Positions 1 to 64,000 of a stretch of 64,000 nucleotides of DNA are shown here, in pieces (position 1 is the stretch's first letter; each line of letters starts with the position of its first letter). Below the pieces are notes generated by a model. It had not been told where the DNA came from, did not search any database, and saw nothing but the letters and a program-made list of their open reading frames with translations. The DNA is from Desulfuromonadales bacterium. GTDB taxonomy: Bacteria; Desulfobacterota; Desulfuromonadia; Geobacterales; Pseudopelobacteraceae. The DNA lies in assembly GCA_013349325.1 (NCBI GenBank), contig DUZX01000001.1, positions 163,027 to 227,026 of the forward strand, written 5' to 3'. The position numbers and the translations under genes were made by a program.

Positions 1-1
1 G

Positions 2-1354
2 TTTATGAAAAGCGCCGAAACCGAGACCGGTCATGTCGGTGATGTCATGGCCCGGCTGGCCGTTTCACGCCCGGATGTTGCCTTTGCCTGTGTCAGTGAT
101 GAGCGCGATCTGCTGCGGGTTCAGCGCAGCGATCTGCAACGGCGTCTGGCTCAGGTCGTCGGTCGGGATAGTTCCGCCCATCTGTATGAGCTGTCCGGCA
201 GCAGTGAGGATGTTACCATCAGCGGTTTTGTCTGCGGACCGGCGCTGGCCCGATCCGGCCTGCAATCGATTTACACCTATATTAACGGTCGTTTTGTCCG
301 TGACAAGGTTGTGCAGCATGCCCTGATGCAGGCCTATCGCGGCGTGATCGACCGTGGTCGCTATCCGGTGGTGGCGCTGTTTATCCAGCTCCCCCCCGGT
401 GAAGTGGATGTCAACGTCCACCCAACCAAGCATGAAGTCCGCTTTCGGCGCCAGTCGTTTGTGCATGATGCACTACAGGCGACGGTTGCGGAGGTTTTGG
501 GCCGTTCTCCCTGGTTGTCAGCTCCTGTCGCCAGGCCGCTCCCCGCACCAGCGCCGACCGGTCAGGCCTATCGCGAGCGGATAGCTGCTGCCGCTCAGAC
601 TTCACTGGCCATGCCGCCCCGTCGGGATTTTAGTGGGTACCGTGAGCCGCTGGATACGGTTCGCAGCAGCGCTGCACCCGCTCCCGCTGTTACATTAGCG
701 GCTGCGAATCTGGCCGTCAGTGAGCCGGAGACCCCGTTTCAGTTGCAGCCAGCCGCCGCTGCGCCGGTCGACTATTTTTCGTCGTTATCAGTCATCGGTC
801 AGTTCCACAGCGAATATATCCTCTGCCAATCCGGTACGGATCTGGTGATCATCGATCAGCACGCCGCCAGCGAGCGGGTGGCCTATCAACGCCTGAAACA
901 GCAGTGTATTTCCGGTGCCGTGGAATCACAGCGTTTACTCTTTCCTGAAACGGTGGAGCTGACCTTCAGTGAGGTAGCCGTTGCACAGCGTTTCCATGCG
1001 GAACTATCCGGAATCGGTTTTGAACTGGAACCGTTCGGTGGTGCGACGCTAATGGTGGCGGCGGTGCCGCGTCTGGCGGACGGAGGGAACGCGATCACCC
1101 TGGTGCGTGAAATACTGTCCGATCTGCTACAGCTCGGCACCAGCGCCGCCTTTCAGGAGCTGTTGGACGGATTACTGGCCAGGATCGCCTGTCATTCCGT
1201 CGTGCGCGGCGTACATCCGCTGGAAGGGCGCCAGATCGGTGAACTGCTGCGCAGCATGGACGAAACCGAATTTGCCGCCAGTTGTCCGCATGGCCGACCG
1301 GTTTCGCACGTCATTACCCTTGCCGGGCTGGAAAAGATCTTCAAGCGGACATGA
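2..1354 (+). CDS. mutL: DNA mismatch repair protein MutL (5' end outside the window)
   Basis: Only the C-terminal 450 or so residues are present. The frame is open from base 2 and the ATG at 5 is internal, because the first residues (F-M-K-S-A-E-T-E) match the middle of the GHKL ATPase region. The transducer domain follows, with the conserved stretch 'YTYINGRFVRDK' and 'DVNVHPTKHEVRF'. A Pro/Ala-rich linker comes next, at roughly residues 170-250 of the visible part. The C-terminal dimerisation/endonuclease domain carries 'DQHAASERVAYQ', 'ACHSVVRG' and 'CPHGRP', which are typical of the endonuclease type of MutL. The last position of the DQHA-x2-E-x4-E motif is Gln instead of Glu. MutL couples MutS mismatch recognition to strand incision. 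The stop overlaps the miaA start (ATGA), so the two genes are translationally coupled. Confidence 0.96.
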   Translation, partial: FMKSAETETGHVGDVMARLAVSRPDVAFACVSDERDLLRVQRSDLQRRLAQVVGRDSSAHLYELSGSSEDVTISGFVCGPALARSGLQSIYTYINGRFVRDKVVQHALMQAYRGVIDRGRYPVVALFIQLPPGEVDVNVHPTKHEVRFRRQSFVHDALQATVAEVLGRSPWLSAPVARPLPAPAPTGQAYRERIAAAAQTSLAMPPRRDFSGYREPLDTVRSSAAPAPAVTLAAANLAVSEPETPFQLQPAAAAPVDYFSSLSVIGQFHSEYILCQSGTDLVIIDQHAASERVAYQRLKQQCISGAVESQRLLFPETVELTFSEVAVAQRFHAELSGIGFELEPFGGATLMVAAVPRLADGGNAITLVREILSDLLQLGTSAAFQELLDGLLARIACHSVVRGVHPLEGRQIGELLRSMDETEFAASCPHGRPVSHVITLAGLEKIFKRT

Positions 1355-2292
1355 CAGCCGCGACACAGACCAAAATACTTGTCATCTGCGGGCCGACCGC
1401 ATCCGGCAAGAGCGCGCTGGCCCTGCGGCTGGCGCATGAGCTGGAGGCAGAGATCATCAACGCCGACTCGATGCAGGTCTATCGTGGTCTGGATATCGGT
1501 ACAGCCAAAGCGACGTTGCAGCAGCGCGCTGAAATCCCGCACCATCTGCTTGACGTCGTGTCTCCGGAGCAAGCCTTTTCGGCGGCTGATTTCACTGCGG
1601 CAGCCGATACGGCCATCCGTGATATTTCCGCGCGCGGCAAGCGTGTCATTGTAGCGGGTGGCACCGGCTTGTATATCCGCGCTCTTCTGCATGGTCTGGT
1701 TGACTCTCCTGGAGATGACGGCCAGGTTCGGACTGTGCTGCAGGCTGAGGCGAGCCGGATCGGAAATCAAGCCATGCTGGAGCGTTTGCGAACGGTCGAC
1801 CCCGAGCTGGCGGCCAGCCTGCATCCCAACAATCTGGTACGTATCATCCGGGCTCTGGAGGTACAACAGGTAACCGGTATCCCGCTTTCCCGTTTCCAGC
1901 AGGAACATGGCTTTGCCGAATGCCGCTATCAGGCACTTCAGATCGGATGTGCCGTTGAGCGTGCGCTGCTGTATGAGCGAATTGAGCGGCGTGTTGATCA
2001 GATGCTGGAGGAAGGATTGTTACACGAGGTTCAGGCGCTCTTGTCTGCCGGTTGTGACCGCAATCTGAAAGCACTGCGATCGATCGGCTACAAGGAAGCA
2101 GCTGCGTATCTCTGCGGCGAATGCACTCTGGAGGAGACCGTCACTCTAATCAAACGCGATACGCGCCGCTATGCCAAACGTCAGTTGACCTGGTTCAAAC
2201 GTAATGCGGACATATTGTGGTTTGAATATCCGGAAAAGTTTGCTACTATCCTCCGCACTGCACTTCTATTTTATGAGCAACCGGAGGCGTAA
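1351..2292 (+). CDS. miaA: tRNA dimethylallyltransferase MiaA
   Basis: The enzyme transfers a dimethylallyl group to N6 of A37 in tRNAs that read UNN codons. The N-terminus has the P-loop 'GPTASGKSALAL', followed by 'INADSMQVYRGLDIGTAKA' and the 'GGTGLYI' motif, all diagnostic for the family. The protein is 313 residues, the usual length. I start it at ATG 1351, inside the mutL stop. The track ORF begins further upstream at 1282 in a stretch that is coding for mutL in another frame. Downstream, hfq begins six bases after the stop; miaA-hfq adjacency is widespread in bacteria, and the hfq ribosome-binding site (GGAGG) lies in the last miaA codons. Confidence 0.97.
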   Translation: MTAATQTKILVICGPTASGKSALALRLAHELEAEIINADSMQVYRGLDIGTAKATLQQRAEIPHHLLDVVSPEQAFSAADFTAAADTAIRDISARGKRVIVAGGTGLYIRALLHGLVDSPGDDGQVRTVLQAEASRIGNQAMLERLRTVDPELAASLHPNNLVRIIRALEVQQVTGIPLSRFQQEHGFAECRYQALQIGCAVERALLYERIERRVDQMLEEGLLHEVQALLSAGCDRNLKALRSIGYKEAAAYLCGECTLEETVTLIKRDTRRYAKRQLTWFKRNADILWFEYPEKFATILRTALLFYEQPEA

Positions 2293-2297
2293 TTACC

Positions 2298-2522
2298 ATG
2301 GCCAAGGCACCTTTTAATATTCAGGATCAGTACCTTAATCAGGCTCGCAAGGAACGGGTTCGCGTAGCGGTCAACACGATGTCGGGCGATAAGACGGAAG
2401 GCTATATCAAATCATTCGACAACTTTTCTCTGTTGCTTGATTCCGGCGGCGATATTCTGATCTACAAACATGCCATCTCTACGATCACGTCGGCGGATGG
2501 TTCCTTCCGGCTGCACCAGTAG
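2298..2522 (+). CDS. hfq: RNA chaperone Hfq
   Basis: A 74-residue Sm-like protein that forms a hexameric ring and pairs small RNAs with mRNAs. The Sm1 region includes 'GYIKSFDNFSLLL', and the Sm2 motif 'YKHAIS' is perfectly conserved. It lacks the long disordered C-terminal tail of E. coli Hfq, which is normal outside the Gammaproteobacteria. A GGAGG sequence at 2283-2287 inside the end of miaA serves as the ribosome-binding site. The gene ends in TAG, which matters for judging the in-frame TAG codons found elsewhere in the window. No clear terminator is visible in the 62 bases before the next gene. Confidence 0.96.
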   Translation: MAKAPFNIQDQYLNQARKERVRVAVNTMSGDKTEGYIKSFDNFSLLLDSGGDILIYKHAISTITSADGSFRLHQ

Positions 2523-2584
2523 CCAGGCATCCCGGACCTCTGACGCACTGAAGCGTAGAGCTCTTTTCCTGATGTAATCCACTC

Positions 2585-3658
2585 ATGCCGAAAAGTTCAA
2601 AGATTCTTATGACCGCCGCGCTGCTGCTGTTCATTCTGGCAGCAGCGTTGCTGTATAGCACGTCAACGGTGTTTATACAGCTCAGTATCGCCTTCAGCCT
2701 GGCGTATATCCTGAATCCGGCTGTTGAACTCCTGGAACGTAAGGGGATTCCGCGCACCTTCGGGATCGTGATCGTCTTCACGCTGGCGCTGGTTGCCGGC
2801 AGCGGTTTTGCCTTTTTTCTTGTCGTTTCAGTTAGTAATGAGCTGGCCGACGTACAGCTCAATCTGCCAGCCTACATTCATCACCTCTACGAAATCATTC
2901 CACCGGCCATCAAGGAATATCTGCAGATTGAGACGCCCGACAAGCTCTCGCTACGCCTGAATGAGCTGCTGCAACAGGCGCGCGGTGCTGCCCCCGGCCT
3001 GCTCAAACCGCTGCTGGCGTTTCTGCAGCAGGCCTTCAGTTCAACCATCGGCTTTATTCTGGCGCTCTTGGGCTATCTGATTATTCCGGTCTACCTGTTT
3101 TATCTGCTGGCGGATCTGCCGCAGCTGAAAGCCTTTATCACATCGTTTATTCCCGAGCGTTTTCGCTTTTGCTACACAGAACGCCTGGCTGAAGTGAATG
3201 CGGTGCTCTCCGGCTTTATACGCGGGCAGCTGCTGGTCTGCGCAATTCTGGCGCTGCTCTACAGCATCGGGCTGTATTTTATCGGCATTGACCTGGCGAT
3301 CGCCATCGGAACCCTGGCCGGGATTACCTTTATCATCCCGTATGTCGGTACGATTGTCGGTATTGCGCTTTCGGTGCTCATGGCACTGCTCAAGTTTAAC
3401 GACATTCTGCATCCGCTGCTCTGTCTGGGATGGTTTACGCTGGTCCAGGCTCTGGAAGGGATGATTATCACTCCCAAGGTGGTCGGCACTACGGTTGGAT
3501 TGCACCCGCTGGTAGCAATCGTGGCCCTCCTGATCGGTGGTCAGCTCTTCGGTCTGCTCGGCATGCTTCTGGCGGTGCCGGTGACAGCCGTACTGCAGGT
3601 TTTTTTGCGGATTCTTGCCACGTATTATCGTGATTCCGAATTTTTCCGGGGCGCCTGA
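2585..3658 (+). CDS. AI-2E transporter / PerM family integral membrane protein
   Basis: A 357-residue polytopic membrane protein. Hydrophobic segments lie near residues 8-30, 32-50, 62-84 and 150-175, with a further cluster from about 210 to 345. The family signature region appears as 'IIPYVGTIVGIALSVLMAL' and 'EGMIITPKVVGTTVGLHPL'. The family (AI-2E_transport, formerly UPF0118) includes TqsA-like exporters and Na+/H+ antiporter-like members, and the sequence does not tell which substrate applies. The stop codon shares one base with the start of the following radical-SAM gene (TGATG), so they are probably cotranscribed. Membership of the family is secure; the transported molecule is unknown. 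Confidence 0.9.
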   Translation: MPKSSKILMTAALLLFILAAALLYSTSTVFIQLSIAFSLAYILNPAVELLERKGIPRTFGIVIVFTLALVAGSGFAFFLVVSVSNELADVQLNLPAYIHHLYEIIPPAIKEYLQIETPDKLSLRLNELLQQARGAAPGLLKPLLAFLQQAFSSTIGFILALLGYLIIPVYLFYLLADLPQLKAFITSFIPERFRFCYTERLAEVNAVLSGFIRGQLLVCAILALLYSIGLYFIGIDLAIAIGTLAGITFIIPYVGTIVGIALSVLMALLKFNDILHPLLCLGWFTLVQALEGMIITPKVVGTTVGLHPLVAIVALLIGGQLFGLLGMLLAVPVTAVLQVFLRILATYYRDSEFFRGA

Positions 3659-5022
3659 TGAAGGGGCTGCTGATTGAATCGGTCGTTTCCGGCTCGATTG
3701 CCGCAGAGCTGGAGCTGACAGCCGGCGACCGTCTGCTGGCGATCAACGGGCACGCCTTGCGGGATGTCATCGACTACAGTTATCATGCCGCCTCTAACGA
3801 TGATCTGCTGCTTGAAGTTGAGAAGCAGGATGGTGAAATATGGGAGTTGGAGTTCGAACGCACTGACGGAGAAGCGCTCGGCCTGACCTTTCCGGCTCCC
3901 GATCCGGCCCGCTGCGCCAACAACTGCCTGTTCTGCTTTGTCCACCAGCTCCCCAAAGGGCTGCGCAAGCCGCTCTACGTCAAGGATGAAGACTACCGTC
4001 TTTCGTTTCTGAATGGAAATTACGTCACACTGGCCAACCTGAAACCGGCCGCCCTGGCCCGCATCATCGCACAACGTCTTTCCCCGCTCTACATCTCGGT
4101 GCATGCCACCAATCCGCTCCTGCGCGAAAAGCTGCTTGGCAAACAGGGAATCCCACCGATTCTGGAGCAGCTACAGCAGTTGGCTGACAACCGTATCGTC
4201 ATGCATACCCAGGTTGTGCTCTGTCCCGGTCTGAACGACGGCGCCGAACTGGAACGCACGGTGTCAGATCTGGCAGGGTTGTATCCAGCGGTGCAGTCGC
4301 TGGCGATCGTACCGCTCGGGCTGACCGCGCATCGCCAAAAGCTACCGCAGTTGACTGCGGTGTCGGCGGATTATGCGCGGGAGTTTATCTCAAAATGGCA
4401 ACCGCAGAGCGAAGCTCTGCGCAGAAAACTGCGCCAGCCGTTCCTCTTTCTGGCTGATGAATTCTACCTCAAAGGAGGCTGCCCTTTTCCGGCGATTCGG
4501 GAGTACGGCGATTTTCCGCAGATCGAGAACGGCGTCGGCATGGTGCCGCTTTTTCTGAAAGAGTCCCGCCAGCTGCTGCGCAGAGTCAGGCCGCTCGGAC
4601 ATTTCCGGGCAACGGTCGTAACCGGCTGTTCGTCGTACGGTTTTGTAAAGGATTTTCTGGAAAAATTGAGCGCTGCAACGGGCGCTGAAATCGTGCCGGT
4701 GGCGGTTGAAAATAAGCTGTTCGGGGAGAAAGTCACCGTCAGCGGGCTGGTCGGTGGAAACGATATCGTCGCCGCCCTGGCTGGACGTGAGCTCGGGGCG
4801 GCACTGCTGGTTCCGGATGTGATGCTCAAAGAAGGTGAGGGGCTTTATCTGGATGACGTTTCGCTGGAGGAGTTGGAGCGCAGATTCGGCTGCCCGGTTG
4901 TCGTCTTTGATTCGACTCCGAGCGGGTTTTATAGGGCGCTGAAAGAACTCCGGAAGCAATGCAAAAGACTAAAGTCCCGTAAAAAAGTGAAACCAGCACT
5001 TTTTTTGAGTTCTACACAATAA
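3658..5022 (+). CDS. DUF512 family PDZ / radical-SAM-like protein
   Basis: A 454-residue protein with three parts. A short N-terminal PDZ-like segment ('GLLIESVVSGSIAAELELT', 'GDRLLAINGHAL') is followed by a radical-SAM-like region with the Cys cluster 'CANNCLFCFVHQLPKGLRK' and then 'YVKDEDYRLSFLNGNY'. The C-terminal DUF512 domain contains 'GCPFPAIREYGDFPQIENG'. The C-x3-C-x2-C spacing fits a [4Fe-4S] cluster that cleaves S-adenosylmethionine. The family is widespread in anaerobes and often sits beside the GTPase der, but its substrate is not established. The 3' end overlaps the convergent lipid kinase gene by 11 bases, leaving no room for a terminator between them. Confidence 0.9.
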   Translation: MKGLLIESVVSGSIAAELELTAGDRLLAINGHALRDVIDYSYHAASNDDLLLEVEKQDGEIWELEFERTDGEALGLTFPAPDPARCANNCLFCFVHQLPKGLRKPLYVKDEDYRLSFLNGNYVTLANLKPAALARIIAQRLSPLYISVHATNPLLREKLLGKQGIPPILEQLQQLADNRIVMHTQVVLCPGLNDGAELERTVSDLAGLYPAVQSLAIVPLGLTAHRQKLPQLTAVSADYAREFISKWQPQSEALRRKLRQPFLFLADEFYLKGGCPFPAIREYGDFPQIENGVGMVPLFLKESRQLLRRVRPLGHFRATVVTGCSSYGFVKDFLEKLSAATGAEIVPVAVENKLFGEKVTVSGLVGGNDIVAALAGRELGAALLVPDVMLKEGEGLYLDDVSLEELERRFGCPVVVFDSTPSGFYRALKELRKQCKRLKSRKKVKPALFLSSTQ

Positions 5023-5881
5023 TCCGTGCAAAATCGCCAATCACACTGATTGTGCACGGTGCCTGCCTGTAATAATCCCCATCCAGCTGAATCGCCCGAT
5101 TTCCCTGCAGTTCAATCTGTGTAGTACGCAGACGAGTAACATCCTTCCGCTGCTCAGGTCGGCCGCGCAGACTGTTTACGAGTATTTTCAGGTACGACCA
5201 GCGACTGGTTGCCGTAATGCAGAACAGCTCAAACTGCGGCTGCGAGAGATCGGCGGTTGGCATCAACATGAAATTGCCGCCATAGCGGGCGGCATTGCCG
5301 ATGATGGCAGAATGACACTCCAGCGTCTGTCCATTCGCCTGTAGGCTAAACCTGCTGTGATCCCAGGCAATCAGACAGCGCAGGGCCGAGAGCAGATAGG
5401 CCCCTTTTTTAAGCACCCGCTTTTCCCACGTCCTGACCCCTTTGACGATGCTGCCGTCCAGTCCGACTCCGGCCATCAGGATAAAACGCCTGGCATCACC
5501 ATCGGCAGGTTCGACAACCCCCACCGCCAGCGGCTTGCTGGCCCCGGCCGCAATACGAGCGATGCCGTCGGCCACGCTGCTGATACCCAGTTCGTACGCC
5601 AGGACGTTGGCGGTTCCGGTCGGCAGGATTGCCAGTGTGCTGCGTCCCGGTTGCAGGGCGTTGACGATGGCGTTGATGGTGCCATCTCCACCGGCCACGA
5701 TGATCAAGGGATTTTGAGAGTCAGTTTCAATTTCGGCGCAGACAGCCCCGGCATCCTGCGGGCCGGTAACGGTCATGACCGTGGGTGATATGCCGACTGC
5801 GCTCAATTGAGACAGCAGCCGGCTGCGGAGGGTGGGAGAATATGACCCGGAGAGCGGGTTAATAAGTATGAATGTGTTCAT
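5012..5881 (-). CDS. Diacylglycerol kinase-like lipid kinase (YegS/DagK family)
   Basis: A 289-residue soluble kinase with the DAGK catalytic fold. The nucleotide loop is 'INPLSGSYS' at the N-terminus. The family motif 'VAGGDGTINAIVNAL' lies near residue 62, with 'ILPTGTANVLAYELG' near 85. The C-terminal beta-sandwich region includes 'QLDGDYY'. Such enzymes phosphorylate diacylglycerol or related lipids in phospholipid recycling, or in some cases sphingoid bases; the exact lipid cannot be read from the sequence. The gene lies 18 bases downstream of glmU on the same strand and is probably cotranscribed with it. It converges on the DUF512 gene with an 11-base overlap. Confidence 0.9.
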   Translation of the reverse strand: MNTFILINPLSGSYSPTLRSRLLSQLSAVGISPTVMTVTGPQDAGAVCAEIETDSQNPLIIVAGGDGTINAIVNALQPGRSTLAILPTGTANVLAYELGISSVADGIARIAAGASKPLAVGVVEPADGDARRFILMAGVGLDGSIVKGVRTWEKRVLKKGAYLLSALRCLIAWDHSRFSLQANGQTLECHSAIIGNAARYGGNFMLMPTADLSQPQFELFCITATSRWSYLKILVNSLRGRPEQRKDVTRLRTTQIELQGNRAIQLDGDYYRQAPCTISVIGDFARIIV

Positions 5882-5899
5882 GCGAGGCGGCCGGAGCGT

Positions 5900-7279
5900 T
5901 TAGGCTTTCTTCTTCAGACACCATCCTACCTTGTTGACCTGCGGAACACGCGAGAGAGCCAGTGAATCGGGTGGAACGTCGATCGTCACTGTTGTTCCTG
6001 CCGCAACCAGAGCGTCACGACCGACCGTTACCGGCGCTACCAACTGCACGTCGCTGCCGATAAAGACACCATCGCCGATGACGGTGCGATGTTTTTTTAC
6101 ACCGTCATAGTTGCAGGTGATCGTTCCGCAGCCGATGTTGACGTTTCTGCCGATTTCAGCATCCCCCAGATAGGTCAGGTGCGAGGCTTTCGAGCCTTCA
6201 CCCATGACGATCTTCTTGGTCTCGACAAAGTTTCCTATTTTTACGTAATTGTGCAGCACGGAACCGGGGCGCAGGTGCGCCATCGGGCCGACTGAAACAT
6301 TATCGCCCAGTTCGGAATCCTCAAGCACAGAGCCGGCCTTGATATGGCAGCCATCGCCAATGATGCAGTCGGAGATGCTGACGTTCTGATCGATCTGGCA
6401 CTGCCTGCCGATAACGGTTCCGCTGCCGATCTGGCTGCCGGGGTGGATGACCGTATCGGCGGCGATGGTGACATCGTGATCGATATAGGTGCATTCGGGA
6501 TCAATCAGCGACACACCGGCCAGCATATGTTCGCGGTTGATACGGCGGCGCAGGATGCGGGCGGCATCGGCCAACTGGGCGCGGTCGTTGACCCCCATGA
6601 TTTCGTCGGCATCATCGGTCGCCATGGCCTGACAGGTCAACCCCTGCTGTACGGCAATCGCTACCAGATCGGTCAGGTAATATTCCCCCTGGGCATTATC
6701 ATTACCAATTGTCCGGATAGTGCCGAACAGGAAATCAGACTCCAGACAGTAGATACCGCTGTTTATCTCGCGAATCTCCTGTTCATGCGGATCAGCATCC
6801 TTCTGCTCGACAATCCGTTTTACCTGCCCGGTTTCGTCGCGGACCACCCGTCCATAGCCGTAAGGATCATCCATAACGGCCGTCAGCACGGTCAGCGTGG
6901 CGCGGTTGTTCAGGTGAAAAGCCACCAGAGCATTCAGTGTCTCCGGTCGCAGCAGCGGGGTGTCACCGCACAGGATCAGGACCGTTCCGCGAAAGCCGGC
7001 CAGAGCATCCAGGGCGCAGGCCACGGCATGTCCGGTGCCGAGCTGTTCTTCTTGCATGGCGGTACGAATATCGTCAGCACCGTGAAATATACTCTGTACG
7101 GCAGTGGCCTGATGGCCGACCACCAGTACGATCGGATCAGCGCCGGCCCCACGGGCAGCCGCAACCGGCCAGGAGATCATCGGCAGACCGGCAGCCGGAT
7201 GTAAAACTTTGATCAGGCCGGATTTCAGACGGGTACCTTTTCCGGCGGCAAGTACGATGGCAGCAAGAGATGTATTCAT
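5900..7279 (-). CDS. glmU: Bifunctional GlcNAc-1-P uridyltransferase / GlcN-1-P acetyltransferase GlmU
   Basis: It makes UDP-N-acetylglucosamine, the precursor of peptidoglycan and lipid A, in two steps. The N-terminal uridyltransferase half begins 'IVLAAGKGTRLKSG' and includes 'EEQLGTGHAV'. The C-terminal left-handed beta-helix acetyltransferase half (from about residue 250) has repeated hexapeptides, 'KIGNFVETKKIVMGEGSK', 'HLTYLGDAEIG' and 'GCGTITCNYDG'. The length of 459 residues is typical. The start is the ATG at 7279, with GGGAG in the sequence just upstream as ribosome-binding site. A sigma-70-type promoter is visible upstream (listed separately). The large plus-strand ORF at 6344-7204 is only its antisense shadow. 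Confidence 0.97.
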   Translation of the reverse strand: MNTSLAAIVLAAGKGTRLKSGLIKVLHPAAGLPMISWPVAAARGAGADPIVLVVGHQATAVQSIFHGADDIRTAMQEEQLGTGHAVACALDALAGFRGTVLILCGDTPLLRPETLNALVAFHLNNRATLTVLTAVMDDPYGYGRVVRDETGQVKRIVEQKDADPHEQEIREINSGIYCLESDFLFGTIRTIGNDNAQGEYYLTDLVAIAVQQGLTCQAMATDDADEIMGVNDRAQLADAARILRRRINREHMLAGVSLIDPECTYIDHDVTIAADTVIHPGSQIGSGTVIGRQCQIDQNVSISDCIIGDGCHIKAGSVLEDSELGDNVSVGPMAHLRPGSVLHNYVKIGNFVETKKIVMGEGSKASHLTYLGDAEIGRNVNIGCGTITCNYDGVKKHRTVIGDGVFIGSDVQLVAPVTVGRDALVAAGTTVTIDVPPDSLALSRVPQVNKVGWCLKKKA

Positions 7280-7325
7280 TATGTGGCTCCCAGGTAGATA
7301 AAGTGCTGAAGCAGAGGGGCCACAG

Positions 7326-7353
7326 TTTATGCGATGGGAGTACAGCGCGTCAA
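7326..7353 (-). promoter_or_regulatory. Candidate sigma-70 promoter for glmU
   Basis: Read on the minus strand, TTGACG (7348-7353) and CATAAA (7326-7331) are separated by 16 bases. The -35 box matches five of six consensus positions and the -10 box four of six. It lies about 50 bases upstream of the glmU start, in the divergent interval shared with the MXAN_5187-type gene. Confidence 0.45.
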
Positions 7354-7391
7354 GTTATTAGCGAATCATAAGCTTCAAGCTCTCTTTGTGC

Positions 7392-7419
7392 TTTACATAT
7401 CTGATTGTTTCTCTATAGT
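7392..7419 (+). promoter_or_regulatory. Candidate sigma-70 promoter for the MXAN_5187-type gene and mfd
   Basis: TTTACA (7392-7397) and TATAGT (7414-7419) are separated by 16 bases, with five of six matches in each box. The site is 40 bases upstream of the ATG at 7459. The track start at 7405 would fall inside this promoter, which supports the later start codon. Confidence 0.5.
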
Positions 7420-7458
7420 GATCAACCGTTTGGTGATATCGATCACAAAGGCTGCCGC

Positions 7459-8019
7459 ATGGCTGTTGTTGATGACATAGTAAAATTTGATCAGCAATTG
7501 AGTGAGCTGATCGCAAAGTATGAGCAGTATTTTATCGGCCTGGAAAAACGCGAGCCGTTGCTGTTACTGAGCGAGGTTGAGAAAACCGTGCGGCGCTATA
7601 CCGGTGTGCCGATTACCAATACGATGTACAAGTATCGTTTTAACATGCTGGTGGCGCGTCTTAATACCTACCGGGAACATTGGAACCGGATCCTGAAGCT
7701 GATGGAAGAGGGGCGCTATTCGCGTGACCGTTTCATCAGCGATCTGCACATGAAAAAGCAGGGCCCGCAACGTGAAAAGCCGGTCAAGACAGATGCTTCT
7801 GACACACTTTCCGAACTCGATCGTATCGTCAATGAGTTCCGCGAAGCGCGTAAGGCCTGCAACCTGCCGACTGACAAGATCACCCGCGAGTTGGTCTCCG
7901 CCTCCATCGAAAAGAAAAAGCCGCAGCTGGCAGCAACACTGGGCACTGAAAACATCGTCTTCAGGGTCGTGATCGAAAACGGAAAACCAAAACTCAAGGC
8001 CGGACTGCATAAACATTGA
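7459..8019 (+). CDS. MXAN_5187 C-terminal-domain family protein of unknown function
   Basis: A 186-residue protein predicted to be cytoplasmic, with no signal peptide. The first half resembles the family named after Myxococcus MXAN_5187: 'YEQYFIGLEKREPL', then 'NTMYKYRFNMLVARLNTYREHW' and 'EEGRYSRD'. The second half is charged and includes a region from about residue 115 that looks partly disordered before a final short domain. I use the ATG at 7459 because AAAGG sits 7 bases upstream and a good promoter lies in front of it; the track start at 7405 is less likely. It ends at the mfd start region and is probably cotranscribed with mfd. The function is unknown, and my assignment rests on recalled motif resemblance. 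Confidence 0.75.
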   Translation: MAVVDDIVKFDQQLSELIAKYEQYFIGLEKREPLLLLSEVEKTVRRYTGVPITNTMYKYRFNMLVARLNTYREHWNRILKLMEEGRYSRDRFISDLHMKKQGPQREKPVKTDASDTLSELDRIVNEFREARKACNLPTDKITRELVSASIEKKKPQLAATLGTENIVFRVVIENGKPKLKAGLHKH

Positions 8020-8027
8020 AGAACCAC

Positions 8028-11516
<3,489 letters not shown>

Positions 11517-11573
11517 CCGGAAAGACCGTACGTTTATTTCGGCACATTTTATCCTAAAAACGGCAGTTCATGA

Positions 11574-11716
11574 ACCACAGAGCAACTGAGCAACAGAGAA
11601 ATCAGGCAGTTACATCAACAACTGACATAAGCAAAATGGTCAGTGAATTTTTTCGTTTTATTCTGAATTCTTCTTTGTTTTTGCTCAGTTGCTCAGTTGC
11701 TCAGTTGCTCTGTGTT
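11574..11716. repeat. Interspersed palindromic element A with a tandem 8-mer
   Basis: A noncoding element between the convergent ends of mfd and the cyclase gene. The left arm reads ACCACAGAGCAACTGAGCAA. The right arm is its inverted partner and holds three head-to-tail copies of GCTCAGTT (11683-11706) followed by GCTCTGTGTTT. The arms can pair over about 18 bases, with an AT-rich middle. The outer ACCACAGAG and the inner CAGAGAAATCA match element B at 30663-30849. No transposase or ORF is present. It may act as a bidirectional barrier or terminator, but there is no clear T-tract. Confidence 0.6.
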
Positions 11717-11735
11717 TCAAATGCTTTTTCTAGGT

Positions 11736-13847
11736 TTATTTGGAGTGCGCCGTGTACACTCCGTCCCAGGCGGCAGCAGGCGGGTTCATTAAAAACTCCC
11801 GGCACCGGTCGGCATACAGGACAGAAGGGTGGTCGCCGGAATCCGCCAGAAGTTCGAAGAGCTCAAGCGCCGCCACAAAATCACCGCCACGATAGAGTCG
11901 CAGGGCATCTGCGAATGGTAACGCACGCACGCTTTCCTCCGCTAACAACTCGAAAATGGCGATCGGTTTCTGCTTCCCCTTGACCCGCACCAGGTCGAGC
12001 TCGCGAAAATGGAATGCATCTCCGACCTTGGCGCGCGTCTCTTCACTGACAATAATCATAATCCCATAAAATTTGGTCAGACCCTCCAAGCGCGAAGCCA
12101 GATTTACCGAATCGCCGATAGCGGTGTAATCAAAACGTATGTCGGCACCCATATTACCGACTACGGCCTCACCGGTGTGAATGCCAATGCCGATTGCAAG
12201 GCGTGGCGAGCCGCTTGCTGTCAGCTGCTCATTCAACGTTTCCAGGCCGACCAGCATGCGCAGAGCGCATCGGCAGGCGTGAGCAGGGTGATCGGGAAGA
12301 TCGAGCGGAGCGTTAAAAATAGCCATAATTGCATCGCCGATAAACTTGTCCAGCGTCCCGCGTTCATCCATGACGATGCGGGTCATCGGCGAGAGATAAT
12401 CATTCAACAGCTTAACCAGAGTTTCCGGTGTCAACCCCTCCGAAAGAGTCGTGAAGCCACGAATATCGGAGAAGAGTATCGATATTTCACGTTTCTCTCC
12501 CCCCAGTTGCAACCGTCCCGGATTTTTGACAATCTCACTGACCAGTTCCGGCGAGATATAGCTGCCGAAAGCCTTCTTCAGATAGCGCCCCTTGCGTTCC
12601 ACCACCAGGTTGCGGTAGGCCTCACCTTCCAGATAGGTTACAACCAGCGGCATGAGCGGATAGGCGATACTCAGATCAAGGCGATACGCGCTGAAAAGAT
12701 AGAAATTAAGCCCCAGATAACCGAATGATATCACGGAAAATCCGGCCAACCCCCAGGCGGTGTTCGGAACAGCAGCCAAAACCAGCGCCAACAGCAGAGA
12801 CAGCAGGATAATCGCCGTCATCTCGATTGCCAGTGTGCGACTGTCACGTGTCAGGAATCTGCCTTCCAGGGCATTGGCGGCAAACGTGGCATGAATTTCC
12901 ACTCCCGGAAAAACAGGGTCAAGCGGTGTAGCGCGCAGGTCGGCGATGCCGGTCTCGGTAACGCCGATAAACACCAGGCGCCCCTGTAATGAACCCTTTG
13001 GCAGACGCCCGGCAATAACATCAGCCGCCGAGACGGTCGCAACAGTCCCGCCTGGGCCGTAATAGGCCAGCGAGAGCCGCCCCTGTTCATTGGCAGGAAT
13101 GGAGAGATCGCCTGAGCTAACGCTGGAAATTCCAAACGGTTCTACCGCCACCTGCAGCTGATTACCCCTGAATCGGTTTACGGCCGCCAGCGCCAATGAG
13201 GGATACATATCACCACGGAAGAGCATCAGCAACGGCAGGGAGCGATACAGTCCATCGGCATTACTTATCTGGTTGAAATAGCCGAAGCCGGCTGCACCTG
13301 CTGCAACTCCGGAAATATTGGCATCCATCTGCTCATGTGACGGCAGTGATACCGCTTCAACACCCGCTGCAATTCGCACGGACGTGACCCGCGATTGTGC
13401 CATCTGTTCAAGCACCAGCGGGTCATCCGTCTGGGTCTCCTCGCGAAAAAAATAACCCATTATCACGTTACCGGCTGACGAAATTGCGGCAGCCAGCGCC
13501 CGATCCGGCCGTTCCCCCTGCGGCTCCGAAAAAACCATATCCAGAGCAATCACGCGGGCTCCCTGACGCGCTGCCGAACTGATCAGGCCGGCGGTAAGCT
13601 CCCGTGACCAGGGCCAGCGCCCCAGCTCCTTGATACTTTTGTTATCGATGGCAACAACCGTCACCGGCGCAGTAGGGCGTTCGCTGCCCCGAAACGTGAA
13701 GCGGGCATCCTTGAGGCGCAGATCAACCTGTTCCACAAACGGAAAGGTCTCCCGGTACAGTATCAGGCCGACCAGAGCCGTCAGAATGGCGATGACCAGA
13801 AACGCACCGTAGCGGCGGGCTGTTTCTCCCGGAGCAGTCAGTTTCAT
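11736..13847 (-). CDS. CHASE2-domain adenylate/guanylate cyclase (class III)
   Basis: A 703-residue membrane cyclase. An N-terminal membrane segment (residues 14-32) leads into an extracytoplasmic CHASE2 sensor domain (about 35-340; 'VVAIDNKSIKELGRWPW', 'VFIGVTETGIADL'). Three membrane segments follow (about 342-415), then a cytoplasmic cyclase domain (about 450-640). The metal-binding aspartates are in 'ILFSDIRGFTTLSEG' and 'DKFIGDAIMAIF', and the transition-state Asn/Arg pair in 'AIGDSVNLASRLE'. All catalytic residues look present. The Lys in 'LDKFIGD' and the Asp in 'FDYTAIGD' favour ATP as substrate. The start overlaps the stop of the upstream FecR gene by four bases, so both are made together. 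Confidence 0.92.
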   Translation of the reverse strand: MKLTAPGETARRYGAFLVIAILTALVGLILYRETFPFVEQVDLRLKDARFTFRGSERPTAPVTVVAIDNKSIKELGRWPWSRELTAGLISSAARQGARVIALDMVFSEPQGERPDRALAAAISSAGNVIMGYFFREETQTDDPLVLEQMAQSRVTSVRIAAGVEAVSLPSHEQMDANISGVAAGAAGFGYFNQISNADGLYRSLPLLMLFRGDMYPSLALAAVNRFRGNQLQVAVEPFGISSVSSGDLSIPANEQGRLSLAYYGPGGTVATVSAADVIAGRLPKGSLQGRLVFIGVTETGIADLRATPLDPVFPGVEIHATFAANALEGRFLTRDSRTLAIEMTAIILLSLLLALVLAAVPNTAWGLAGFSVISFGYLGLNFYLFSAYRLDLSIAYPLMPLVVTYLEGEAYRNLVVERKGRYLKKAFGSYISPELVSEIVKNPGRLQLGGEKREISILFSDIRGFTTLSEGLTPETLVKLLNDYLSPMTRIVMDERGTLDKFIGDAIMAIFNAPLDLPDHPAHACRCALRMLVGLETLNEQLTASGSPRLAIGIGIHTGEAVVGNMGADIRFDYTAIGDSVNLASRLEGLTKFYGIMIIVSEETRAKVGDAFHFRELDLVRVKGKQKPIAIFELLAEESVRALPFADALRLYRGGDFVAALELFELLADSGDHPSVLYADRCREFLMNPPAAAWDGVYTAHSK

Positions 13848-14908
13848 TGTGGTTTTTGAAGGGTTTCGATAGCGTTCAGCAGCGTATCGCTGGTACTGCG
13901 GTAACGGCCATTCGGATAGATGGCGACATACTGGCGCAGTCGGCTGGCGGCCTGGTCAAACAGTTTCAGCTCATAGAGCGTCTGGCCGACACTGAACAGG
14001 GCAATTTCAGCCTGTGGCAGGTTGGGATACTCTTCCAGCACGAGCAGAAACTCTGCTAAAGCCGCACGCGGGTTGTCCAGAAAACGTCCCTGGATCGTGC
14101 CACGCTCCAGCCAGGCGTCAGCCCTGATTTCAGCTTTTTGAACCAGGTCGATGGCTATCTGGAGGATGCGCAGCGCTTCCTGGTAGCTGCCACGGTCGGC
14201 CAGATAGCGGGCATAGTTGACGTTCCAGCGGGCGATAATGGATGGCAGGGCATCACCGGCCAACCAGTCGGCCGGAGGCGTTTCTCCGGTTATTTCGTTG
14301 AAGGTTTTCAAGGCGTCTGCCAGCGGGCTCCCCGGCTCGACTTTGACCGGCTCCTGGGGATCATACCCGCGTGTGGTCTGAGTCATGGTTCCAGCCGTCA
14401 TTAATTTTTCTTCCTGCCCCGTGCCTTTGATGGAGACGATACCTTCGTTGCCGAAGAAGACGTTGGCCGGCCCTTCGCTCATCATCATGAAGGATGTCCC
14501 CTTGACGCCGGCGACAGCCGTACCGCTTTTGACCTTGATATCAGCCTGCTTGCCGGCCAGCTTGACGACATTGGCGCGCAGTTTACCCTGGGCCAGATTG
14601 ATCAGCCCTTCTCGCTTGTCCTTGCCCAGTCTCAGACGAGTCAGCTCCAGTTCACCGTTGTTTGCCAGGGTAAGTGTACTGCCGTCGCTCAGGGCCAGTT
14701 CAACCCAGCCGTTTTTCCCGGTGCGTACCCAGCTCCCCTCAGCCAGGGGAGAACCTGCTGAGAGGGCGGCATAGATCGACTTTTCTCCGCTGCGCTGCGT
14801 AACATCACCGCTCAATTTTCGAGCCGTGGCAACGCTTGCAGCCAGAGCACCCGTGGCAAAGAGGCAGATCAACATCAGGAATGTCAGTAGTACCATAAGT
14901 CGTTTCAT
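13844..14908 (-). CDS. Secreted FecR-domain protein with TPR-like C-terminus
   Basis: The protein has a signal peptide ('MKRLMVLLTFLMLICLFATGALA'), then a FecR domain from about residue 35 to 155. That domain includes 'WVRTGKNGWVELALSDGSTLTLANNGELEL' split over several strands, 'KVKSGTAVAGVKGTSFMM' and 'FFGNEGIVSIKG'. A helical, TPR-like region from about 200 to 350 follows ('YLADRGSYQEALRILQIAI', 'LYELKLFDQAASRLRQY'). I start it at 14908 because GGGAGG lies 6 bases upstream; the track start is five codons earlier. It is the first gene of a two-gene unit with the CHASE2 cyclase. FecR-CHASE2 pairing is recurrent in Geobacter and cyanobacteria, and suggests that FecR presents a periplasmic signal to CHASE2. 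That last step is inference. Confidence 0.88.
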   Translation of the reverse strand: MKRLMVLLTFLMLICLFATGALAASVATARKLSGDVTQRSGEKSIYAALSAGSPLAEGSWVRTGKNGWVELALSDGSTLTLANNGELELTRLRLGKDKREGLINLAQGKLRANVVKLAGKQADIKVKSGTAVAGVKGTSFMMMSEGPANVFFGNEGIVSIKGTGQEEKLMTAGTMTQTTRGYDPQEPVKVEPGSPLADALKTFNEITGETPPADWLAGDALPSIIARWNVNYARYLADRGSYQEALRILQIAIDLVQKAEIRADAWLERGTIQGRFLDNPRAALAEFLLVLEEYPNLPQAEIALFSVGQTLYELKLFDQAASRLRQYVAIYPNGRYRSTSDTLLNAIETLQKPQ

Positions 14909-14986
14909 GCAAGAGCCTCCCACAAAATGTATTTCCAGACAAAACGAAATCTCTCTCTGTTTTTCATGGCGGGATAAACATACCCA

Positions 14987-15364
14987 TTACAGCGCAAACA
15001 GAATCCCTTTTTCCGGATAATGCTTTACATTCCGAGTTGCTACTTTATAGCCCCTGACGAGAGCCGTGGCGGCAATCAGACAATCGAGTGAAGTAAGTGT
15101 TATTCCTTTTGCGCGGTAGCGACGGTAGAGCTCGCCCCCCTTATGGGCTATGTCGACTGTCACCTGCTCAATAACGCAGGCCTCCGTAAAATTGAGCGTC
15201 GTTTCTTTTTCTGTATCCCGCATCCCGGCAGTCAGTTCATAGACCGTAAGCACACTCAATGCTGCCTGGCCATCAACCCACAGGCCGACAAGTAACGACC
15301 GGGCGTACGGAATCCCGCGTAGATAATCAATGGCGACATCGGTGTCAATGAGTACGACCGACAT
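14987..15364 (-). CDS. vapC: PIN-domain toxin VapC
   Basis: A 125-residue PIN-domain ribonuclease. The four acidic positions are in 'LIDTDVAIDYLRG' (first Asp), 'VYELTAGM' (Glu), 'LTSLDCLIAATAL' (Asp) and 'ATRNVKHY', where Asn occupies the usual Asn/Asp site. Toxins of this type usually cleave tRNA or rRNA to slow growth and are held inactive by VapB. The gene overlaps the upstream antitoxin gene by 20 bases, the usual arrangement. All key residues appear intact, so the toxin should be active. Confidence 0.9.
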   Translation of the reverse strand: MSVVLIDTDVAIDYLRGIPYARSLLVGLWVDGQAALSVLTVYELTAGMRDTEKETTLNFTEACVIEQVTVDIAHKGGELYRRYRAKGITLTSLDCLIAATALVRGYKVATRNVKHYPEKGILFAL

Positions 15365-15584
15365 AGTCCCGTCCCTCTTCTGTTCTCAGGTTATTCACCA
15401 AATCGACGCTGTCACCTTCACGCCCTTTCCAACTGCCAAAGCTTTCCAGAGCTTTTTGAACCTTACGCTGCCGGATGTATTCCCGTAACGCTTCCGTAAT
15501 CAGTCCACTGACGTTTCGAGACATGCTGCGGGCTTCCAGCAACAAATCGTCGGGCAGGGTGATGGATGTTTTGACAAGATGCAT
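15345..15584 (-). CDS. vapB: Ribbon-helix-helix antitoxin VapB
   Basis: A 79-residue protein. Its first half is a CopG/Arc-like ribbon-helix-helix DNA-binding domain ('KTSITLPDDLLLEARSM', 'NVSGLITEALREYIRQR'). Its polar C-terminal half should wrap the VapC active site. The start has an AGGAGG ribosome-binding site 5 bases upstream. A strong-looking promoter lies just upstream; its short AT-rich repeats (GTATA twice) are plausible binding sites for autorepression by the VapBC complex, although I cannot show binding. Confidence 0.88.
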   Translation of the reverse strand: MHLVKTSITLPDDLLLEARSMSRNVSGLITEALREYIRQRKVQKALESFGSWKGREGDSVDLVNNLRTEEGRDYVGRTH

Positions 15585-15618
15585 GCAATCCTCCTCTTTG
15601 GTAGGATTTTTTTATACT

Positions 15619-15647
15619 ACTATACGATATTTATTCATGCCGTTCAA
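15619..15647 (-). promoter_or_regulatory. Candidate sigma-70 promoter and operator of vapBC
   Basis: On the minus strand, TTGAAC (15642-15647) and TATAGT (15619-15624) are 17 bases apart. The -10 box sits inside GTATAGTAGTATA, a short direct repeat that could be a VapB site. The vapB start codon is 35 bases downstream. Confidence 0.5.
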
Positions 15648-15717
15648 TCAGTAATGCAAAAAATATTTTGTGCATGGCAACCAACATGACCGCTTGATTT
15701 CCCTCCGTATTTACTCT

Positions 15718-18700
15718 ATGAAATCAGGTATGCGTTCACTATCAGTCAAACGTATCCTGAAAATCGCCGCAGGTGGTGGCTGCGTTATGCTGGCGCTGCT
15801 GCTGATCGGCGTTATCTCCGTTCCGGCGCTTGTCAGCTGCCGGGCAGCGCAGACGAAGATTCAGCAGACACTCTCCCGTTCCATGAGTCGCCCGGTAAGC
15901 TGGTCGGGCCTTACGGTGAGCTGGCTGCACGGCTTGACGCTCTCGGGACTGAAACTGGGTGACGGCCCGCCGCCGCTGCTGAATGCTGCTATCGATTCGA
16001 TCGATATCGTTCCCGGCTTCAGTCGCGGCACAGACGGACGGCTCGGCATCGACTTGGCCGTTAACGTCCGAAATATCATGACGGAACTCGCCCCCGGTCC
16101 ACAAAAACCACCCCCGCCAACCAAAGACCCGCTCACCCTGCTGGCAGAATCGATTCAACGCGTTCAAAAACTCGATCTTCCGTTGCCGGTGGATCTGCGT
16201 GTTTCGCTCGAGGTGGCACCGTTGCAGCTAAAGTACCGGGCGACGGCGCCGGCCAAAAGCATGCGGTTGCAGGATTTCTCGCTGCGCCTGTCCATGCCGT
16301 CACTGGCCACCAGACCGGTTACAGCGGTGGTGAACGGTCGCCTGTTTATTGCACAGAAGGAGCTGGGGAAGATCGCTTTCAGCGCCGAAATCCGTGACCT
16401 TGTCACACCGCAGAAGCGGATTCAACTGGCCTCGGCACTCTTCGCCGTTGACGCAGCAACTCCCGGTGCCGGCATGACAATTTCCGGCGGGCTCAGCCAG
16501 CCAGATGGATTCAGGTCGCGCCTGAAACTGGAGCTGCCGGTTCTACGGGAGATGGCGCAACCGTTTGTTCCGGCCGGTACGCCACAGCTCAGCGGGAATA
16601 TGGATCTACAGCTGCTGTCACAAATTGACACAAAGCGCGATCTGCTGGCCGCACTGACGCTGGCGGGTTCCGGTCTGGCGGCCCGTGGCGGTGCATTGAA
16701 AACAAAGCAGGTCGGGCCGCTCGATCTGAAACTGCAGCAGCAGCTAGCCAGTAACCACGTCACACAGCGGGTTGATTTTCCGAAGGGGACGTTTTCCGTA
16801 GCGGGTCTGCTCGATGCCGCCTGGAGCGCTGCGGTTGAGCGCCCGAGTGCTAAGAACCGCTCACTGGAGCTGCTGTTCGGACCGCTGCGTCTGGATCTGG
16901 CCCGGACAGTCGCTCTGGCGGCTCCGTTTCTGCCCCCCGACCTGCCGCTCAAGGATCTGGCCGGCGAAGCGCGGCTCCGCTCTCTGCAGCTGAAGCTGTC
17001 CGGCCCCGCCTACAACGGCTCTGTTACGGTGGCCGATCTGGGCATCACGCTGCCGCATCTGCGACTGGCGCTCAAAAAAGGTGAACTTTCAGCGCAGCAG
17101 GTTGCTGTGACCCTTGAAAAAGTCACCTGTCCGCTGGTTACCAAAAAGCCTACCGGCATCACCGGCAGCCTGCTCTGGAGCATCGGGCGGGCTGCCCTTG
17201 CAGGTTCCCAGCCGCTCGCGCTTGAGGGAGCACGCGGTACACTGGGCGTGAATGTCAACGAGCTTAACCTGAAGAGTGCTTCACCTCGCAAAATTACCGC
17301 TGCCGCCGATGTTACACACACGTGCGATGTTGATCGCGCCTCGCTCGGAACGCAGCTTGTTATCGAAAAGGCTCATCAGCAGCTGCACCTTCTGGCCCGC
17401 GCGGCAGAAACAGGCGGTATCGAAGCATCGCTTCCCGAACTCATCGTCAGCGCTGCGTCACTGCAGGCCTCGCAGGGCGGCAAAAAATTGAAGCCGCTGC
17501 CGCTGAACGCGTCATTGACAGCCGAGAACTTCCACCTCCCCTACGGCACAGCCGCTCTACCCTCCCTGCGGCGTGCAGGAGCAACTCTTACTGCGGGTGA
17601 CTTCATCCGGCTTTCCGCAGAGGCGACACTTTCCGGTTCTGCGCCGCAGCGCGCCACCAGCACAGGCAGCGCACAACTTGATCTGCAGCGCGCCCTGCTG
17701 TTTGCAGCCCCTTTTGTACCGGCCGGCTTGAAGGCTGACGGCAGAGTCAGCGCTCTCTGGAACGCTGCAGCCCCGCTGCCGCTCACGGTTCCTGGCGCCG
17801 AGAAGCATCCGCTCAAGCGCGCCAAAGCTGGACTGGCACTTCTTGAATCGCTTGAGATGGCGCTGAAGCTGGACAACGTCTCGGCCACGTTCCCTTCAAC
17901 AACAGGAGCCGTTACGCTGAGCGGTCTGCAGACCAAACCTGATCTCCGTATCGTAGCCGCGAAAAACGGTCAATCGGTCAGTTTTGACGGAGGCCTTCTG
18001 TTTTCCGGGGTTAACGGTCTTCCGAACGCGATGGGGAAACTTCCCGCTCAGCACGGCTCGCTGCTGGTTGCCGGCGAACTGTCCGGCTGGAATGAATTTC
18101 ACCTGACGGAATCATTCCGAATGCTGCCATTATCCGTTTCTCAGGAGCTGGATCTGAGCGTCAGCAGAATTGAAACTCTCTTCGACGAAAAAGCCCCCTT
18201 CAATACGGCGACACTGCTCAAACGCCTCGATGCAACACTGTTTGCCACCTGTGACGGCGCATTCAGCTCTGACATGAAACAGCTGCTTCCCGGCATTGAC
18301 GTGGCCGGCAGCGTCAGCGGCAGTGCCCGTATGGACGTCAGTGCCAGCCGTGAACTTGCGCTGCGGACTGCGCTCACATCTCACGAATTCGGGCTGCAGC
18401 TTGCCAACGGAACACAGATCGAAGGGGTCAGCTCCAACATATCCATCAACCGGGACTATGATCTGGCAGCCAGACCGGGCGAACGCTGGACGCCGCTTTC
18501 AGCGTCGTTGGTGCGACCCGCAGCGGCAGCCGACGGCAATTCGGGTGCGGCTGACATTATCACTCGTATTACGGAGGACCTGCGCGGCAATCTGCATGGC
18601 GCCCGTTCATTTTCGATCCGGCGCGTTACCGTCTCGATGCCCTCCGGAGTGCCGCTGGTGCTGACGTCGCTGGAGGGTGATCTGCTCTTCACCCGTGAAA

Positions 18701-19323
18701 AAACAGGTCTCAGCTTCCTACAGGCCGATCTGCTGGGGGGGACCATTCTCGCCCGCGCACTTTTCGACCAGCAGCCGGACGTGCCGCTGCTGGCCATCGG
18801 CAGCTCATTTTCCAACCTTGACGTCACACATCTGTTGCCGCACGATATCAAAAAGAGACAGACGCCCCGCGATGCAGAGATCACCGGTGAGATCACTCTT
18901 ACGGCCCCGCTGATGCCGGAACAGCGCGAGCTGTCTGAGCAGCTGCGCCTGAACCTGAATCTGCGCAGAATCGGGGCAGACACGCTTGAACGGGCGCTCT
19001 TTACACTGGATCCCTTTGAACGCAACGAACAGGTCGTGGCACAGCGCAACATGCTGCGTCTCGGGACGCTGAAGGGGTTGCGCGCAACGGCGGTCGATGG
19101 CTCCTTCGGCATGGAGGGTGAACTGCTGGTGAAAGGGGTCGCCATCAATCTCCCCCGGGTGGAGCGCTTGCGTATTTCCGAGCTGCCGCTACGCCAGGAA
19201 CTCAGCAAAAACCGGGCCGCCATCATGGCCGTACGCCGACTGATCGATCAGCTGCGAGCCGACACGCTGCTAGTCGGATCACACGGGAAACTGACATTAC
19301 AACGGAGGACGTATGAAAAATAA
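15718..19323 (+). CDS. Large AsmA-like / YdbH-like envelope protein
   Basis: A protein of about 1,200 residues with one N-terminal membrane anchor (about residues 12-38, 'AGGGCVMLALLLIGVISVPALV') and a very long periplasmic part rich in beta-strand repeats. Segments such as 'PVSWSGLTVSWLHGLTLSGLKLGD' are typical of AsmA-type bridge proteins. Such proteins (AsmA, TamB, YdbH) form long grooves that move phospholipid between the inner and outer membrane. The downstream gene encodes a DUF1318 lipoprotein, as in the E. coli ydbH-ynbE-ydbL operon, which favours a YdbH-like role. The start is uncertain: GTG 15670, ATG 15718 and ATG 15730 are all possible, and none has a strong ribosome-binding site. 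The 3' end overlaps the next gene by 11 bases. Confidence 0.75.
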   Translation: MKSGMRSLSVKRILKIAAGGGCVMLALLLIGVISVPALVSCRAAQTKIQQTLSRSMSRPVSWSGLTVSWLHGLTLSGLKLGDGPPPLLNAAIDSIDIVPGFSRGTDGRLGIDLAVNVRNIMTELAPGPQKPPPPTKDPLTLLAESIQRVQKLDLPLPVDLRVSLEVAPLQLKYRATAPAKSMRLQDFSLRLSMPSLATRPVTAVVNGRLFIAQKELGKIAFSAEIRDLVTPQKRIQLASALFAVDAATPGAGMTISGGLSQPDGFRSRLKLELPVLREMAQPFVPAGTPQLSGNMDLQLLSQIDTKRDLLAALTLAGSGLAARGGALKTKQVGPLDLKLQQQLASNHVTQRVDFPKGTFSVAGLLDAAWSAAVERPSAKNRSLELLFGPLRLDLARTVALAAPFLPPDLPLKDLAGEARLRSLQLKLSGPAYNGSVTVADLGITLPHLRLALKKGELSAQQVAVTLEKVTCPLVTKKPTGITGSLLWSIGRAALAGSQPLALEGARGTLGVNVNELNLKSASPRKITAAADVTHTCDVDRASLGTQLVIEKAHQQLHLLARAAETGGIEASLPELIVSAASLQASQGGKKLKPLPLNASLTAENFHLPYGTAALPSLRRAGATLTAGDFIRLSAEATLSGSAPQRATSTGSAQLDLQRALLFAAPFVPAGLKADGRVSALWNAAAPLPLTVPGAEKHPLKRAKAGLALLESLEMALKLDNVSATFPSTTGAVTLSGLQTKPDLRIVAAKNGQSVSFDGGLLFSGVNGLPNAMGKLPAQHGSLLVAGELSGWNEFHLTESFRMLPLSVSQELDLSVSRIETLFDEKAPFNTATLLKRLDATLFATCDGAFSSDMKQLLPGIDVAGSVSGSARMDVSASRELALRTALTSHEFGLQLANGTQIEGVSSNISINRDYDLAARPGERWTPLSASLVRPAAAADGNSGAADIITRITEDLRGNLHGARSFSIRRVTVSMPSGVPLVLTSLEGDLLFTREKTGLSFLQADLLGGTILARALFDQQPDVPLLAIGSSFSNLDVTHLLPHDIKKRQTPRDAEITGEITLTAPLMPEQRELSEQLRLNLNLRRIGADTLERALFTLDPFERNEQVVAQRNMLRLGTLKGLRATAVDGSFGMEGELLVKGVAINLPRVERLRISELPLRQELSKNRAAIMAVRRLIDQLRADTLLVGSHGKLTLQRRTYEK

Positions 19324-19906
19324 ATCTTTATTACTGCCAATCTACCTTCTGGCCGTGCTCTCAGGCTGCACGCTGGCCAAGGTGGATGTCAATGTTGTCA
19401 GCGAGCGGACGTCGCTGGAGAATCAGGTCCTCGGGAGCTACAACAGCCTGAGTGAGGATATGCTGCTGGTGGCGTCGGTGCGTGGCGTTTCTCCGACCGG
19501 GACTGTCGAAGCGCCCCCCCGGCATACACCGGAACAGGTTGATGCCACCCAGGCGCTGGAAACGATCGCCTTTCATGCCGATGACATCGAAGCTTTCAAA
19601 CGTTTCGGTTGGATCGGTGAGAATCGGGAGGGGCTCTTGACTCCCTTTGCCCGCGACGTGCCACCAGGCGCCCCCCCGGAACTGAAACAGTTAGCGGCAC
19701 AGTATGGCGACGCCGAATTTCAGCAGGTGCTGAAAGAGGTCAATCAGGCGCGCGAGGTGGTGATGCTGCGCGTGGTGCAAACCAATGAAAACTTCTCGCT
19801 CAAGGATTTGCCGGCTATCCGCACGGTATTTGCCAAAATAAACCGCCAGAACAGTCTGCCGGGCACCAGAGTGCAGGCTGCTGACGGAACATGGATGACG
19901 TTATGA
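19313..19906 (+). CDS. DUF1318 (YdbL-like) lipoprotein
   Basis: A 197-residue predicted lipoprotein with the lipobox 'LAVLSGC' at residue 19. The C-terminal 55 residues resemble E. coli YdbL: the pattern 'VNQAREVV' then 'ENFSLKDLPAIRTVFAK' and the ending 'GTRVQAADGTWMTL', which parallels the YdbL ending with its G-x-x-V-Q-x-x-x-G-x-W. The middle is polar and unassigned. The start overlaps the end of the AsmA-like gene and has GGAGG four bases upstream, so the two are coupled. In E. coli YdbL is a periplasmic partner of the YdbH-YnbE bridge. A single acylated protein here may combine the lipoprotein and YdbL roles; this is inference. Confidence 0.75.
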   Translation: MKNKSLLLPIYLLAVLSGCTLAKVDVNVVSERTSLENQVLGSYNSLSEDMLLVASVRGVSPTGTVEAPPRHTPEQVDATQALETIAFHADDIEAFKRFGWIGENREGLLTPFARDVPPGAPPELKQLAAQYGDAEFQQVLKEVNQAREVVMLRVVQTNENFSLKDLPAIRTVFAKINRQNSLPGTRVQAADGTWMTL

Positions 19907-19930
19907 ACGTATCACCACGACAGAAAGAGT

Positions 19931-20022
19931 CCCCTCTCCCCTGGAGGGGGAGGGTTAGGGTGGGGAGGGAAAGTGCCATGAAATGTACCTGTTGCAGCAG
20001 CACACATTCCCTACCCCACTCC
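19931..20022. repeat. REP-like G/C-rich palindromic element at the start of the CHAT gene
   Basis: The sequence CCCCTCTCCCCTGGAGGGGG followed by AGGGTTAGGGTGGGGAGGG forms a strong hairpin with a G-rich tail. TCCCTACCCCACTCC further on (20008-20022) is roughly complementary to the tail. This is the well-known 'CCCTCTCCC...GGGAGAGGGTTAGGGTGAGGG' style of bacterial interspersed element. It lies across the junction between the DUF1318 gene and the giant CHAT gene and supplies the GGGAGG in front of the ATG at 19978. Confidence 0.6.
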
Positions 20023-23000
20023 TTTCAAGGGCAGCGGCATAGAATAGCTTGCGTAAGCGCTGTTTTTCGCCTGACGCTCCTGCTCCTTCTGATCTGCGCG
20101 ACCGCAGCATCCGCCCTGCCGCTGGGGGATGATCTGCTGGCGCCGGCGGCACCTCGTCCGGCGCCGCGCTCACGTCCCGAGCTGTCACCGCAGCCGGCTA
20201 TCTTCAGCTCCCGTCAGGTTCTGTACGCTGCGCGGGCCGCCAACGGCTCCGTCATGGTTACCGTTGAGCGGGGTGACAAGGGGGATGAGCTCTGGCTGTA
20301 CTCTTTTGGCGCAGCCCCCGAACTGCCGCGTCTACTGCATACGAGTCCGGTTCGTCTGGCAGCTCCCGCGCTCAGCGCTGACGGCTCTCAGGTAGCGTTC
20401 GTAGATGCCCGGGATGACACCAAGGGCGATATCTGGCTGCTGGCGCTGCAGAAGGCCGACTCCGCCGCGCAGCGTCTGACCGGGCGGGAATCAGCCGACG
20501 ACGCCCCGGTCTTCACACATGACGGCACGGCGCTGGTCTATCATCGCCAGCGACCAGGATCTGAACTGCGTGAGCTGGTGCGCCTGAATCTGGCCGACAG
20601 CCGGACTGAAAGCCTGCCGACCGGTATTGACGCCGCCTTTGCGGCGCCCTCTCCGGATGGCGGCAGCTGGCTGTTCGTGTCACGGGCAGCCGATCCGAAT
20701 GGAGATCTCTGGCTCTGGAATCAGACGAGCGGAGCGTTGACGCAACTGACCAGCGGTACCGCCCGGGATCTCTATCCGGCCTGGGAAAGCTCCGATACGA
20801 TTCTGTTCACGCGCCAGTCGGCAAGCGGCGGCAGCGCAGCCGGTGGACAGGAGTCAGGCCAGGTCTATCGTCTGCAGCGCAGCAGAGTTTCCGATGATGG
20901 CTTTCCGTTTGCCGCTCCGCTGACCTCTGCCGCGTTGATGGCGGTGGCACCGCTCCCGGCCGGTGATCGCTTTTATTTTGTCGCCGGTCAGGCCGGCGGC
21001 GGCCAGGTCATGTCACTGCCGACTGCGGGCGAAATCCCTGATCGTCCGGATGTGGCCGAACAGTGGGGCCTGGCGCAGATCATTCTGGAACGGCAGCCGC
21101 CTGATCCGGCTCATGCCCGTTTGGCGGCCGCCCGCGTGCTGGCACGCGAGCAGACACCGACACGGGAGGGAGCCCTGGCCGGTCTGGCGCTGGCCGCTCT
21201 AATGGAACAGGCCGGCGAGATTGCCCCGGCTGAAGATCAGTATGCTGCCGTTGCGCACCGCTACCAACGCTACCCGCGTGAAGCGGCACTGGCCGCAATA
21301 GCCCGGATCAGGGTTCAGGCCATGCAGCGCTGCGCAGACAACGTGCTGCAGCAGCGCCGCCAGGAGATCATTCGCGACGCACAACAGGCCATGAACCAGG
21401 CGGCGACAGCTGCCGGCAGCGATGCCGTTGCGCGGGCACTGATTGATGCGGCCCGTCTACAGGCGGATTTTGGTGGCGGAGCGGCCGACAAGCTGGCGGC
21501 GGTTGCCCTTCTGGAGCAGGCGCTGAAAACGCCGGATGTCACCCGCCCATTCAAAGCGGAAGCGGCGCTGCGACGCGCCCTGCTGCTGGCCCAGCTGGAA
21601 AAAGGTGACGGGGCGCTGACCGCCCTGGTTGACGTCGCAACGACCTACGACGACCAGGAAGAGTGGGCGGAAGCGGCCATCAGCGCCGCTCTGGATCAGG
21701 TTTCTCCGCGTGAAAAAGCCGATGCAGCCGCTCTGGCTGTAGTGGCAGAGCGCTACCGCACGTCGCTACCTCGCCTGTCCATGGGAGCCTGGAACCGCCA
21801 GGGTGACGTGGCCTATCGCGCCAACGAGTGGGCCAAAGCCAAGGATGCCTACCGCACCGTACTCGAAAAATTTCCTCCCTTGGCGACGCCGACAGCTGCC
21901 GCACGCTTTGCCCTGGCGGAACTGCTCTTCCGTGAGGAACGCTACGCCGAAGCCAAAGGGCTCTACGAAACCGAGATGAGTCGGCAGCCGGAGGATACGC
22001 CGCTCTATCAGCTGGCTCGCGCTGCCTACATCCGCAAGACCGTTGCGGCCGGAGAAAGCCTCTTTCGCCTCGGAGAGGTTGGCGCCGCCCGGACTCTGTT
22101 TCTCGATCTGATCCGCTATGACGGCCGCAGCGTTGAAGCGCATCGAGGTTACATCAAGTCGGTCGCCGCCATGGGGCAGGCCGCTGAACTGCTTGAACGC
22201 TACCGCAGCATGCTACAGACATATCCCGATGATGCGGTGCTGCTGTATGCAACCGGACTGACGCTGACCTATCTGCCCGGAAAAGAGCGCCTTACCGAAG
22301 CGGACCGTCTCGTTTCCCGTGCGGCCGAGCGGATGCCCTCTTCGGAGTACCCACCGCAAACCAGAGGCTATCTGGCCGAAGTTGCCGAAACGGTGCATGG
22401 TGAGCGGGGTGGTCTGGAGCGGGCACTGGCGTTCTATCGCCGCGCCTGGCTGCTGAACCGGCCGCAGGACCAGCCGGAAAACCGGGCTAACCTCGATCTG
22501 AATATCGGCAACATCGCCTATCTGCTCGGCAGCAAAGCGACGGCCTGGAAGTTTTACAGCCAGCGCCTCGCTTCGGGAATCCCCTTTGACAACGCCGATA
22601 CCGAGCTGATCTTTCAGCAACGCTACGCGGCGGTCGCTTTTCAGGTGCGCGAGAAAGAGGCCCCTATCAACGGCTATCTACGGGCCCTGCAGCTGACCGA
22701 GGCACGCCTGAACCCAGCCCGCCCGCTCGACCTGTTCGGCCGCCTGACCCGGCGCGTCGTGGAGCGGCTCTTTTCGACACCGGGGCGCTCACCATCCGCT
22801 GAAGCTGCCCTGGCGCTCCAGCAGACTATAACTGCCGAGCTTGAGCAGCTTGGCGCTGTTCCTGTTGAAGCACCGCCATCGGCAGCCTGGAACCATTTTG
22901 AGACGGCGCTTCGCTCGCTGCTGAAACGTGAAGGCGCGCTGCTGCAGTCGGCGGCATCCTGGAACAGGGCGGCAGCTGACAGCAGCGCAGCTGAGTTATA

Positions 23001-26000
23001 CGGCCTGCTGGCCGCTGTCGAAAAGGAGCTGACGGCCGTGCCGCGCCTGGTTGAAACGGCAGCTGAAGTCCATGACCGGCTCGGCCTGGCCTACCTTGAA
23101 GCGGATCGTTTCGCTGCGGCACGCGAGCAGTTTGACGCCGCATTTCGGCTCAACAAAGGTCTCGGTTTTACCGGCAATCTGGCCGCCAACCGTCGATCGG
23201 CCAGCATCGCCAGCTACAACCAGGCGCAGCGGGCCTCCGGCGAGGAGCGGCAGCGCCTGCTGCGCCTGAGCCGTGACGGTTTCAGCGAGCTGTTGGCGCT
23301 GATTGCCAGCTACCCCCCGGCACCGAAAACGGCCGCCACGCGCGCTGGCGGACTGCTGGAGATCTCTGCCAGTGTGACACTTGACAAGGGGGGCTCCACT
23401 GCGGCCGCCTTCGGTTTCACGGCTGAGCAGGAACGGCGTCTGGCTGAAGTCTATCTGGCCCGTGTTCAGGCCGAGCTGGGTGATCCGCGCGCGGCCGCCC
23501 TGCTGCTCAAGAACCAGCTCACGCGTTACCCTCTCGAACCTGAAAAGGTCGCCGTGGGGGATCTGTACGGCGTAGCACTGCTGACGCACCGCGCCGCCCA
23601 TGTCGATTATGCCCTGGGTGACCGTGACAGCGCCGCCTCCGGTTTCAAACGTTCGACACTACTGGCACTGCAGGCCGGTAATCCGATCAGTGCCATGCTC
23701 AACCTGATCAACTGGGGAGAGCTGATTACAGCTGAGTCCGCTGGTAAGAGCGCCGAATTCCTCGCGCTTGAAGCCCGTGTTTCCGGGCGTGCAGAAGCAT
23801 CCCGGACCACCTTGCCGCCACTTGTCTATGGCCGCTATCACAATGATGCCGGTGCAATCCTGATCCGGCTGGCAGCCGGACAGCCGAATGACGGCAGTCG
23901 TCAGGCCCTGCTGTACAAAGCACTGGGGCAGTTCGATAAAACCGTGAGCGCTGCCGCAGACAGCAGCAACGACGCTGTCCGGCATCAGCAGCAGCGCCAG
24001 CGCGTGGCCGCCCGGCTTAACCGGAGTGTCGTCTTTGCCGCGCTTGGTCTCAATGACGCCGCCGAAGCGGACCGCATGGCGGCGCTGAATGAAGCTCACG
24101 CTGCCGCAGCCCATGCACTCGAATGGCGTGCGCTGGCAGCTCTGGGGCGCTATCAGCAGTCGCTGGGTCTCTTGGAACATCTGCCGCTGACCGGGTTTGA
24201 TCTGCAATCTGGAGAGCTGCTGCAACGCTTTGCCCCGTATGTTGAAATGATAGCGCTCAAGAATCCTGAGCAGGCCTTTGCCCTGCTGGAAAAACTGAGT
24301 GAGATCGAGCGTGTACAACTACTTGGTCGCGGCGCTCTCGGCCTCGATGATCCGGCCACTCGGCAGCGGTTTCAGACGGTTGCCCCCCGCTTGAAGAGTA
24401 TGGATCAGCTGCGGGAGCAGCTCTCCAAAGCTCCTGTCGCTGAAAAAGAGTATCTGCAGCTGCGTCTGCAGCAGGAGCAGGCGGTCGTTGATGATCTCCT
24501 GGGAGCGAAACGGGAGCATATTCCGGCCTTCTACCGGCTGTCCGGAGATACTGCGCTCCGGCTGGCTGTCGCCTCGGTTGACCTGACAGTACAGTCGCAA
24601 TCCGGTCCGGCAAAGACTCAGGACCAGAGCGCTCAGTTTAACGCAGCCCAGCTCCGTTTCAGCACCATTCAGCTGGCTTTCCAGAAAGAGTGTGCCGCCG
24701 GAAAAGGGGGGCCGCTCTGCCGCCTGATTTCAGCACAGCCGGTTGAGCTGATCGATGTGCAGGAAGCGCTGCCGGGCAGAACACTGCTCCGTTTCGCTCC
24801 GCTTGACAGCAGACGCTGGTTGCTGTTTACGATTGCCGGCACTACCGGGATAACAGCCGAGGTGGTCGATACACAGACACTGGATGTCAGGTTGTCGGCA
24901 ACTCCGCCCGTTCTGGCCGCATACGAACAGCCGTCCCGCTTTTTATCCGCTCCGGTAGACAGCTGGGGCTTAAGCGCCAGCCATCTGGTGCGCTCCGTAC
25001 TTCAGCGCAAGCCGTTCCGTCGTCAGGTCATCGATCAGAGCGGCTGGTGGCAGATCGCCGGGTCGTTCACTGCGCTGACGCCAGAGCGATTGGCAGACGC
25101 CCATACCCTGGTGCTCCCCGGACAGGCCGGACTGCTGGCAGAGTCACCGTCGCGCACCGGCGAGGGCGGCTATTCACTGCCGTTGTGGGAGGATACAAAC
25201 GGTCAGCGTCACCCGTTTGCCGAACTGGGCGCAGCAGAAAACCTCTCCCTGATCGTGGCGCCCCGCTCTACTCCGGATCAGGCTTACAGCCTGGGGCATC
25301 TGGCACAACTGCAGGGGGTGCCGTCACTGCTGCTGCCGGGCTTGATCACGGCTACCGATACAACCCTGAACGTACAGAAATTTGCCGCTGCCTATGCGCT
25401 CCAGTCGCTTGCAGAGGCAAAAAAGCAGCTTACGCCGGGCTGGCTGCTGCTTGGTGACGGTGGTCCGGATGCCGCTGAAGCGGCCAAACTCGGCAAAAGC
25501 CGCTTCAGCGCCTACGCAAAAGCCGGGGTGGAGGCGCACAACGCCGGTTCGTATCCGCAGGCGCTCTCCCGCTTTGAAAGCGCCCTGGCAATCGTCACCG
25601 AGAATCCGGCTCTGGCACAGCAGCGCACTCCGCTGCACCGCTATGCCCGCGAGAGCGCCTACGCAGCCGGGTTTACCGATCGAGCCGTATTCCATGCCGA
25701 TGCCCTGGTCGCCGGCCTGGCCACAGAAAAACCGTATTCCCCCGAACATGCCGATGCCCTGCTGCGCCTGGGGTTATTGCAGGGCGCTGCCGAACGTTTT
25801 GATGCCGCTGCGGTTTCACTGAAAGAAGCGGTCGGAATTTTTGCCGATCTCGGCATGCCCAGGGAGCAAGCGGCGGCGCTGGCCGACTTTGGCGTCGTCA
25901 TGGAGAATGCCGTTAATTTCAGCTCGGCACGAACGCTCTTTGAAGAGTCTGCCGGCCTGCGCAGAACGCTGAAGGATGAGATCTCGCTGGCCGAACAGTA

Positions 26001-28335
26001 CCGCAATCTCGGCCGCATCTTTGACCTGCGGCTGAACCGCTACGCCGTCGCCGAACAGTATTACGCCCAGGCCGGCGAGATCTACCGGCGCGCCGACAAT
26101 CGGGCACTGGAAGCGGAAACGCAGCTGGAACGGGGGCGCTGCCAGCGGCTGCTGGGCAATTTTACGGTGGCTGACAGACTGTATGCGGACGCCTTGACGA
26201 ACGTTGGAACCACGGATCTGCGCACAAAAATGCGCATCGTGCTGGAACAGGCCAACAACGCCTGGTTCCAGGGGCGCTATCAGGAGGCCTTTGATCTGCG
26301 TGAGCAGGTCGAAAAACGGGCCCTGGCAGAGCAGTGGCCGCTGGAGCAGGTCATGGCCAAAAACAGCGGCGGCCTGATCTGGTGGACGCTGGGGGATAAC
26401 AAGCGTGCGCTTCTTGAATTGCGCGGTGCGCTTGAGCGGGCCGAAAAGCTGGCGGTACGGCCTGATGAAGTTGCCACCACGCTCAATAACATCGGTCTGG
26501 TGCAGCGCGAGTCCGGAGAGTATGCCGTCGCAGTGGAAACGCTGAACAGGGCGCTGGCCATAGACCGTACGCTCGGTTCACGCTGGGCGATGGCCTATGA
26601 TCTGCGCAATCTCGGTCAAACCCGGCTGAAAATGGGTGATGCGGTGACGGCTCTGCAGCAGTTCGCTGAAGCAGCGCTCATGGCCTCCGAGATCGGTGAC
26701 AAGGTCAATCTGGCCAAAATCCATCTGGCGCGGGGCGATGCCGAAACGGAACTACAGCGCGGCACCGCCGCAGAAACAAGTTACCGCGCAGCGCTCGAAA
26801 TCGCCGATGCACTGCTGCTGCGCGAGGTGCGCTGGCGGGCTCTGTTCGGACTGGCCCGTCTGCAGAAAAAGAGCGGTGATCTCGTCAAAGCCGTCAACTC
26901 CTATCAACAGGCGCTTGAAACCGTCGAAGGTCTGCGTGCCGCCATCAAACTGGATCAGCTCAAGGATGGATTCCTGGCCGACAAGATGGATGTCTATTCC
27001 GGCCTGGTTGATCTGCTGGTTGATCTGCAGCGCAGCGATGAAGCCTTCGCCGTGGCCGAACGCTCCCGCTCGCGGAACCTGATCGACATTCTCGGTCGGC
27101 AGCGGCTGTCGCTGGCCGGAACCGTTGAGCAGGGGTTGTACGACCGCCAGAACCGGCTCAAAGATCAACTGTTGGAGCAGGAAAACCTGTCGGTTCAGGC
27201 CACTAATCCAAAAGAGCGCGCCCGCTATGCCAAGGCGCTGGAAAAGCTGCGCGGCGACTATCAGGATCTGCTGATCGATATCGAGCGCACACGGCCGGAG
27301 CTACTGGCGCTGGTCAAGGTCAACCCGACCACGCTTGACGCTATCCGCACGCAGCTTGAGCCGGGTGTGGTGCTGTTCTCCTACTATCAGCTGCAGGATC
27401 GTCTGCTCTGCTGGAAGATCGAGCGCGACAGGGCAACGTTGATCATCACGAAGGTTTCAGCCAGAGAGCTGGCCGCAAAGATCGCATCCTACCGGCGCAT
27501 GCTGCAGAATCTGGAACCGCTCGAAAAACAGTCGCGCGAGCTGTATGATCTGCTGGTGGCACAGCAGCTGTCTGGTACTGCTGCTCCCCGCGCACTTGGA
27601 ATCGTACCGCACGGCAGCCTGCACTACCTCTCCTTTGCAACCTTGAGCGACGGACGCGACTATCTGGTTGACCGGCAAAAGCTCTTCTATCTTCCGGCGG
27701 CGTCGGTCTTGAAATATACGCTGGCACGCCGTGCACCGCAGAAGAATCTGCACATTCTGGCCATCGGCAATCCCGATCTCGGCAATGCGACGCTCGATCT
27801 CCCCTTTGCCGAGCGCGAAGTCGGCACGCTGCGCTGGAACTACCCTGATATCACCACTCTGACCCGTGAACGGGCTACCGAAAGCTGGATTCGTGAGCAT
27901 ATCAGCGAATTTGGTGGTATACATATAGCGTCACACGGTGAATTCGATCCGATCAACCCGCTCTTTTCGGCAATCAGACTTGCAAAGGACGGTAAGGCCG
28001 ATGGCAAGCTACAGGTGGAAGAGATTTTCGGACTCGATATCCGTGCCGACCTGGTCGTCTTGAGCGCCTGTCAGACCGGCCTGGGAGACGTAAAGAGCGG
28101 CGATGATGTGGTCGGTATGAACCGGGCTTTCATCTTCGCCGGCACCCACGCGCTGATGTCCAGTCTCTGGCGGGTCAGCGACGTTTCAACGGCGATTCTG
28201 ATGAAACAGTTCTACCGTAGCTACATGACAAACGATAAGTCCGAAAGCCTGGCTCGCGCCATGCGACATGTAAAAAACCGCTATCCGCATCCCGGTTATT
28301 GGGGCGCATTTATCCTGAGCGGAGATTATTTCTAA
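19978..28335 (+). CDS. Giant secreted PD40-TPR-CHAT protein (caspase-like protease)
   Basis: About 2,785 residues. A delayed signal peptide ('LTLLLLLICATAASA', cleavage before Leu-Pro) is followed by a TolB/PD40-type beta-propeller (about residues 80-330; 'PALSADGSQVAFVDARDD'). A very long TPR array covers most of the rest to about 2,400. The C-terminal CHAT domain has the catalytic pair His2653 ('IHIASHGEFD') and Cys2698 ('VVLSACQTGLG'), numbered from this start. CHAT domains are caspase/separase-like cysteine proteases, so the protein is probably an active periplasmic or exported protease or scaffold. Start choice: ATG 19903 would overlap the upstream stop (ATGA), but the coding sequence then runs through a REP-like element; ATG 19978 has GGGAGG upstream. 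The track begins at 19891. SH3 and M48 genes follow in the same operon. Confidence 0.85.
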   Translation: MKCTCCSSTHSLPHSFQGQRHRIACVSAVFRLTLLLLLICATAASALPLGDDLLAPAAPRPAPRSRPELSPQPAIFSSRQVLYAARAANGSVMVTVERGDKGDELWLYSFGAAPELPRLLHTSPVRLAAPALSADGSQVAFVDARDDTKGDIWLLALQKADSAAQRLTGRESADDAPVFTHDGTALVYHRQRPGSELRELVRLNLADSRTESLPTGIDAAFAAPSPDGGSWLFVSRAADPNGDLWLWNQTSGALTQLTSGTARDLYPAWESSDTILFTRQSASGGSAAGGQESGQVYRLQRSRVSDDGFPFAAPLTSAALMAVAPLPAGDRFYFVAGQAGGGQVMSLPTAGEIPDRPDVAEQWGLAQIILERQPPDPAHARLAAARVLAREQTPTREGALAGLALAALMEQAGEIAPAEDQYAAVAHRYQRYPREAALAAIARIRVQAMQRCADNVLQQRRQEIIRDAQQAMNQAATAAGSDAVARALIDAARLQADFGGGAADKLAAVALLEQALKTPDVTRPFKAEAALRRALLLAQLEKGDGALTALVDVATTYDDQEEWAEAAISAALDQVSPREKADAAALAVVAERYRTSLPRLSMGAWNRQGDVAYRANEWAKAKDAYRTVLEKFPPLATPTAAARFALAELLFREERYAEAKGLYETEMSRQPEDTPLYQLARAAYIRKTVAAGESLFRLGEVGAARTLFLDLIRYDGRSVEAHRGYIKSVAAMGQAAELLERYRSMLQTYPDDAVLLYATGLTLTYLPGKERLTEADRLVSRAAERMPSSEYPPQTRGYLAEVAETVHGERGGLERALAFYRRAWLLNRPQDQPENRANLDLNIGNIAYLLGSKATAWKFYSQRLASGIPFDNADTELIFQQRYAAVAFQVREKEAPINGYLRALQLTEARLNPARPLDLFGRLTRRVVERLFSTPGRSPSAEAALALQQTITAELEQLGAVPVEAPPSAAWNHFETALRSLLKREGALLQSAASWNRAAADSSAAELYGLLAAVEKELTAVPRLVETAAEVHDRLGLAYLEADRFAAAREQFDAAFRLNKGLGFTGNLAANRRSASIASYNQAQRASGEERQRLLRLSRDGFSELLALIASYPPAPKTAATRAGGLLEISASVTLDKGGSTAAAFGFTAEQERRLAEVYLARVQAELGDPRAAALLLKNQLTRYPLEPEKVAVGDLYGVALLTHRAAHVDYALGDRDSAASGFKRSTLLALQAGNPISAMLNLINWGELITAESAGKSAEFLALEARVSGRAEASRTTLPPLVYGRYHNDAGAILIRLAAGQPNDGSRQALLYKALGQFDKTVSAAADSSNDAVRHQQQRQRVAARLNRSVVFAALGLNDAAEADRMAALNEAHAAAAHALEWRALAALGRYQQSLGLLEHLPLTGFDLQSGELLQRFAPYVEMIALKNPEQAFALLEKLSEIERVQLLGRGALGLDDPATRQRFQTVAPRLKSMDQLREQLSKAPVAEKEYLQLRLQQEQAVVDDLLGAKREHIPAFYRLSGDTALRLAVASVDLTVQSQSGPAKTQDQSAQFNAAQLRFSTIQLAFQKECAAGKGGPLCRLISAQPVELIDVQEALPGRTLLRFAPLDSRRWLLFTIAGTTGITAEVVDTQTLDVRLSATPPVLAAYEQPSRFLSAPVDSWGLSASHLVRSVLQRKPFRRQVIDQSGWWQIAGSFTALTPERLADAHTLVLPGQAGLLAESPSRTGEGGYSLPLWEDTNGQRHPFAELGAAENLSLIVAPRSTPDQAYSLGHLAQLQGVPSLLLPGLITATDTTLNVQKFAAAYALQSLAEAKKQLTPGWLLLGDGGPDAAEAAKLGKSRFSAYAKAGVEAHNAGSYPQALSRFESALAIVTENPALAQQRTPLHRYARESAYAAGFTDRAVFHADALVAGLATEKPYSPEHADALLRLGLLQGAAERFDAAAVSLKEAVGIFADLGMPREQAAALADFGVVMENAVNFSSARTLFEESAGLRRTLKDEISLAEQYRNLGRIFDLRLNRYAVAEQYYAQAGEIYRRADNRALEAETQLERGRCQRLLGNFTVADRLYADALTNVGTTDLRTKMRIVLEQANNAWFQGRYQEAFDLREQVEKRALAEQWPLEQVMAKNSGGLIWWTLGDNKRALLELRGALERAEKLAVRPDEVATTLNNIGLVQRESGEYAVAVETLNRALAIDRTLGSRWAMAYDLRNLGQTRLKMGDAVTALQQFAEAALMASEIGDKVNLAKIHLARGDAETELQRGTAAETSYRAALEIADALLLREVRWRALFGLARLQKKSGDLVKAVNSYQQALETVEGLRAAIKLDQLKDGFLADKMDVYSGLVDLLVDLQRSDEAFAVAERSRSRNLIDILGRQRLSLAGTVEQGLYDRQNRLKDQLLEQENLSVQATNPKERARYAKALEKLRGDYQDLLIDIERTRPELLALVKVNPTTLDAIRTQLEPGVVLFSYYQLQDRLLCWKIERDRATLIITKVSARELAAKIASYRRMLQNLEPLEKQSRELYDLLVAQQLSGTAAPRALGIVPHGSLHYLSFATLSDGRDYLVDRQKLFYLPAASVLKYTLARRAPQKNLHILAIGNPDLGNATLDLPFAEREVGTLRWNYPDITTLTRERATESWIREHISEFGGIHIASHGEFDPINPLFSAIRLAKDGKADGKLQVEEIFGLDIRADLVVLSACQTGLGDVKSGDDVVGMNRAFIFAGTHALMSSLWRVSDVSTAILMKQFYRSYMTNDKSESLARAMRHVKNRYPHPGYWGAFILSGDYF

Positions 28336-28356
28336 CACCATATCAAGGAGTTCATC

Positions 28357-28887
28357 ATGAGAAAACATCGCACCTATCTTGTCATTTTCGTGCTGTTATT
28401 GTCGGTCGTTACGGCAATTGCGGCAGAAACACGCTGGGTATCCAGCGAGGGGACGACGCTCAAAGCTGAATCCTCGGCTGCGTCAGAAACTATTGCCGAT
28501 GTAGCGGTCGGCAGCGAGGTTACGGTAATTGAATCCGGTGGCCGCTGGCTGAAAGTCAGAACGGCAAGCGGCAAGGAGGGGTGGCTCTTTGCCGGCCGTG
28601 TGTCCGAAACGCAACCGGCCGCAGAAGTTTCCGGCGGTGACGGGGGCATCTTCGGTAACAGCATGAAAAGCAGCCAGATATCCACGGCCAAGGCTGACAG
28701 CGGTCGCAGTATTCGTGGACTTTCTCCGGGGGCGGCCCAGTACGCCAAAAATCGCGGCACACCGGAACTGTACAAAAAGTCGCTGGATGTCGTTCTGGCG
28801 CGAAAAGTCACACCCAAAGAGTTGAAAACTTTTTTGAAAGAGGGAAAGATCGGGGAATATGCTCAGGGAGAAGGGGGTAAAAAATGA
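28357..28887 (+). CDS. Secreted bacterial SH3-domain protein
   Basis: A 176-residue protein with a signal peptide (to about residue 23, 'VVTAIAAE') and one SH3b domain at about 27-80 ('TTLKAESSAASETIADVAVGS', then 'GRWLKVRTASGKEGWLFAGRV'). The rest is polar, with a short helical C-terminus. Such domains bind peptidoglycan peptides or protein partners. AAGGAG lies 7 bases upstream of the ATG. The gene sits 21 bases after the CHAT gene, and its last bases overlap the M48 gene (ATGA). It may be an adaptor for one of the two flanking proteases; there is no direct evidence for this beyond the operon. Confidence 0.82.
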   Translation: MRKHRTYLVIFVLLLSVVTAIAAETRWVSSEGTTLKAESSAASETIADVAVGSEVTVIESGGRWLKVRTASGKEGWLFAGRVSETQPAAEVSGGDGGIFGNSMKSSQISTAKADSGRSIRGLSPGAAQYAKNRGTPELYKKSLDVVLARKVTPKELKTFLKEGKIGEYAQGEGGKK

Positions 28888-29747
28888 AAACCGTACTCAT
28901 ACTCGTATGCCTGATACTTCCGCTCTCAGCCTCAACAGCTCTGGCCGGTTTTTTTGAAAGCCTGGCGAATCCGGAATCGAAGGAGTGGAAGATTATTACC
29001 GGGGCAACTCAGGTTCTATCGAGCACGCAGGAGATCGATTACCCGACTGAACGCAATATTGGTGAGAGTCTGGCGCTGGAAGGGTTGCAGCGTTTCGGGA
29101 ATCCGGTGGCGAATGAACAACTGCAGAAGTATGTCAATCTGGTCGGCTCTGCGGTTGCCGCCAACAGCACGCGGGCGACGATTCCGTATCAGTTTGCCGT
29201 ACTGGACAGCCAGGTGCAGAACGCCTTTGCCGTTCCGGGCGGGGTCATTTTTGTCAGTCGCGCCCTGGTCGACATCCTGGAGAGCGAGGCTGAACTGGCC
29301 GCTGTCCTGGCCCACGAGATCGGCCACGTCTCGGCCAAACATGCCTTGAAGAGTACCCGGCGGGCCCAGTTTTTCCAGGGAGTCGGAACGATCACCGCTG
29401 CCAATCTCAAGGGGGATACCGGCAAACAGTTCGCCTCGGCCATCAACGATATGCAGGGGGTGCTGTTTGACAAGGGACTTGACAAGGAGATGGAGTTTGA
29501 AGCCGACCTGGCCGCCATGGAAGCGGCCTATCGTACCGGCTATGATCCCTCTGCCATGATCAGGGTTCTGGAAAAGCTACAGAAACTGGAAGCGACCAGC
29601 AGGGAGAAAAAGGGCTCATGGTTCTCGACGCATCCACCGCTGGACGAGCGCATCGCCCGCCTGCAGACCCAGCTGCGCCACTATCCCGATTTTGCGGCAC
29701 AGGCCAGCGTGAAGGAGCGTTTTGCAAAATACGGGCGGGTGAAGTAA
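28884..29747 (+). CDS. M48-family periplasmic zinc metalloprotease
   Basis: A 287-residue protein with a signal peptide ('LILVCLILPLSASTALA') and an M48 peptidase domain. The zinc motif HExxH is 'LAHEIGHVSAKHAL' near residue 142. The third ligand Glu is in 'EMEFEADLAAMEAAYRTGYDP', and 'STHPPLDERIARLQ' marks the end of the family domain. It resembles the LoiP/BepA group of outer-membrane quality-control proteases but lacks a TPR tail. It has no lipobox. It is the last gene of the AsmA-DUF1318-CHAT-SH3-M48 operon; only 12 bases separate it from the convergent nitroreductase gene. Confidence 0.9.
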   Translation: MKTVLILVCLILPLSASTALAGFFESLANPESKEWKIITGATQVLSSTQEIDYPTERNIGESLALEGLQRFGNPVANEQLQKYVNLVGSAVAANSTRATIPYQFAVLDSQVQNAFAVPGGVIFVSRALVDILESEAELAAVLAHEIGHVSAKHALKSTRRAQFFQGVGTITAANLKGDTGKQFASAINDMQGVLFDKGLDKEMEFEADLAAMEAAYRTGYDPSAMIRVLEKLQKLEATSREKKGSWFSTHPPLDERIARLQTQLRHYPDFAAQASVKERFAKYGRVK

Positions 29748-29759
29748 TCGTACGCCCCC

Positions 29760-30584
29760 CTACCCCACGCGGTTAATATGAGCCGATCCATGCTGCACGG
29801 TGCGGTGATAGCAAAGCGCCGGGCGGCCGAATGACATGGCATAGCCGATTACGTGATCAGCCGGAATACCGAGTCGCTGGCGGGTTTCCGGCAGCACGAC
29901 GTCGATAGCCCATGTGGTGAGTCCGTTCCAGACCGTACCAACCCCCAGGCTCTGGGCAAACAGTTCAAAATACGACAGCGCAATCAAGCCATCCTGCTCC
30001 GGGGAGGCGCAGTGGCGAGGCGCCGAGGTTATCAGCAGATGCGGCGCGCCGCGAAAGAGGATATCCACCCGTTTTTCCTCCCACATACGCACGAAATCGG
30101 CGTAAAATTCCATCCCGGCCGGCAGTTTTTCAGCACGTGACAGTTCAGCAAGACCTCCCATCACCTCATCCCTCAGACGGGCTAGTTTCTCACGATCGTC
30201 CACCACCGTAAACAGCACATCACGGCAGTTTTTCCCGGTAGGAGCATGCCAGGCTACATCCAGCAGGCGCTGTATCAGCTCAGGCTCCAGGTTTTCCGGT
30301 TTGTAGCGCCGCACCGAACGACGCCCTTTGATCAATGTCTCAACCTGGTTCGGATCAGGATAATTCCCCGCCAGCAGGCGACTGTCATCAGGATTACGCC
30401 CGAGAATCGAGACGGCAGCAGTGGGGCAGATCGTCAGGCAGTGCTGACAGCGATAGCAGGAGGCTTCCTTTTCCGGGGCGATGACCGGAAAGCCCTCTTT
30501 CATGGAAATGATCCGCGCCGGGCAATCAGCAGCACACTCGCCGCAGCGGGTACAGGTTGTTTGATTAACGATAAAATTCAGCAT
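29760..30584 (-). CDS. Nitroreductase fused to an N-terminal 2[4Fe-4S] ferredoxin domain
   Basis: A 274-residue flavoprotein. The first 60 residues carry two [4Fe-4S] motifs, 'CTRCGECAADCP' and 'CYRCQHCLTICP'. A nitroreductase FMN domain follows, starting 'LIKGRRSVRRYKPENL' with 'WHAPTGKNCRDVLF' and ending with 'GYAMSFG'. The ferredoxin part should pass electrons to FMN. The fusion is common in strict anaerobes, where the real substrate is usually unknown. The start has AAGGAG (in 'TTTTCAAGGAGTCTCCAA') about 7 bases upstream. It is a single gene downstream of the repeat element at 30663-30849. Confidence 0.92.
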   Translation of the reverse strand: MLNFIVNQTTCTRCGECAADCPARIISMKEGFPVIAPEKEASCYRCQHCLTICPTAAVSILGRNPDDSRLLAGNYPDPNQVETLIKGRRSVRRYKPENLEPELIQRLLDVAWHAPTGKNCRDVLFTVVDDREKLARLRDEVMGGLAELSRAEKLPAGMEFYADFVRMWEEKRVDILFRGAPHLLITSAPRHCASPEQDGLIALSYFELFAQSLGVGTVWNGLTTWAIDVVLPETRQRLGIPADHVIGYAMSFGRPALCYHRTVQHGSAHINRVG

Positions 30585-30662
30585 TTGGAGACTCCTTGAA
30601 AATATTTATACAGACGTGCTTCCGGTAGATAAATGCCAGCTCATTTCAAACATAAAACCCTC

Positions 30663-30849
30663 ACCACAGAGTCACAGGGACCACAGAGAAATCAACCTGG
30701 AGAAGCAGGTTGAAACACGGAAAGACTGAGAACACGAAGTAAGATTTGTGAGTTACACATAAAATCGACAGTATTATGGCTTACCTAAAAGGTTTTTTGT
30801 TTTAGACTTTAATCCTTTGATTTCTCCGTGTTCTCTGTGACTCTGTGGT
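30663..30849. repeat. Interspersed palindromic element B (ACCACAGAGTCACAG family)
   Basis: A 187-base noncoding element with 33-base terminal inverted repeats that match at 30 positions (30663-30695 against 30817-30849). The ends read ACCACAGAGTCACAG. The middle holds a further 'GAAACACGGAAAGACTGAGAACACG' type stretch and is otherwise AT-rich. Its skeleton, ACCACAGAG then CAGAGAAATCA, is shared with element A. It fills nearly all of the gap between the DUF1499 gene and the nitroreductase gene. No ORF or target-site duplication is obvious. Confidence 0.65.
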
Positions 30850-30863
30850 GGAAGTTTCGTTTT

Positions 30864-31307
30864 TTACAACTTCTCACCGGTTGCACCAAATTGCCGGCGT
30901 ATCTCTTCCATCCGGCTGCGGTTCTTGCCCAGGTCGGAATAACCGAGCCTCGAAGCGGAGCGAACTTGAATGACACTACGCGCCCGGTCCAGCAAAAATT
31001 CACCATCATCTACAAACAGCAGCGTGCGCAGTTCAACGCGCAGATAGCCGGGCTGTTCTTCGCGTATCGTTGCATCAGCCCGCTGCCCGAGCAGCAGCTT
31101 CAAGCGGGCAAAGGCGGCATCCGCATCACCGCTAAAGATCAGTGGCGCGATGCGGTGTTTTTCATCATCGGCCTGACTGGAAACGCAGTTGGGAGAAGCG
31201 GGACAGACGGCCAAAAGCCCTGCTCTGGCGCCCAGATTGTTCGGCCGTTCACCGGCGCATCCCACAAGCCCCACTAGTCCGATCGTCATGACGATTACTC
31301 TCCTCAT
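30864..31307 (-). CDS. DUF1499 lipoprotein
   Basis: A 147-residue predicted lipoprotein: the lipobox 'LVGLVGC' ends at residue 17. The DUF1499 core follows with 'CPASPNCVSSQA', 'YLRVELRTLLFVDDGEFLLD', 'VIQVRSASRLGYSDLGKNRSR' and 'EIRRQF', all typical of the family. Its function is unknown. The start overlaps the stop of the upstream REC gene by four bases, so it forms the end of the long minus-strand signalling run, although the family has no known link to signalling. Confidence 0.88.
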   Translation of the reverse strand: MRRVIVMTIGLVGLVGCAGERPNNLGARAGLLAVCPASPNCVSSQADDEKHRIAPLIFSGDADAAFARLKLLLGQRADATIREEQPGYLRVELRTLLFVDDGEFLLDRARSVIQVRSASRLGYSDLGKNRSRMEEIRRQFGATGEKL

Positions 31308-31867
31308 GGTCCAACAGCCTCACGTTCGCACTCTGCAACCAGGCGGGCAATTTCATCTTCCGGGATATCCTCCAGCACGAAGGCGCCTCGCGAGTCCTTT
31401 TTAACCCGACTGATGCCGGGATACCGTTTTTCCAGAACTTTGATCTCAAACGACTGCTGCCTGACCGTAGCCAGCAGGCGACGGTTCTCCGCCTCCAGAT
31501 CATATTTTTCAATCGCTGAGCGGAGCGCATACTTCAAATCCTGGTCGTTCCACGGCTTAGAAAAGAAGCGGTAGATCTCCCCTTCGTTGACCGCCTTCAT
31601 GGCAGCCTGCAGCGTAGCATGCCCGGTGAGCATAATGCGGATCGTGTGGGGGTAGAGTTTTCTGACCTGGGCAAGAAATTCGGAACCCTGCATCCCGATC
31701 ATACGTTCATCCGATACAACCACCTTGAAGAGCTGCTCCTGCATACCGGCGAGCGCTGCTTCAGCGCTGGATACCGCGAAAATTTCCAACGGCTCATCAA
31801 AAAGCGCCCGTTTTAAGGCTGAAAGAACATTGGACTCATCGTCTACCAACAAAATACGGTTACTCAT
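31304..31867 (-). CDS. Response regulator with REC domain and short unassigned tail
   Basis: A 187-residue protein. The REC domain (1-120) has the acidic pair 'LLVDDESNV', the phosphoacceptor Asp in 'VVVSDERMIGMQG' and the Lys in 'RFFSKPWNDQD'. A coiled coil (about 122-145) leads to a charged tail 'GAFVLEDIPEDEIARLVAE'. No known output domain is present. It follows the REC-GspE gene by two bases and is certainly in the same transcript, so it may compete for phosphate or act as a partner of that ATPase. Confidence 0.9.
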   Translation of the reverse strand: MSNRILLVDDESNVLSALKRALFDEPLEIFAVSSAEAALAGMQEQLFKVVVSDERMIGMQGSEFLAQVRKLYPHTIRIMLTGHATLQAAMKAVNEGEIYRFFSKPWNDQDLKYALRSAIEKYDLEAENRRLLATVRQQSFEIKVLEKRYPGISRVKKDSRGAFVLEDIPEDEIARLVAECEREAVGP

Positions 31868-31869
31868 GA

Positions 31870-34305
31870 TTACGGCTCCTTTTCAAGTCCAGGCTCGCAG
31901 CGTCCGGTACCACAGAACGGACAGATTGCCCACCCGTCTTCCAGCGGCATGCGACAGTTTTTACAGCAGTTATGGCGGAATGAGCCGCAGTGCGGACAGA
32001 ATAAAAACTTTGAATCGATGCTCCTGCCGCAGGCTTCACAGTGCCGCTCCATCCTGATGGTCGGCCCGACGACGCGTAACAGCTCTTCCAGCGTGGTCCA
32101 GCCGCGCAGCACCTTCTCGAGGCCATCTTCCAGAAGGGTCTTCATGCCGTTACTGCGGGCCAGATTAAGCAGGTCCGATTCGTGATAATCGGAACCGATC
32201 ATGTGCCGGAAATCATCATTCATAACAAACATCTCATAGACGCCGACCCGGCCGCGATAACCGGTATTGTTGCACTGCGGACACCCCTGCCCGACCGTGA
32301 TACCGTCGCCGAAAAATTCCGTTGGCAGACGCAACAGCTCCAGCAGTGCCTGATCAGGATCCGTACGCGCTGCACAACCGCTACAGACCTTGCGCACCAG
32401 ACGCTGGGCAATGACCCCTTCCAGAGCCGATGCGATAATATAAGGCTTGATACCCATATCGATCAGACGGGTTACCGAGGCTACGGCACTGTTGGTATGC
32501 AGCGTCGAGAGCACCATATGCCCGGTCAGAGCGGCTTTGAAGGCGGTGTCGGCCGTATCAAAATCACGCATCTCCCCCACCAGGATCACATCCGGATCCT
32601 GACGCAGCGTGGCCCGCAGCACCTGCGCAAACGAGAGTCCGATCTTCTCGTGAATCGAGACCTGATTGGCCTCTTCGAGGAAATATTCAACCGGTTCTTC
32701 GATCGTCTCAAAGTTCTTGTTGGGATTCATCATGGCAGCCAGCAGCGAATAAAGCATCGTGGTTTTGCCGCTGCCGGTCGGGCCGGTTGCGATCACGACC
32801 CCCTGCGGCTTGCAGCTGATCAGCGTGATATTGCGGAAATCATTTTCCAGAACTCCCAGCTCATCCAGTTTTTTGATGGAGGCGCTTTTGTCCAGAATAC
32901 GCATGACGATCTTTTCACCGTTGATGGTCGGGAGCGACGAAACGCGCATATCGACGAGACGGGTGCCGGATTTGACCGTAATGCGGCCATCCTGGGGGCG
33001 GCGCCGTTCAGCGATGTCCATCTTGGCCAGGATCTTGATGCGTGAGACGACCGCCGGATGCATATCGGCAGGGATCTTGATCTTGGCATGCAGCATGCCG
33101 TCAATGCGATAGCGAATGACGGTGTATTTTGTTTTGGCCTCGATATGAATATCACTGGCACCGTAACGGATCGCTTCCGAGATGACGGCGTTGACGATAC
33201 GGATAACCGGCGGAACTTTGGATGAGCCGATCAGCTCCTCGACGCTGGTCTGATCCTCTTCTTCATCCAGAATAATGTCGATTTCATCCAGCGGTTCCAT
33301 ATCCTCGAAATTCTGACCGCCGGAATCGGAATCAATGGACCAGGCCTGGGCGATTTTTTCGCCAATCTGCGACGAAGCCGCCAGGAGCGGCAGTACCCGC
33401 AGACCGGTAACACGACCGATGTTGTCGCAGGTCACGATATCGGAAGGATCGGCCATGGCAACCGTCAAGGCGGTTCCCTCCATCCGGACCGGCACCAGAC
33501 GGCTCTTGTCACAGAGCTCTTTCGGCAGGCAGCGCGCCACGGTGGAGGGAATGTTCACTTCACGCAGATCAATGAACTCAACCTGCAGATGCTTCTGCAG
33601 GGCGGCGATTATTTTGGACTCGCTCAAAATACCGGAGCGGACAAAAAAATCACCCAGAAATTCGTTACTCTCTTTCTGCAGGCGGGCCTGGTCGAGTTCC
33701 TGCGTGCCGATCAGCGACGACTTGATCAGAATATCGCCCAGCATGCCGCGGTTCTGTTCAAACAGACCGGCAAAGCTCTTGATCTTGTTCTGCTGCTGGC
33801 GTGTGACATCCTTCAGCCGTCGGTTCTCGTGCATCAGCACGTACTGTTGCAGCGCCAGACTGACAGTCAGCCGCAAATCTTCGTCATTCCATGGTTTGGT
33901 GATGAACTTGTAGACGGCGCCTTCCTTGACGGCGCCCATGATCGAGTTGACATCGGCGTGACCGGTCAGCATGATCCTGATTGTGGCGGGATATTTTTCG
34001 CGAACCAGCTTGAGCAGTTCACCACCGGTCATACCGGGCATACGATGATCCGTTATGATCAGCTGGACAGGTTCGTGGGCCAGAATTTCAAGCGCTTTGA
34101 GTGCCGAACCGGCCGTCAGAATGACGTAGTTTTCATCAATGAATATGCGCCGTAACGCGCTCAGAACATTTTCTTCATCATCGACAAACAGCAGCGTGAA
34201 GCCGCGTTCAGGGATATCGGAAGCGTCCAATTCAACGCCACCATCCGTCGCCTCCGGCGCTTTCAGGCTTCCCATCCCCTTGAATAAATCGGCATATTTG
34301 GACAT
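31870..34305 (-). CDS. REC-MshEN-PilB/GspE ATPase fusion with C-terminal zinc ribbons
   Basis: An 811-residue fusion. The order is a REC domain (about 35-160; 'LLFVDDEENV', 'LIITDHRMPGMTG', 'FITKPWNDED'), a coiled coil, and an MshEN-like domain (about 185-320) in which the c-di-GMP motif is degenerate ('MLGDILIKSSLI', later 'LGDFFVRSGIL'). The secretion ATPase core follows, with Walker A 'ATGPTGSGKTTMLYSLL', Walker B 'PDVILVGEMRDFDTADTA', 'LSTLHTN' and the tetra-Cys site 'CSGC' / 'CPQCNNTGYRGR'. After the usual end of the family there are about 65 extra residues with four CxxC pairs ('CEACGR', 'CPHCGS', 'CKNCRM', 'CPFCGT'). It probably powers or regulates a type IV pilus or type II secretion machine in response to phosphorylation. 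No other pilus genes are in the window. Confidence 0.9.
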   Translation of the reverse strand: MSKYADLFKGMGSLKAPEATDGGVELDASDIPERGFTLLFVDDEENVLSALRRIFIDENYVILTAGSALKALEILAHEPVQLIITDHRMPGMTGGELLKLVREKYPATIRIMLTGHADVNSIMGAVKEGAVYKFITKPWNDEDLRLTVSLALQQYVLMHENRRLKDVTRQQQNKIKSFAGLFEQNRGMLGDILIKSSLIGTQELDQARLQKESNEFLGDFFVRSGILSESKIIAALQKHLQVEFIDLREVNIPSTVARCLPKELCDKSRLVPVRMEGTALTVAMADPSDIVTCDNIGRVTGLRVLPLLAASSQIGEKIAQAWSIDSDSGGQNFEDMEPLDEIDIILDEEEDQTSVEELIGSSKVPPVIRIVNAVISEAIRYGASDIHIEAKTKYTVIRYRIDGMLHAKIKIPADMHPAVVSRIKILAKMDIAERRRPQDGRITVKSGTRLVDMRVSSLPTINGEKIVMRILDKSASIKKLDELGVLENDFRNITLISCKPQGVVIATGPTGSGKTTMLYSLLAAMMNPNKNFETIEEPVEYFLEEANQVSIHEKIGLSFAQVLRATLRQDPDVILVGEMRDFDTADTAFKAALTGHMVLSTLHTNSAVASVTRLIDMGIKPYIIASALEGVIAQRLVRKVCSGCAARTDPDQALLELLRLPTEFFGDGITVGQGCPQCNNTGYRGRVGVYEMFVMNDDFRHMIGSDYHESDLLNLARSNGMKTLLEDGLEKVLRGWTTLEELLRVVGPTIRMERHCEACGRSIDSKFLFCPHCGSFRHNCCKNCRMPLEDGWAICPFCGTGRCEPGLEKEP

Positions 34306-34307
34306 GA

Positions 34308-35609
34308 CTACCTTTTCCCGGCTCCATGCGGCAGCAGTATGGTTGCCGTCGTACCGGAATGTTCCGTTGACGTAATTTCGAGCGTGCCGCCGGCTCCGGT
34401 GATGATATCCCTGGCAATCGTCAGCCCCATACCGGTGCCGCTACCAACCTCTTTGGAAGTATAAAACGGTTCAAACAGACGCGGCAGGTTTTCTCGCGCA
34501 ATACCGCAGCCGTTATCGCTGATGGTGATTTTTATTCCGCCATCGTCAGATCTGCTGGCGACGGTAACGACCAGCCCTGCCGACCGCGACTGCAGCGCAT
34601 TCTGCAAAACATTGAAGAAAGACTGCGATAAGAGACCCGGGTTGCAGTCAAAGGTGGGCAACGGCTGCAGGTTCTGAATAATCTGCGCGTCGGCCGGGAT
34701 CTGCGGCGCCAGAACGGCCAGTGTCCGTTTCAACTCCTCATTGAGATCCGCATCAGCGGCACCGCTTTCATCGACATGCGAAAAGCTCTTCAGATCAGCC
34801 ACGATGCGGGCGATCCGGTCACTGCCGGCGATTGACTGCGCCAGCAGATCCGGGGCATCCGCAAAGACAAAATCGAGTTTCAGCTCACGGCGCTTCTTGT
34901 CCGACTCCTGCTGCAGCTGCATCAGCGGAGTGTTATTGGCGATCTGCAGCTGATAATAGTTGACCATCTCGTGAACTTTCTGGAAATAGCGGTTGCAGGT
35001 TACCAGGTTGCTGCGCACAAACCCGTTGGGGTTGTTAATCTCATGGGCCATGCCGGCTGCCAGTCCGCCGACGGCGGCCAGTTTTTCCTGCTGCAGCATG
35101 CGGCTGTAGGCCTTCTGCAGCTCGGCGGTCCGCTCCGCCACCTGTTGTTCCAGCGAGAGCGCCAGCTGGCGATACTTCTTCTCGGATTCCATCAGCTGTT
35201 TATTAGTGGCAACCAGCTGGTCGTACGACTCTTGCACTACCGAGGTATGCACTTCGGTGGTCAGCATCCGCTTCAGGTTATTGTTGATTATCAGCTGTAG
35301 CGCATCCCTCGTCAAAAGAGCCAGCGCTTCCGGTGCCGAAACCTGATCAGGAGCAAAGGTGATCAGAAGCGCCCCTTTGGGCTCCCCTTCAACCAGCAGA
35401 TTATGCCTGATCTCATCTGACGGAGGTACCGGAGCATCCTGTCCCTGTCGGCAGAGCGGCTGTTCCGCTTCATCAAGCACGCTGGCCGAAAGCGGTCCCG
35501 CCTTGATCAGACTGCGCAACAGCGGCTCAATTTCGGCCCGTGAAATGATGTCCGTCAGCCGCTTTTCCGTGCCGATAATAAACTCAATATGGGTTGCGGT
35601 TTCGATCAT
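34308..35609 (-). CDS. Cytoplasmic histidine kinase
   Basis: A 433-residue kinase without membrane segments. Residues 1-115 are an unassigned sensory region. A coiled coil (about 120-165) leads to the H-box 'GGLAAGMAHEINNPNGFVRSNL' (phosphoacceptor His) and then an HATPase domain with 'SDNGCGIARENLPRLFEPF' and 'GSGTGMGLTIARDI'. A Shine-Dalgarno GAGG lies 4 bases before the ATG. It is placed between the MglA-like GTPase (six bases upstream) and the REC-GspE fusion (two bases downstream), so its likely phosphorylation target is the REC domain of that fusion. Confidence 0.9.
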   Translation of the reverse strand: MIETATHIEFIIGTEKRLTDIISRAEIEPLLRSLIKAGPLSASVLDEAEQPLCRQGQDAPVPPSDEIRHNLLVEGEPKGALLITFAPDQVSAPEALALLTRDALQLIINNNLKRMLTTEVHTSVVQESYDQLVATNKQLMESEKKYRQLALSLEQQVAERTAELQKAYSRMLQQEKLAAVGGLAAGMAHEINNPNGFVRSNLVTCNRYFQKVHEMVNYYQLQIANNTPLMQLQQESDKKRRELKLDFVFADAPDLLAQSIAGSDRIARIVADLKSFSHVDESGAADADLNEELKRTLAVLAPQIPADAQIIQNLQPLPTFDCNPGLLSQSFFNVLQNALQSRSAGLVVTVASRSDDGGIKITISDNGCGIARENLPRLFEPFYTSKEVGSGTGMGLTIARDIITGAGGTLEITSTEHSGTTATILLPHGAGKR

Positions 35610-35615
35610 AGCACC

Positions 35616-36275
35616 TCACACATCATCGGCTACCGTCAGGATTGTTGTCAGAAAATCTTCCTTGTCGACGCCGAAACGGGATGTCAGCGCATGACGGGCG
35701 TTAACGGCGTCAAAGGTGCGCCCCAGCACCTCTTTGAAGGTTTCCAGCACACCCCACCCCTTCAGCGCCGAAGCCATCAGCACCGGCAGGCCGGTCGGCC
35801 CCCAGGCGCTGCGGATCTGCTCTTCGGCAACGATATCGGTCAAATCCCGCTTGTTAAACTGAATTACCAGTGGAATATGTTCGATCGAAAGCCCGACCAT
35901 GCTGAGGTTCTTTTCAAGATTGTCGAAGCTCTCGAAGTTGATCGACATGCCGGCAGTCTGCGAATCGGCTACAAAGACAACACCATCGGCGCGCTGCAGA
36001 ACCGCCTTGCGGGTCGCATCGTGGCGCACCTGTCCCGGCACCGTATACACCTTGAGCTTGATCTTCATGCCCGAAGGCGCCACATAAAAGAACGGCAGCA
36101 GGTCAAAGTAGATAGTTCGGTCTTCGGTCGTATCCAGCAGCATCAGTTCGCCGCGTCCCTGCAGTGACAACTGGTCGTGCAGTGTCAGCAGATTGGTGGT
36201 TTTGCCCGACATGGCCGGCCCGTAGTAGACCAGCTTCAGAACCATGCGCTTTTGTTGTTCGTCAAATTCAATCAT
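35616..36275 (-). CDS. MglA-like small Ras-family GTPase
   Basis: A 219-residue GTPase. G1 is 'VYYGPAMSGKTTNLLTL'. The G3 position reads 'VYTVPGQVRHDATRK', where TxPGQ replaces the Ras DxxG as in Myxococcus MglA. G4 is 'QFNKRDL'. MglA proteins set cell polarity and control type IV pili and gliding; their GTPase-activating partner MglB (a Roadblock protein) is not found in this window. The neighbours, a histidine kinase and a REC-pilus-ATPase fusion, fit a polarity or pilus control module. The ribosome-binding site is weak; expression may depend on coupling to the upstream HD-GYP gene nine bases away. Confidence 0.9.
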   Translation of the reverse strand: MIEFDEQQKRMVLKLVYYGPAMSGKTTNLLTLHDQLSLQGRGELMLLDTTEDRTIYFDLLPFFYVAPSGMKIKLKVYTVPGQVRHDATRKAVLQRADGVVFVADSQTAGMSINFESFDNLEKNLSMVGLSIEHIPLVIQFNKRDLTDIVAEEQIRSAWGPTGLPVLMASALKGWGVLETFKEVLGRTFDAVNARHALTSRFGVDKEDFLTTILTVADDV

Positions 36276-36284
36276 ACGGTAACG

Positions 36285-37574
36285 TCAAGCCTCTACAATC
36301 TGGATAAAAATGCCATGCTGCGGCGGATTTTTCTTATACTGGCTCTGGATCAGAGCCACACCGGCTGCATCAAGTACAATGCCGCGTTTTATCAGCAATA
36401 CGCCGTTGGCGCCAATAACATCGCGCGACGTGAGCATACCGGATACAACATCCATATAGTTGACCTCAACTTCTGCGATCGATCCGGTTTTTTTCCCGTC
36501 GGCGTACACCAGGTTGACGATGTCCCGAAAAGCGGGAACCAGCAGAGGGTCCAGCAGCGTTCCGGCGTAATAGGTGACGTTCATCATGGCATACCCGGCG
36601 CGATTGTCATCAACCGAACGGGCAGATTTTTCAATAAAATCTGCGATTGCGATCAGACGTGCCCCCAGAGGGATCTGCTCACCGCGCAAGCGGTCGGGAA
36701 ACCCGCTGCCGTCATAGGCCTCATGGTGACTGCGAATCAGGGGCAGGATGCTGGCAAGCTCATCCAGGTGGGAAAACATCTTTTCGCCGCGCAGCGGGTG
36801 TTGCCGGTACTCCTGAGCCTCACTCTCGGTCATCTCTTCCAGATGTTTGTGCATACCGTTCGCCAGCGTGCCGAACTTACCGACGTCATGCAGCAGCGCT
36901 GCCAGACGCAAGGTGGCCAGCTTCCCGGCATCAAGACCCATTTTACGAACAACATCCGTTACCAGCGTGCTGACGGTGCGGGCATGCACAACGCTCCGCT
37001 CGCCGATACCATCGAAAAAACCGTCAAAAGCCTTGTAGACCAGCAGCAACGGCCCTTTATCGTCAAACGTCTGCAGTACCTGCGTCTGTTCCCTGATTGT
37101 GGCCGCGCTCTGCAGCAGCCGTTTTTTAAGGTTGCTGTTCCACTCTTCGAGTTCCTGTTTCTGTGTGCTGATAATCTCGTTGAGATGCCGGTTTTCGGAG
37201 CCTTTCAGATAGAAATCGACCGCATCGCGAATAGCCTGTACAAGTTCCTCGTCATCCCACGGTTTGGAGATATACCTGCGCGCTCCCCCTTTGTTGATCG
37301 CCTCTATCGTGGCGTTAATGTCCGAGTACCCGGTCAGGAGAATGCGCTGGGCATGTGGGACTAATTCCTGTGAACGACCAAGAAATTCGGCGCCGTTCAT
37401 GCCCGGCATGCGTTGATCAGAGACAATCAGCGCTACATTTTCAAGAGTCTGCAGCTTTTCCAGAGCCGCCTCCCCCGATGTTGCCGTCTCAATGTCGAAG
37501 TCCTCATCCATCAACAGGCGCTGCAGCGCCTTAAGGATGTTTTCCTCGTCATCGACCAGCAGGATCGTGACCAT
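36285..37574 (-). CDS. REC-HD-GYP response regulator (predicted c-di-GMP phosphodiesterase)
   Basis: A 429-residue protein. The REC domain (1-122) has 'LLVDDEENI', 'LIVSDQRMPGMNG' and 'RYISKPWDDEE'. A coiled-coil linker is followed by an HD-GYP domain (about 185-360): 'LLHDVGKFGTLAN', 'HPLRGEKMF', 'RSHHEAYDGSGFP' and 'LIAIADF'. The GYP motif reads GFP and the later Asp-Ala of the family is missing, but the metal-binding His/Asp positions look present. About 70 C-terminal residues are unassigned. The start shares one base with the stop of the broken REC-PAS gene upstream (TAATG). Confidence 0.9.
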   Translation of the reverse strand: MVTILLVDDEENILKALQRLLMDEDFDIETATSGEAALEKLQTLENVALIVSDQRMPGMNGAEFLGRSQELVPHAQRILLTGYSDINATIEAINKGGARRYISKPWDDEELVQAIRDAVDFYLKGSENRHLNEIISTQKQELEEWNSNLKKRLLQSAATIREQTQVLQTFDDKGPLLLVYKAFDGFFDGIGERSVVHARTVSTLVTDVVRKMGLDAGKLATLRLAALLHDVGKFGTLANGMHKHLEEMTESEAQEYRQHPLRGEKMFSHLDELASILPLIRSHHEAYDGSGFPDRLRGEQIPLGARLIAIADFIEKSARSVDDNRAGYAMMNVTYYAGTLLDPLLVPAFRDIVNLVYADGKKTGSIAEVEVNYMDVVSGMLTSRDVIGANGVLLIKRGIVLDAAGVALIQSQYKKNPPQHGIFIQIVEA

Positions 37575-38377
37575 TACATCACCTCCAGAAAAACAAGTGC
37601 AACCGCTTCGTCATCAAAAAAAGTGATCGACCGTCCTAAAACCGTATAAGAGCTGTCGCCGAATGTCATTTTGGTCACACTACTTTTTTCCCGGCGCACC
37701 TGACCAATCAGATTAACCAGCTCAAAATCGCAGCTCGCCGCAACGTCTGCACCGAAAACATCACCACAGACATGTTTCAGAAGTTTTGAGGCGATACTGT
37801 TGCAGTAGGCAATCATGCCGTTACTATCGATACCGGCCACGCCTACCGGAAGATTGCCCAGCAGGGTTTGCGAAAATTCCAGGGCCCGGTTACGAATTTC
37901 CAGCTGTTCGGTGCGGTGCTGCACCTTTTCTTCCAGGGCCTGATTGGCAGTCGCCAGCTCATCCAGCAATTCGCGATTTTTCCGCTACAGAAAATAACGC
38001 TCCAGACAGTTCTGCAGGGTAACGCGCAGCTCATCGTCGTTCCATGGTTTGGGGATGAAACGGTAAATATGCCCCTCATTGATGGCCGCCACAATCGCGC
38101 CGGCATCGGCATAGCCCGAGAGCACGATCCGCACCGTTTCCGGCCAGCGCTCATAGACCGTCTTGAGAAATTCGACACCGTTCATGACCGGCATGCGGTA
38201 ATCCGAGATCACCACCTGAAAGGTACCGGACTCTTCCATAATCTGCAGCCCCTCTTCGCCCGAACCGGCAATCACGATTTCATAATCGTCATCAAGAAAA
38301 ATGCGCTCAAGAGCCCGCAATACGTTACGCTCATCGTCAACACAGAGGATTCTGATCGGATCGGATGTTTCACTCAT
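37574..38377 (-). pseudogene. REC-PAS protein interrupted by an in-frame TAG
   Basis: The track lists two ORFs, 37985-38377 and 37574-37969. They are in the same frame, separated only by TAG at 37985-37987 and five sense codons. Read through, the product is 267 residues: REC (1-120; 'ILCVDDERNV', 'VVISDYRMPVMNG', 'RFIPKPWNDDE'), a coiled coil across the stop ('LERYFL' stop 'RKNREL'), then a PAS domain ('LLGNLPVGVAGIDSNGMIAY'). The REC part is complete and may still be made. The PAS part has only a TTG in a poor context. A nonsense mutation is the simplest reading; readthrough or a sequencing error are alternatives. It precedes the REC-HD-GYP gene. Confidence 0.8.
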
Positions 38378-38400
38378 GATTAGCTCCTTTAAGCTTCAGA

Positions 38401-38442
38401 AGCCTTCAGACCGGTCAGACAAGTCAGACCGGTCTGAAGGCT
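38401..38442. repeat. Perfect 15-base inverted repeat after the REC-kinase gene
   Basis: AGCCTTCAGACCGGT and ACCGGTCTGAAGGCT are exact inverted copies around a 12-base loop that is itself repetitive (CAGACAAGTCAG). The hairpin begins two bases beyond the stop codon of the minus-strand kinase gene. There is no T-run on the minus-strand side, so it is not a standard intrinsic terminator for that gene. It may be an mRNA-stabilising or processing element. Confidence 0.6.
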
Positions 38443-38443
38443 T

Positions 38444-39778
38444 TTAGACTTTCTGCAGTAGCCCATCCACCGGCAATCGGACGGTAAACGTCGTGCCGAC
38501 GCCGGGCGTGCTTTCCACCGCTATTTCGCCGCCATGCTTGCGGATGATATCTGACGAAATCGATAACCCCAGACCGGTACCCTTACCGGCCTCCTTGGTG
38601 GTAAAAAACGGATCAAACACCTTCTGCGCAACTTCAGGCGTCATCCCCTTGCCGGTGTCGGCAACCGAGACGAAGACGTTGTCACTATCACCCCAGGTAC
38701 GAACCGTTATAGTTCCCGGCTTTTCAAGGGCCTGGGCCGCGTTGACCAGCAGATTCAGAAAGACCTGGTTCAACTGCTGCGGAAAGCAGACCAGATCCGG
38801 AATCTGCCCGAAGTCACGCTCCAGTGTGGCAATGTATTTGAGCTCGTTCCAGGCGATGTTGATGGTTGTGCCCAGCGCTTCGTTCACGTTTGTCCGACAG
38901 CTTTCCAGCTGATCCACGCGTGAAAAACTCTTCAGATCCTGTACAATGCGGCTGACCCGGTTGGCGCCGTCAAGGCTCTCGTTAATCAGTTCGCACATAT
39001 CACTGATAACGTAATCCACTTTCAGTTTCTGACGCAGCAGATCGATTTCAGCAGTATCAGGATGATTCGGGCAGGAGAAGAGCGACTGCTGTAATACAGC
39101 GATATATTCATCCAAACGGGATGCGTACTTAGCCAGCGAGGTCAGGTTACTGGTGATAAAACCCATCGGGTTGTTGATCTCGTGAGCCACGCCGGCCGCC
39201 AACTGGCCGATGGAAGCCATTTTCTCCTGCTGCACGATCTGCCCCTGCATCAACTTCAGGGCCTCTTCAGCTTTTGTATGCTCGTCGATGGTTTGCTGCA
39301 GCTGTTTCATTTTATTTTCGAGTTTGACGAACAGGATCTCGTTATAACTCCGCAGCTGCTGCATCTCTTGGGCAAGATTCAGGTCGGCATCAGTCAAGAA
39401 AGAGCGCTTACTCACGCTGAGCGCCTGATTGACAGCCGTGACGATCTCGGCAGGTGGCGACGGTTTCAGCAGATAGCGAAAAGCCCCCAGACTGAGGCCG
39501 AATTCCTGGTCCTCTTCGCGCTCATAATCACCGGAATAGATAATGATCGGTACATGCTTGAGATCTGCATCCCGCTTGCACTGGCGGCAGAGTTCAAAGC
39601 CGTCGATGACCGGCATCATCGCATCAGTGATAATCACATCGGGTTTTTCCGAGAGCGCCGCCTGCATCGCTTCGGCACCGTCAGCCGCGCATTGCACGGC
39701 AAAACCTGCTTTCTGGAGTATTAAATTCAGCAGACTGCGGCTTAACTCATCATCATCTACCACCAGAATTTTAGCCAT
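38444..39778 (-). CDS. REC-histidine kinase (REC at the N-terminus)
   Basis: A 444-residue protein. The REC domain (1-120) has 'ILVVDDDELSRSLLNL', 'DVIITDAMMPVIDGFEL' and 'RYLLKPSPPAE'. A coiled coil (about 140-195) leads to the H-box '[19 protein letters not shown]' and an HATPase domain with 'VADTGKGMTPEVAQKVFDPF' and '[11 protein letters not shown]'. I start at 39778 because GGAGAGG lies upstream of 'MAKILVVDD'; the track start is 19 codons further. With the receiver first and the kinase second, phosphorylation of the REC may control the kinase. The catalytic half is nearly the same as in the kinases at 44651 and 48355. Confidence 0.9.
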   Translation of the reverse strand: MAKILVVDDDELSRSLLNLILQKAGFAVQCAADGAEAMQAALSEKPDVIITDAMMPVIDGFELCRQCKRDADLKHVPIIIYSGDYEREEDQEFGLSLGAFRYLLKPSPPAEIVTAVNQALSVSKRSFLTDADLNLAQEMQQLRSYNEILFVKLENKMKQLQQTIDEHTKAEEALKLMQGQIVQQEKMASIGQLAAGVAHEINNPMGFITSNLTSLAKYASRLDEYIAVLQQSLFSCPNHPDTAEIDLLRQKLKVDYVISDMCELINESLDGANRVSRIVQDLKSFSRVDQLESCRTNVNEALGTTINIAWNELKYIATLERDFGQIPDLVCFPQQLNQVFLNLLVNAAQALEKPGTITVRTWGDSDNVFVSVADTGKGMTPEVAQKVFDPFFTTKEAGKGTGLGLSISSDIIRKHGGEIAVESTPGVGTTFTVRLPVDGLLQKV

Positions 39779-39795
39779 GATCGCCTCTCCATAAA

Positions 39796-41817
39796 TCAAG
39801 ATCCAGCATCCGTTTCCGGTTGCAGCGGCAGGCACACGGTGAACGTCGAGCCTGTACCGACTTCGCTTGCCACCCGGATCTCACCGCCATGTTTTCGAAT
39901 TATTTCCGCTGAAATCGAGAGTCCCAAGCCGGTACCTTTTCCGATTTCCTTGGTGGTGTAAAAGGCGTCAAAGATCTTGACCAAATTTTCGTTGGGAATG
40001 CCACAGCCGCTATCCGTAACAGCTATAAAGGCATAATGCTCGTCACACCAGCTGCTGACTGCAATTTTGCCAATCTCGCTCCCCTTGGCCTTAATAGCAT
40101 GAACCGAATTGATGAGCAGATTCAGGAATACCTGGTTGATCTGCTGGATATTACATTTAATTGAGGGGAGTTCTCCGTAGTCACGTTTCAGCTCTGCGAT
40201 GTATTTTATCTCGTTAAATGCAATCGTGATGGCGCTCTCGAAACAGCTGTTCAAATCGGCCTTGCCACGCGCCGAGGAATCAGCCCGAGAAAAGGTTTTC
40301 AGGTCATTGACGATACGCTTGACGCGCTCGATGCCTTCATTGCTCTCATCAATCAGCACGCTGATGTCGCGCATGACATAATCAAGCTTCATTGAACGGC
40401 GCATGTCCCGGACCGCTTCGGGCAGCGTCCCGCCCGTAGTGCCGGATAATTCCTGCTCCAGCTTCTCGATATAGCCGTTATATTTCTCAACATATTTTCC
40501 CAGCGTCAGCAGATTGCTGCCTACAAAACCGATCGGATTATTGATTTCATGAGCCATTCCGGCTGCCAGCTGACCGATAGAGGCCAGCTTGTCGTTATGC
40601 ATCAGCTGCTGCTGCATCTTGCGCACGGTTTCTTCCGACTGTTTCAAATCGGTTATATCAATGGTATAGCCAGCAAGAATATTCTGATCACCCGACGTGC
40701 GAATCGGGAATTTATAGGTAATAAAATATTTATCTTTCAGCAGTTCCTCCAATCGCAGGACTTTCTGGTCGCTTACAACCTGTATATCGTCAGTTGTCAT
40801 ACTGTCGGCGAACTCTTGGGGAAAGAGCTGACGCATGTTCTTGCCGATCATATCCGCTGCCGGAATGCCGACCATGTCGATAAAATTGTCACTGGCCTGC
40901 ACCACGGTACTTTCCTGGCCAGAGACCTCTTTGATGTAGCAGTAGATCGGAGAAAATTTCATGAAGAGGGCGAACCTCTCATTTATACGAATAATTTCTT
41001 CCTGCAGCTTGAATCGCTCAGTAATTTTCCATACCGCTTCCATCATCAGCATCAGATTCTGAATATCTACCTGATCGTATGGCAACCGCTTGTTGGCGAC
41101 ACCGACAACCGCCACAATCCTGTCGTTTTCAAAAACGGGGATACTTAGAAAGCGGGATAATTGAACATGACCCTCGGGATACCCTTTTTTAAGGTCGCTG
41201 GGGGCGGTATAGTCATTGACCATGATCGGGGCACGCTGCCGCACGACTTCACCCCAGATGCCGGTTTTGTCAAGATGGTAGATTGTTTGCGGTTCGGCTA
41301 CACGGCACGAATCCATGACATCCTTTGACCAGGTATTCAGAATGAACCGCCGCTCATCCTCGTTGTAATTATAGATATAACCGATACGGCTTTCGGTCAG
41401 CGCTATGACTCTGTCCAGTGCGAAATCGAGCAGATCCTGTACCGACGTGGCATTATGATGAGTGACCTCCTGTATCAGCGTCAACCTCTCCACATTGTGT
41501 CGCAACTCCTTTTCAACCATCTCCATTTTCAGCCATTTACGATACACCAGCCAGACCAGCAGACCCGACATCAACATCACGAAACCGGCCATTCCGACAA
41601 CCCGATACATCTCTTCGCGAGATTCATAGGCCGTTTCCGTCTGCCTGACAAGCTCAGTGCTTGTATGCAGCAGCTGTAAAATAGCGAGTGTGCCGACAAC
41701 AACCGACACTAAGGCCAGACCTACAATCAGACGCTTCAGGGGCGACTTCGGCATTGCACTCAACTGATTCTGCCCCGCAGAATCTCTGTCATTCTTCAGA
41801 TCACCCATCGCTCTCAT
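39796..41817 (-). CDS. Membrane histidine kinase with GAF and PAS domains
   Basis: A 673-residue kinase. Two membrane segments (about 28-50 and 73-93) enclose a very short periplasmic loop of some 20 residues. A GAF domain (about 110-270; 'ESRIGYIYNYNEDERRF', 'RFLSIPVFENDRIVAVVGV'), a PAS domain (about 285-395), the H-box '[19 protein letters not shown]' and an HATPase domain ('VTDSGCGIPNENLVKIFDAF', '[11 protein letters not shown]') follow. The short loop suggests sensing by the cytoplasmic domains. Two ATG codons are possible (41817 and 41808); the second lies in the stop region of the upstream GGDEF gene. Confidence 0.9.
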   Translation of the reverse strand: MRAMGDLKNDRDSAGQNQLSAMPKSPLKRLIVGLALVSVVVGTLAILQLLHTSTELVRQTETAYESREEMYRVVGMAGFVMLMSGLLVWLVYRKWLKMEMVEKELRHNVERLTLIQEVTHHNATSVQDLLDFALDRVIALTESRIGYIYNYNEDERRFILNTWSKDVMDSCRVAEPQTIYHLDKTGIWGEVVRQRAPIMVNDYTAPSDLKKGYPEGHVQLSRFLSIPVFENDRIVAVVGVANKRLPYDQVDIQNLMLMMEAVWKITERFKLQEEIIRINERFALFMKFSPIYCYIKEVSGQESTVVQASDNFIDMVGIPAADMIGKNMRQLFPQEFADSMTTDDIQVVSDQKVLRLEELLKDKYFITYKFPIRTSGDQNILAGYTIDITDLKQSEETVRKMQQQLMHNDKLASIGQLAAGMAHEINNPIGFVGSNLLTLGKYVEKYNGYIEKLEQELSGTTGGTLPEAVRDMRRSMKLDYVMRDISVLIDESNEGIERVKRIVNDLKTFSRADSSARGKADLNSCFESAITIAFNEIKYIAELKRDYGELPSIKCNIQQINQVFLNLLINSVHAIKAKGSEIGKIAVSSWCDEHYAFIAVTDSGCGIPNENLVKIFDAFYTTKEIGKGTGLGLSISAEIIRKHGGEIRVASEVGTGSTFTVCLPLQPETDAGS

Positions 41818-42707
41818 CCGTCACCCGATTGCGACCTCTGCTTTTGCTGAGATACATACGTGTATCAGCACGACTGACAATACTGGCACCGGTATCATCC
41901 GAGCGGGACATGGTTGCCCCGATAGAAACCGTGACACTCAATTTATCGTCCCCGACCATAATAAAGCTGTGCTCAATTAACACACGAATGCGCTCTGCCA
42001 CCGATTTGACAACAACAGTGCTGGCGCCGGGCAGAATGACGATAAACTCCTCACCTCCCCAGCGTGCAACAACGTCCATTTTCCGCAACGAATAGGAAAT
42101 TGATTTGGCCACCATGACCAGCACATCGTCGCCAGTTTTATGACCGTACTGATCGTTGAAATGTTTAAAATGATCAATATCGATGAAGAGGACACCAACC
42201 GGAATGTCGTGCGTCTTCAGCTCGAAAATGCGGCTCTCCAGCGTCATTTCTCCGTAGCGCCGGTTACCGACAGTCGTGAGCGGGTCCAGATACGCGTCCC
42301 GTTTCAACTGTTCAAATTCGTGCAGAATCTGTAATGAATTCGAATTATCACAAAAAATTTCGACCGCGCCGATTATCGCACCGGCATCATCACGCACCGG
42401 AGAAGTTCTGACAGAAACCGGAACGCGATGACCCAGGGCATGATGCAGGAACACACTCGACTCACGTGCCTTGCCGTCCATGATGGTGGCTGCCAGTGGG
42501 CAGCCGTCCCGGCACAGTTCGCGCCCGTTACTGTCAATATGCCTAAGCAGATTGTCTGCACAACAGCTGCCGGTCACACGTTCCGAGGAATAACCTTGAA
42601 ATGCGCTCGGCAGCGGCGTTCCAGTAGGTAATGCGCCGGTTGACATCAACAACGTAGACGCCGTCAAACAGACTGTCCAATATTTTTTCTCCGGATATTT
42701 GAGGCAT
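41801..42707 (-). pseudogene. PAS-GGDEF diguanylate cyclase, frameshifted inside the PAS domain
   Basis: The N-terminal PAS start ('ILDSLFDGVYVVDVNRRITY', 'WNAAAERIS') lies in the frame of the small ORF 42543-42725. The continuation ('GYSSERVTGSCCADN', 'ELCRDGCPLAATI') lies in the frame of ORF 41801-42667. The junction, around 42594-42599 (minus-strand TTTCAAGGTTAT), is restored by removing one A. The rest is intact: a GGDEF domain with 'RWGGEEFIVILPG' and an RxxD inhibitory site (RKMD) five residues before it. I take ATG 42707 as the original start, with AGG 8 bases upstream. As sequenced, the cyclase could be made only from an internal start. A real mutation, a programmed slip or a base-call error are all possible. 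Confidence 0.8.
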
Positions 42708-42731
42708 TGATGTCACCTGTGGCAATTATTT

Positions 42732-43403
42732 TTACTTCTTCTTTTTTTGACTGTTTTCCATCCCGTCCGGCTCACCATATTTAATTGACATGCATTCGGG
42801 ACAGATGCCGTGGCTGAATTCGGCGTCGGAGTGTTCCATGATGTATTTTTCCAGCTTATGCCACGACTCCTCTTCATCACGAATCTTTTTGCAGTACATG
42901 CAGATCGGAATAATCCCTTCCAGCTTTTTGATTGCAGCCAGAGCTGCCTCCAGCTGCACGACTTTTTCCGCCAGCTCATGCTGTACCCGCTTCAGGTGAA
43001 AATTTTTCTTGTCGAGTTCCCGCTGCATGGCGATCAGGTCATTGTTCAACACACCCATTCGTTCGATGACATCATTATTGGTATGCAGCGGACGCTCGCA
43101 CCACAGCAGCAGACCGTTCTCTATCTGTAATCGATGGGCTACCAGCACACCATGCACTCCGGTTTTAGGGTTGCATACGTATTGCTGGGTACCCGCAACC
43201 AACAGTCCACCTTTGACTATTGCCGTCAGATAATCGCCCAAAACGGCTCCAACCGGTTTTTCGGCCAGAGAAAACAGCTTCAAAAAACCGTGATTACAAT
43301 CACGGATCAGGTGGTGCTCGTCTATCAACACTATCGGCACACTGCTGCTGATCGCTATAAAATCTCCCAGTTCCTGGCAGTTTTTCGTAAGCTCCCTGAT
43401 CAT
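42732..43403 (-). CDS. PAS protein with C-terminal 'CMYCKKIR...HGICPEC' domain
   Basis: A 223-residue soluble protein. A PAS-like domain (about 15-115; 'SSVPIVLIDEHHLIRDCNHG') is followed by a coiled coil (about 118-160). A small Cys-rich domain comes next: 'IPICMYCKKIRDEEESWHKL', then 'EHSDAEFSHGICPEC'. The two CxxC pairs suggest a metal or redox site. The same C-terminal domain occurs at the end of the REC gene at 51608. The tail is a Lys-rich stretch. The gene overlaps the upstream B12-binding gene by four bases, so it is coupled to it. The output activity is unknown; I saw no enzyme domain. Confidence 0.8.
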   Translation of the reverse strand: MIRELTKNCQELGDFIAISSSVPIVLIDEHHLIRDCNHGFLKLFSLAEKPVGAVLGDYLTAIVKGGLLVAGTQQYVCNPKTGVHGVLVAHRLQIENGLLLWCERPLHTNNDVIERMGVLNNDLIAMQRELDKKNFHLKRVQHELAEKVVQLEAALAAIKKLEGIIPICMYCKKIRDEEESWHKLEKYIMEHSDAEFSHGICPECMSIKYGEPDGMENSQKKKK

Positions 43404-44566
43404 TTTTTCACCTCACTGTCCTGCCACCATGCTGTACAAAGCGCAGCAAGTTCGTCCAGACCGGCGCCATAGCCATCCGCACCAAACTCATACCATAAAT
43501 GCGGGACAATGCTGAACGCTAATCCCCCCACCACTATTTTCAGTGAAGAAAACTCCGGCTTGCTCCTGATGGTCGCAATCAGTTCTTTGGCCCTGGCAAG
43601 ATTGAACGGTGTCGCAACCGACAGCGCCAACAGGAACGGCTGATGCCGCCGGAGCAGTTCCAACAACCCTTCTACCGGGAAGTTAGCCCCCAGATAGGTT
43701 ACGTTCCAACCATCAAATTCCAGCACATCGGCCACCATACGGGCGCCCACTTCATGAAATTCGTTGGGTGCGGCTGTGACGATCGCCGTTCCCTTCGACT
43801 GCGGTACACCCACAAAACGGGCATAGAGATGCGACGTAATCCGACCGGCAATGGCGGTGGCCTGATGCTCCTCGGCGACCGTCAGTTCGTTGCGTTCCCA
43901 GAGTGTTCCGACAGTGTAGAGGGCGTGCCTGAGGACATGCTCGTAAAAACAACGTAGTTCTTCCGTCGTCGATATCGCCTGCTCTGCCAGCCGGAAACAG
44001 CCGATATAATCGCCGTTCAGCAGCAGCGTCGTAAAAATCTGCTGCATGCCGTCGCTTTCTGGCGGCAGGGAAATGTCAATCAGCTCCTTGCTGCGCGAAC
44101 GCTGAATCAACATTTCGTGCTGTTCACTCAAAAAGTCATACAGAGCCAGAACTGGCTGAATATCGCTGGCTTCAGCCTTGTCCCGCACGGCTTTTTTCCA
44201 GCTCTGTAGCGCCAGTGGGAAAATACCGTGGGAAAAGCCGCGCGAATGATAGGTTCGATAGAGCCACGGCACCGTTCGGATCAACAGATCTACTGAGCTT
44301 AGCTGTAGTGCTGCCAGTACGAGCTGTGCGTGATGCTGATTAAACAGATGCATCATATGCAGCGTATTCTGTCCGATCAGAAGGGACAGGTCAGGACGGT
44401 CGCTCAGTTCATGCTCTACCTGAGCAATCATTCGCTCCATGTCAGCGGCAAACCACCCGGCACACTCTGGCGGTATGGCCTGTAACCCGGCAGTATCGAT
44501 GTGCGGTGTCTCGGTCACAACAAACTCCCCTTTGGAATATGCGGTAATGCCACCTGAAAAGGCCAT
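43400..44566 (-). CDS. Free-standing B12-binding sensory protein (CarH-like light/cobalamin module)
   Basis: A 388-residue protein. Residues 1-160 are helical and unassigned. A four-helix B12-binding-2 domain (about 170-250) contains 'LWERNELTVAEEH', a W-x9-EH motif as found in the adenosylcobalamin photoreceptor CarH. A Rossmann-type B12 domain follows with 'NEFHEVGARMVADVLEFDGW' (E-x-H-x-x-G instead of the enzyme D-x-H-x-x-G), then 'VTYLGANFPVEGL' and 'IVVGGLAFS'. There is no MerR DNA-binding domain, so the output must be protein-protein. A GTG start at 44518 (GGGGAG upstream) is an alternative to ATG 44566. It is coupled to the PAS-Cys gene downstream. Confidence 0.85.
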   Translation of the reverse strand: MAFSGGITAYSKGEFVVTETPHIDTAGLQAIPPECAGWFAADMERMIAQVEHELSDRPDLSLLIGQNTLHMMHLFNQHHAQLVLAALQLSSVDLLIRTVPWLYRTYHSRGFSHGIFPLALQSWKKAVRDKAEASDIQPVLALYDFLSEQHEMLIQRSRSKELIDISLPPESDGMQQIFTTLLLNGDYIGCFRLAEQAISTTEELRCFYEHVLRHALYTVGTLWERNELTVAEEHQATAIAGRITSHLYARFVGVPQSKGTAIVTAAPNEFHEVGARMVADVLEFDGWNVTYLGANFPVEGLLELLRRHQPFLLALSVATPFNLARAKELIATIRSKPEFSSLKIVVGGLAFSIVPHLWYEFGADGYGAGLDELAALCTAWWQDSEVKK

Positions 44567-44572
44567 TCATCC

Positions 44573-44596
44573 CCTTGAAAAGGTACTCTTTTCAGG
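44573..44596 (-). promoter_or_regulatory. Hairpin overlapping the ribosome-binding region of the B12-binding gene
   Basis: On the minus strand CCTGAAAAG and CTTTTCAAGG pair with one bulged base around the loop AGTAC. The 3' arm runs into AAGGGG, the probable ribosome-binding site of the gene starting at 44566. The fold could limit translation. No T-run follows, so it is not a terminator. Confidence 0.3.
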
Positions 44597-44621
44597 ACTA
44601 AATTCAATTAAAAGCTGATCT

Positions 44622-44649
44622 GCTATAATTTCATCCATGCGAAATACAA
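44622..44649 (-). promoter_or_regulatory. Weak candidate promoter for the B12-binding / PAS / GGDEF genes
   Basis: On the minus strand TTGTAT (44644-44649) and TATAGC (44622-44627) are 16 bases apart, in an AT-rich gap directly after the DUF1638-kinase stop codon. Each box has four of six consensus matches. An internal promoter here would let the B12-binding gene be expressed apart from the methyltransferase-like genes. Confidence 0.3.
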
Positions 44650-44650
44650 T

Positions 44651-46675
44651 TTAAGTATGATTTTCAGCTTCTGTGACACTCAATTCCAGAGGCGCTCCGG
44701 CTACCGGCAGGCTGACGGTAAAGGTGGAACCCTCTCCGATAATGCTGTCCACATTAATTTCGCCACCATGTTTTCGGATGATCCCGTAACTGATCGAAAG
44801 CCCCAGTCCGGTTCCTTTGCCAACCTCTTTGGTGGTAAAAAACGGCTCAAAGATCCGCTTTTTATTTTCATCAGAAATGCCGCAGCCACTGTCGGCAACG
44901 GATATATAGACCGTGGCATCGTCACACCAGGTACGAATGGTGATGGAACCATGCCCGGCAATCGCCTGACCTGCGTTGGTCAACAGGTTTATGAACACCT
45001 GGCTGATCTGCTGAGGGTGGCAGAGTATGTGTGGCAAAGAGCCATAGTCGGTGCGCACCTCGGCCACGTATTTGATCTCGTTGCAGGCTATGTTCAGTGC
45101 GCTCTGCAGACAGGCGTTCAGATCGGTGGCCACCGGCCTGACCTGATCGGTACGCGCCAGATTTTTCAAGTCGTTGACAATCGCCTTGACCCTGGTGGCA
45201 CCGTCAAGACTTTCGGCGATCAATTCGCAGGTGTCCGAAATGACATAATCAATCTTTAAACGTCTGCGGGCTTCTGCAGTCTCTCGTTTTCCGGCGCACT
45301 CCGATTCGGCCAGGGCATGATCGGAAAAAGTCAGGTACTCGACGACTTTTTGCATATATTTATGCAATGTCGCCAGGTTGCTGCTGATAAACCCCATCGG
45401 ATTGTTGATCTCGTGGGCCACACCAGCCGCCAGTTGACCGATAGAAGCCATTTTTTCCTGCTGAAGCAGCTGTTGATTGCTTATTTTTAGTTCTCTGAGC
45501 GCCTGCTCCAACACCATCCTGCTGGCCTGATGTTCATCTTTTTCCTCTTTTAATGTTTCAAAAGCGCGCTGAAGCTGGACATAATTCTGAATTTCGTTGG
45601 TCAGAATCAAAGCGGCGTAGCTGAAAAACGCACCCAGATTGGGGAGAAACTGTTCTGAATCCAGATGCATGTTTTCAATTTTAAAGAGTCCGATGGTTGA
45701 GTTCCCGGCGATCAGCGGCACAAGCCAGGTACTTGCAGAGCTGAAGATCCTTGTGTGCATCATGGTATCGCTGAATTTACAGTCCTGTTGCGTCAACTGC
45801 CCGGATTGCAGAGCCTCACATACCAGTGGATCAGCGATGTTTTCAGCGACCCCGTGGCCCCCCTTCAGATCGGCATAGTGTATTGATCCATCAACATAGT
45901 AGTAAATAACCGCATCCGTGCCCCCCAGAGAATCAACCACCAATTCAAGCAGATTGTTCAGTGTGTTTTCCAGACCGGGCAGCGCGCTCAAACGGTTCAT
46001 CATGCTGTTAACCAGCTGCAGATAGGATTTCTCACCGGCCAGCCGGTTGGCCCGTTGTTCCTGATACGCAAGCTTTTTCTTCAGCGCTTCGATCTCGGCT
46101 GCCTCGGGATTTTCCTGCTCCTGCAGCAACTGTTCTTTCAGCACATGGGCCAGATGATCCAGCGAAACATCCAGCCAGCGCAACGGCAGTCCGACTGAGG
46201 CGGCGGCCGCCTCGGCCTGTGCAGAAAAATCGCCCGAACAGGGGGTGCGCAGTGCCAGAAGACAGCTGCGGTCACCCTGAAATATTTCCCGCGCCACCTG
46301 GCGGTTGCCGAACGTTTTTTCGAGAATATCGTCCCAGGCAACGGCCCACTCCTCAAGCAGAAAATATGCGCCGCGAGACAGCTCATCGTTAAAAAGCTGC
46401 TTACCGAGCAGCATTTCTACACAGTTCTGACAGGGCACCCTGCGCACGTCCGGCATGGAATCGATGGCCGGGTGACAGGAGCCGTAGAGCAATACGACAT
46501 TTTTATCCGGGTTACCGGCAATGATCTTGTTCAGACTATGCTGCAGCTTTTCAGAATCAAAGTGATATGAGGATGTCAGAAAATGGCGGTCACAGCTCCA
46601 GTGCTGATCCTTAAAAACGCGCTCGACCTCCTTTTTCAGGATGCCGCACGCTATCAGCAGAGGCTGCTTATCCAT
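44651..46675 (-). CDS. Histidine kinase with N-terminal DUF1638 and GAF domains
   Basis: About 674 residues. The N-terminal 190 residues resemble DUF1638, a family normally found as single proteins beside corrinoid methyltransferases: '[15 protein letters not shown]', '[13 protein letters not shown]', '[15 protein letters not shown]' and 'GAYFLLEEW'. A coiled coil, a GAF domain (about 230-370; '[20 protein letters not shown]'), another coiled coil, the H-box '[19 protein letters not shown]' and an HATPase domain ('[20 protein letters not shown]') follow. The DUF1638 Cys residues could bind a metal or cofactor. I use ATG 46675, which overlaps the upstream UroD-like gene by 8 bases; the track starts at a TTG four codons earlier. 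The overlap makes a functional link with the corrinoid genes likely. Confidence 0.82.
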
Positions 46676-47699
46676 TACCTGCACCAAACTCTTTCACGGC
46701 ATCGATCATGGCGCGGATGTTGTCCGGCGGTACCGCCAGCGGCATAACAATCGTACCAAAGAAGAATCTGCCTCCCGGCATACCGTCGGCAAGCATCTGG
46801 CGCACCTCGGCACGCACACGCGCAGGAGTCCAGTCGATCAGCTGAATATCATTGATCACACCACCGCACAGCGCTCGACCATTGACAATCCGTTTACCCT
46901 CGGCCACGCTATCCAGCGGACTCAGGTAAAAGGTCCCGATACCCGTTTCATTGATAACCTGATCAATGACCGGATTCATTCGCGCCCCGCCGCAGTAGTA
47001 GACGATACCGTCCGTGCCCCCCTCAAGATCCCGCTTCATCCAGGGGATCGTTACGTCGTCAAAAAACTTTTGAGAGATAAAATCCAGAGAGCCAAACGGA
47101 TTTGCATAGATCAGAACAGTGGCACCCGCCCGACGGTAGGCTGCCACCTCCTTCCTGAAAAAATCGCTGCACTTCTCCAGCCAGGCATCACGCAGCTCGA
47201 CCGGGCCGTTCATCAGCAGATCAAACCATTTTTCCATCCCCATCAAGACTGCCGGAAGCGTTACCGAGGAGGTGATATAGGCGCAGATCGGAAAGCGTCC
47301 GGCGCTCTCCCGTCCCAAAATATCGAGACAACTGCGAATTTCGGCAAAACCGGCGTGCGTGAGTATGTCGTCCGGTATCTGTAGCCTGTCGATATCGGCA
47401 GGATTTTTAACGATCATTTCACCGACGTTGGGGGGGCCGTTATCGGCGTAGATGATATGTCTGCATCCCAGCAGTTCGGCCTCCTTGCCGACATAGAACA
47501 GACTCCAGAGATTATCATGACCGTATTTTTTCTGAAGGCGCAGCTGACCTTCGGCAACATACTCGCCCCGCGAGTAATACTCCCGCAACGACAGGCCTAA
47601 CTCCGCAGCCCCCTGATCAATCACATTACAAAAAGCAGGAATCCGGTCTGTCGGAAGCCCTTGGGCGGTTGACACCAGACGCTGCAGCGGAGTCATCAT
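46668..47699 (-). CDS. UroD/MtaA-like corrinoid methyltransferase-family protein
   Basis: A 343-residue protein of the uroporphyrinogen decarboxylase superfamily, in the branch of MtaA/CmuA methyl-corrinoid:thiol methyltransferases ('PAFCNVIDQGAAELGLSL', 'GCRHIIYADNGPPNVGEMI', 'LPAVLMGMEKWFDLLMN'). The usual zinc site is H-x-C followed by a distant Cys. Here the first part reads 'IVYYCGGARMNP' (His replaced by Tyr), and the C-terminal 'GGRFFFGTIVMPLAVPPDNI' lacks the second Cys. It may therefore bind a corrinoid partner without normal zinc-dependent transfer. The start is ATG 47699, which overlaps the stop of the corrinoid protein gene and has GGAGG 7 bases upstream. The track start at 47762 lies inside that gene. 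Confidence 0.83.
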   Translation of the reverse strand: MMTPLQRLVSTAQGLPTDRIPAFCNVIDQGAAELGLSLREYYSRGEYVAEGQLRLQKKYGHDNLWSLFYVGKEAELLGCRHIIYADNGPPNVGEMIVKNPADIDRLQIPDDILTHAGFAEIRSCLDILGRESAGRFPICAYITSSVTLPAVLMGMEKWFDLLMNGPVELRDAWLEKCSDFFRKEVAAYRRAGATVLIYANPFGSLDFISQKFFDDVTIPWMKRDLEGGTDGIVYYCGGARMNPVIDQVINETGIGTFYLSPLDSVAEGKRIVNGRALCGGVINDIQLIDWTPARVRAEVRQMLADGMPGGRFFFGTIVMPLAVPPDNIRAMIDAVKEFGAGNG

Positions 47700-48358
47700 G
47701 GCTGCACCTCCCGCAGCAACCGCGCGATGATCGGTCCGGCGGCAGTACCGTCGTGCGCCCACGCATCAGCTTGCACAACCTTATATAATTCTTCGTCATA
47801 ATTGTAGGGCGCCCCGCCGACTATGATACGGATATGCGCTTCCAGATTTCGTTCCTTGAGGATTTTGCGCACACCACGGGCAGCATTTTCGTCACGGGCA
47901 GAATGCACCATCATCGACGAGATGCCGATAACTCCGGCCTTATGGGCCAAAGCCTGATCAACAAATTTCTCGGCAGAAACGTTCAGACCAAGGTCGATTA
48001 CTTCAATCATCTGAGCCTTGAGACAGCCACTGACGATGCGTTTGCCAAGACCGTGAAAATCTCCCACTGAAGTTCCGATCACAATGCGCCCGATATATTC
48101 TGGAGCTTTGGCAAACAGAGGCACCATCATGTCTGTCACTTCGGCAGCAATCTGTGACGCCATAAAATGCTGCGCCAGATTGGTGTGGCGCTGTTCAACC
48201 GAGGCGATCATATCTTCAATGGCCGGCACGACAACCTTGAACATGACGTCTTCGGCAGACATACCCCGGCCGAGCGCTTCCTGAACCACCTGCAGGGCTT
48301 GCTGCCGATCCGTATCATAGACTGCATTGACGTACTGCGCGCGAATATCTTCAATCAT
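47696..48358 (-). CDS. MtbC/MttC-like corrinoid (B12-binding) protein
   Basis: A 220-residue two-domain protein typical of methyltransferase corrinoid proteins. A helical cap (1-85; 'GMSAEDVMFKVVVPAIEDM') precedes the B12-binding Rossmann domain with the complete base-off motif 'VGDFHGLGKRIVSGCLKA' (D-x-H-x-x-G), 'EVIDLGLNVSAEKFV', 'VIGISSMM' and 'IIVGGAPYN'. The His is the lower cobalt ligand. It would carry a methyl group or report the state of the cobalt. It lies between the Cache kinase (four-base overlap upstream) and the UroD-like gene (ATGA overlap downstream). No substrate-specific methyltransferase such as MtaB or MttB is in the window. Confidence 0.9.
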   Translation of the reverse strand: MIEDIRAQYVNAVYDTDRQQALQVVQEALGRGMSAEDVMFKVVVPAIEDMIASVEQRHTNLAQHFMASQIAAEVTDMMVPLFAKAPEYIGRIVIGTSVGDFHGLGKRIVSGCLKAQMIEVIDLGLNVSAEKFVDQALAHKAGVIGISSMMVHSARDENAARGVRKILKERNLEAHIRIIVGGAPYNYDEELYKVVQADAWAHDGTAAGPIIARLLREVQP

Positions 48359-51300
48359 CTCTGCACCTCGGCTTCCGGTTCCTGCGTTTCATCCGCTTTC
48401 GGCGGCCCGGCCACCGGCAGGCTGACGGTAAAGGTGGAACCCTTTCCGACAACACTGGTCACCGTAATTTCGCCGCCATGCTTGCGGATGATTTCGTAAC
48501 TGATCGAGAGTCCCAGACCGGTGCCTTTACCGACCTCTTTGGTGGTAAAGAACGGCTCAAAAATACGTTGTAAATTTTCTGCTACGATACCGCAGCCATC
48601 GTCCGTCACCGCCACAAAAACGGTATCATGCTCGCACCAGGTGCGGACCGTAATACTCCCCTGCGTGTTCCCCAGGGCGTGCGCGGCATTCACCAGCAGG
48701 TTCAGAAAGACCTGATTCAGCTGCTGCGGGAAGCATTTGATCGGTGGAATTTCACCAAATTCCCGGGTCAGCGTGGCAACGTATTTAATTTCGTTCCAGG
48801 CGATGTTGATGGTGGTTTCCAGCGCCTCATTAAGATCGATCAGGGCACTCTCGGCATGATCGACGCGTGAGAAACTTTTTAAATCCTGAACGATGCGGCG
48901 CACCCGCCCGGCACCGTCCTGACTCTCGGCAATCAGCTGGCGGGCATCATTCATAACGTAGTCGATCTTGAGCTTTTTCCTGAGCGCTTTCAGTTTTTCG
49001 GCATCCGCGCTTCCGGCGCACGACAGCAGAGACTCATCGCTGGCGGCGATAAATTCTGCCAGACGGTCGATATACTTGTTCAGCGAAGTCAGGTTACTGG
49101 AGATAAAGCCCATCGGATTGTTGATTTCGTGGGCGACTCCGGCTGCCAACTGACCGATCGAGGCCATCTTTTCCTGCTGAAAAATTTGCAGCTGAGCTGC
49201 TTTCAGCTCGGCGTAGGCCTTTTGAAGATCGCGCGTAACGGCGCGCAGATCTGTCGTATCATTCAGAGAAATGACGTGACCTTCCAGCACGTCATCATGG
49301 ACGATGGAATAGATGTTGATGTCGTAGCTTCGGCCCGTTCGTTCATGCCGGACTTCACCGCTGCTTCCGACAAATGTCTCACATTGAAAGCCCTCCGCTT
49401 GTAGCAACTCGCGCCAGTCCAACCCGACCAGCTTGTTGATGGCACAGCCGGTTATATCTGCCAGCAGCCGGTTATAGCGCCGGATCCGATGTTCGGAATC
49501 GGTAAGGATAATCAGGTCGTGAAGATGATCGAGGGTCTCCTCCCACTCGCGCTTGCCCAGCTCAACCTGTTGGAAGAGTGATGCAAGCTGTTCATGTTTC
49601 ACTTCCAGATCACGGCGACTCAGCTGCAGCTCGGCTTCCACCTGTTTACGCGCGGTGATGTCCTCCTTGACCGCCAGAAAGCCGACCATGACGCTGTTTT
49701 TATCGTACAGCGGCGAGATGGAGGCAAACTCCCAGAACAGCGAACCATCCTTGCGCTTGTTGTGAAATTCGCCGCGCCACTCTTTACCCGACGTAACGGT
49801 ACTCCATAAAGATTCGTAGTTGCCGGTAGACATCTCTCCGGATTTGAGAACCCTTGGATTTTTGCCAATCACCTCTTCGGCAGTATACCCGGTAACCTGG
49901 CAGAACTTCGGGTTGACGTATTCAATGCTACCTTCAAGGTTTGTTATGACAATAGTAGCCGGACTCTGTTCCACCGCCCGGGAGAGACGCAACAATGAAT
50001 CTTCCATATGGATCCGGTCGGAAATATCTTCAAAAGTCTCTATGGCAGCAACGATCTGGCCGCTGCTGTCATGAATCGGCGCCGCCTCAAAAACCAGATA
50101 GCGGCGGGCACCACCAATTTCGAACCATCCTTCAGCCTGCAAGCCGCCGGCGATGTACTTCGACTTCGTGAACGTGTGGTAGAGATTTCCCGTGAATGAA
50201 GAACCGGTCAGAATCATATCGGCCAGAGTCGTGCGCGGCTCGCCGTAGAAACCGGTCCAGTGCCAGTCTGTGCCGATTACATCGTTACATCTGATACCGG
50301 TAATTCGTTCCAATGACCGGTTCCAATACAGGACATGATGATCTTTATTGATTACAAAAAGTGGCGTCGAGGCGCTATTGATAAGGTTCTCTACAAATAT
50401 TTTTTCTTCGCCGAGTGCCTGCCGGTAGTCATGTACCTCTTTCATCGTGGTGTTGAAAGTTGCCGCCAGATGCTCGATTTCGTCACCGGTATGCACGACC
50501 AGAGGAATCCATTCACCTTCAGCGGATACGGCACTGCCGAGATGGTCCGTCAAACGCAACAGAGGTTGCGTAAGGCGACGGGTCACCAGCCAGACCACTC
50601 CCAGTGAGACCGCAATACCGAGCAGGGCGATCACCAGTGCATTATACGCCAGGGCCCGAAGAGGTTTGAAAGCTTCATCATAGGGTATATTTGCTCCCAG
50701 GATCCAGCCGGTCTGGCCCACCCTCTTGAACGAGCTCAACATGTGCTGACCCTTGGAATTTACATTATCAAGGGAACCTTCAAAACCCTTCAGTGCTGCG
50801 TCAATGCCCCGGTTTTTCCCCTCCGGTATCGCTTCCAGGATGCGGGCACTGTCCGGGTGCATCAGGAGAGTGCGCCCCTGTAACAAGTAGAGATATGCAG
50901 ACGAGCCGATCCGTTTGGAGGAAAGTGTCGTCAGGAACTGGTCGGCACCCAGCATATGAAATCCTGCCAACAGACAGATAATGCGATCGTGATCGTCTCT
51001 GACCGGCACTACCATTGCGATCAGCGGAGAGCGTGGCTCCATGATCTGACTGAAAGGTTTGGATATATAGAACATGCCGTTTTTGAGCGGCTCACTGACG
51101 TAATCACGGAAATTGAGATCCGTGCCGACCAGATCCGTAAAACTGCCACTTTCAGCCAGCACGTGCCCATCGCGACCGATGACCAGAAAGCCGGCGTCAA
51201 AAATCATACTGGCCGGACTGGCACTGGTCAGTATGCGCTCAAGCTCTGCCCGGTTTGACAGTACGCTGCTATTCAGGTCGGTTGCTGCCAGAGTCAGCTG

Positions 51301-51516
51301 GTGACGGGCCAACTCGATGCGCCCGTTGAGCTGCTCGGCAATTTCGGAGACCAGCAGAAACTGCTGTTGTAAAATATTCCGGCTGAAAAGAGAATGGAAG
51401 TAGGAGAGCATCGTCCCGGAGAGGGCGGCCAACAGCACGGAAACCATGACAAACGCCGTCAGGGTAACTTTGGTTTTTATGCTGACTTTTCGGTGTGTTG
51501 GTGGACGGTTACCCAT
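48355..51516 (-). CDS. Cache-HAMP-PAS histidine kinase
   Basis: A 1,053-residue membrane kinase. A membrane segment (about 15-37) and a second near 290-312 flank a double-Cache sensor domain of some 250 residues ('[19 protein letters not shown]', '[19 protein letters not shown]'). A HAMP domain, three PAS domains (starting near 370, 505 and 655), a coiled coil, the H-box '[19 protein letters not shown]' and an HATPase domain ('[20 protein letters not shown]') follow. dCache domains usually bind small organic ligands such as amino acids or carboxylates. GGGAGGAG lies upstream of the start. The stop overlaps the start of the corrinoid protein gene, so this sensor heads the corrinoid gene set. 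Confidence 0.9.
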
Positions 51517-51607
51517 TGTTGCTCCTCCCTGCTTCCAACCGGGATGTTTGAGCTATCATCTTACCGTATAATCTAATCTATTCAAGTACATCACCATCAC
51601 GAAGCGT

Positions 51608-52231
51608 TTATTGTTTCCAGACAGCGTCTTTAAAGCACTCCGGACAGATTCCGTGACTGAACTGGGCATCGGAATGTTCGCAGACATACTGCTCCAGTTG
51701 TTGCCAGCTTTTATCCTCGGAGCGAATTTTCTTGCAGTACATACAGATAGAAATAATACCTTCCAAGCGCCTGATACGACGCAGTGATTCCTCCAGTTCC
51801 GCCTTCTGATGCGCCAGTTCATCCCGCTGCCGGCACAACTGATCACGCTGCAGCTTGAGTTCAAGATGGTTTCTGACCCTCAGCAGCACCAGATCGGGGC
51901 TGATCGGCTTGGTGATATAGTCAATCGCCCCCAGGGAAAGCCCACGGGATTCGTCCAGCGACTTTTCCAGCGCCGTCACAAAAATCACCGGGATGCCAGC
52001 CAGTCCGGGATCAGCCTTCATTGTCTCACAGACTTCAAAACCGTTCATCCCGGGCATCATGACATCCAGCAGCACAAGATCAGGCTTTTCGGCCTGCGCC
52101 AGACTCAGGGCCACATGACCGTTATAGGCAATTGCAACCGTATAGTGGTCCTACAGAGTCATCTCCAGTACGCGCACGTTAAGCGGCTCGTCATCGACAA
52201 TCAGAATTTTGGCTGTTTCAGATTCGTTCAT
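51608..52231 (-). pseudogene. REC protein with 'CMYCKKIR...HGICPEC' domain, interrupted by TAG at codon 27
   Basis: The track shows only 51608-52114. Upstream in the same frame are the missing first residues, 'MNESETAKILIVDDEPLNV' and 'RVLEMTL', with a good AAGGAG ribosome-binding site before ATG 52231, then TAG at 52151-52153, then 'DHYTVAIAYNGHVALS'. The full product would be 207 residues: REC (phosphoacceptor in 'LVLLDVMMPGMNGFEV', Lys in 'DYITKPISPD'), a coiled coil, and the Cys domain 'ISICMYCKKIRSEDKSW' / 'FSHGICPEC'. Without readthrough, a product from the GTG at 52114 would lack the first strand and its acidic pair. It lies between two large kinases, so it was probably their shared receiver. 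Confidence 0.82.
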
Positions 52232-52250
52232 ACATAATACTCCTTAAAAA

Positions 52251-55200
52251 TTATTCCTGCGGCAAGCGGCATGACAGGAGAAAGTTAAAACAGCTGCCCC
52301 CTTCGGGGCGATTTACGGCGCAAATATCGCCCCCCATCAGCAGTGCCAGTTTACGCGCGATGGAAAGTCCCAATCCTGTGCCTCCGAAATTTCTGTTGAT
52401 AGAGCCGTCCGCCTGAACAAAAGGCTCGAAAATAGTCTCCAGGGCGTCTTCGGAAATACCGATCCCGGTATCAAGAACAGCCAGGTTGATCATGATATCT
52501 TCCCGTTCCCGTCCCACGGTTGTCACAACAATATCGACACTCCCCCGTTCGGTAAACTTGACGGCATTACCGATCAGATTGTGCAGCGTCTGCCTGACTC
52601 TGAAAGCATCCCCCCACACCAGTCCCGGCAGATCGTCTGCGACGGTGACAGAGGTATGCAGACTTTTGGCCATGATAGCCACCTGTTGCGCCCGCAGGAC
52701 ATCATTGACACACTGCTCCATCGAAAACGGCGCATATTCCAGCTGAATCTGGTCGACTTCGATGCGGGAAAAATCGAGGATATCGTTGAGCTGCCGCAAG
52801 AGGTCATTTCCGGACATGATGATGGTTTCCACCTGTTCCCGCTGCAGGGCGGAAAGCGTTGTGTTGCGCATTAGGCGCGCCATGCCGATAATAGCGTTCA
52901 GCGGAGTTCTGATTTCATGGCTCATATTGGTCAGAAACTCACTCTTGATTTTATCGGCTGACTCCGCCGCCAGACGCGAATTTTCAAGTTCGGTAATATC
53001 CTGGACCGTACCCAGAGAGCGCAAGGGATTACCCGCCTGATCATAGTCTGTTTCGCACTGTTCAAAGACATATTTGATACGACCATCCGGCATCAGCAGG
53101 CGGTGCTTGATTGAATAAAACGTGCGATTCTTCAGTGAAGCCGAATGCGCACTGTGGACCCGCTCACGATCTTCGGGATGAATCGCTGCTAAAAATCTCT
53201 GATATGAAGCGCGCGTGTCTGCGGGATCAATCTCAAAAATCCGGTAAACCTCATCCGACCACTCCAGTGCACCGGTCACAAGATCAAGTTCCCAGTTGCC
53301 GATGTGTGCAATTCGCTGGGCCTCTTTAAGACGATTCCGGCTGGACTTCAATTCATCCGCATCCCGTTTTTGAACGGAAATATCCTCAATGGTCCAGATG
53401 CTCCCCTGTGAGGGATCAGCCGGATCAATGGCTTTGCCGCTCAATTTCGTCCAGAATAGTGAGCCGTCTTTCCGGCGCATTTCACAGACGCTCGAGTAAA
53501 TTTTTCCACAGACGAACGCCGAATAGGCCCCCTTTCCAAACTCTTCATAGGCTTGTTCTGACGGATAAAACAGACGCGTGCACTGATGATCCATCTCCTC
53601 CGGCGAATAACCGAACATCTCTGCCATTTTGGGATTTGCCCATATCTGGACACGGTCAACGACGAACGTAATGCCGATCGAAGCGTTTTCCAGTATCAGG
53701 CTCTGCTGCCGCATTAGCGAATGAAGTCTTTCTTCGAGCTTCGTCCGCTCACTGACATCGATAAACAGCGCAGCGAACTGCATGGGCGCCGGTCGATAGG
53801 CGAAAACTTCAAAGTGTTTCTGTAGAATGGGCGAGTAATTATCAAAGTGAATTGAAGTACCGGTCAGAGCAACGTTGCCGTAGCGCACGATCCAGAGCGG
53901 ATCCTCGTCAGGTAAAACTTCGCTCAGACATTTGCCCACAACCGCTGCTCGACTGATTCCGGTCAGCCGTTCAAAGGCCGGGTTAATATCGAGAAAACGG
54001 TAATCACACGGCAACCCCTGTTCATTGCAGATGATGTCGTGCAGCGCGAATCCTTCCGTCATGCCGTTAAACAGGGAACGATAGCGTTCCTCACTGCTCT
54101 GCAGGGCCAGCTCCATCTGTTTGCGTTCGGAGATATTATAATGTGAGACAACGGCACCGCCATCTGCATACTTCAGCGGTGCCGCACGCATCAGGAAGTG
54201 CAATACCGTCCCATCCTGCTTTTCACAGGAATATTCAAGCCTCAAACCGGCACAGCTTCCCTCGAGAAGCTCGTGCAGTCCGGCTTTGCACCGCTCTGCA
54301 CTATCGTCACCTGATTTTTCGCACACCTCCAGGTAATTGATCCCCTCGCAGGTGCTATGAATATCGCCGCCATGGTCCGTCGCAAAACTGCGCCAGGCAT
54401 CATTCACCATGACAATTGTCCCGCAGCTATCCAGCACCGCAATATTGGCCGGCAGAGAGTCGATCACCGAACGGGTAAGTCCCTGAACTTCAGCAAGCTT
54501 TTCAGTGCGGTCGTTCAGCTCTTTGAAGAGCAGGTCATACGGTTTTTCAAGCGCAGTTCTGATAATCGCCAGATACATGAACACAAAAGAAAAAATCTTG
54601 AAGATGTGGCCGCAGAGGTTGGAAAAACCGTAGAGGTGTACATACATGGTAAAACAGAGTTCGGTCACCATGGTGCAGAGAATTGAAAGCGCCAGCAGAC
54701 GCAGGACATTCGGCTCGAAATGCTCTTTGCGCTTATACAGAAATACGAGCGCCAGCAGCAGAATAATGTCGATAAGATACTCGCTGATCCGCTTGAAGGG
54801 GGTCAGACCGACTCCGGCGATGAAACAGGTCGGGAATATCCGTGCATAAAATATCGCATAGAGCGCCGACAGCGAAAGCCCGGAAAAAACGGTAAAAATC
54901 CGGCGATAATTCAGCGTAGTGTTAAAGTAGGCCGGGGCGATCAGCAAGGCTCCGCTTTCCAGATAGCGGGCCACCAGCCAGAGCTGTGGCGGCAGGTTGT
55001 TATCGTCAAAGCCGGTAAAAACCCCCATACCCTTGTAGGCCAGAGTATGCAGGATATCGAAGAAAGCGACGAAGAGGTAGGCGATACCGATAAACAGCAA
55101 GTAGTTGTTACGGTAAAAGTTGCGTGAATTCCAGCCGATGACGAAGATGCCGAAGGCGATCACGATACTGAAGAGTTCAGCCAGTCCGTGGAACAGCAGG

Positions 55201-55274
55201 TAATTCTGCTGAGCTATGCCGATCAGAACGGCAACCACCGGAAGCGTGTAGAGCAGGGCTTTAGCGTAGTTCAT
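52251..55274 (-). CDS. MASE3-PAS histidine kinase
   Basis: A 1,007-residue membrane kinase. The first 230 residues form a multi-helix MASE3 sensor ('VIAFGIFVIGWNSRNFYRNN', 'VAFFDILHTLAYKGMGVF', 'WLVARYLESGALLIAP'). Four PAS domains follow (starting near 270, 395, 515 and 650), then the H-box 'FLTNMSHEIRTPLNAIIGMA' and an HATPase domain ('LDTGIGISEDALETIFEPF', '[14 protein letters not shown]'). The SHEIRTPL H-box belongs to a different kinase subfamily from the other kinases of the cluster, which have AHEINNP. No C-terminal receiver is fused; the REC gene 19 bases downstream may have served that role. A promoter candidate lies upstream. Confidence 0.92.
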   Translation of the reverse strand: MNYAKALLYTLPVVAVLIGIAQQNYLLFHGLAELFSIVIAFGIFVIGWNSRNFYRNNYLLFIGIAYLFVAFFDILHTLAYKGMGVFTGFDDNNLPPQLWLVARYLESGALLIAPAYFNTTLNYRRIFTVFSGLSLSALYAIFYARIFPTCFIAGVGLTPFKRISEYLIDIILLLALVFLYKRKEHFEPNVLRLLALSILCTMVTELCFTMYVHLYGFSNLCGHIFKIFSFVFMYLAIIRTALEKPYDLLFKELNDRTEKLAEVQGLTRSVIDSLPANIAVLDSCGTIVMVNDAWRSFATDHGGDIHSTCEGINYLEVCEKSGDDSAERCKAGLHELLEGSCAGLRLEYSCEKQDGTVLHFLMRAAPLKYADGGAVVSHYNISERKQMELALQSSEERYRSLFNGMTEGFALHDIICNEQGLPCDYRFLDINPAFERLTGISRAAVVGKCLSEVLPDEDPLWIVRYGNVALTGTSIHFDNYSPILQKHFEVFAYRPAPMQFAALFIDVSERTKLEERLHSLMRQQSLILENASIGITFVVDRVQIWANPKMAEMFGYSPEEMDHQCTRLFYPSEQAYEEFGKGAYSAFVCGKIYSSVCEMRRKDGSLFWTKLSGKAIDPADPSQGSIWTIEDISVQKRDADELKSSRNRLKEAQRIAHIGNWELDLVTGALEWSDEVYRIFEIDPADTRASYQRFLAAIHPEDRERVHSAHSASLKNRTFYSIKHRLLMPDGRIKYVFEQCETDYDQAGNPLRSLGTVQDITELENSRLAAESADKIKSEFLTNMSHEIRTPLNAIIGMARLMRNTTLSALQREQVETIIMSGNDLLRQLNDILDFSRIEVDQIQLEYAPFSMEQCVNDVLRAQQVAIMAKSLHTSVTVADDLPGLVWGDAFRVRQTLHNLIGNAVKFTERGSVDIVVTTVGREREDIMINLAVLDTGIGISEDALETIFEPFVQADGSINRNFGGTGLGLSIARKLALLMGGDICAVNRPEGGSCFNFLLSCRLPQE

Positions 55275-55347
55275 ATAACCTCACCCGGAGAGGGTACGGG
55301 AGATCGATCGTAAAGGTCATCCCCCGCCCTGAATCGCTTCGTACCAA

Positions 55348-55359
55348 GACCGTTCGGTC
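55348..55359. promoter_or_regulatory. Short palindrome, possible repressor operator
   Basis: GACCGTTCGGTC is a perfect 5-2-5 palindrome in the divergent interval between the MASE3 kinase and PPOX-like genes. The shape resembles sites bound by TetR/AcrR-type repressors. It sits just downstream of the kinase -10 box. No TetR-type gene is present in the window. Confidence 0.25.
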
Positions 55360-55369
55360 GATGTTGCAT

Positions 55370-55398
55370 CTTATAGCGTAATCAGCTACTACTGTCAT
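55370..55398 (-). promoter_or_regulatory. Candidate sigma-70 promoter for the minus-strand signalling run
   Basis: On the minus strand ATGACA (55393-55398) and TATAAG (55370-55375) are separated by 17 bases; each matches five of six consensus positions. The MASE3 kinase start is about 95 bases downstream, leaving a leader that contains a short palindrome and a G/C-rich repeat fragment. Confidence 0.45.
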
Positions 55399-55429
55399 GG
55401 ATTAATTAAAGCACAAAGGAGTTTTTCGC

Positions 55430-55801
55430 ATGAAATTTGAAGAGCTGTTCAAGAATCCCGGTCTGGGAGTCATGTCAACCGCCGCTGCTGACGGCAGCGT
55501 CAACAGCGCCGTCTATGCCCGTCCGCACGTCATCGATGAAACGACACTGGTCTGGGGCATGACTGACCGCCGCACGTATCAGAACATTACCGGAAACCGG
55601 AAGGCGGCCTTCCTGTTCAAGACCGCCACTCCCGGTTTCAGCGGCGTGCGCTTGTCGCTGGAGTTGATTAAAACGGAAGAAGAGGGTGAATTGCTGGCAA
55701 CCATCAAGGCCAATACGGATGTCGTCGTCGGACCGGGCGCCGGTGAAGCCGTTACGCACGCTGCCTGGTTTAAAGTAACCGAGACCAGGGATCTGATTTA
55801 G
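55430..55801 (+). CDS. Pyridoxamine 5'-phosphate oxidase-like flavin/heme-binding family protein
   Basis: A 123-residue single-domain protein with the split-barrel fold of the PPOX group ('LGVMSTAAADGSVNSAVYA', 'LVWGMTDRRTYQNITGNRKA', 'AAFLFKTATPGFSGVRLSLE'). It is too short for a true PdxH and lacks its C-terminal half. Small members of this group bind FMN, F420 or heme; the ligand cannot be read here. AAGGAG lies 8 bases before the ATG. It stands alone, divergent from the MASE3 kinase, and ends in TAG. Confidence 0.85.
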   Translation: MKFEELFKNPGLGVMSTAAADGSVNSAVYARPHVIDETTLVWGMTDRRTYQNITGNRKAAFLFKTATPGFSGVRLSLELIKTEEEGELLATIKANTDVVVGPGAGEAVTHAAWFKVTETRDLI

Positions 55802-55907
55802 GCTGAAACAATCCGTATACGCAAAAGATAAGCGGCGTGTACCAGCTTGGTAATTTTGTATTCACAAGCACCTCCTGTGCATGCCATATGCACAGGAGGT
55901 GCAGAAT

Positions 55908-56141
55908 ATGCGTGCGACACTAAACATACCTGATGAGCTTCTTGATGACGTGCAGTCCTTGTGCGGCGAAAAATCCAAAACCCGTGCCATAGTTATTGCC
56001 ATGGAAGATTATGTCCGGCGTCGGCGTATGGAATCACTTATCGCTCTGCAAGGGAAATTGACCATTGATTATGACTGGGAAGCGGCTGAACGGGAGGAAC
56101 GGCTTGCAGCCGAAGCGCGGGAAAAATATCATGGCAAGTAA
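55908..56141 (+). CDS. DUF2191/VapB-type antitoxin (orphan)
   Basis: A 77-residue protein with a ribbon-helix-helix-like N-terminus ('MRATLNIPDELLDDVQSL', 'KTRAIVIAMEDYVRRRRME') and an acidic/aromatic tail ('LTIDYDWEAAEREERL') typical of VapB antitoxins that pair with PIN toxins. I start it at 55908, where AGGAGG lies 8 bases upstream; the track start is nine codons earlier. The toxin gene that should overlap its 3' end is reduced to a stub (next entry), so the antitoxin appears to be an orphan. It could still act as a DNA-binding regulator or protect against related toxins. Confidence 0.85.
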   Translation: MRATLNIPDELLDDVQSLCGEKSKTRAIVIAMEDYVRRRRMESLIALQGKLTIDYDWEAAEREERLAAEAREKYHGK

Positions 56142-56217
56142 CCGTATACTTCCCGACACCTGCGCCTGGATCGATTATTTCACCATAGTCCGGATACCTT
56201 TAATTTTCACGTCCTGA
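56131..56217 (+). pseudogene. Truncated VapC (PIN toxin) remnant
   Basis: A 28-codon ORF too short for the track. It overlaps the antitoxin stop by 11 bases, exactly where a vapC start is expected. It begins 'MASNRILPDTCAWIDYF', which matches the first strand and first catalytic Asp of PIN toxins, and then loses similarity and stops. The rest of the toxin gene is missing; the stub ends inside the 3' end of mutS2 on the other strand. A deletion that joined vapC to the mutS2 region is the likely cause. Confidence 0.7.
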
Positions 56218-58579
56218 GCGTCACCACCGTGGCGCCATCACGCCCCTCGTGTGCTTCGCCCGGTCGGTGATTCTCAACCAAAGGGTGCCGCTCCAGCTCT
56301 TCGCGCACCGCATTCCGCAAGCGACCGGTGCCGAGTCCATGGATGATGCGCACCTCACCCAGACCGGCAGCGGCGGCGTGATTGAGGAATGACTCCATTT
56401 CCGCCAGCGCCTCGTCAACGCGCATTCCGATCAGCTTCAATTCGCTCTGCTCATACTCTTCAATCGTAGCCCGCCAGCTGCGGGACGGCTGTTTGGCACG
56501 CCCTGATTCGCCGCTCCCCTGCGGCCTGGCCAGCTCCCGCAGCGCCACATCCAGCTCCATCCGTCCGGCCCTGACCCGCGCTTTGCCCCCCCGCTCATCG
56601 ATCGACAGCACGATACCATCACATCCCAGAGTGCGGATATGTACGGTGTCACCCGTTTTTACAGCTGCCAGCGACTGCAGTTCCGGGCGCAGCTCCTGCG
56701 GCTTGAGCTGTTCGGTCAACTCCCCCTCGGCCCGCCGTATCTTTTCGACGATATCGAGCCGCTTTTCGCGTTTCAACTCGTCCAGCAGCCCGTTCATCCT
56801 GCGCCGGGTCGCTGAAATCAGCTCTTTGGCATCGCCCCACCCTTTTTCAACGGCCTCCCGGCGCAGCGTTTCTATCTCAGCAGCCCGAATCCGCTGCTGC
56901 TCGTCACGTTCAAGCAGCCGTGCTTCCCGCCTGTCCAGCTCAATGCGGGCCTGTTCCAGTTCATTCCGGCGACTGCGCAACTCGGTCAACAGTGAGGCGA
57001 ATTCACTGCCGGCACTGCCGAGCATCTCGCGGGCAAAGCTGATTACCCGCTCCGGCATGCCAAAGCGGCGGGCGATTTCGATGGCGTGCGACTGCCCCGG
57101 TTCGCCGACCGTCAGCCGGTAGAGCGGTGTAAAGCTGACATCATCAAAAGCCATACCGGCGTTGATCATGCCGGGGGAACGATGCACAAAACCGATGATT
57201 TCGCTCAAGTGGGTGGTTGCAATCACCCGGCTCCCCTGCAGCAGCAGTTCATGCAGAACCCCGCAGGCGATGGCCGCCCCCTGGACCGGTTCGGTGCCGG
57301 CCCCCAGCTCATCCAGCAGTACCAGACTGCGGCTGCCGGACTGCTGCAAAATTGCCGTAATCCGGGCGGCGTGTGCCGAAAAGGTGGAATGACTCTGCTC
57401 AATCGACTGATCATCGCCGATATCGACCAGCAGCGAATCGAGCAGCGGAAAAGTCGAGCGCGGACCAGACGGTACCGGCAGGGCGCTGAGTGCCATAATT
57501 GCCAGCATTCCGGCTGTTTTGAGGGCGATGGTCTTGCCGCCGGCGTTGGGGCCGGTGATGACCATGACGCTGTCAGACGCCCCCTCCCCCCCCAGCTGCA
57601 GGCTGAGCGCTTCCACGCGCGCCAGTCCGCCCCGCTTCTGCATTATCAACAGCAGCGGATGGCGGGCTTCCACCAGCCGCAGCTCTCCGTGATCGTTGAG
57701 GGTGGCCACCTCCAGGTCGAACTCTTCGGCAAAGCGGGCGATGCTGGCCAGCCGGTCCAGCTCGACCAGCGTCCCGAAACAGTCGGCGATGGCGGCAGCA
57801 TCCTCGCGCAGCCAACGTGACAGTTGACGCAGAATGCGGATCTCCTCAGCCTTCTCCTCGGCAGCCAGACTCTCCAGTTCATTAACAAAAGGGACAATCT
57901 CGAGCGGTTCCATAAAGGCGGTTTCACCGGAAGCTGAGACGTCATGCACGACCCCTTTGACCATCCCCTTGGAATCCATCCGCACCGGAATCACCCAGCG
58001 TCCGGAACGCTGCGTGATAAAATCATCCTGTAGAAATATTTCGATGCCGCTGCTACGGATAATCTCCTCGATCTTCTTGCGGATACGTCCCGCCAGTCCC
58101 CGCTTGGCCCGCCGTGTCTCGCGCAGCAGCGTCGAGGCCGAATCCATGATACTGCCATCGGCATCGATCGAAGCCATCAGCGGTTCAAGAATATCGGGAA
58201 AGGATTGCAATGGCGGCTGCAGCTCTTTCAGCTGCGGAATATCGGTCCGGTGCGCCAGCTGGCGCGCCAGCGCTGCGTACAGTTGCAGAACCGGGATGAA
58301 CAGCAAAAGTTCCTGCGGCGACAGAATCGAGCCAGCCGGTTTGAGTTGGTCAAGAGCGTGACGGATATCTTCAAAGCTCCCCAGGGCCAGTGAGATCCCG
58401 GAGCGCCCGAGAGCGCGGATCTCGGCAATGCGTGCGGAGGTGGTGCTGATCGTGTGGCGCTCATCGAGCGGCCGGATATCAGCGATATGCCGGATCGTGC
58501 AGAAACTGTGAGCGTGGCGGGAAATTTCTGACAGAATCTTGTCAAATTCGAGGCGGGTAAGCGTTTCTGAAGCGATCAT
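56207..58579 (-). CDS. mutS2: Endonuclease MutS2 (ribosome-collision / recombination factor)
   Basis: A 790-residue protein with the MutS core and clamp but without the mismatch-recognition domain I ('LEFDKILSEISRHAHSF'). The ATPase domain has Walker A 'VMVITGPNAGGKTIALKT', then 'LLVDIGDDQSIEQSHSTFSAH' and 'LVLLDELGAGTEP'. A long coiled coil (about 510-630) leads to the C-terminal Smr nuclease domain with 'IIHGLGTGRLRNAVREEL'. In Bacillus MutS2 splits collided ribosomes; older work linked it to suppression of recombination. It lies 26 bases downstream of the FlgT-like gene on the same strand. Its 3' end overlaps the vapC stub. Confidence 0.95.
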   Translation of the reverse strand: MIASETLTRLEFDKILSEISRHAHSFCTIRHIADIRPLDERHTISTTSARIAEIRALGRSGISLALGSFEDIRHALDQLKPAGSILSPQELLLFIPVLQLYAALARQLAHRTDIPQLKELQPPLQSFPDILEPLMASIDADGSIMDSASTLLRETRRAKRGLAGRIRKKIEEIIRSSGIEIFLQDDFITQRSGRWVIPVRMDSKGMVKGVVHDVSASGETAFMEPLEIVPFVNELESLAAEEKAEEIRILRQLSRWLREDAAAIADCFGTLVELDRLASIARFAEEFDLEVATLNDHGELRLVEARHPLLLIMQKRGGLARVEALSLQLGGEGASDSVMVITGPNAGGKTIALKTAGMLAIMALSALPVPSGPRSTFPLLDSLLVDIGDDQSIEQSHSTFSAHAARITAILQQSGSRSLVLLDELGAGTEPVQGAAIACGVLHELLLQGSRVIATTHLSEIIGFVHRSPGMINAGMAFDDVSFTPLYRLTVGEPGQSHAIEIARRFGMPERVISFAREMLGSAGSEFASLLTELRSRRNELEQARIELDRREARLLERDEQQRIRAAEIETLRREAVEKGWGDAKELISATRRRMNGLLDELKREKRLDIVEKIRRAEGELTEQLKPQELRPELQSLAAVKTGDTVHIRTLGCDGIVLSIDERGGKARVRAGRMELDVALRELARPQGSGESGRAKQPSRSWRATIEEYEQSELKLIGMRVDEALAEMESFLNHAAAAGLGEVRIIHGLGTGRLRNAVREELERHPLVENHRPGEAHEGRDGATVVTLRT

Positions 58580-58605
58580 GGGAACCTTTACGGTGAGAAG
58601 TGATG

Positions 58606-59775
58606 TTACCGCCTGTACGTCAATTCAATGGTATAGCCTGAAAATTTCGTGATTTTAAACGTACCTTTTTGCTCAATACTGTTGGCCAGGTAGATGGAAT
58701 TTTCAGGATAGCTGACCGTAAACGAGCCTATGCCGGCATCTTCAACGGCGGTTACCCAGGTGATATTCTGCAGAGCTTCCTTGATCGAGAAATTTTCACC
58801 CACATCTTTTACGCCACTGACTTTTACGTCAATTTTCTTGGTCACACCCTGAATATACTTTGCAACCTTGTCCAGAATAAGTGGCGACATTTTATCGGCA
58901 AGCTCTTTCAGCCCCGCCGCAACCGCGTCATCGACACTGCCGGCCAGCCCTTTACCGCTCTCCGCGCCGGCGGTCAGAATTATCATTTTTCCCGAAGCGT
59001 CTCTCGTAATAAGGCGGTAGGTCAGCCTGACCGTGGCTGAATTGAAGGGCATCGCGACGCCATAGCCGATGTTCTCCCCCTTTCTGGTTGAAACGGTGTA
59101 ATCAACCTTGCCGATCAGAATGACGTTACTGAGGAACTTGTACATCAAGCTGCGCAGCGACAAAAAGTTTCCGTTTTTCATCGCTTTTTCAATTTCAGCA
59201 GCATCCAGCACATTGGTCGGGGCGACATCGACAACCGTATAGCCCTGCTCTGTCAGTTTTCCGATAATTGTTTCCGAAAGAATATTTGATTCTTCATGTT
59301 CATCCACACTCGTCTGCGAATGGTATTCATGCGTGCCGGAGCGCGAGTCCGTTGCTCTGACAACCTTTGGCCTCTGAGCCGGGATAAACACGGCAATCGA
59401 ACTGTTGAGCGCCAGACCGGAAAGCGCATCCCTGGCCTTGGCGGGCGACACACATACGTTTACCGTTACTGTGACCGCATCCGGAGTGCTGTTAACCGTC
59501 AGCAGGTTGTATTTCGTGACAACGCCACTGACATTCTTGCTGATGGCATCATCAATCATCTGCATATTCTGTACGATGCTCTGCGCTTTGATCTGAACAC
59601 CCGCAACCTGCTCCACGGCCGTCCACTTCGCCCGCGCAATCGCCTCGACTTTGGCAGACGGCAGATCGTTGTTGATAAGTGCCGCCTCGCCGCTGGCGTC
59701 AACACAACTGCTTTCAGCGCCTGCGCATACTGACGGCAGCACGATCAGAATCAAAAGTACCAGGATGTTCTTCAT
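58606..59775 (-). CDS. Secreted FlgT-N/LPP20-like protein of unknown function
   Basis: A 389-residue exported protein. The track ORF (951 residues) begins deep inside ileS on the other strand; the real start is ATG 59775, where GGAGG lies 8 bases upstream and a signal peptide follows ('NILVLLILIVLPSVCAGA'). Residues 22-110 resemble the N-terminal domain of the flagellar protein FlgT and LPP20-like proteins: 'ASGEAALINNDLPSAKVEAI', 'ARAKWTAVEQVAGVQIKAQS', 'TVTVNVCVSPAKARDAL'. The rest ('VAVFIPAQRP'-like strand, then 'SLRSLMYKFLSNVILIGKVD') resembles periplasmic domains that follow this module. No flagellar gene is nearby, so a general envelope role is as likely as a flagellar one. Confidence 0.72.
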   Translation of the reverse strand: MKNILVLLILIVLPSVCAGAESSCVDASGEAALINNDLPSAKVEAIARAKWTAVEQVAGVQIKAQSIVQNMQMIDDAISKNVSGVVTKYNLLTVNSTPDAVTVTVNVCVSPAKARDALSGLALNSSIAVFIPAQRPKVVRATDSRSGTHEYHSQTSVDEHEESNILSETIIGKLTEQGYTVVDVAPTNVLDAAEIEKAMKNGNFLSLRSLMYKFLSNVILIGKVDYTVSTRKGENIGYGVAMPFNSATVRLTYRLITRDASGKMIILTAGAESGKGLAGSVDDAVAAGLKELADKMSPLILDKVAKYIQGVTKKIDVKVSGVKDVGENFSIKEALQNITWVTAVEDAGIGSFTVSYPENSIYLANSIEQKGTFKITKFSGYTIELTYRR

Positions 59776-59829
59776 ATGACATTCCTCCGAAACCCTGCTC
59801 CGGAATGGCGCAAGTAGAGATGCCATTCC

Positions 59830-59858
59830 TTGACAATTCGGCTTTAAATCTGTAGTTT
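59830..59858 (+). promoter_or_regulatory. Candidate sigma-70 promoter for ileS
   Basis: A perfect -35 box TTGACA (59830-59835) is followed after 17 bases by TAGTTT (59853-59858), a weak -10 with three of six matches. It lies about 40 bases upstream of the ileS start in the divergent interval with the FlgT-like gene. No T-box leader is visible. Confidence 0.4.
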
Positions 59859-59895
59859 GTTCCAGTTTTAACGAATAAAGAATGGAGATGCACTC

Positions 59896-62670
59896 ATGGA
59901 GTATAAAGACACCCTCAATCTGCCGCAGACCGATTTCCCGATGAAAGCCAATCTCAATCAGCGTGAGCCTGAAATGCTGGCCCTCTGGGAGCGCGAAGGA
60001 TTGTACACCAGGTTGGAAGAGAGCGGCAAGGACAAACCTCTCTATATCCTGCATGATGGCCCCCCCTACGCCAACGGCCATATCCATATCGGCCATGCCC
60101 TCAATAAGACCCTCAAGGATATCGTCCTCAAGGTCAAACGGATGGAAGGTTTTCACGCCCCCTACGTACCCGGTTGGGATTGTCACGGCCTGCCGATCGA
60201 GCTGCAGGTTGAAAAGAACCTCGGCTCCAAAAAGCACCAGATCAGCAAATTGGAGATGCGCCGCGAATGCCGCAGCTACGCAGCCAAATTTGTCGCCATC
60301 CAGCGCGACGAATTCAAACGGCTCGGTATCCTGGGCGATTGGGAAAATCCGTATCTGACCATGAACTATGAATACGAAGGGTTGACCGCCGCCGAACTGG
60401 CCCGCTTTGCCCACAACGGAGGCCTGTACCGTGGCCGCAAACCGGTACACTGGTGCTCCTCCTGCGTCACCGCTCTGGCTGAGGCCGAAGTGGAGCATGC
60501 CGACCACACCTCCCCTTCCATCTTCGTTCGCTTCGCGCTGCGTGAAGATCTCGGAAAAGAACTGCCGACACTGGCCGGTAAACAGGCCTACGTTGTCATC
60601 TGGACGACAACCCCCTGGACAATTCCGGCCAATCTGGCGATTGCGCTGCATCCTGAATACGACTACGTGGCAGTTGAAACCGAAAAGGGTGTTCTGATCG
60701 TAGCCGAAGGGCTCAAGGACTCCTTCCTGGCCACCACCGGTCTGAGCGGTCAGGTAATCGCCACCTTCAAGGCTGCCGTTTTGGAGCGCAAACTCTGCAA
60801 ACACCCCTTCTATGAGCGTGACTCGGTCGTTCTTCTGGGTGAGCATGTCACGCTGGAGGCCGGTACCGGCTGCGTTCACACCGCCCCCGGCCATGGCCAG
60901 GACGACTACGAACTGGGACTGAAAGAGGGACTGGAGATCTACAATCCGGTCGACAATCATGGCCGTTATCTGAAGGATATTGAATTTTTCGGCGGCCAGT
61001 TCGTCTTTGACGCCAATCAGAGCGTCATCGACAAACTGATCGAAGTGGAAGCGCTGCTGCAGACCAGCAAAATCGTGCACTCCTATCCGCACTGCTGGCG
61101 CTGCAAAAAACCGATCATCTTCCGCGCCACCGAGCAGTGGTTCATCAGCATGAAGACCAACGACCTGCGCGACAAAGCGCTCACAGCCATCGATCAGGTC
61201 CAGTGGATTCCAAAGTGGGGTCGCGAGCGGATCTACGGCATGATCGAGAAACGTCCCGACTGGTGCGTCTCGCGTCAGCGCAGCTGGGGCGTGCCGATCA
61301 CCGCCTTTTCCTGTAGCGATTGCGGCGAGTATATCGCCGACGGCACGATCATGGATCACATCGCCGGGATTTTCAAAACCGAAAGCTCCGATGTCTGGTT
61401 TGACTGGAGTCCCGAACAGCTGCTGCCCCCCGGCACGGCATGCCCGAAATGCGGCGGGCACGCCTTTGAAAAAGAAAATGACATCCTGGATGTCTGGTTC
61501 GATTCGGGTGTTTCACATGCCGCCGTACTGGAGCCGAACCCCAAGCTGCGCTCACCGGCCGACCTGTATCTGGAGGGGAGCGACCAGCATCGCGGCTGGT
61601 TCCACTCTTCGCTATTGGAGAGCGTCGGCAGCCGTGGCGTAGCCCCCTACAAGAGCGTGCTGACGCACGGTTTCGTACTGGATGGTCAGGGGCGCAAGAT
61701 GAGCAAGTCGGTCGGCAACGTCGTCGCACCGGAAGACGTCATCAAAAAGTTCGGCGCGGACATTCTGCGTCTCTGGTGCGCAGCCCAGGATTATCGCGAT
61801 GACAACCGCATCTCGCAGGAGATCCTGACCCGTGTAGCGGAATCATATCGCCGTATCCGCAACACCTGCCGCTACATTCTCGGCAACATCAGCGACTTCG
61901 ATCAGGACACCGAAACGGTACCGTTCAGCGAGATGCCCGAAATCGACCGCTGGGCGCTACATCACCTGGAGTTGCTCAAAGAGCGCGTGCTGGGCACCTA
62001 TCAGCAGCTCGAGTTCCACTCCATCTATCAGGATATCAACACCTTCTGCACGATCGAGATGAGCGCCTTCTACCTCGACATCCTTAAAGACCGCATGTAC
62101 ACCAGCAAGGCCGATTCACTGAGCCGCTGGAGCGCCCAGACCGTCATGCACGAAATCCTCGACACCCTGGTGCGCCTGGTTGCGCCGATTCTCTCGTTCA
62201 CCGCCGACGAGGTCTGGCGCTGCATGCCGGGGCGCGAAGTCGAAAGCGTCCACCTGGCCGCCTTCCCGATTCTGAACCCGGAATGGAAAGATGACCTTCT
62301 GGCTGCCCGCTGGGAGCGCATTATCAAAGTGCGCGCCGACGTTTCCAAAGCGCTGGAACTGGCCCGTACCGCCAAGGTCATCGGCCATTCGCTGGATGCC
62401 GCCGTCGCCATCACTGCACCGCCGGAGCTGCAGGCCTTCCTGCGGGAGTACCGCACAGAACTGGCCAGTATCTTCATCGTCTCGAAGGCCGTTCTGGCTG
62501 ACGACATCAGCGCAGAGTGCTGGGCTTCGGAAAACATCGAGGGGCTGAAAGTTCGGGTCACGGCCGCACCCGGTATTAAATGCGAGCGCTGCTGGATCTA
62601 CAGTGAAGAGTTGGGCACGCACACAGAACACCCGACCATCTGCCCGAAATGCACCCAGGCGGTCACATAG
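59896..62670 (+). CDS. ileS: Isoleucyl-tRNA synthetase IleS
   Basis: A 924-residue class I synthetase that charges tRNA-Ile. The HIGH motif is 'PPYANGHIHIGHALNKTLKD' near residue 60. The CP1 editing domain contains 'WTTTPWTIPANLAIALHP' and 'GTGCVHTAPGHGQDDY'. The KMSKS loop is 'GRKMSKSVGN' near 600. The C-terminal zinc site is 'CERCWIYSEEL' with 'CPKC', as in the bacterial zinc-containing type. The Lys/Arg-rich anticodon domain is of normal length. The start has GGAG upstream. The gene ends in TAG. A CBS-GGDEF gene separates it from lspA, its usual neighbour. Confidence 0.97.
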   Translation: MEYKDTLNLPQTDFPMKANLNQREPEMLALWEREGLYTRLEESGKDKPLYILHDGPPYANGHIHIGHALNKTLKDIVLKVKRMEGFHAPYVPGWDCHGLPIELQVEKNLGSKKHQISKLEMRRECRSYAAKFVAIQRDEFKRLGILGDWENPYLTMNYEYEGLTAAELARFAHNGGLYRGRKPVHWCSSCVTALAEAEVEHADHTSPSIFVRFALREDLGKELPTLAGKQAYVVIWTTTPWTIPANLAIALHPEYDYVAVETEKGVLIVAEGLKDSFLATTGLSGQVIATFKAAVLERKLCKHPFYERDSVVLLGEHVTLEAGTGCVHTAPGHGQDDYELGLKEGLEIYNPVDNHGRYLKDIEFFGGQFVFDANQSVIDKLIEVEALLQTSKIVHSYPHCWRCKKPIIFRATEQWFISMKTNDLRDKALTAIDQVQWIPKWGRERIYGMIEKRPDWCVSRQRSWGVPITAFSCSDCGEYIADGTIMDHIAGIFKTESSDVWFDWSPEQLLPPGTACPKCGGHAFEKENDILDVWFDSGVSHAAVLEPNPKLRSPADLYLEGSDQHRGWFHSSLLESVGSRGVAPYKSVLTHGFVLDGQGRKMSKSVGNVVAPEDVIKKFGADILRLWCAAQDYRDDNRISQEILTRVAESYRRIRNTCRYILGNISDFDQDTETVPFSEMPEIDRWALHHLELLKERVLGTYQQLEFHSIYQDINTFCTIEMSAFYLDILKDRMYTSKADSLSRWSAQTVMHEILDTLVRLVAPILSFTADEVWRCMPGREVESVHLAAFPILNPEWKDDLLAARWERIIKVRADVSKALELARTAKVIGHSLDAAVAITAPPELQAFLREYRTELASIFIVSKAVLADDISAECWASENIEGLKVRVTAAPGIKCERCWIYSEELGTHTEHPTICPKCTQAVT

Positions 62671-62713
62671 TCCCGCTTCAGAAAGAATCGGTTGTCTCGG
62701 AAGGGGTTTTGAT

Positions 62714-63745
62714 GTGCATGCAGAAATAGTAGTCTCGTCACTCATGAATACCACTGTCATCAGCTCAACGGCAGACGCCAATCTCGCGGATGTCATTCAG
62801 AGCATGATCGACAACCATTATTCCTGCGTGATTATCGTTGAAGACGATATCCCGATCGGTATTGTTACCGAGCGGGATATCGTGCGTCTGATGGGCCGCT
62901 TCATTGCCAAATCAGTACACTGTCCCATGAATGTTTCCGAGATCATGTCCGCTCCGGTGGCCACCGTTTCCGGCACGACCACTCTTTTTGATGCGCTCGT
63001 CATCGCGACTGCGCAAAAAATCCGTCACCTGCCGGTTGTCAGCCCAACCGGCCAACTGGAAGGACTTGTCACCCAGTCGGACCTCGCCAAGGCGCATTTC
63101 AGGGTCTATGAACATCAGCGCGAAACCATCGAGCACTCGGTTTCCCTGCGTACCCAGGAATTGATGCAGGCCAACAAACAGCTCAAATCACTTTCGCTGG
63201 TCGACGCTCTGACCGGACTCGGCAATCGCCGCGCCATGGAAGTTGATCTTGAACACACACACAGTCAGGCTCTCCGCTACAACCGCTCATACTCCGTGGC
63301 ACTCTTCGATGTCGATCAGTTCAAACTCTATAACGACAACTACGGGCACAAAGCCGGTGACAACGCGCTGCGGCTGATTTCCGAATACCTGCTGAAGAGC
63401 ATCCGCACCTGTGACCGACTCTACCGCTATGGTGGCGAGGAAATTCTTTTGATCATGCCGGAAACGACCCTGTATGGCGCATTGATCCTGGCCGACCGGA
63501 CGCTTTCCGGCTTAGCCGACGTAGCCATCCCACACGAAAAGAGTTCACACGGGATTCTCACGCTCAGCTGCGGCGTTGCCAGCCAGGTTGAAGTGAACGG
63601 CTATAATCACTGGGAAGAGCTGGTCGATCTTGCCGATCGCGGCCTGTATGCCTCAAAAAATAACGGGCGCAACCGCTCCACCATCATACCCCCGGAAGAC
63701 GCCGTCGATGACAACGTCCCACGGATGCATGGAAACGACCTATGA
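62714..63745 (+). CDS. CBS-pair diguanylate cyclase (CBS-CBS-GGDEF)
   Basis: A 343-residue cytoplasmic protein. Two CBS domains (about 5-60 and 70-125; 'VIIVEDDIPIGIVTERDIV', 'RHLPVVSPTGQLEGLVTQSD') form a Bateman module that usually binds adenine nucleotides. A coiled coil (about 130-160) leads to the GGDEF domain with 'LTGLGNRRAME', 'LYRYGGEEILLIMPET' and an RxxD inhibitory site (RTCD) five residues before GGEE. It should make c-di-GMP under nucleotide control. I use the GTG at 62714 because AAGGGG lies 7 bases upstream and the CBS fold begins at once; the track start at 62603 lies inside ileS. The stop overlaps the lspA start (ATGA). Confidence 0.9.
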   Translation: MHAEIVVSSLMNTTVISSTADANLADVIQSMIDNHYSCVIIVEDDIPIGIVTERDIVRLMGRFIAKSVHCPMNVSEIMSAPVATVSGTTTLFDALVIATAQKIRHLPVVSPTGQLEGLVTQSDLAKAHFRVYEHQRETIEHSVSLRTQELMQANKQLKSLSLVDALTGLGNRRAMEVDLEHTHSQALRYNRSYSVALFDVDQFKLYNDNYGHKAGDNALRLISEYLLKSIRTCDRLYRYGGEEILLIMPETTLYGALILADRTLSGLADVAIPHEKSSHGILTLSCGVASQVEVNGYNHWEELVDLADRGLYASKNNGRNRSTIIPPEDAVDDNVPRMHGNDL

Positions 63746-64000
63746 AATCAAGGCACACCCTCTTCACCGTCATCGTTTTTGTCGGCATCGTCATCGACCA
63801 GATCACCAAAATAATCGTTGATCGCAGCATGCAGCTGTTCGACTCGATTCCGATTGTCGACGGTTTTTTCAATTTGACCTACGTCAGGAACAAGGGGGCC
63901 GCTTTCAGCTTCCTCTCACACGCCTCCTGGCGGCTGCCTTTTTTTATCTGCGTTTCGATCATCGCCGCCGCTGTCATTCTGATCGCCTTCCGCAAACTGC
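63742..64000 (+). CDS. lspA: Lipoprotein signal peptidase LspA (3' end outside the window)
   Basis: The first 86 residues are visible. The first membrane helix holds 'VGIVIDQITKIIVDRSM', with the conserved D-Q-x-T-K pattern of signal peptidase II. The next conserved block is 'FFNLTYVRNKGAAFSFL', the family NxGAAFS motif, followed by a second membrane segment. The two catalytic Asp motifs of the C-terminal half lie beyond the window. The enzyme cleaves prolipoproteins at the lipobox after lipid attachment. The window encodes at least two predicted substrates (DUF1318 and DUF1499 proteins). It is translationally coupled to the CBS-GGDEF gene. Confidence 0.95.
   Translation, partial: MKSRHTLFTVIVFVGIVIDQITKIIVDRSMQLFDSIPIVDGFFNLTYVRNKGAAFSFLSHASWRLPFFICVSIIAAAVILIAFRKL

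Follow-up and report, generated by a model that had tools for sequence, protein, structure and literature searches.

Why would one set of bacterial envelope genes bring together a lipid-bridge-like protein, a caspase-like protease of more than 2,800 residues and a second protease of the M48 family? The question is raised by positions 15718-29747 of the window, the 64,000-nucleotide stretch of Desulfuromonadales DNA that was analyzed. An earlier note, made from the letters alone, had described five plus-strand genes here, with overlaps or gaps of about 20 bases and an export signal on every product. When the sequence was re-read, five intact, tightly packed plus-strand ORFs were found with the same coordinates, in the following order from 5′ to 3′:

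15718-19323, plus strand: AsmA-like protein, 1,201 aa from the ATG at 15718
19313-19906, plus strand: DUF1318 lipoprotein, with a lipobox (...LSGC)
19891-28335, plus strand: giant exported CHAT protein (TolB-like propeller, TPR, CHAT), 2,814 aa
28357-28887, plus strand: exported SH3 protein, 176 aa, with a conserved C-terminal tail
28884-29747, plus strand: exported M48 metallopeptidase, 287 aa (PF01435, 121.6 bits against a cut-off of 20.3)
29313-29327, plus strand: HEIGH codons of the M48 protein (HExxH, residues 144-148)

The AsmA-like and DUF1318 genes overlap by 11 bases, the DUF1318 and CHAT genes by 16 and the SH3 and M48 genes by 4 (ATGA), and the CHAT and SH3 genes are separated by a gap of 21 bases. 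Pfam matches on the window proteins are clear for CHAT, TPR, PD40, SH3_3 and M48, and the HExxH motif of the M48 protein is complete, as had been claimed. A scan of the operon for promoters and terminators gave nothing informative. The flanking genes show no conservation among the neighborhoods compared; the upstream FecR, CHASE2-cyclase and VapC-like genes and the downstream nitroreductase gene were considered as parts of the system and rejected, since they are unconserved in relatives. Upstream and divergent from the operon, window positions 11736-14923 (minus strand) encode the CHASE2-adenylate/guanylate cyclase (703 aa) and the FecR-TPR protein, and positions 14987-15364 (minus strand), immediately upstream, encode the VapC-like PIN protein. 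In one relative (G200, L181:941-3184), a gene whose start resembles CHASE2 on visual inspection is likewise present upstream of SH3-M48, perhaps by chance. Elsewhere in the window, a 951-aa ORF (58606-61461, minus strand) has no Pfam match at E 1e-5 and is overlapped on the opposite strand by a 924-aa ORF (59896-62670, plus strand).

Export was judged by a simple hydropathy test, not by SignalP. By this test, all five products have the hydrophobic N-terminal stretch expected from the earlier description, and the feature recurs in their homologues (AsmA 15/15, DUF1318 40/42, CHAT 44/44, SH3 43/43 and M48 42/42), which suggests that all are exported. Lipoboxes such as LSAC, LVSC and FVSC are also seen on the CHAT proteins from several distant genomes, and those from the Geobacterales have ordinary signal peptides. 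The occurrence of two different export signals on homologues of the same protein argues that it really leaves the cytoplasm.

Domain organization of the giant CHAT protein

From its N-terminus, the giant protein consists of a signal peptide, a TolB-like propeller, a TPR region, a degenerate CHAT domain, a second TPR region and an active CHAT domain:

20173-21090, plus strand: TolB-like PD40 beta-propeller, residues ~95-400
24259-25494, plus strand: degenerate CHAT domain, residues ~1457-1868, recognized by profile-profile comparison, fold and loss of the dyad
27529-28326, plus strand: active CHAT domain, residues 2547-2812 (PF12770, 189.4 bits against a cut-off of 24)
27934-27936, plus strand: codon of His2682, active CHAT dyad
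28069-28071, plus strand: codon of Cys2727, active CHAT dyad

The propeller was assigned by comparison of profile A7 with PDB TolB (E 4.9e-29). Near the 5′ end of the gene, an in-frame, repeat-like stretch (window 19930-20000; CCCCTCTCCCCTGGAGGGGGAGGG...) lengthens the part that precedes the signal peptide, and other additional stretches occupy this site in the relatives L112 and L113. In alignment A8, row 2 was trimmed by hand and an initial Met was added. The His/Cys pair of the C-terminal domain is complete, in agreement with the earlier note, and corresponds to His2682 and Cys2727 of the full ORF; the Cys2698 of the note is Cys2727 counted from Met30. Both residues are unchanged in 44/44 aligned homologues, and this second CHAT domain is complete and predicted to be catalytically active.

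Each of the two long TPR regions ends in a CHAT domain. The protein contains two TPR-CHAT modules, the first of which is without both the catalytic His and the catalytic Cys. This is a new observation: the earlier note had missed the degenerate first CHAT domain, and likewise that the DUF1318 protein is related to YdbL and that the operon falls into two blocks. In a profile-profile comparison, the degenerate domain matches the active one with E 6e-14 and a probability of 98.2 (tiny database). The homologue from G200 (L107), which has two Pfam CHAT stretches, is intermediate between the two domains (E 6e-24, tiny database). Modeled with AlphaFold (pLDDT 79), this region of the window protein has a single significant fold match, to DdvA (E 6.6e-4); a secreted C11 protease and then separase come next but fall below significance. 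When the middle region of the window protein itself was searched directly with an HMM of the active domain, the result was no better than with shuffled sequences (E 0.026 and 0.024, respectively; tiny database), and the assignment of a pseudo-CHAT domain thus rests on the profile-profile comparison, the intermediate homologue and the fold. Similarly, because a direct phmmer search of the PDB with the window CHAT domain gave nothing, solved relatives had to be sought by profile; the best one for both the active and the degenerate domain is DdvA (profile E 0.0027). The genome from which the window comes encodes one more CHAT protein (L002 1255-3378, minus strand; G000:C3), which is unrelated and lacks an obvious export signal.

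The best-matching solved protein, DdvA, is a transmembrane anti-sigma factor that contains a CHAT domain, and its match to both domains favors a role in signaling, in which the giant protein would be a sensor like the periplasmic CHAT domain of DdvA and inform a cytoplasmic regulator by binding or cleavage. However, the giant protein has no recognized cytoplasmic anti-sigma domain or internal transmembrane anchor, and there is no sigma factor in the conserved neighborhood. A signaling role of this kind is considered very unlikely.

Conservation and separation of the five genes

Four components (AsmA, DUF1318, CHAT and SH3) were sought in 141 genomes of the order. AsmA was found in 47, DUF1318 in 44, CHAT in 46 and SH3 in 46. 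The earlier note had held that its reading would fail if the genes did not co-occur in other genomes, which is not what was found: all four are present in 43 of the 48 genomes that have any of them. The other five appear to reflect gaps in the assemblies. G017, which lacks the full set, is 78% complete, CHAT or AsmA is cut at contig ends in G020, G024 and G030, and a CHAT fragment lies at a contig end, beside SH3-M48, in G102. The Fisher p for co-occurrence (<1e-33) is too small given the shared ancestry of these genomes, which are not phylogenetically independent. The CHAT homologues of the order are 61-78% identical over their full length or are large fragments at contig ends, DUF1318 directly precedes CHAT in 44/44 cases, and reading of the loci placed M48 after SH3 in nearly all that extend that far. 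The conserved five-gene order, which the note had proposed to look for, recurs in 20 or more Geobacterales loci; the operon is present in named relatives such as Citrifermentans bremense R1 and Geobacter sp. OR-1. Within the order, the components are all-or-none, and their neighborhood is not due to chance.

Outside the order but within the same phylum, full-length CHAT homologues are 39-43% identical, and remoter ones are ~2,690 aa long. All five genes are found in order in G489, G469 and G165, with CHAT identities of 37-43%; in G165, at the lower end of this range (~37%), the AsmA-like protein is barely recognizable (E 3e-5) yet in place. Shorter runs are seen in G366 (AsmA-DUF1318-CHAT-SH3, up to the contig end), G419 (DUF1318-CHAT-SH3-M48) and G467 (CHAT-SH3-M48). 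In a sample of 297 genomes of this one phylum, with relationships taken from kinship labels, strong lipoprotein matches (E ≤ 1e-50) occur in G000, G100, G165, G179, G200, G366, G407 and G419, and 8/8 of these genomes also have the giant CHAT protein. Seven other genomes give much weaker matches (E 1e-8 to 1e-11), and these cover the DUF1318 domain only. G379 and G234 have CHAT and no DUF1318 match, and their CHAT contigs end at or within the gene. The operon is conserved in several deep branches of the phylum.

The gene set also comes apart in a regular manner. SH3-M48 is found at a second locus, still paired, in G407, G482, G483, G486, G379 and G028, and in G200, CHAT, DUF1318, SH3-M48 and an AsmA-like match are all present on four contigs. 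In some loci the gap at the CHAT-SH3 junction reaches ~970 bases. In G179, SH3 and M48 are fused into a 410-aa protein encoded directly after CHAT (L104 16038-17270, reverse-complement coordinates), and an unfused pair is kept elsewhere in the same genome (L159). The operon is thus composed of two separable modules, AsmA-DUF1318-CHAT and SH3-M48, and the fact that the separated pieces are retained is the most persuasive argument for a joint function, although joint occurrence does not establish physical contact. In another relative (G015, L113 15923-16457), two small ORFs between CHAT and SH3 resemble, by eye, an antitoxin-toxin pair of the Phd/RelE type.

Every component comes from a widespread family, as would be expected of ordinary housekeeping genes that are neighbors by chance, but the all-or-none occurrence, the phylum-wide order, the retention after splitting and the fusion make this explanation negligible. 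As judged by these comparisons, the interpretation as one conserved five-gene envelope system is well supported.

The distribution also bears on the possibility of a defense system triggered by envelope damage or phage, in which the CHAT protein, as an immune effector, would sense injury to the envelope and respond by killing or arresting the cell, with the other genes as sensor and regulators. The operon is missing from about two thirds of the genomes of the order, the TPR-CHAT architecture fits such a role, and CHAT proteases are known from CRISPR-linked immunity and have been discussed together with gasdermins (PMC9729208). Against this, PADLOC-DB gives only weak TPR and BovA matches on the giant protein and none on its partners, the flanks are unconserved and hold no recurring defense or mobile genes, and a single copy is retained in most members of a genus. 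In addition, both proteases and the bridge have export signals, and no pore-forming partner is visible in the conserved set. A defense function is rather unlikely, and the link to immunity and cell death drawn in the earlier note is not borne out.

The bridge-like pair and a proposed mechanism

Two further features were located in the first two genes:

~15769-15834, plus strand: N-terminal transmembrane helix of the AsmA-like protein
~19577-19897, plus strand: C-terminal DUF1318/YdbL domain of the lipoprotein (Pfam, profile)

The AsmA-like ORF extends from 15670 to 19323 (1,217 aa), with a possible GTG start at 15670 and its first ATG at 15718. Its body is predicted to be long, formed of beta-strands and periplasmic. 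The window protein itself has no Pfam match, and the name AsmA-like rests on relatives at the same place, because only these match DUF748 (PF05359, 52.8 bits against a cut-off of 50) and AsmA (PF05170, 38.5 bits against a cut-off of 29.8). The AF2 model has a mean pLDDT of 57 and is confident only for residues ~500-930, all of which are in long strands; a fold search with this model gave no match below 0.001, and a profile comparison with E. coli YdbH, in a tiny database, gave none. The DUF1318 assignment was made in the window protein itself, where the Pfam score (26.7 bits) is just under the cut-off of 27 and the profile matches E. coli YdbL with E 4.8e-8 (tiny database); on this evidence, the domain is homologous to YdbL. 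A YdbL-like motif (GxIGE) seen by eye in the SH3 tail was rejected as non-significant (E 0.026, probability 0.9, tiny database). The Thr that follows the lipobox Cys of the DUF1318 protein is in keeping with sorting to the outer membrane under the rule known from E. coli.

In E. coli, ydbL adjoins ydbH-ynbE, and the three products are an AsmA-like protein, an outer-membrane lipoprotein and a DUF1318 protein. A role in phospholipid transport has been described for YdbH and YnbE (PMC8593681, PMC11784454). The operon likewise begins with an AsmA-like gene followed by a lipoprotein with a DUF1318 (YdbL) domain, and by analogy its first two genes look like a compact version of ydbH-ynbE-ydbL. It differs in that the lipoprotein and DUF1318 parts form a single protein that carries the lipid anchor, and in that the system has three further genes, two of which encode proteases. 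Profile comparison found no YnbE-like segment in the N-terminal part of the lipoprotein, and there is no separate YnbE gene in the operon; since homology to YdbH and YnbE was looked for and not found, the operon is not classed as YdbH-YnbE-YdbL.

The reading that we prefer, and offer tentatively as a somewhat less than even prospect, is a five-component envelope machine that joins a YdbH-like intermembrane bridge to a dedicated periplasmic protease of separase type and to an SH3-M48 module for quality control. The AsmA-like protein would be anchored in the inner membrane and extend a hydrophobic groove, possibly for lipid transport, across the periplasm. At the outer membrane, the lipoprotein would cap or regulate this bridge and may combine the roles of YnbE (lipoprotein) and YdbL (DUF1318). 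In the periplasm, the giant protein would sit on this bridge and serve both as a scaffold and as a regulated protease, its active CHAT domain kept shut by the inactive first CHAT domain and the TPR arrays. This proposed restraint is modeled on CHAT and separase proteases that are inactive in complexes; a CHAT protease that resembles separase has been found to be held inactive in this manner (PMC9729208). When the bridge or its cargo changes, the active domain may open and would then cut a bridge component or a client. As a separable module, SH3-M48 may bind the cell wall or a protein through SH3, and M48 would clear faulty or cleaved proteins. Of the envelope-damage sensing and proteolysis system proposed earlier, the conserved envelope setting stands, with intact caspase-like and M48 proteases beside a lipid-bridge-like protein; damage sensing does not, as no signal was identified.

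A more specific form of this machine is a separase-type checkpoint, in which the giant periplasmic protease with its dead twin reads the bridge and cuts to open, close or dismantle it, and SH3-M48 clears the products. The checkpoint is doubtful but possible. To our knowledge, no earlier system has a caspase-like protease that controls an intermembrane bridge, and this one, if the checkpoint reading is true, would be the first. The control of AsmA-family bridges and the other factors of their complexes have been stated to be an open question for E. coli (PMC12977461).

Assembly of outer-membrane or surface proteins would draw on the same parts, with the AsmA-like protein as a TamB-like path, the CHAT protease maturing a client that is secreted or lies at the surface, and M48 exerting BepA-like quality control. 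BepA is the characterized protein nearest to the M48 protease, the propeller is TolB-like, and TamB of the AsmA superfamily works with TamA in outer-membrane protein insertion (PMC12800296, PMC12977461). However, the conserved set has no beta-barrel or client gene, and the DUF1318 partner indicates the YdbH branch, not TamB. An assembly role is considered unlikely.

Comparison with known envelope and CHAT systems

Searches of the open-access literature gave no description of the five-gene combination. Among known CHAT proteins, DdvA of Myxococcus xanthus (PDB 8rot, 8rw5), a transmembrane anti-sigma factor, is likewise an envelope protein. It differs in being 991 aa long, membrane-spanning and dedicated to sigma regulation, whereas the giant protein has an N-terminal export signal only and no sigma-binding cytoplasmic domain was found in it. 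We know of no propeller, bridge or M48 partner of DdvA. TPR arrays that lead into a CHAT domain with a His-Cys dyad are also seen in Csx29 of the type III-E Craspase (PMC9729208), which in contrast is cytoplasmic, ~750 aa or less, has a single CHAT domain and is partnered with an RNA-guided nuclease. The Csx29 model scores 40.5 bits on the giant protein against a cut-off of 300, and no Cas7-11/gRAMP or CRISPR genes occur in the neighborhoods read.

The M48 protein, whose nearest solved relative is 3c37, followed by BepA, shares its protease domain and export signal with BepA and LoiP, the M48 proteases of outer-membrane quality control. Unlike BepA, it consists of the M48 domain only (287 aa), without a C-terminal TPR domain, and it scores 88.6 bits with the BepA equivalog against a cut-off of 570; unlike both, it has an obligate SH3 partner, once fused to it. 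With TolB, the giant protein shares the PD40 beta-propeller only, and the conserved set is without Tol-Pal genes.

What sets the locus apart is the linkage: in distant branches of the phylum, one AsmA-family protein has remained linked to two dedicated proteases, even where the operon has broken up, and this conserved linkage gives named partners and point mutants for testing. The locus also appears to put a separase-like protease into the periplasm, a setting distinct from the immune and CRISPR systems in which CHAT proteases are studied, with a duplicated CHAT domain whose first copy has decayed to a non-catalytic form. The system is best described as an AsmA-family bridge with dedicated proteases, parts of which belong to the CHAT and M48 families.

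Follow-up and report, generated by a model that had tools for sequence, protein, structure and literature searches.

Based on sequence comparison and structure prediction, the globin-B12 protein encoded in the window, the stretch of 64,000 nucleotides that was analysed, is probably a globin-first, photocobilin-like adenosylcobalamin (AdoCbl) light receptor that acts in trans on a PAS partner. It is a variant within a receptor family that was described only recently, and its architecture may already be partly described among photoglobins. The relevant features of the window are:

43400..44566 (-): globin-B12 protein; ATG 44566 would give 388 aa, the more probable start GTG 44518 gives 372 aa
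44057..44494 (-): predicted N-terminal phycobiliprotein/photoglobin-like globin domain, residues 25-170 (AF2, Foldseek, profile match to SasPcob globin)
43826..44032 (-): PF02607, residues 179-247, which forms the helical cap in the B12 domain and contains GTLW 220-223 and EH 233-234 (Pfam, motifs)
43460..43789 (-): PF02310, residues 260-369, the B12-binding domain of Rossmann type, which contains NEFH 268-271 and GANFP 293-297 (Pfam, motifs)
42732..43403 (-): partner with conserved PAS module, coiled coil and C-terminal four-Cys domain; its gene overlaps the B12 gene by 4 bases
41801..42667 (-): diguanylate cyclase of PAS-GGDEF type, which may serve as downstream output (Pfam)
39796..41817 (-): histidine kinase with GAF and PAS domains, encoded in the same gene run (Pfam)
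44651..46687 (-): neighbouring DUF1638-GAF-histidine kinase, which may belong to the same system (Pfam)
46668..47762 (-): neighbouring MtaA/URO-D-like protein, whose zinc motif is degenerate (Pfam, NCBIfam, motif)
47696..48358 (-): MtaC-like corrinoid protein, neighbour (Pfam, NCBIfam, motif)

The globin-B12 gene and its B12 domain

The open reading frame at 43400..44566 is real. Its start is probably GTG 44518, which is preferred because it is preceded by AAGGGGAG and coincides in the alignment with the position at which the homologues begin. Both parts of the B12 domain score above the Pfam cut-offs (B12-binding_2, 43.4 bits; B12-binding, 67.9 bits). The best solved sequence matches are SasPcob (8j2w/8j2x, E 3e-22) and CtMerR (8jbs, 9e-21), followed by AbPcob (8j2y, 6e-17) and TtCarH (5c8a, 7e-11), and the predicted fold of the domain matches the same four proteins. 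Judged from sequence and model, the domain is of the CarH/photocobilin kind. This agrees with the initial annotation, which had proposed a CarH-type B12 domain in a protein without DNA-binding domain; a MerR match was not obtained in Pfam.

The W-x9-EH and E-x-H motifs named in that annotation are exact: G220-T-L-W223 is separated by nine residues from E233-H234, and N268-E-F-H271-E and G293-A-N-F-P297 follow. Among 72 aligned homologues, which were collected with seeds overlapping the EH and HE stretches and are biased toward those residues, G is found in 71, W in 71, E in 70, H in 70, the lower-ligand H in 72 and P in 62. More weight is carried by ten unseeded full-length relatives, since the larger set was seeded on these stretches; W223 and H271 occur in all ten and E233/H234 in nine. 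As the positions are conserved throughout the family, W-x9-EH and NEFHE are not chance occurrences.

The light signature of B12 domains defined with SignatureFinder comprises GxxW, EH, GxxH and GxxxP (PMC11796333). Three of the four parts are present (G220-W223, E233-H234 and G293-P297), whereas GxxH is replaced by NxxH (N268-E-F-H271), with Asn in 24 of 30 members of the clade. The claim that the motif combination marks AdoCbl photoreceptors was therefore overstated.

Related B12 proteins were observed at other loci. A Geobacteraceae MAG encodes a globin-B12 paralogue (L042 5635-6831, the same as L063) with QF in place of EH and without PAS partner, which from its sequence is possibly a degraded or light-blind copy. 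The genome under study encodes a second W-x9-EH B12 protein without DNA-binding domain on contig C41 (L002 1192-1884; L150 4052-4744), and its gene overlaps a PAS-histidine kinase gene.

The PAS partner and the genomic surroundings

The reported coupling to a PAS-Cys gene was found as a 4-base overlap (ATGA) with the stop codon of the globin-B12 gene. Taken by itself, the Pfam match of the partner to PAS is weak (E 0.017). Nevertheless, a PAS-type partner adjoins the globin-B12 gene in 19 of 26 assessable full-length loci from many phyla, some of which derive from the same genome and are not all independent (the window, L050-L074 except L061, where the DNA ends, and L086). The profile of the partner's N-terminal module identified 17 of these, the weakest being L065 (E 2e-6, partial); two further loci were identified by a weaker PAS match in the neighbouring gene (L072; L066, E 0.028). 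At L069, the neighbour is a SpoIIE protein in which PAS was not detected.

The output part of the partner varies. It is Cys4 in the window, L050, L052, L055 and L058, a kinase in L054 (HisKA_3), L056 (hybrid kinase), L053 and L065 (both HisKA), GGDEF in L059, L060, L062, L064, L070, L072, L074 and L086, and a SpoIIE phosphatase in L066. The B12 gene of Halobacillus is followed by one for a STAS protein. Of the indirect evidence that signalling occurs in trans, this combination of a constant input with a varying output is the strongest, and the conserved gene pairing supports the initial suggestion of a protein switch acting via protein partners.

The four-Cys C-terminal domain (ICxYCKxIR...HGICPxC) is common to PAS, response-regulator and DUF1638 proteins (window 42732-43403 and 51608-52114; L066 9334-10596; L156 1473-2267). 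No Pfam family scored over the cut-off for it.

A nearby diguanylate cyclase had also been noted, and the PAS-GGDEF gene at 41801-42667 confirms this. The cluster is dense in signalling genes (MASE3, dCache, GAF and DUF1638 kinases; GGDEF; HD-GYP; RR-MshEN-T2SSE ATPase). The last of these, a fusion of response regulator, MshEN and T2SSE ATPase at 31870-34305, shares its gene run with an HD-GYP response regulator and kinases and is a candidate for a c-di-GMP-controlled pilus or secretion motor.

The MtaC-like and MtaA-like genes lie upstream of the globin-B12 gene. The zinc motif of MtaA-like proteins consists of HxC and a second Cys; in the window, Tyr replaces the His and the second Cys is missing, while both are present in the protein of a relative (L048). 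Together with DUF1638, the two genes recur next to the globin-B12 gene in L050 (Desulfuromonadales) and L066 (Riflebacteria), hence in two phyla (window 44651-48358; L050 1386-4952; L066 7668-10596). DUF1638 is fused to a histidine kinase in this set, and in L066 to the Cys4 domain. The set is possibly a methyltransferase-derived corrinoid or methyl sensor.

These neighbours bear on the main rival to light sensing, a cobalamin-state or redox sensor that would report the AdoCbl level, alkylation or the cobalt oxidation state (e.g. upon oxygen exposure) to the PAS partner, with light being irrelevant in nature. It would suit the many members from anaerobes, the corrinoid-linked genes adjoining in the window, L050 and L066, and the requirement of DUF1638 for B12-dependent methionine synthesis (PMC5764234). 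However, the adenosyl-capping W/E/H set is conserved, the nearest relatives are light-responsive and phototrophs also have the globin-B12 protein (Thiorhodospira L086, Chloroploca L072). We regard such a sensor as possible, if rather unlikely, and light sensing as the best-supported use of the protein and a fairly likely one.

The N-terminal globin and the supply of bilin

According to the initial annotation, about 160 unassigned residues replace the MerR domain of CarH. The replacement holds, but the residues can be assigned. A Pfam search with the N-terminal domain gave no match. AlphaFold2 prediction from an alignment of 32 diverse members yielded a pLDDT of 91.6, and the best 50 Foldseek matches of the model in the PDB are exclusively phycobiliproteins, the phycobilisome linker ApcE and smURFP (probability 0.99-1.00, TM (query) 0.46-0.70, modest E values of at least 0.017). 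A narrower profile of 10 sequences returned only noise from PDB sequences, whereas the photocobilin globin emerged once the profile was widened to diverse members; with 20 members, the SasPcob globin was matched at E 9e-5 and allophycocyanin beta at E 1e-3. Anaerolineae L091 and L077 are intermediates that match the N-terminal domain (E 4e-7 and 2e-6), and L091 also matches the SasPcob globin (E 0.009). BBAGs group with photoglobins and phycobiliproteins in a single larger clade (PMC10151467). In Bacteroidales (L075, L082) and likewise in Halobacillus (L088, L114, L115, L129), the B12 part and the globin part are separate neighbouring genes.

From profile and model, we assign the N-terminal ~150 residues to a phycobiliprotein/photoglobin-like globin, whose predicted shape resembles that of the light-harvesting proteins of cyanobacteria. 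For this reason the protein is placed near the photocobilins and not regarded as a CarH with an unassigned replacement. Comparison of the domain with heme oxygenase-linked globins by hhalign gave a weak match in register (probability 13%, E 0.002), of which the assignment is independent. The latter domains gave no match to solved globins, so that the name 'globin' is tentative for them.

In SasPcob, Asp270 contacts biliverdin. The corresponding residue here is Gln81, at a position that is variable across the clade. Trp101 is conserved in all of the clade globins and His79 in nearly all. AbPcob too lacks an equivalent of Asp270; it binds biliverdin poorly and keeps its B12 photochemistry. CxQD and RGMC are absent from the N-terminal globin, RGMC being a bilin motif in globin gene sets (PMC10151467). 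These residues make it unlikely that the globin binds biliverdin as published; it may be a structural relay.

A search of this genome with PF01126 (heme oxygenase) gave no match, and the same holds for 17 of the 23 genomes tested. Absence of heme oxygenase from this genome does not follow from this result: a heme oxygenase-globin homologue (L136) is interrupted by the end of contig C49, and it is 52% identical to a relative's heme oxygenase-globin fusion that matches PF01126. In relatives, such fusions are found beside B12 genes, and in L045 directly after the globin-B12 gene. For HutW (anaerobic heme degradation), all genomes tested gave sub-cut-off matches only.

A two-chromophore photocobilin, whose globin would bind biliverdin or another bilin and extend the response to red light, would be in line with the fold shared with bilin proteins and with the heme oxygenase-globin fusions, including the truncated one in this genome. 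Gln81 in place of Asp270, at a variable position, the missing bilin motifs and the many genomes without PF01126 match argue against it, as does the oxygen that heme oxygenase requires, and we consider it very unlikely.

Proposed mechanism and comparison with known systems

A methyltransferase corrinoid protein, i.e. an enzyme part with an extra domain and no receptor, would share the PF02607 and PF02310 architecture and the MtaA-like and MtaC-like neighbours, but is extremely improbable given scores far below the NCBIfam cut-offs (MtgC_2, 47.7 bits of 370; MtaC, 24.5 of 420; also MtbC), the adenosyl-capping EH, the globin domain, the signalling-gene setting and the separate MtaC-like protein already present.

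In the proposed light receptor, the C-terminal half would bind AdoCbl base-off with His271 as lower ligand, and Trp223, Glu233 and His234 would cap the adenosyl group. Cleavage of the Co-C bond, by green light or through chemical removal of the adenosyl moiety, would leave aquo/hydroxocobalamin. Rearrangement of the helical cap, together with the globin, may then change contact with the PAS/coiled-coil protein, whose interchangeable C-terminal domain would carry the output.

This mechanism is supported by the domains, the closeness of the B12 domain to those of the light-responsive SasPcob, CtMerR, AbPcob and TtCarH, the trans control of a diguanylate cyclase by standalone photocobilins (PMC10979010), the conserved light-signature residues, the predicted globin fold, the partner pairing with varying output and the presence of a cob(I)alamin adenosyltransferase gene in this genome. 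NxxH in place of GxxH, Gln81 in place of Asp270, the loss of EH in L042/L063 and the many clade members from anaerobes speak against it. Of the named relatives, those closest to it are MAGs with the labels Desulfuromonadales and Geobacteraceae, and the description as an anaerobe-type genome was upheld. A broader scenario is clearly unlikely: the clade globin would have swapped bilin for another ligand or a relay (His79, Trp101), and the B12 receptor would pair with any output via a PAS/coiled-coil adaptor, joined in Geobacteraceae and Riflebacteria by a converted MtaC-like/MtaA-like/DUF1638 set that brings corrinoid or methyl status and light into one cluster.

A light receptor of this kind would extend the photocobilin idea to Geobacteraceae-like bacteria from lakes and to several further phyla, and would do so with an evident genetic partner. 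Partner-mediated B12 light signalling, as proposed for standalone photocobilins, becomes testable as a two-gene system, and the natural series of one input with varied outputs (kinase, c-di-GMP, phosphatase) could be useful for green-light tools.

CarH/LitR (TtCarH) and CtMerR share with the globin-B12 protein the AdoCbl domain fold, W-x9-EH, the lower-ligand His (H271) and GxxxP. CarH has a MerR-type DNA-binding domain where the globin stands here. H132 of TtCarH, the second cobalt ligand in its bis-His light state, is replaced by Glu224, which directly follows W223 (Glu in 59 of 72 homologues). CtMerR and the photocobilins likewise lack an equivalent of H132, and the light structures of CtMerR and SasPcob are in a water/hydroxide-ligated state. 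By analogy, and because the second histidine of the CarH type is absent, we infer the same light state for the globin-B12 protein.

To our knowledge, AerR has no globin domain. Going by its description in PMC6199135, AerR is alike in being a B12 photoreceptor that lacks a DNA-binding domain and acts on a partner; that partner, CrtJ, is a transcription factor, in contrast to the PAS/coiled-coil protein found here. The BBAG-2 and Myxococcales sets of globin, B12-binding protein and heme oxygenase also tie a bilin-clade globin to a B12-binding protein, but as separate genes and with RGMC (PMC10151467), whereas the parts are fused here and RGMC is lacking.

Photocobilins (SasPcob, AbDPcob) are closest in the sequence of the B12 domain and share the W, EH and ExH motifs, the lack of a DNA-binding domain and the fusion to a bilin-type globin, which is predicted here. 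The globin-B12 protein differs in its Gln81 and NxxH and in the N-terminal position of its globin; both domain orders are reported for photocobilins in the available text of PMC10979010. The same text presents standalone photocobilins as thought to work via partners and as activating a diguanylate cyclase in trans. A co-encoded PAS/coiled-coil partner is not described in that text, whereas such a partner is present beside the globin-B12 gene.
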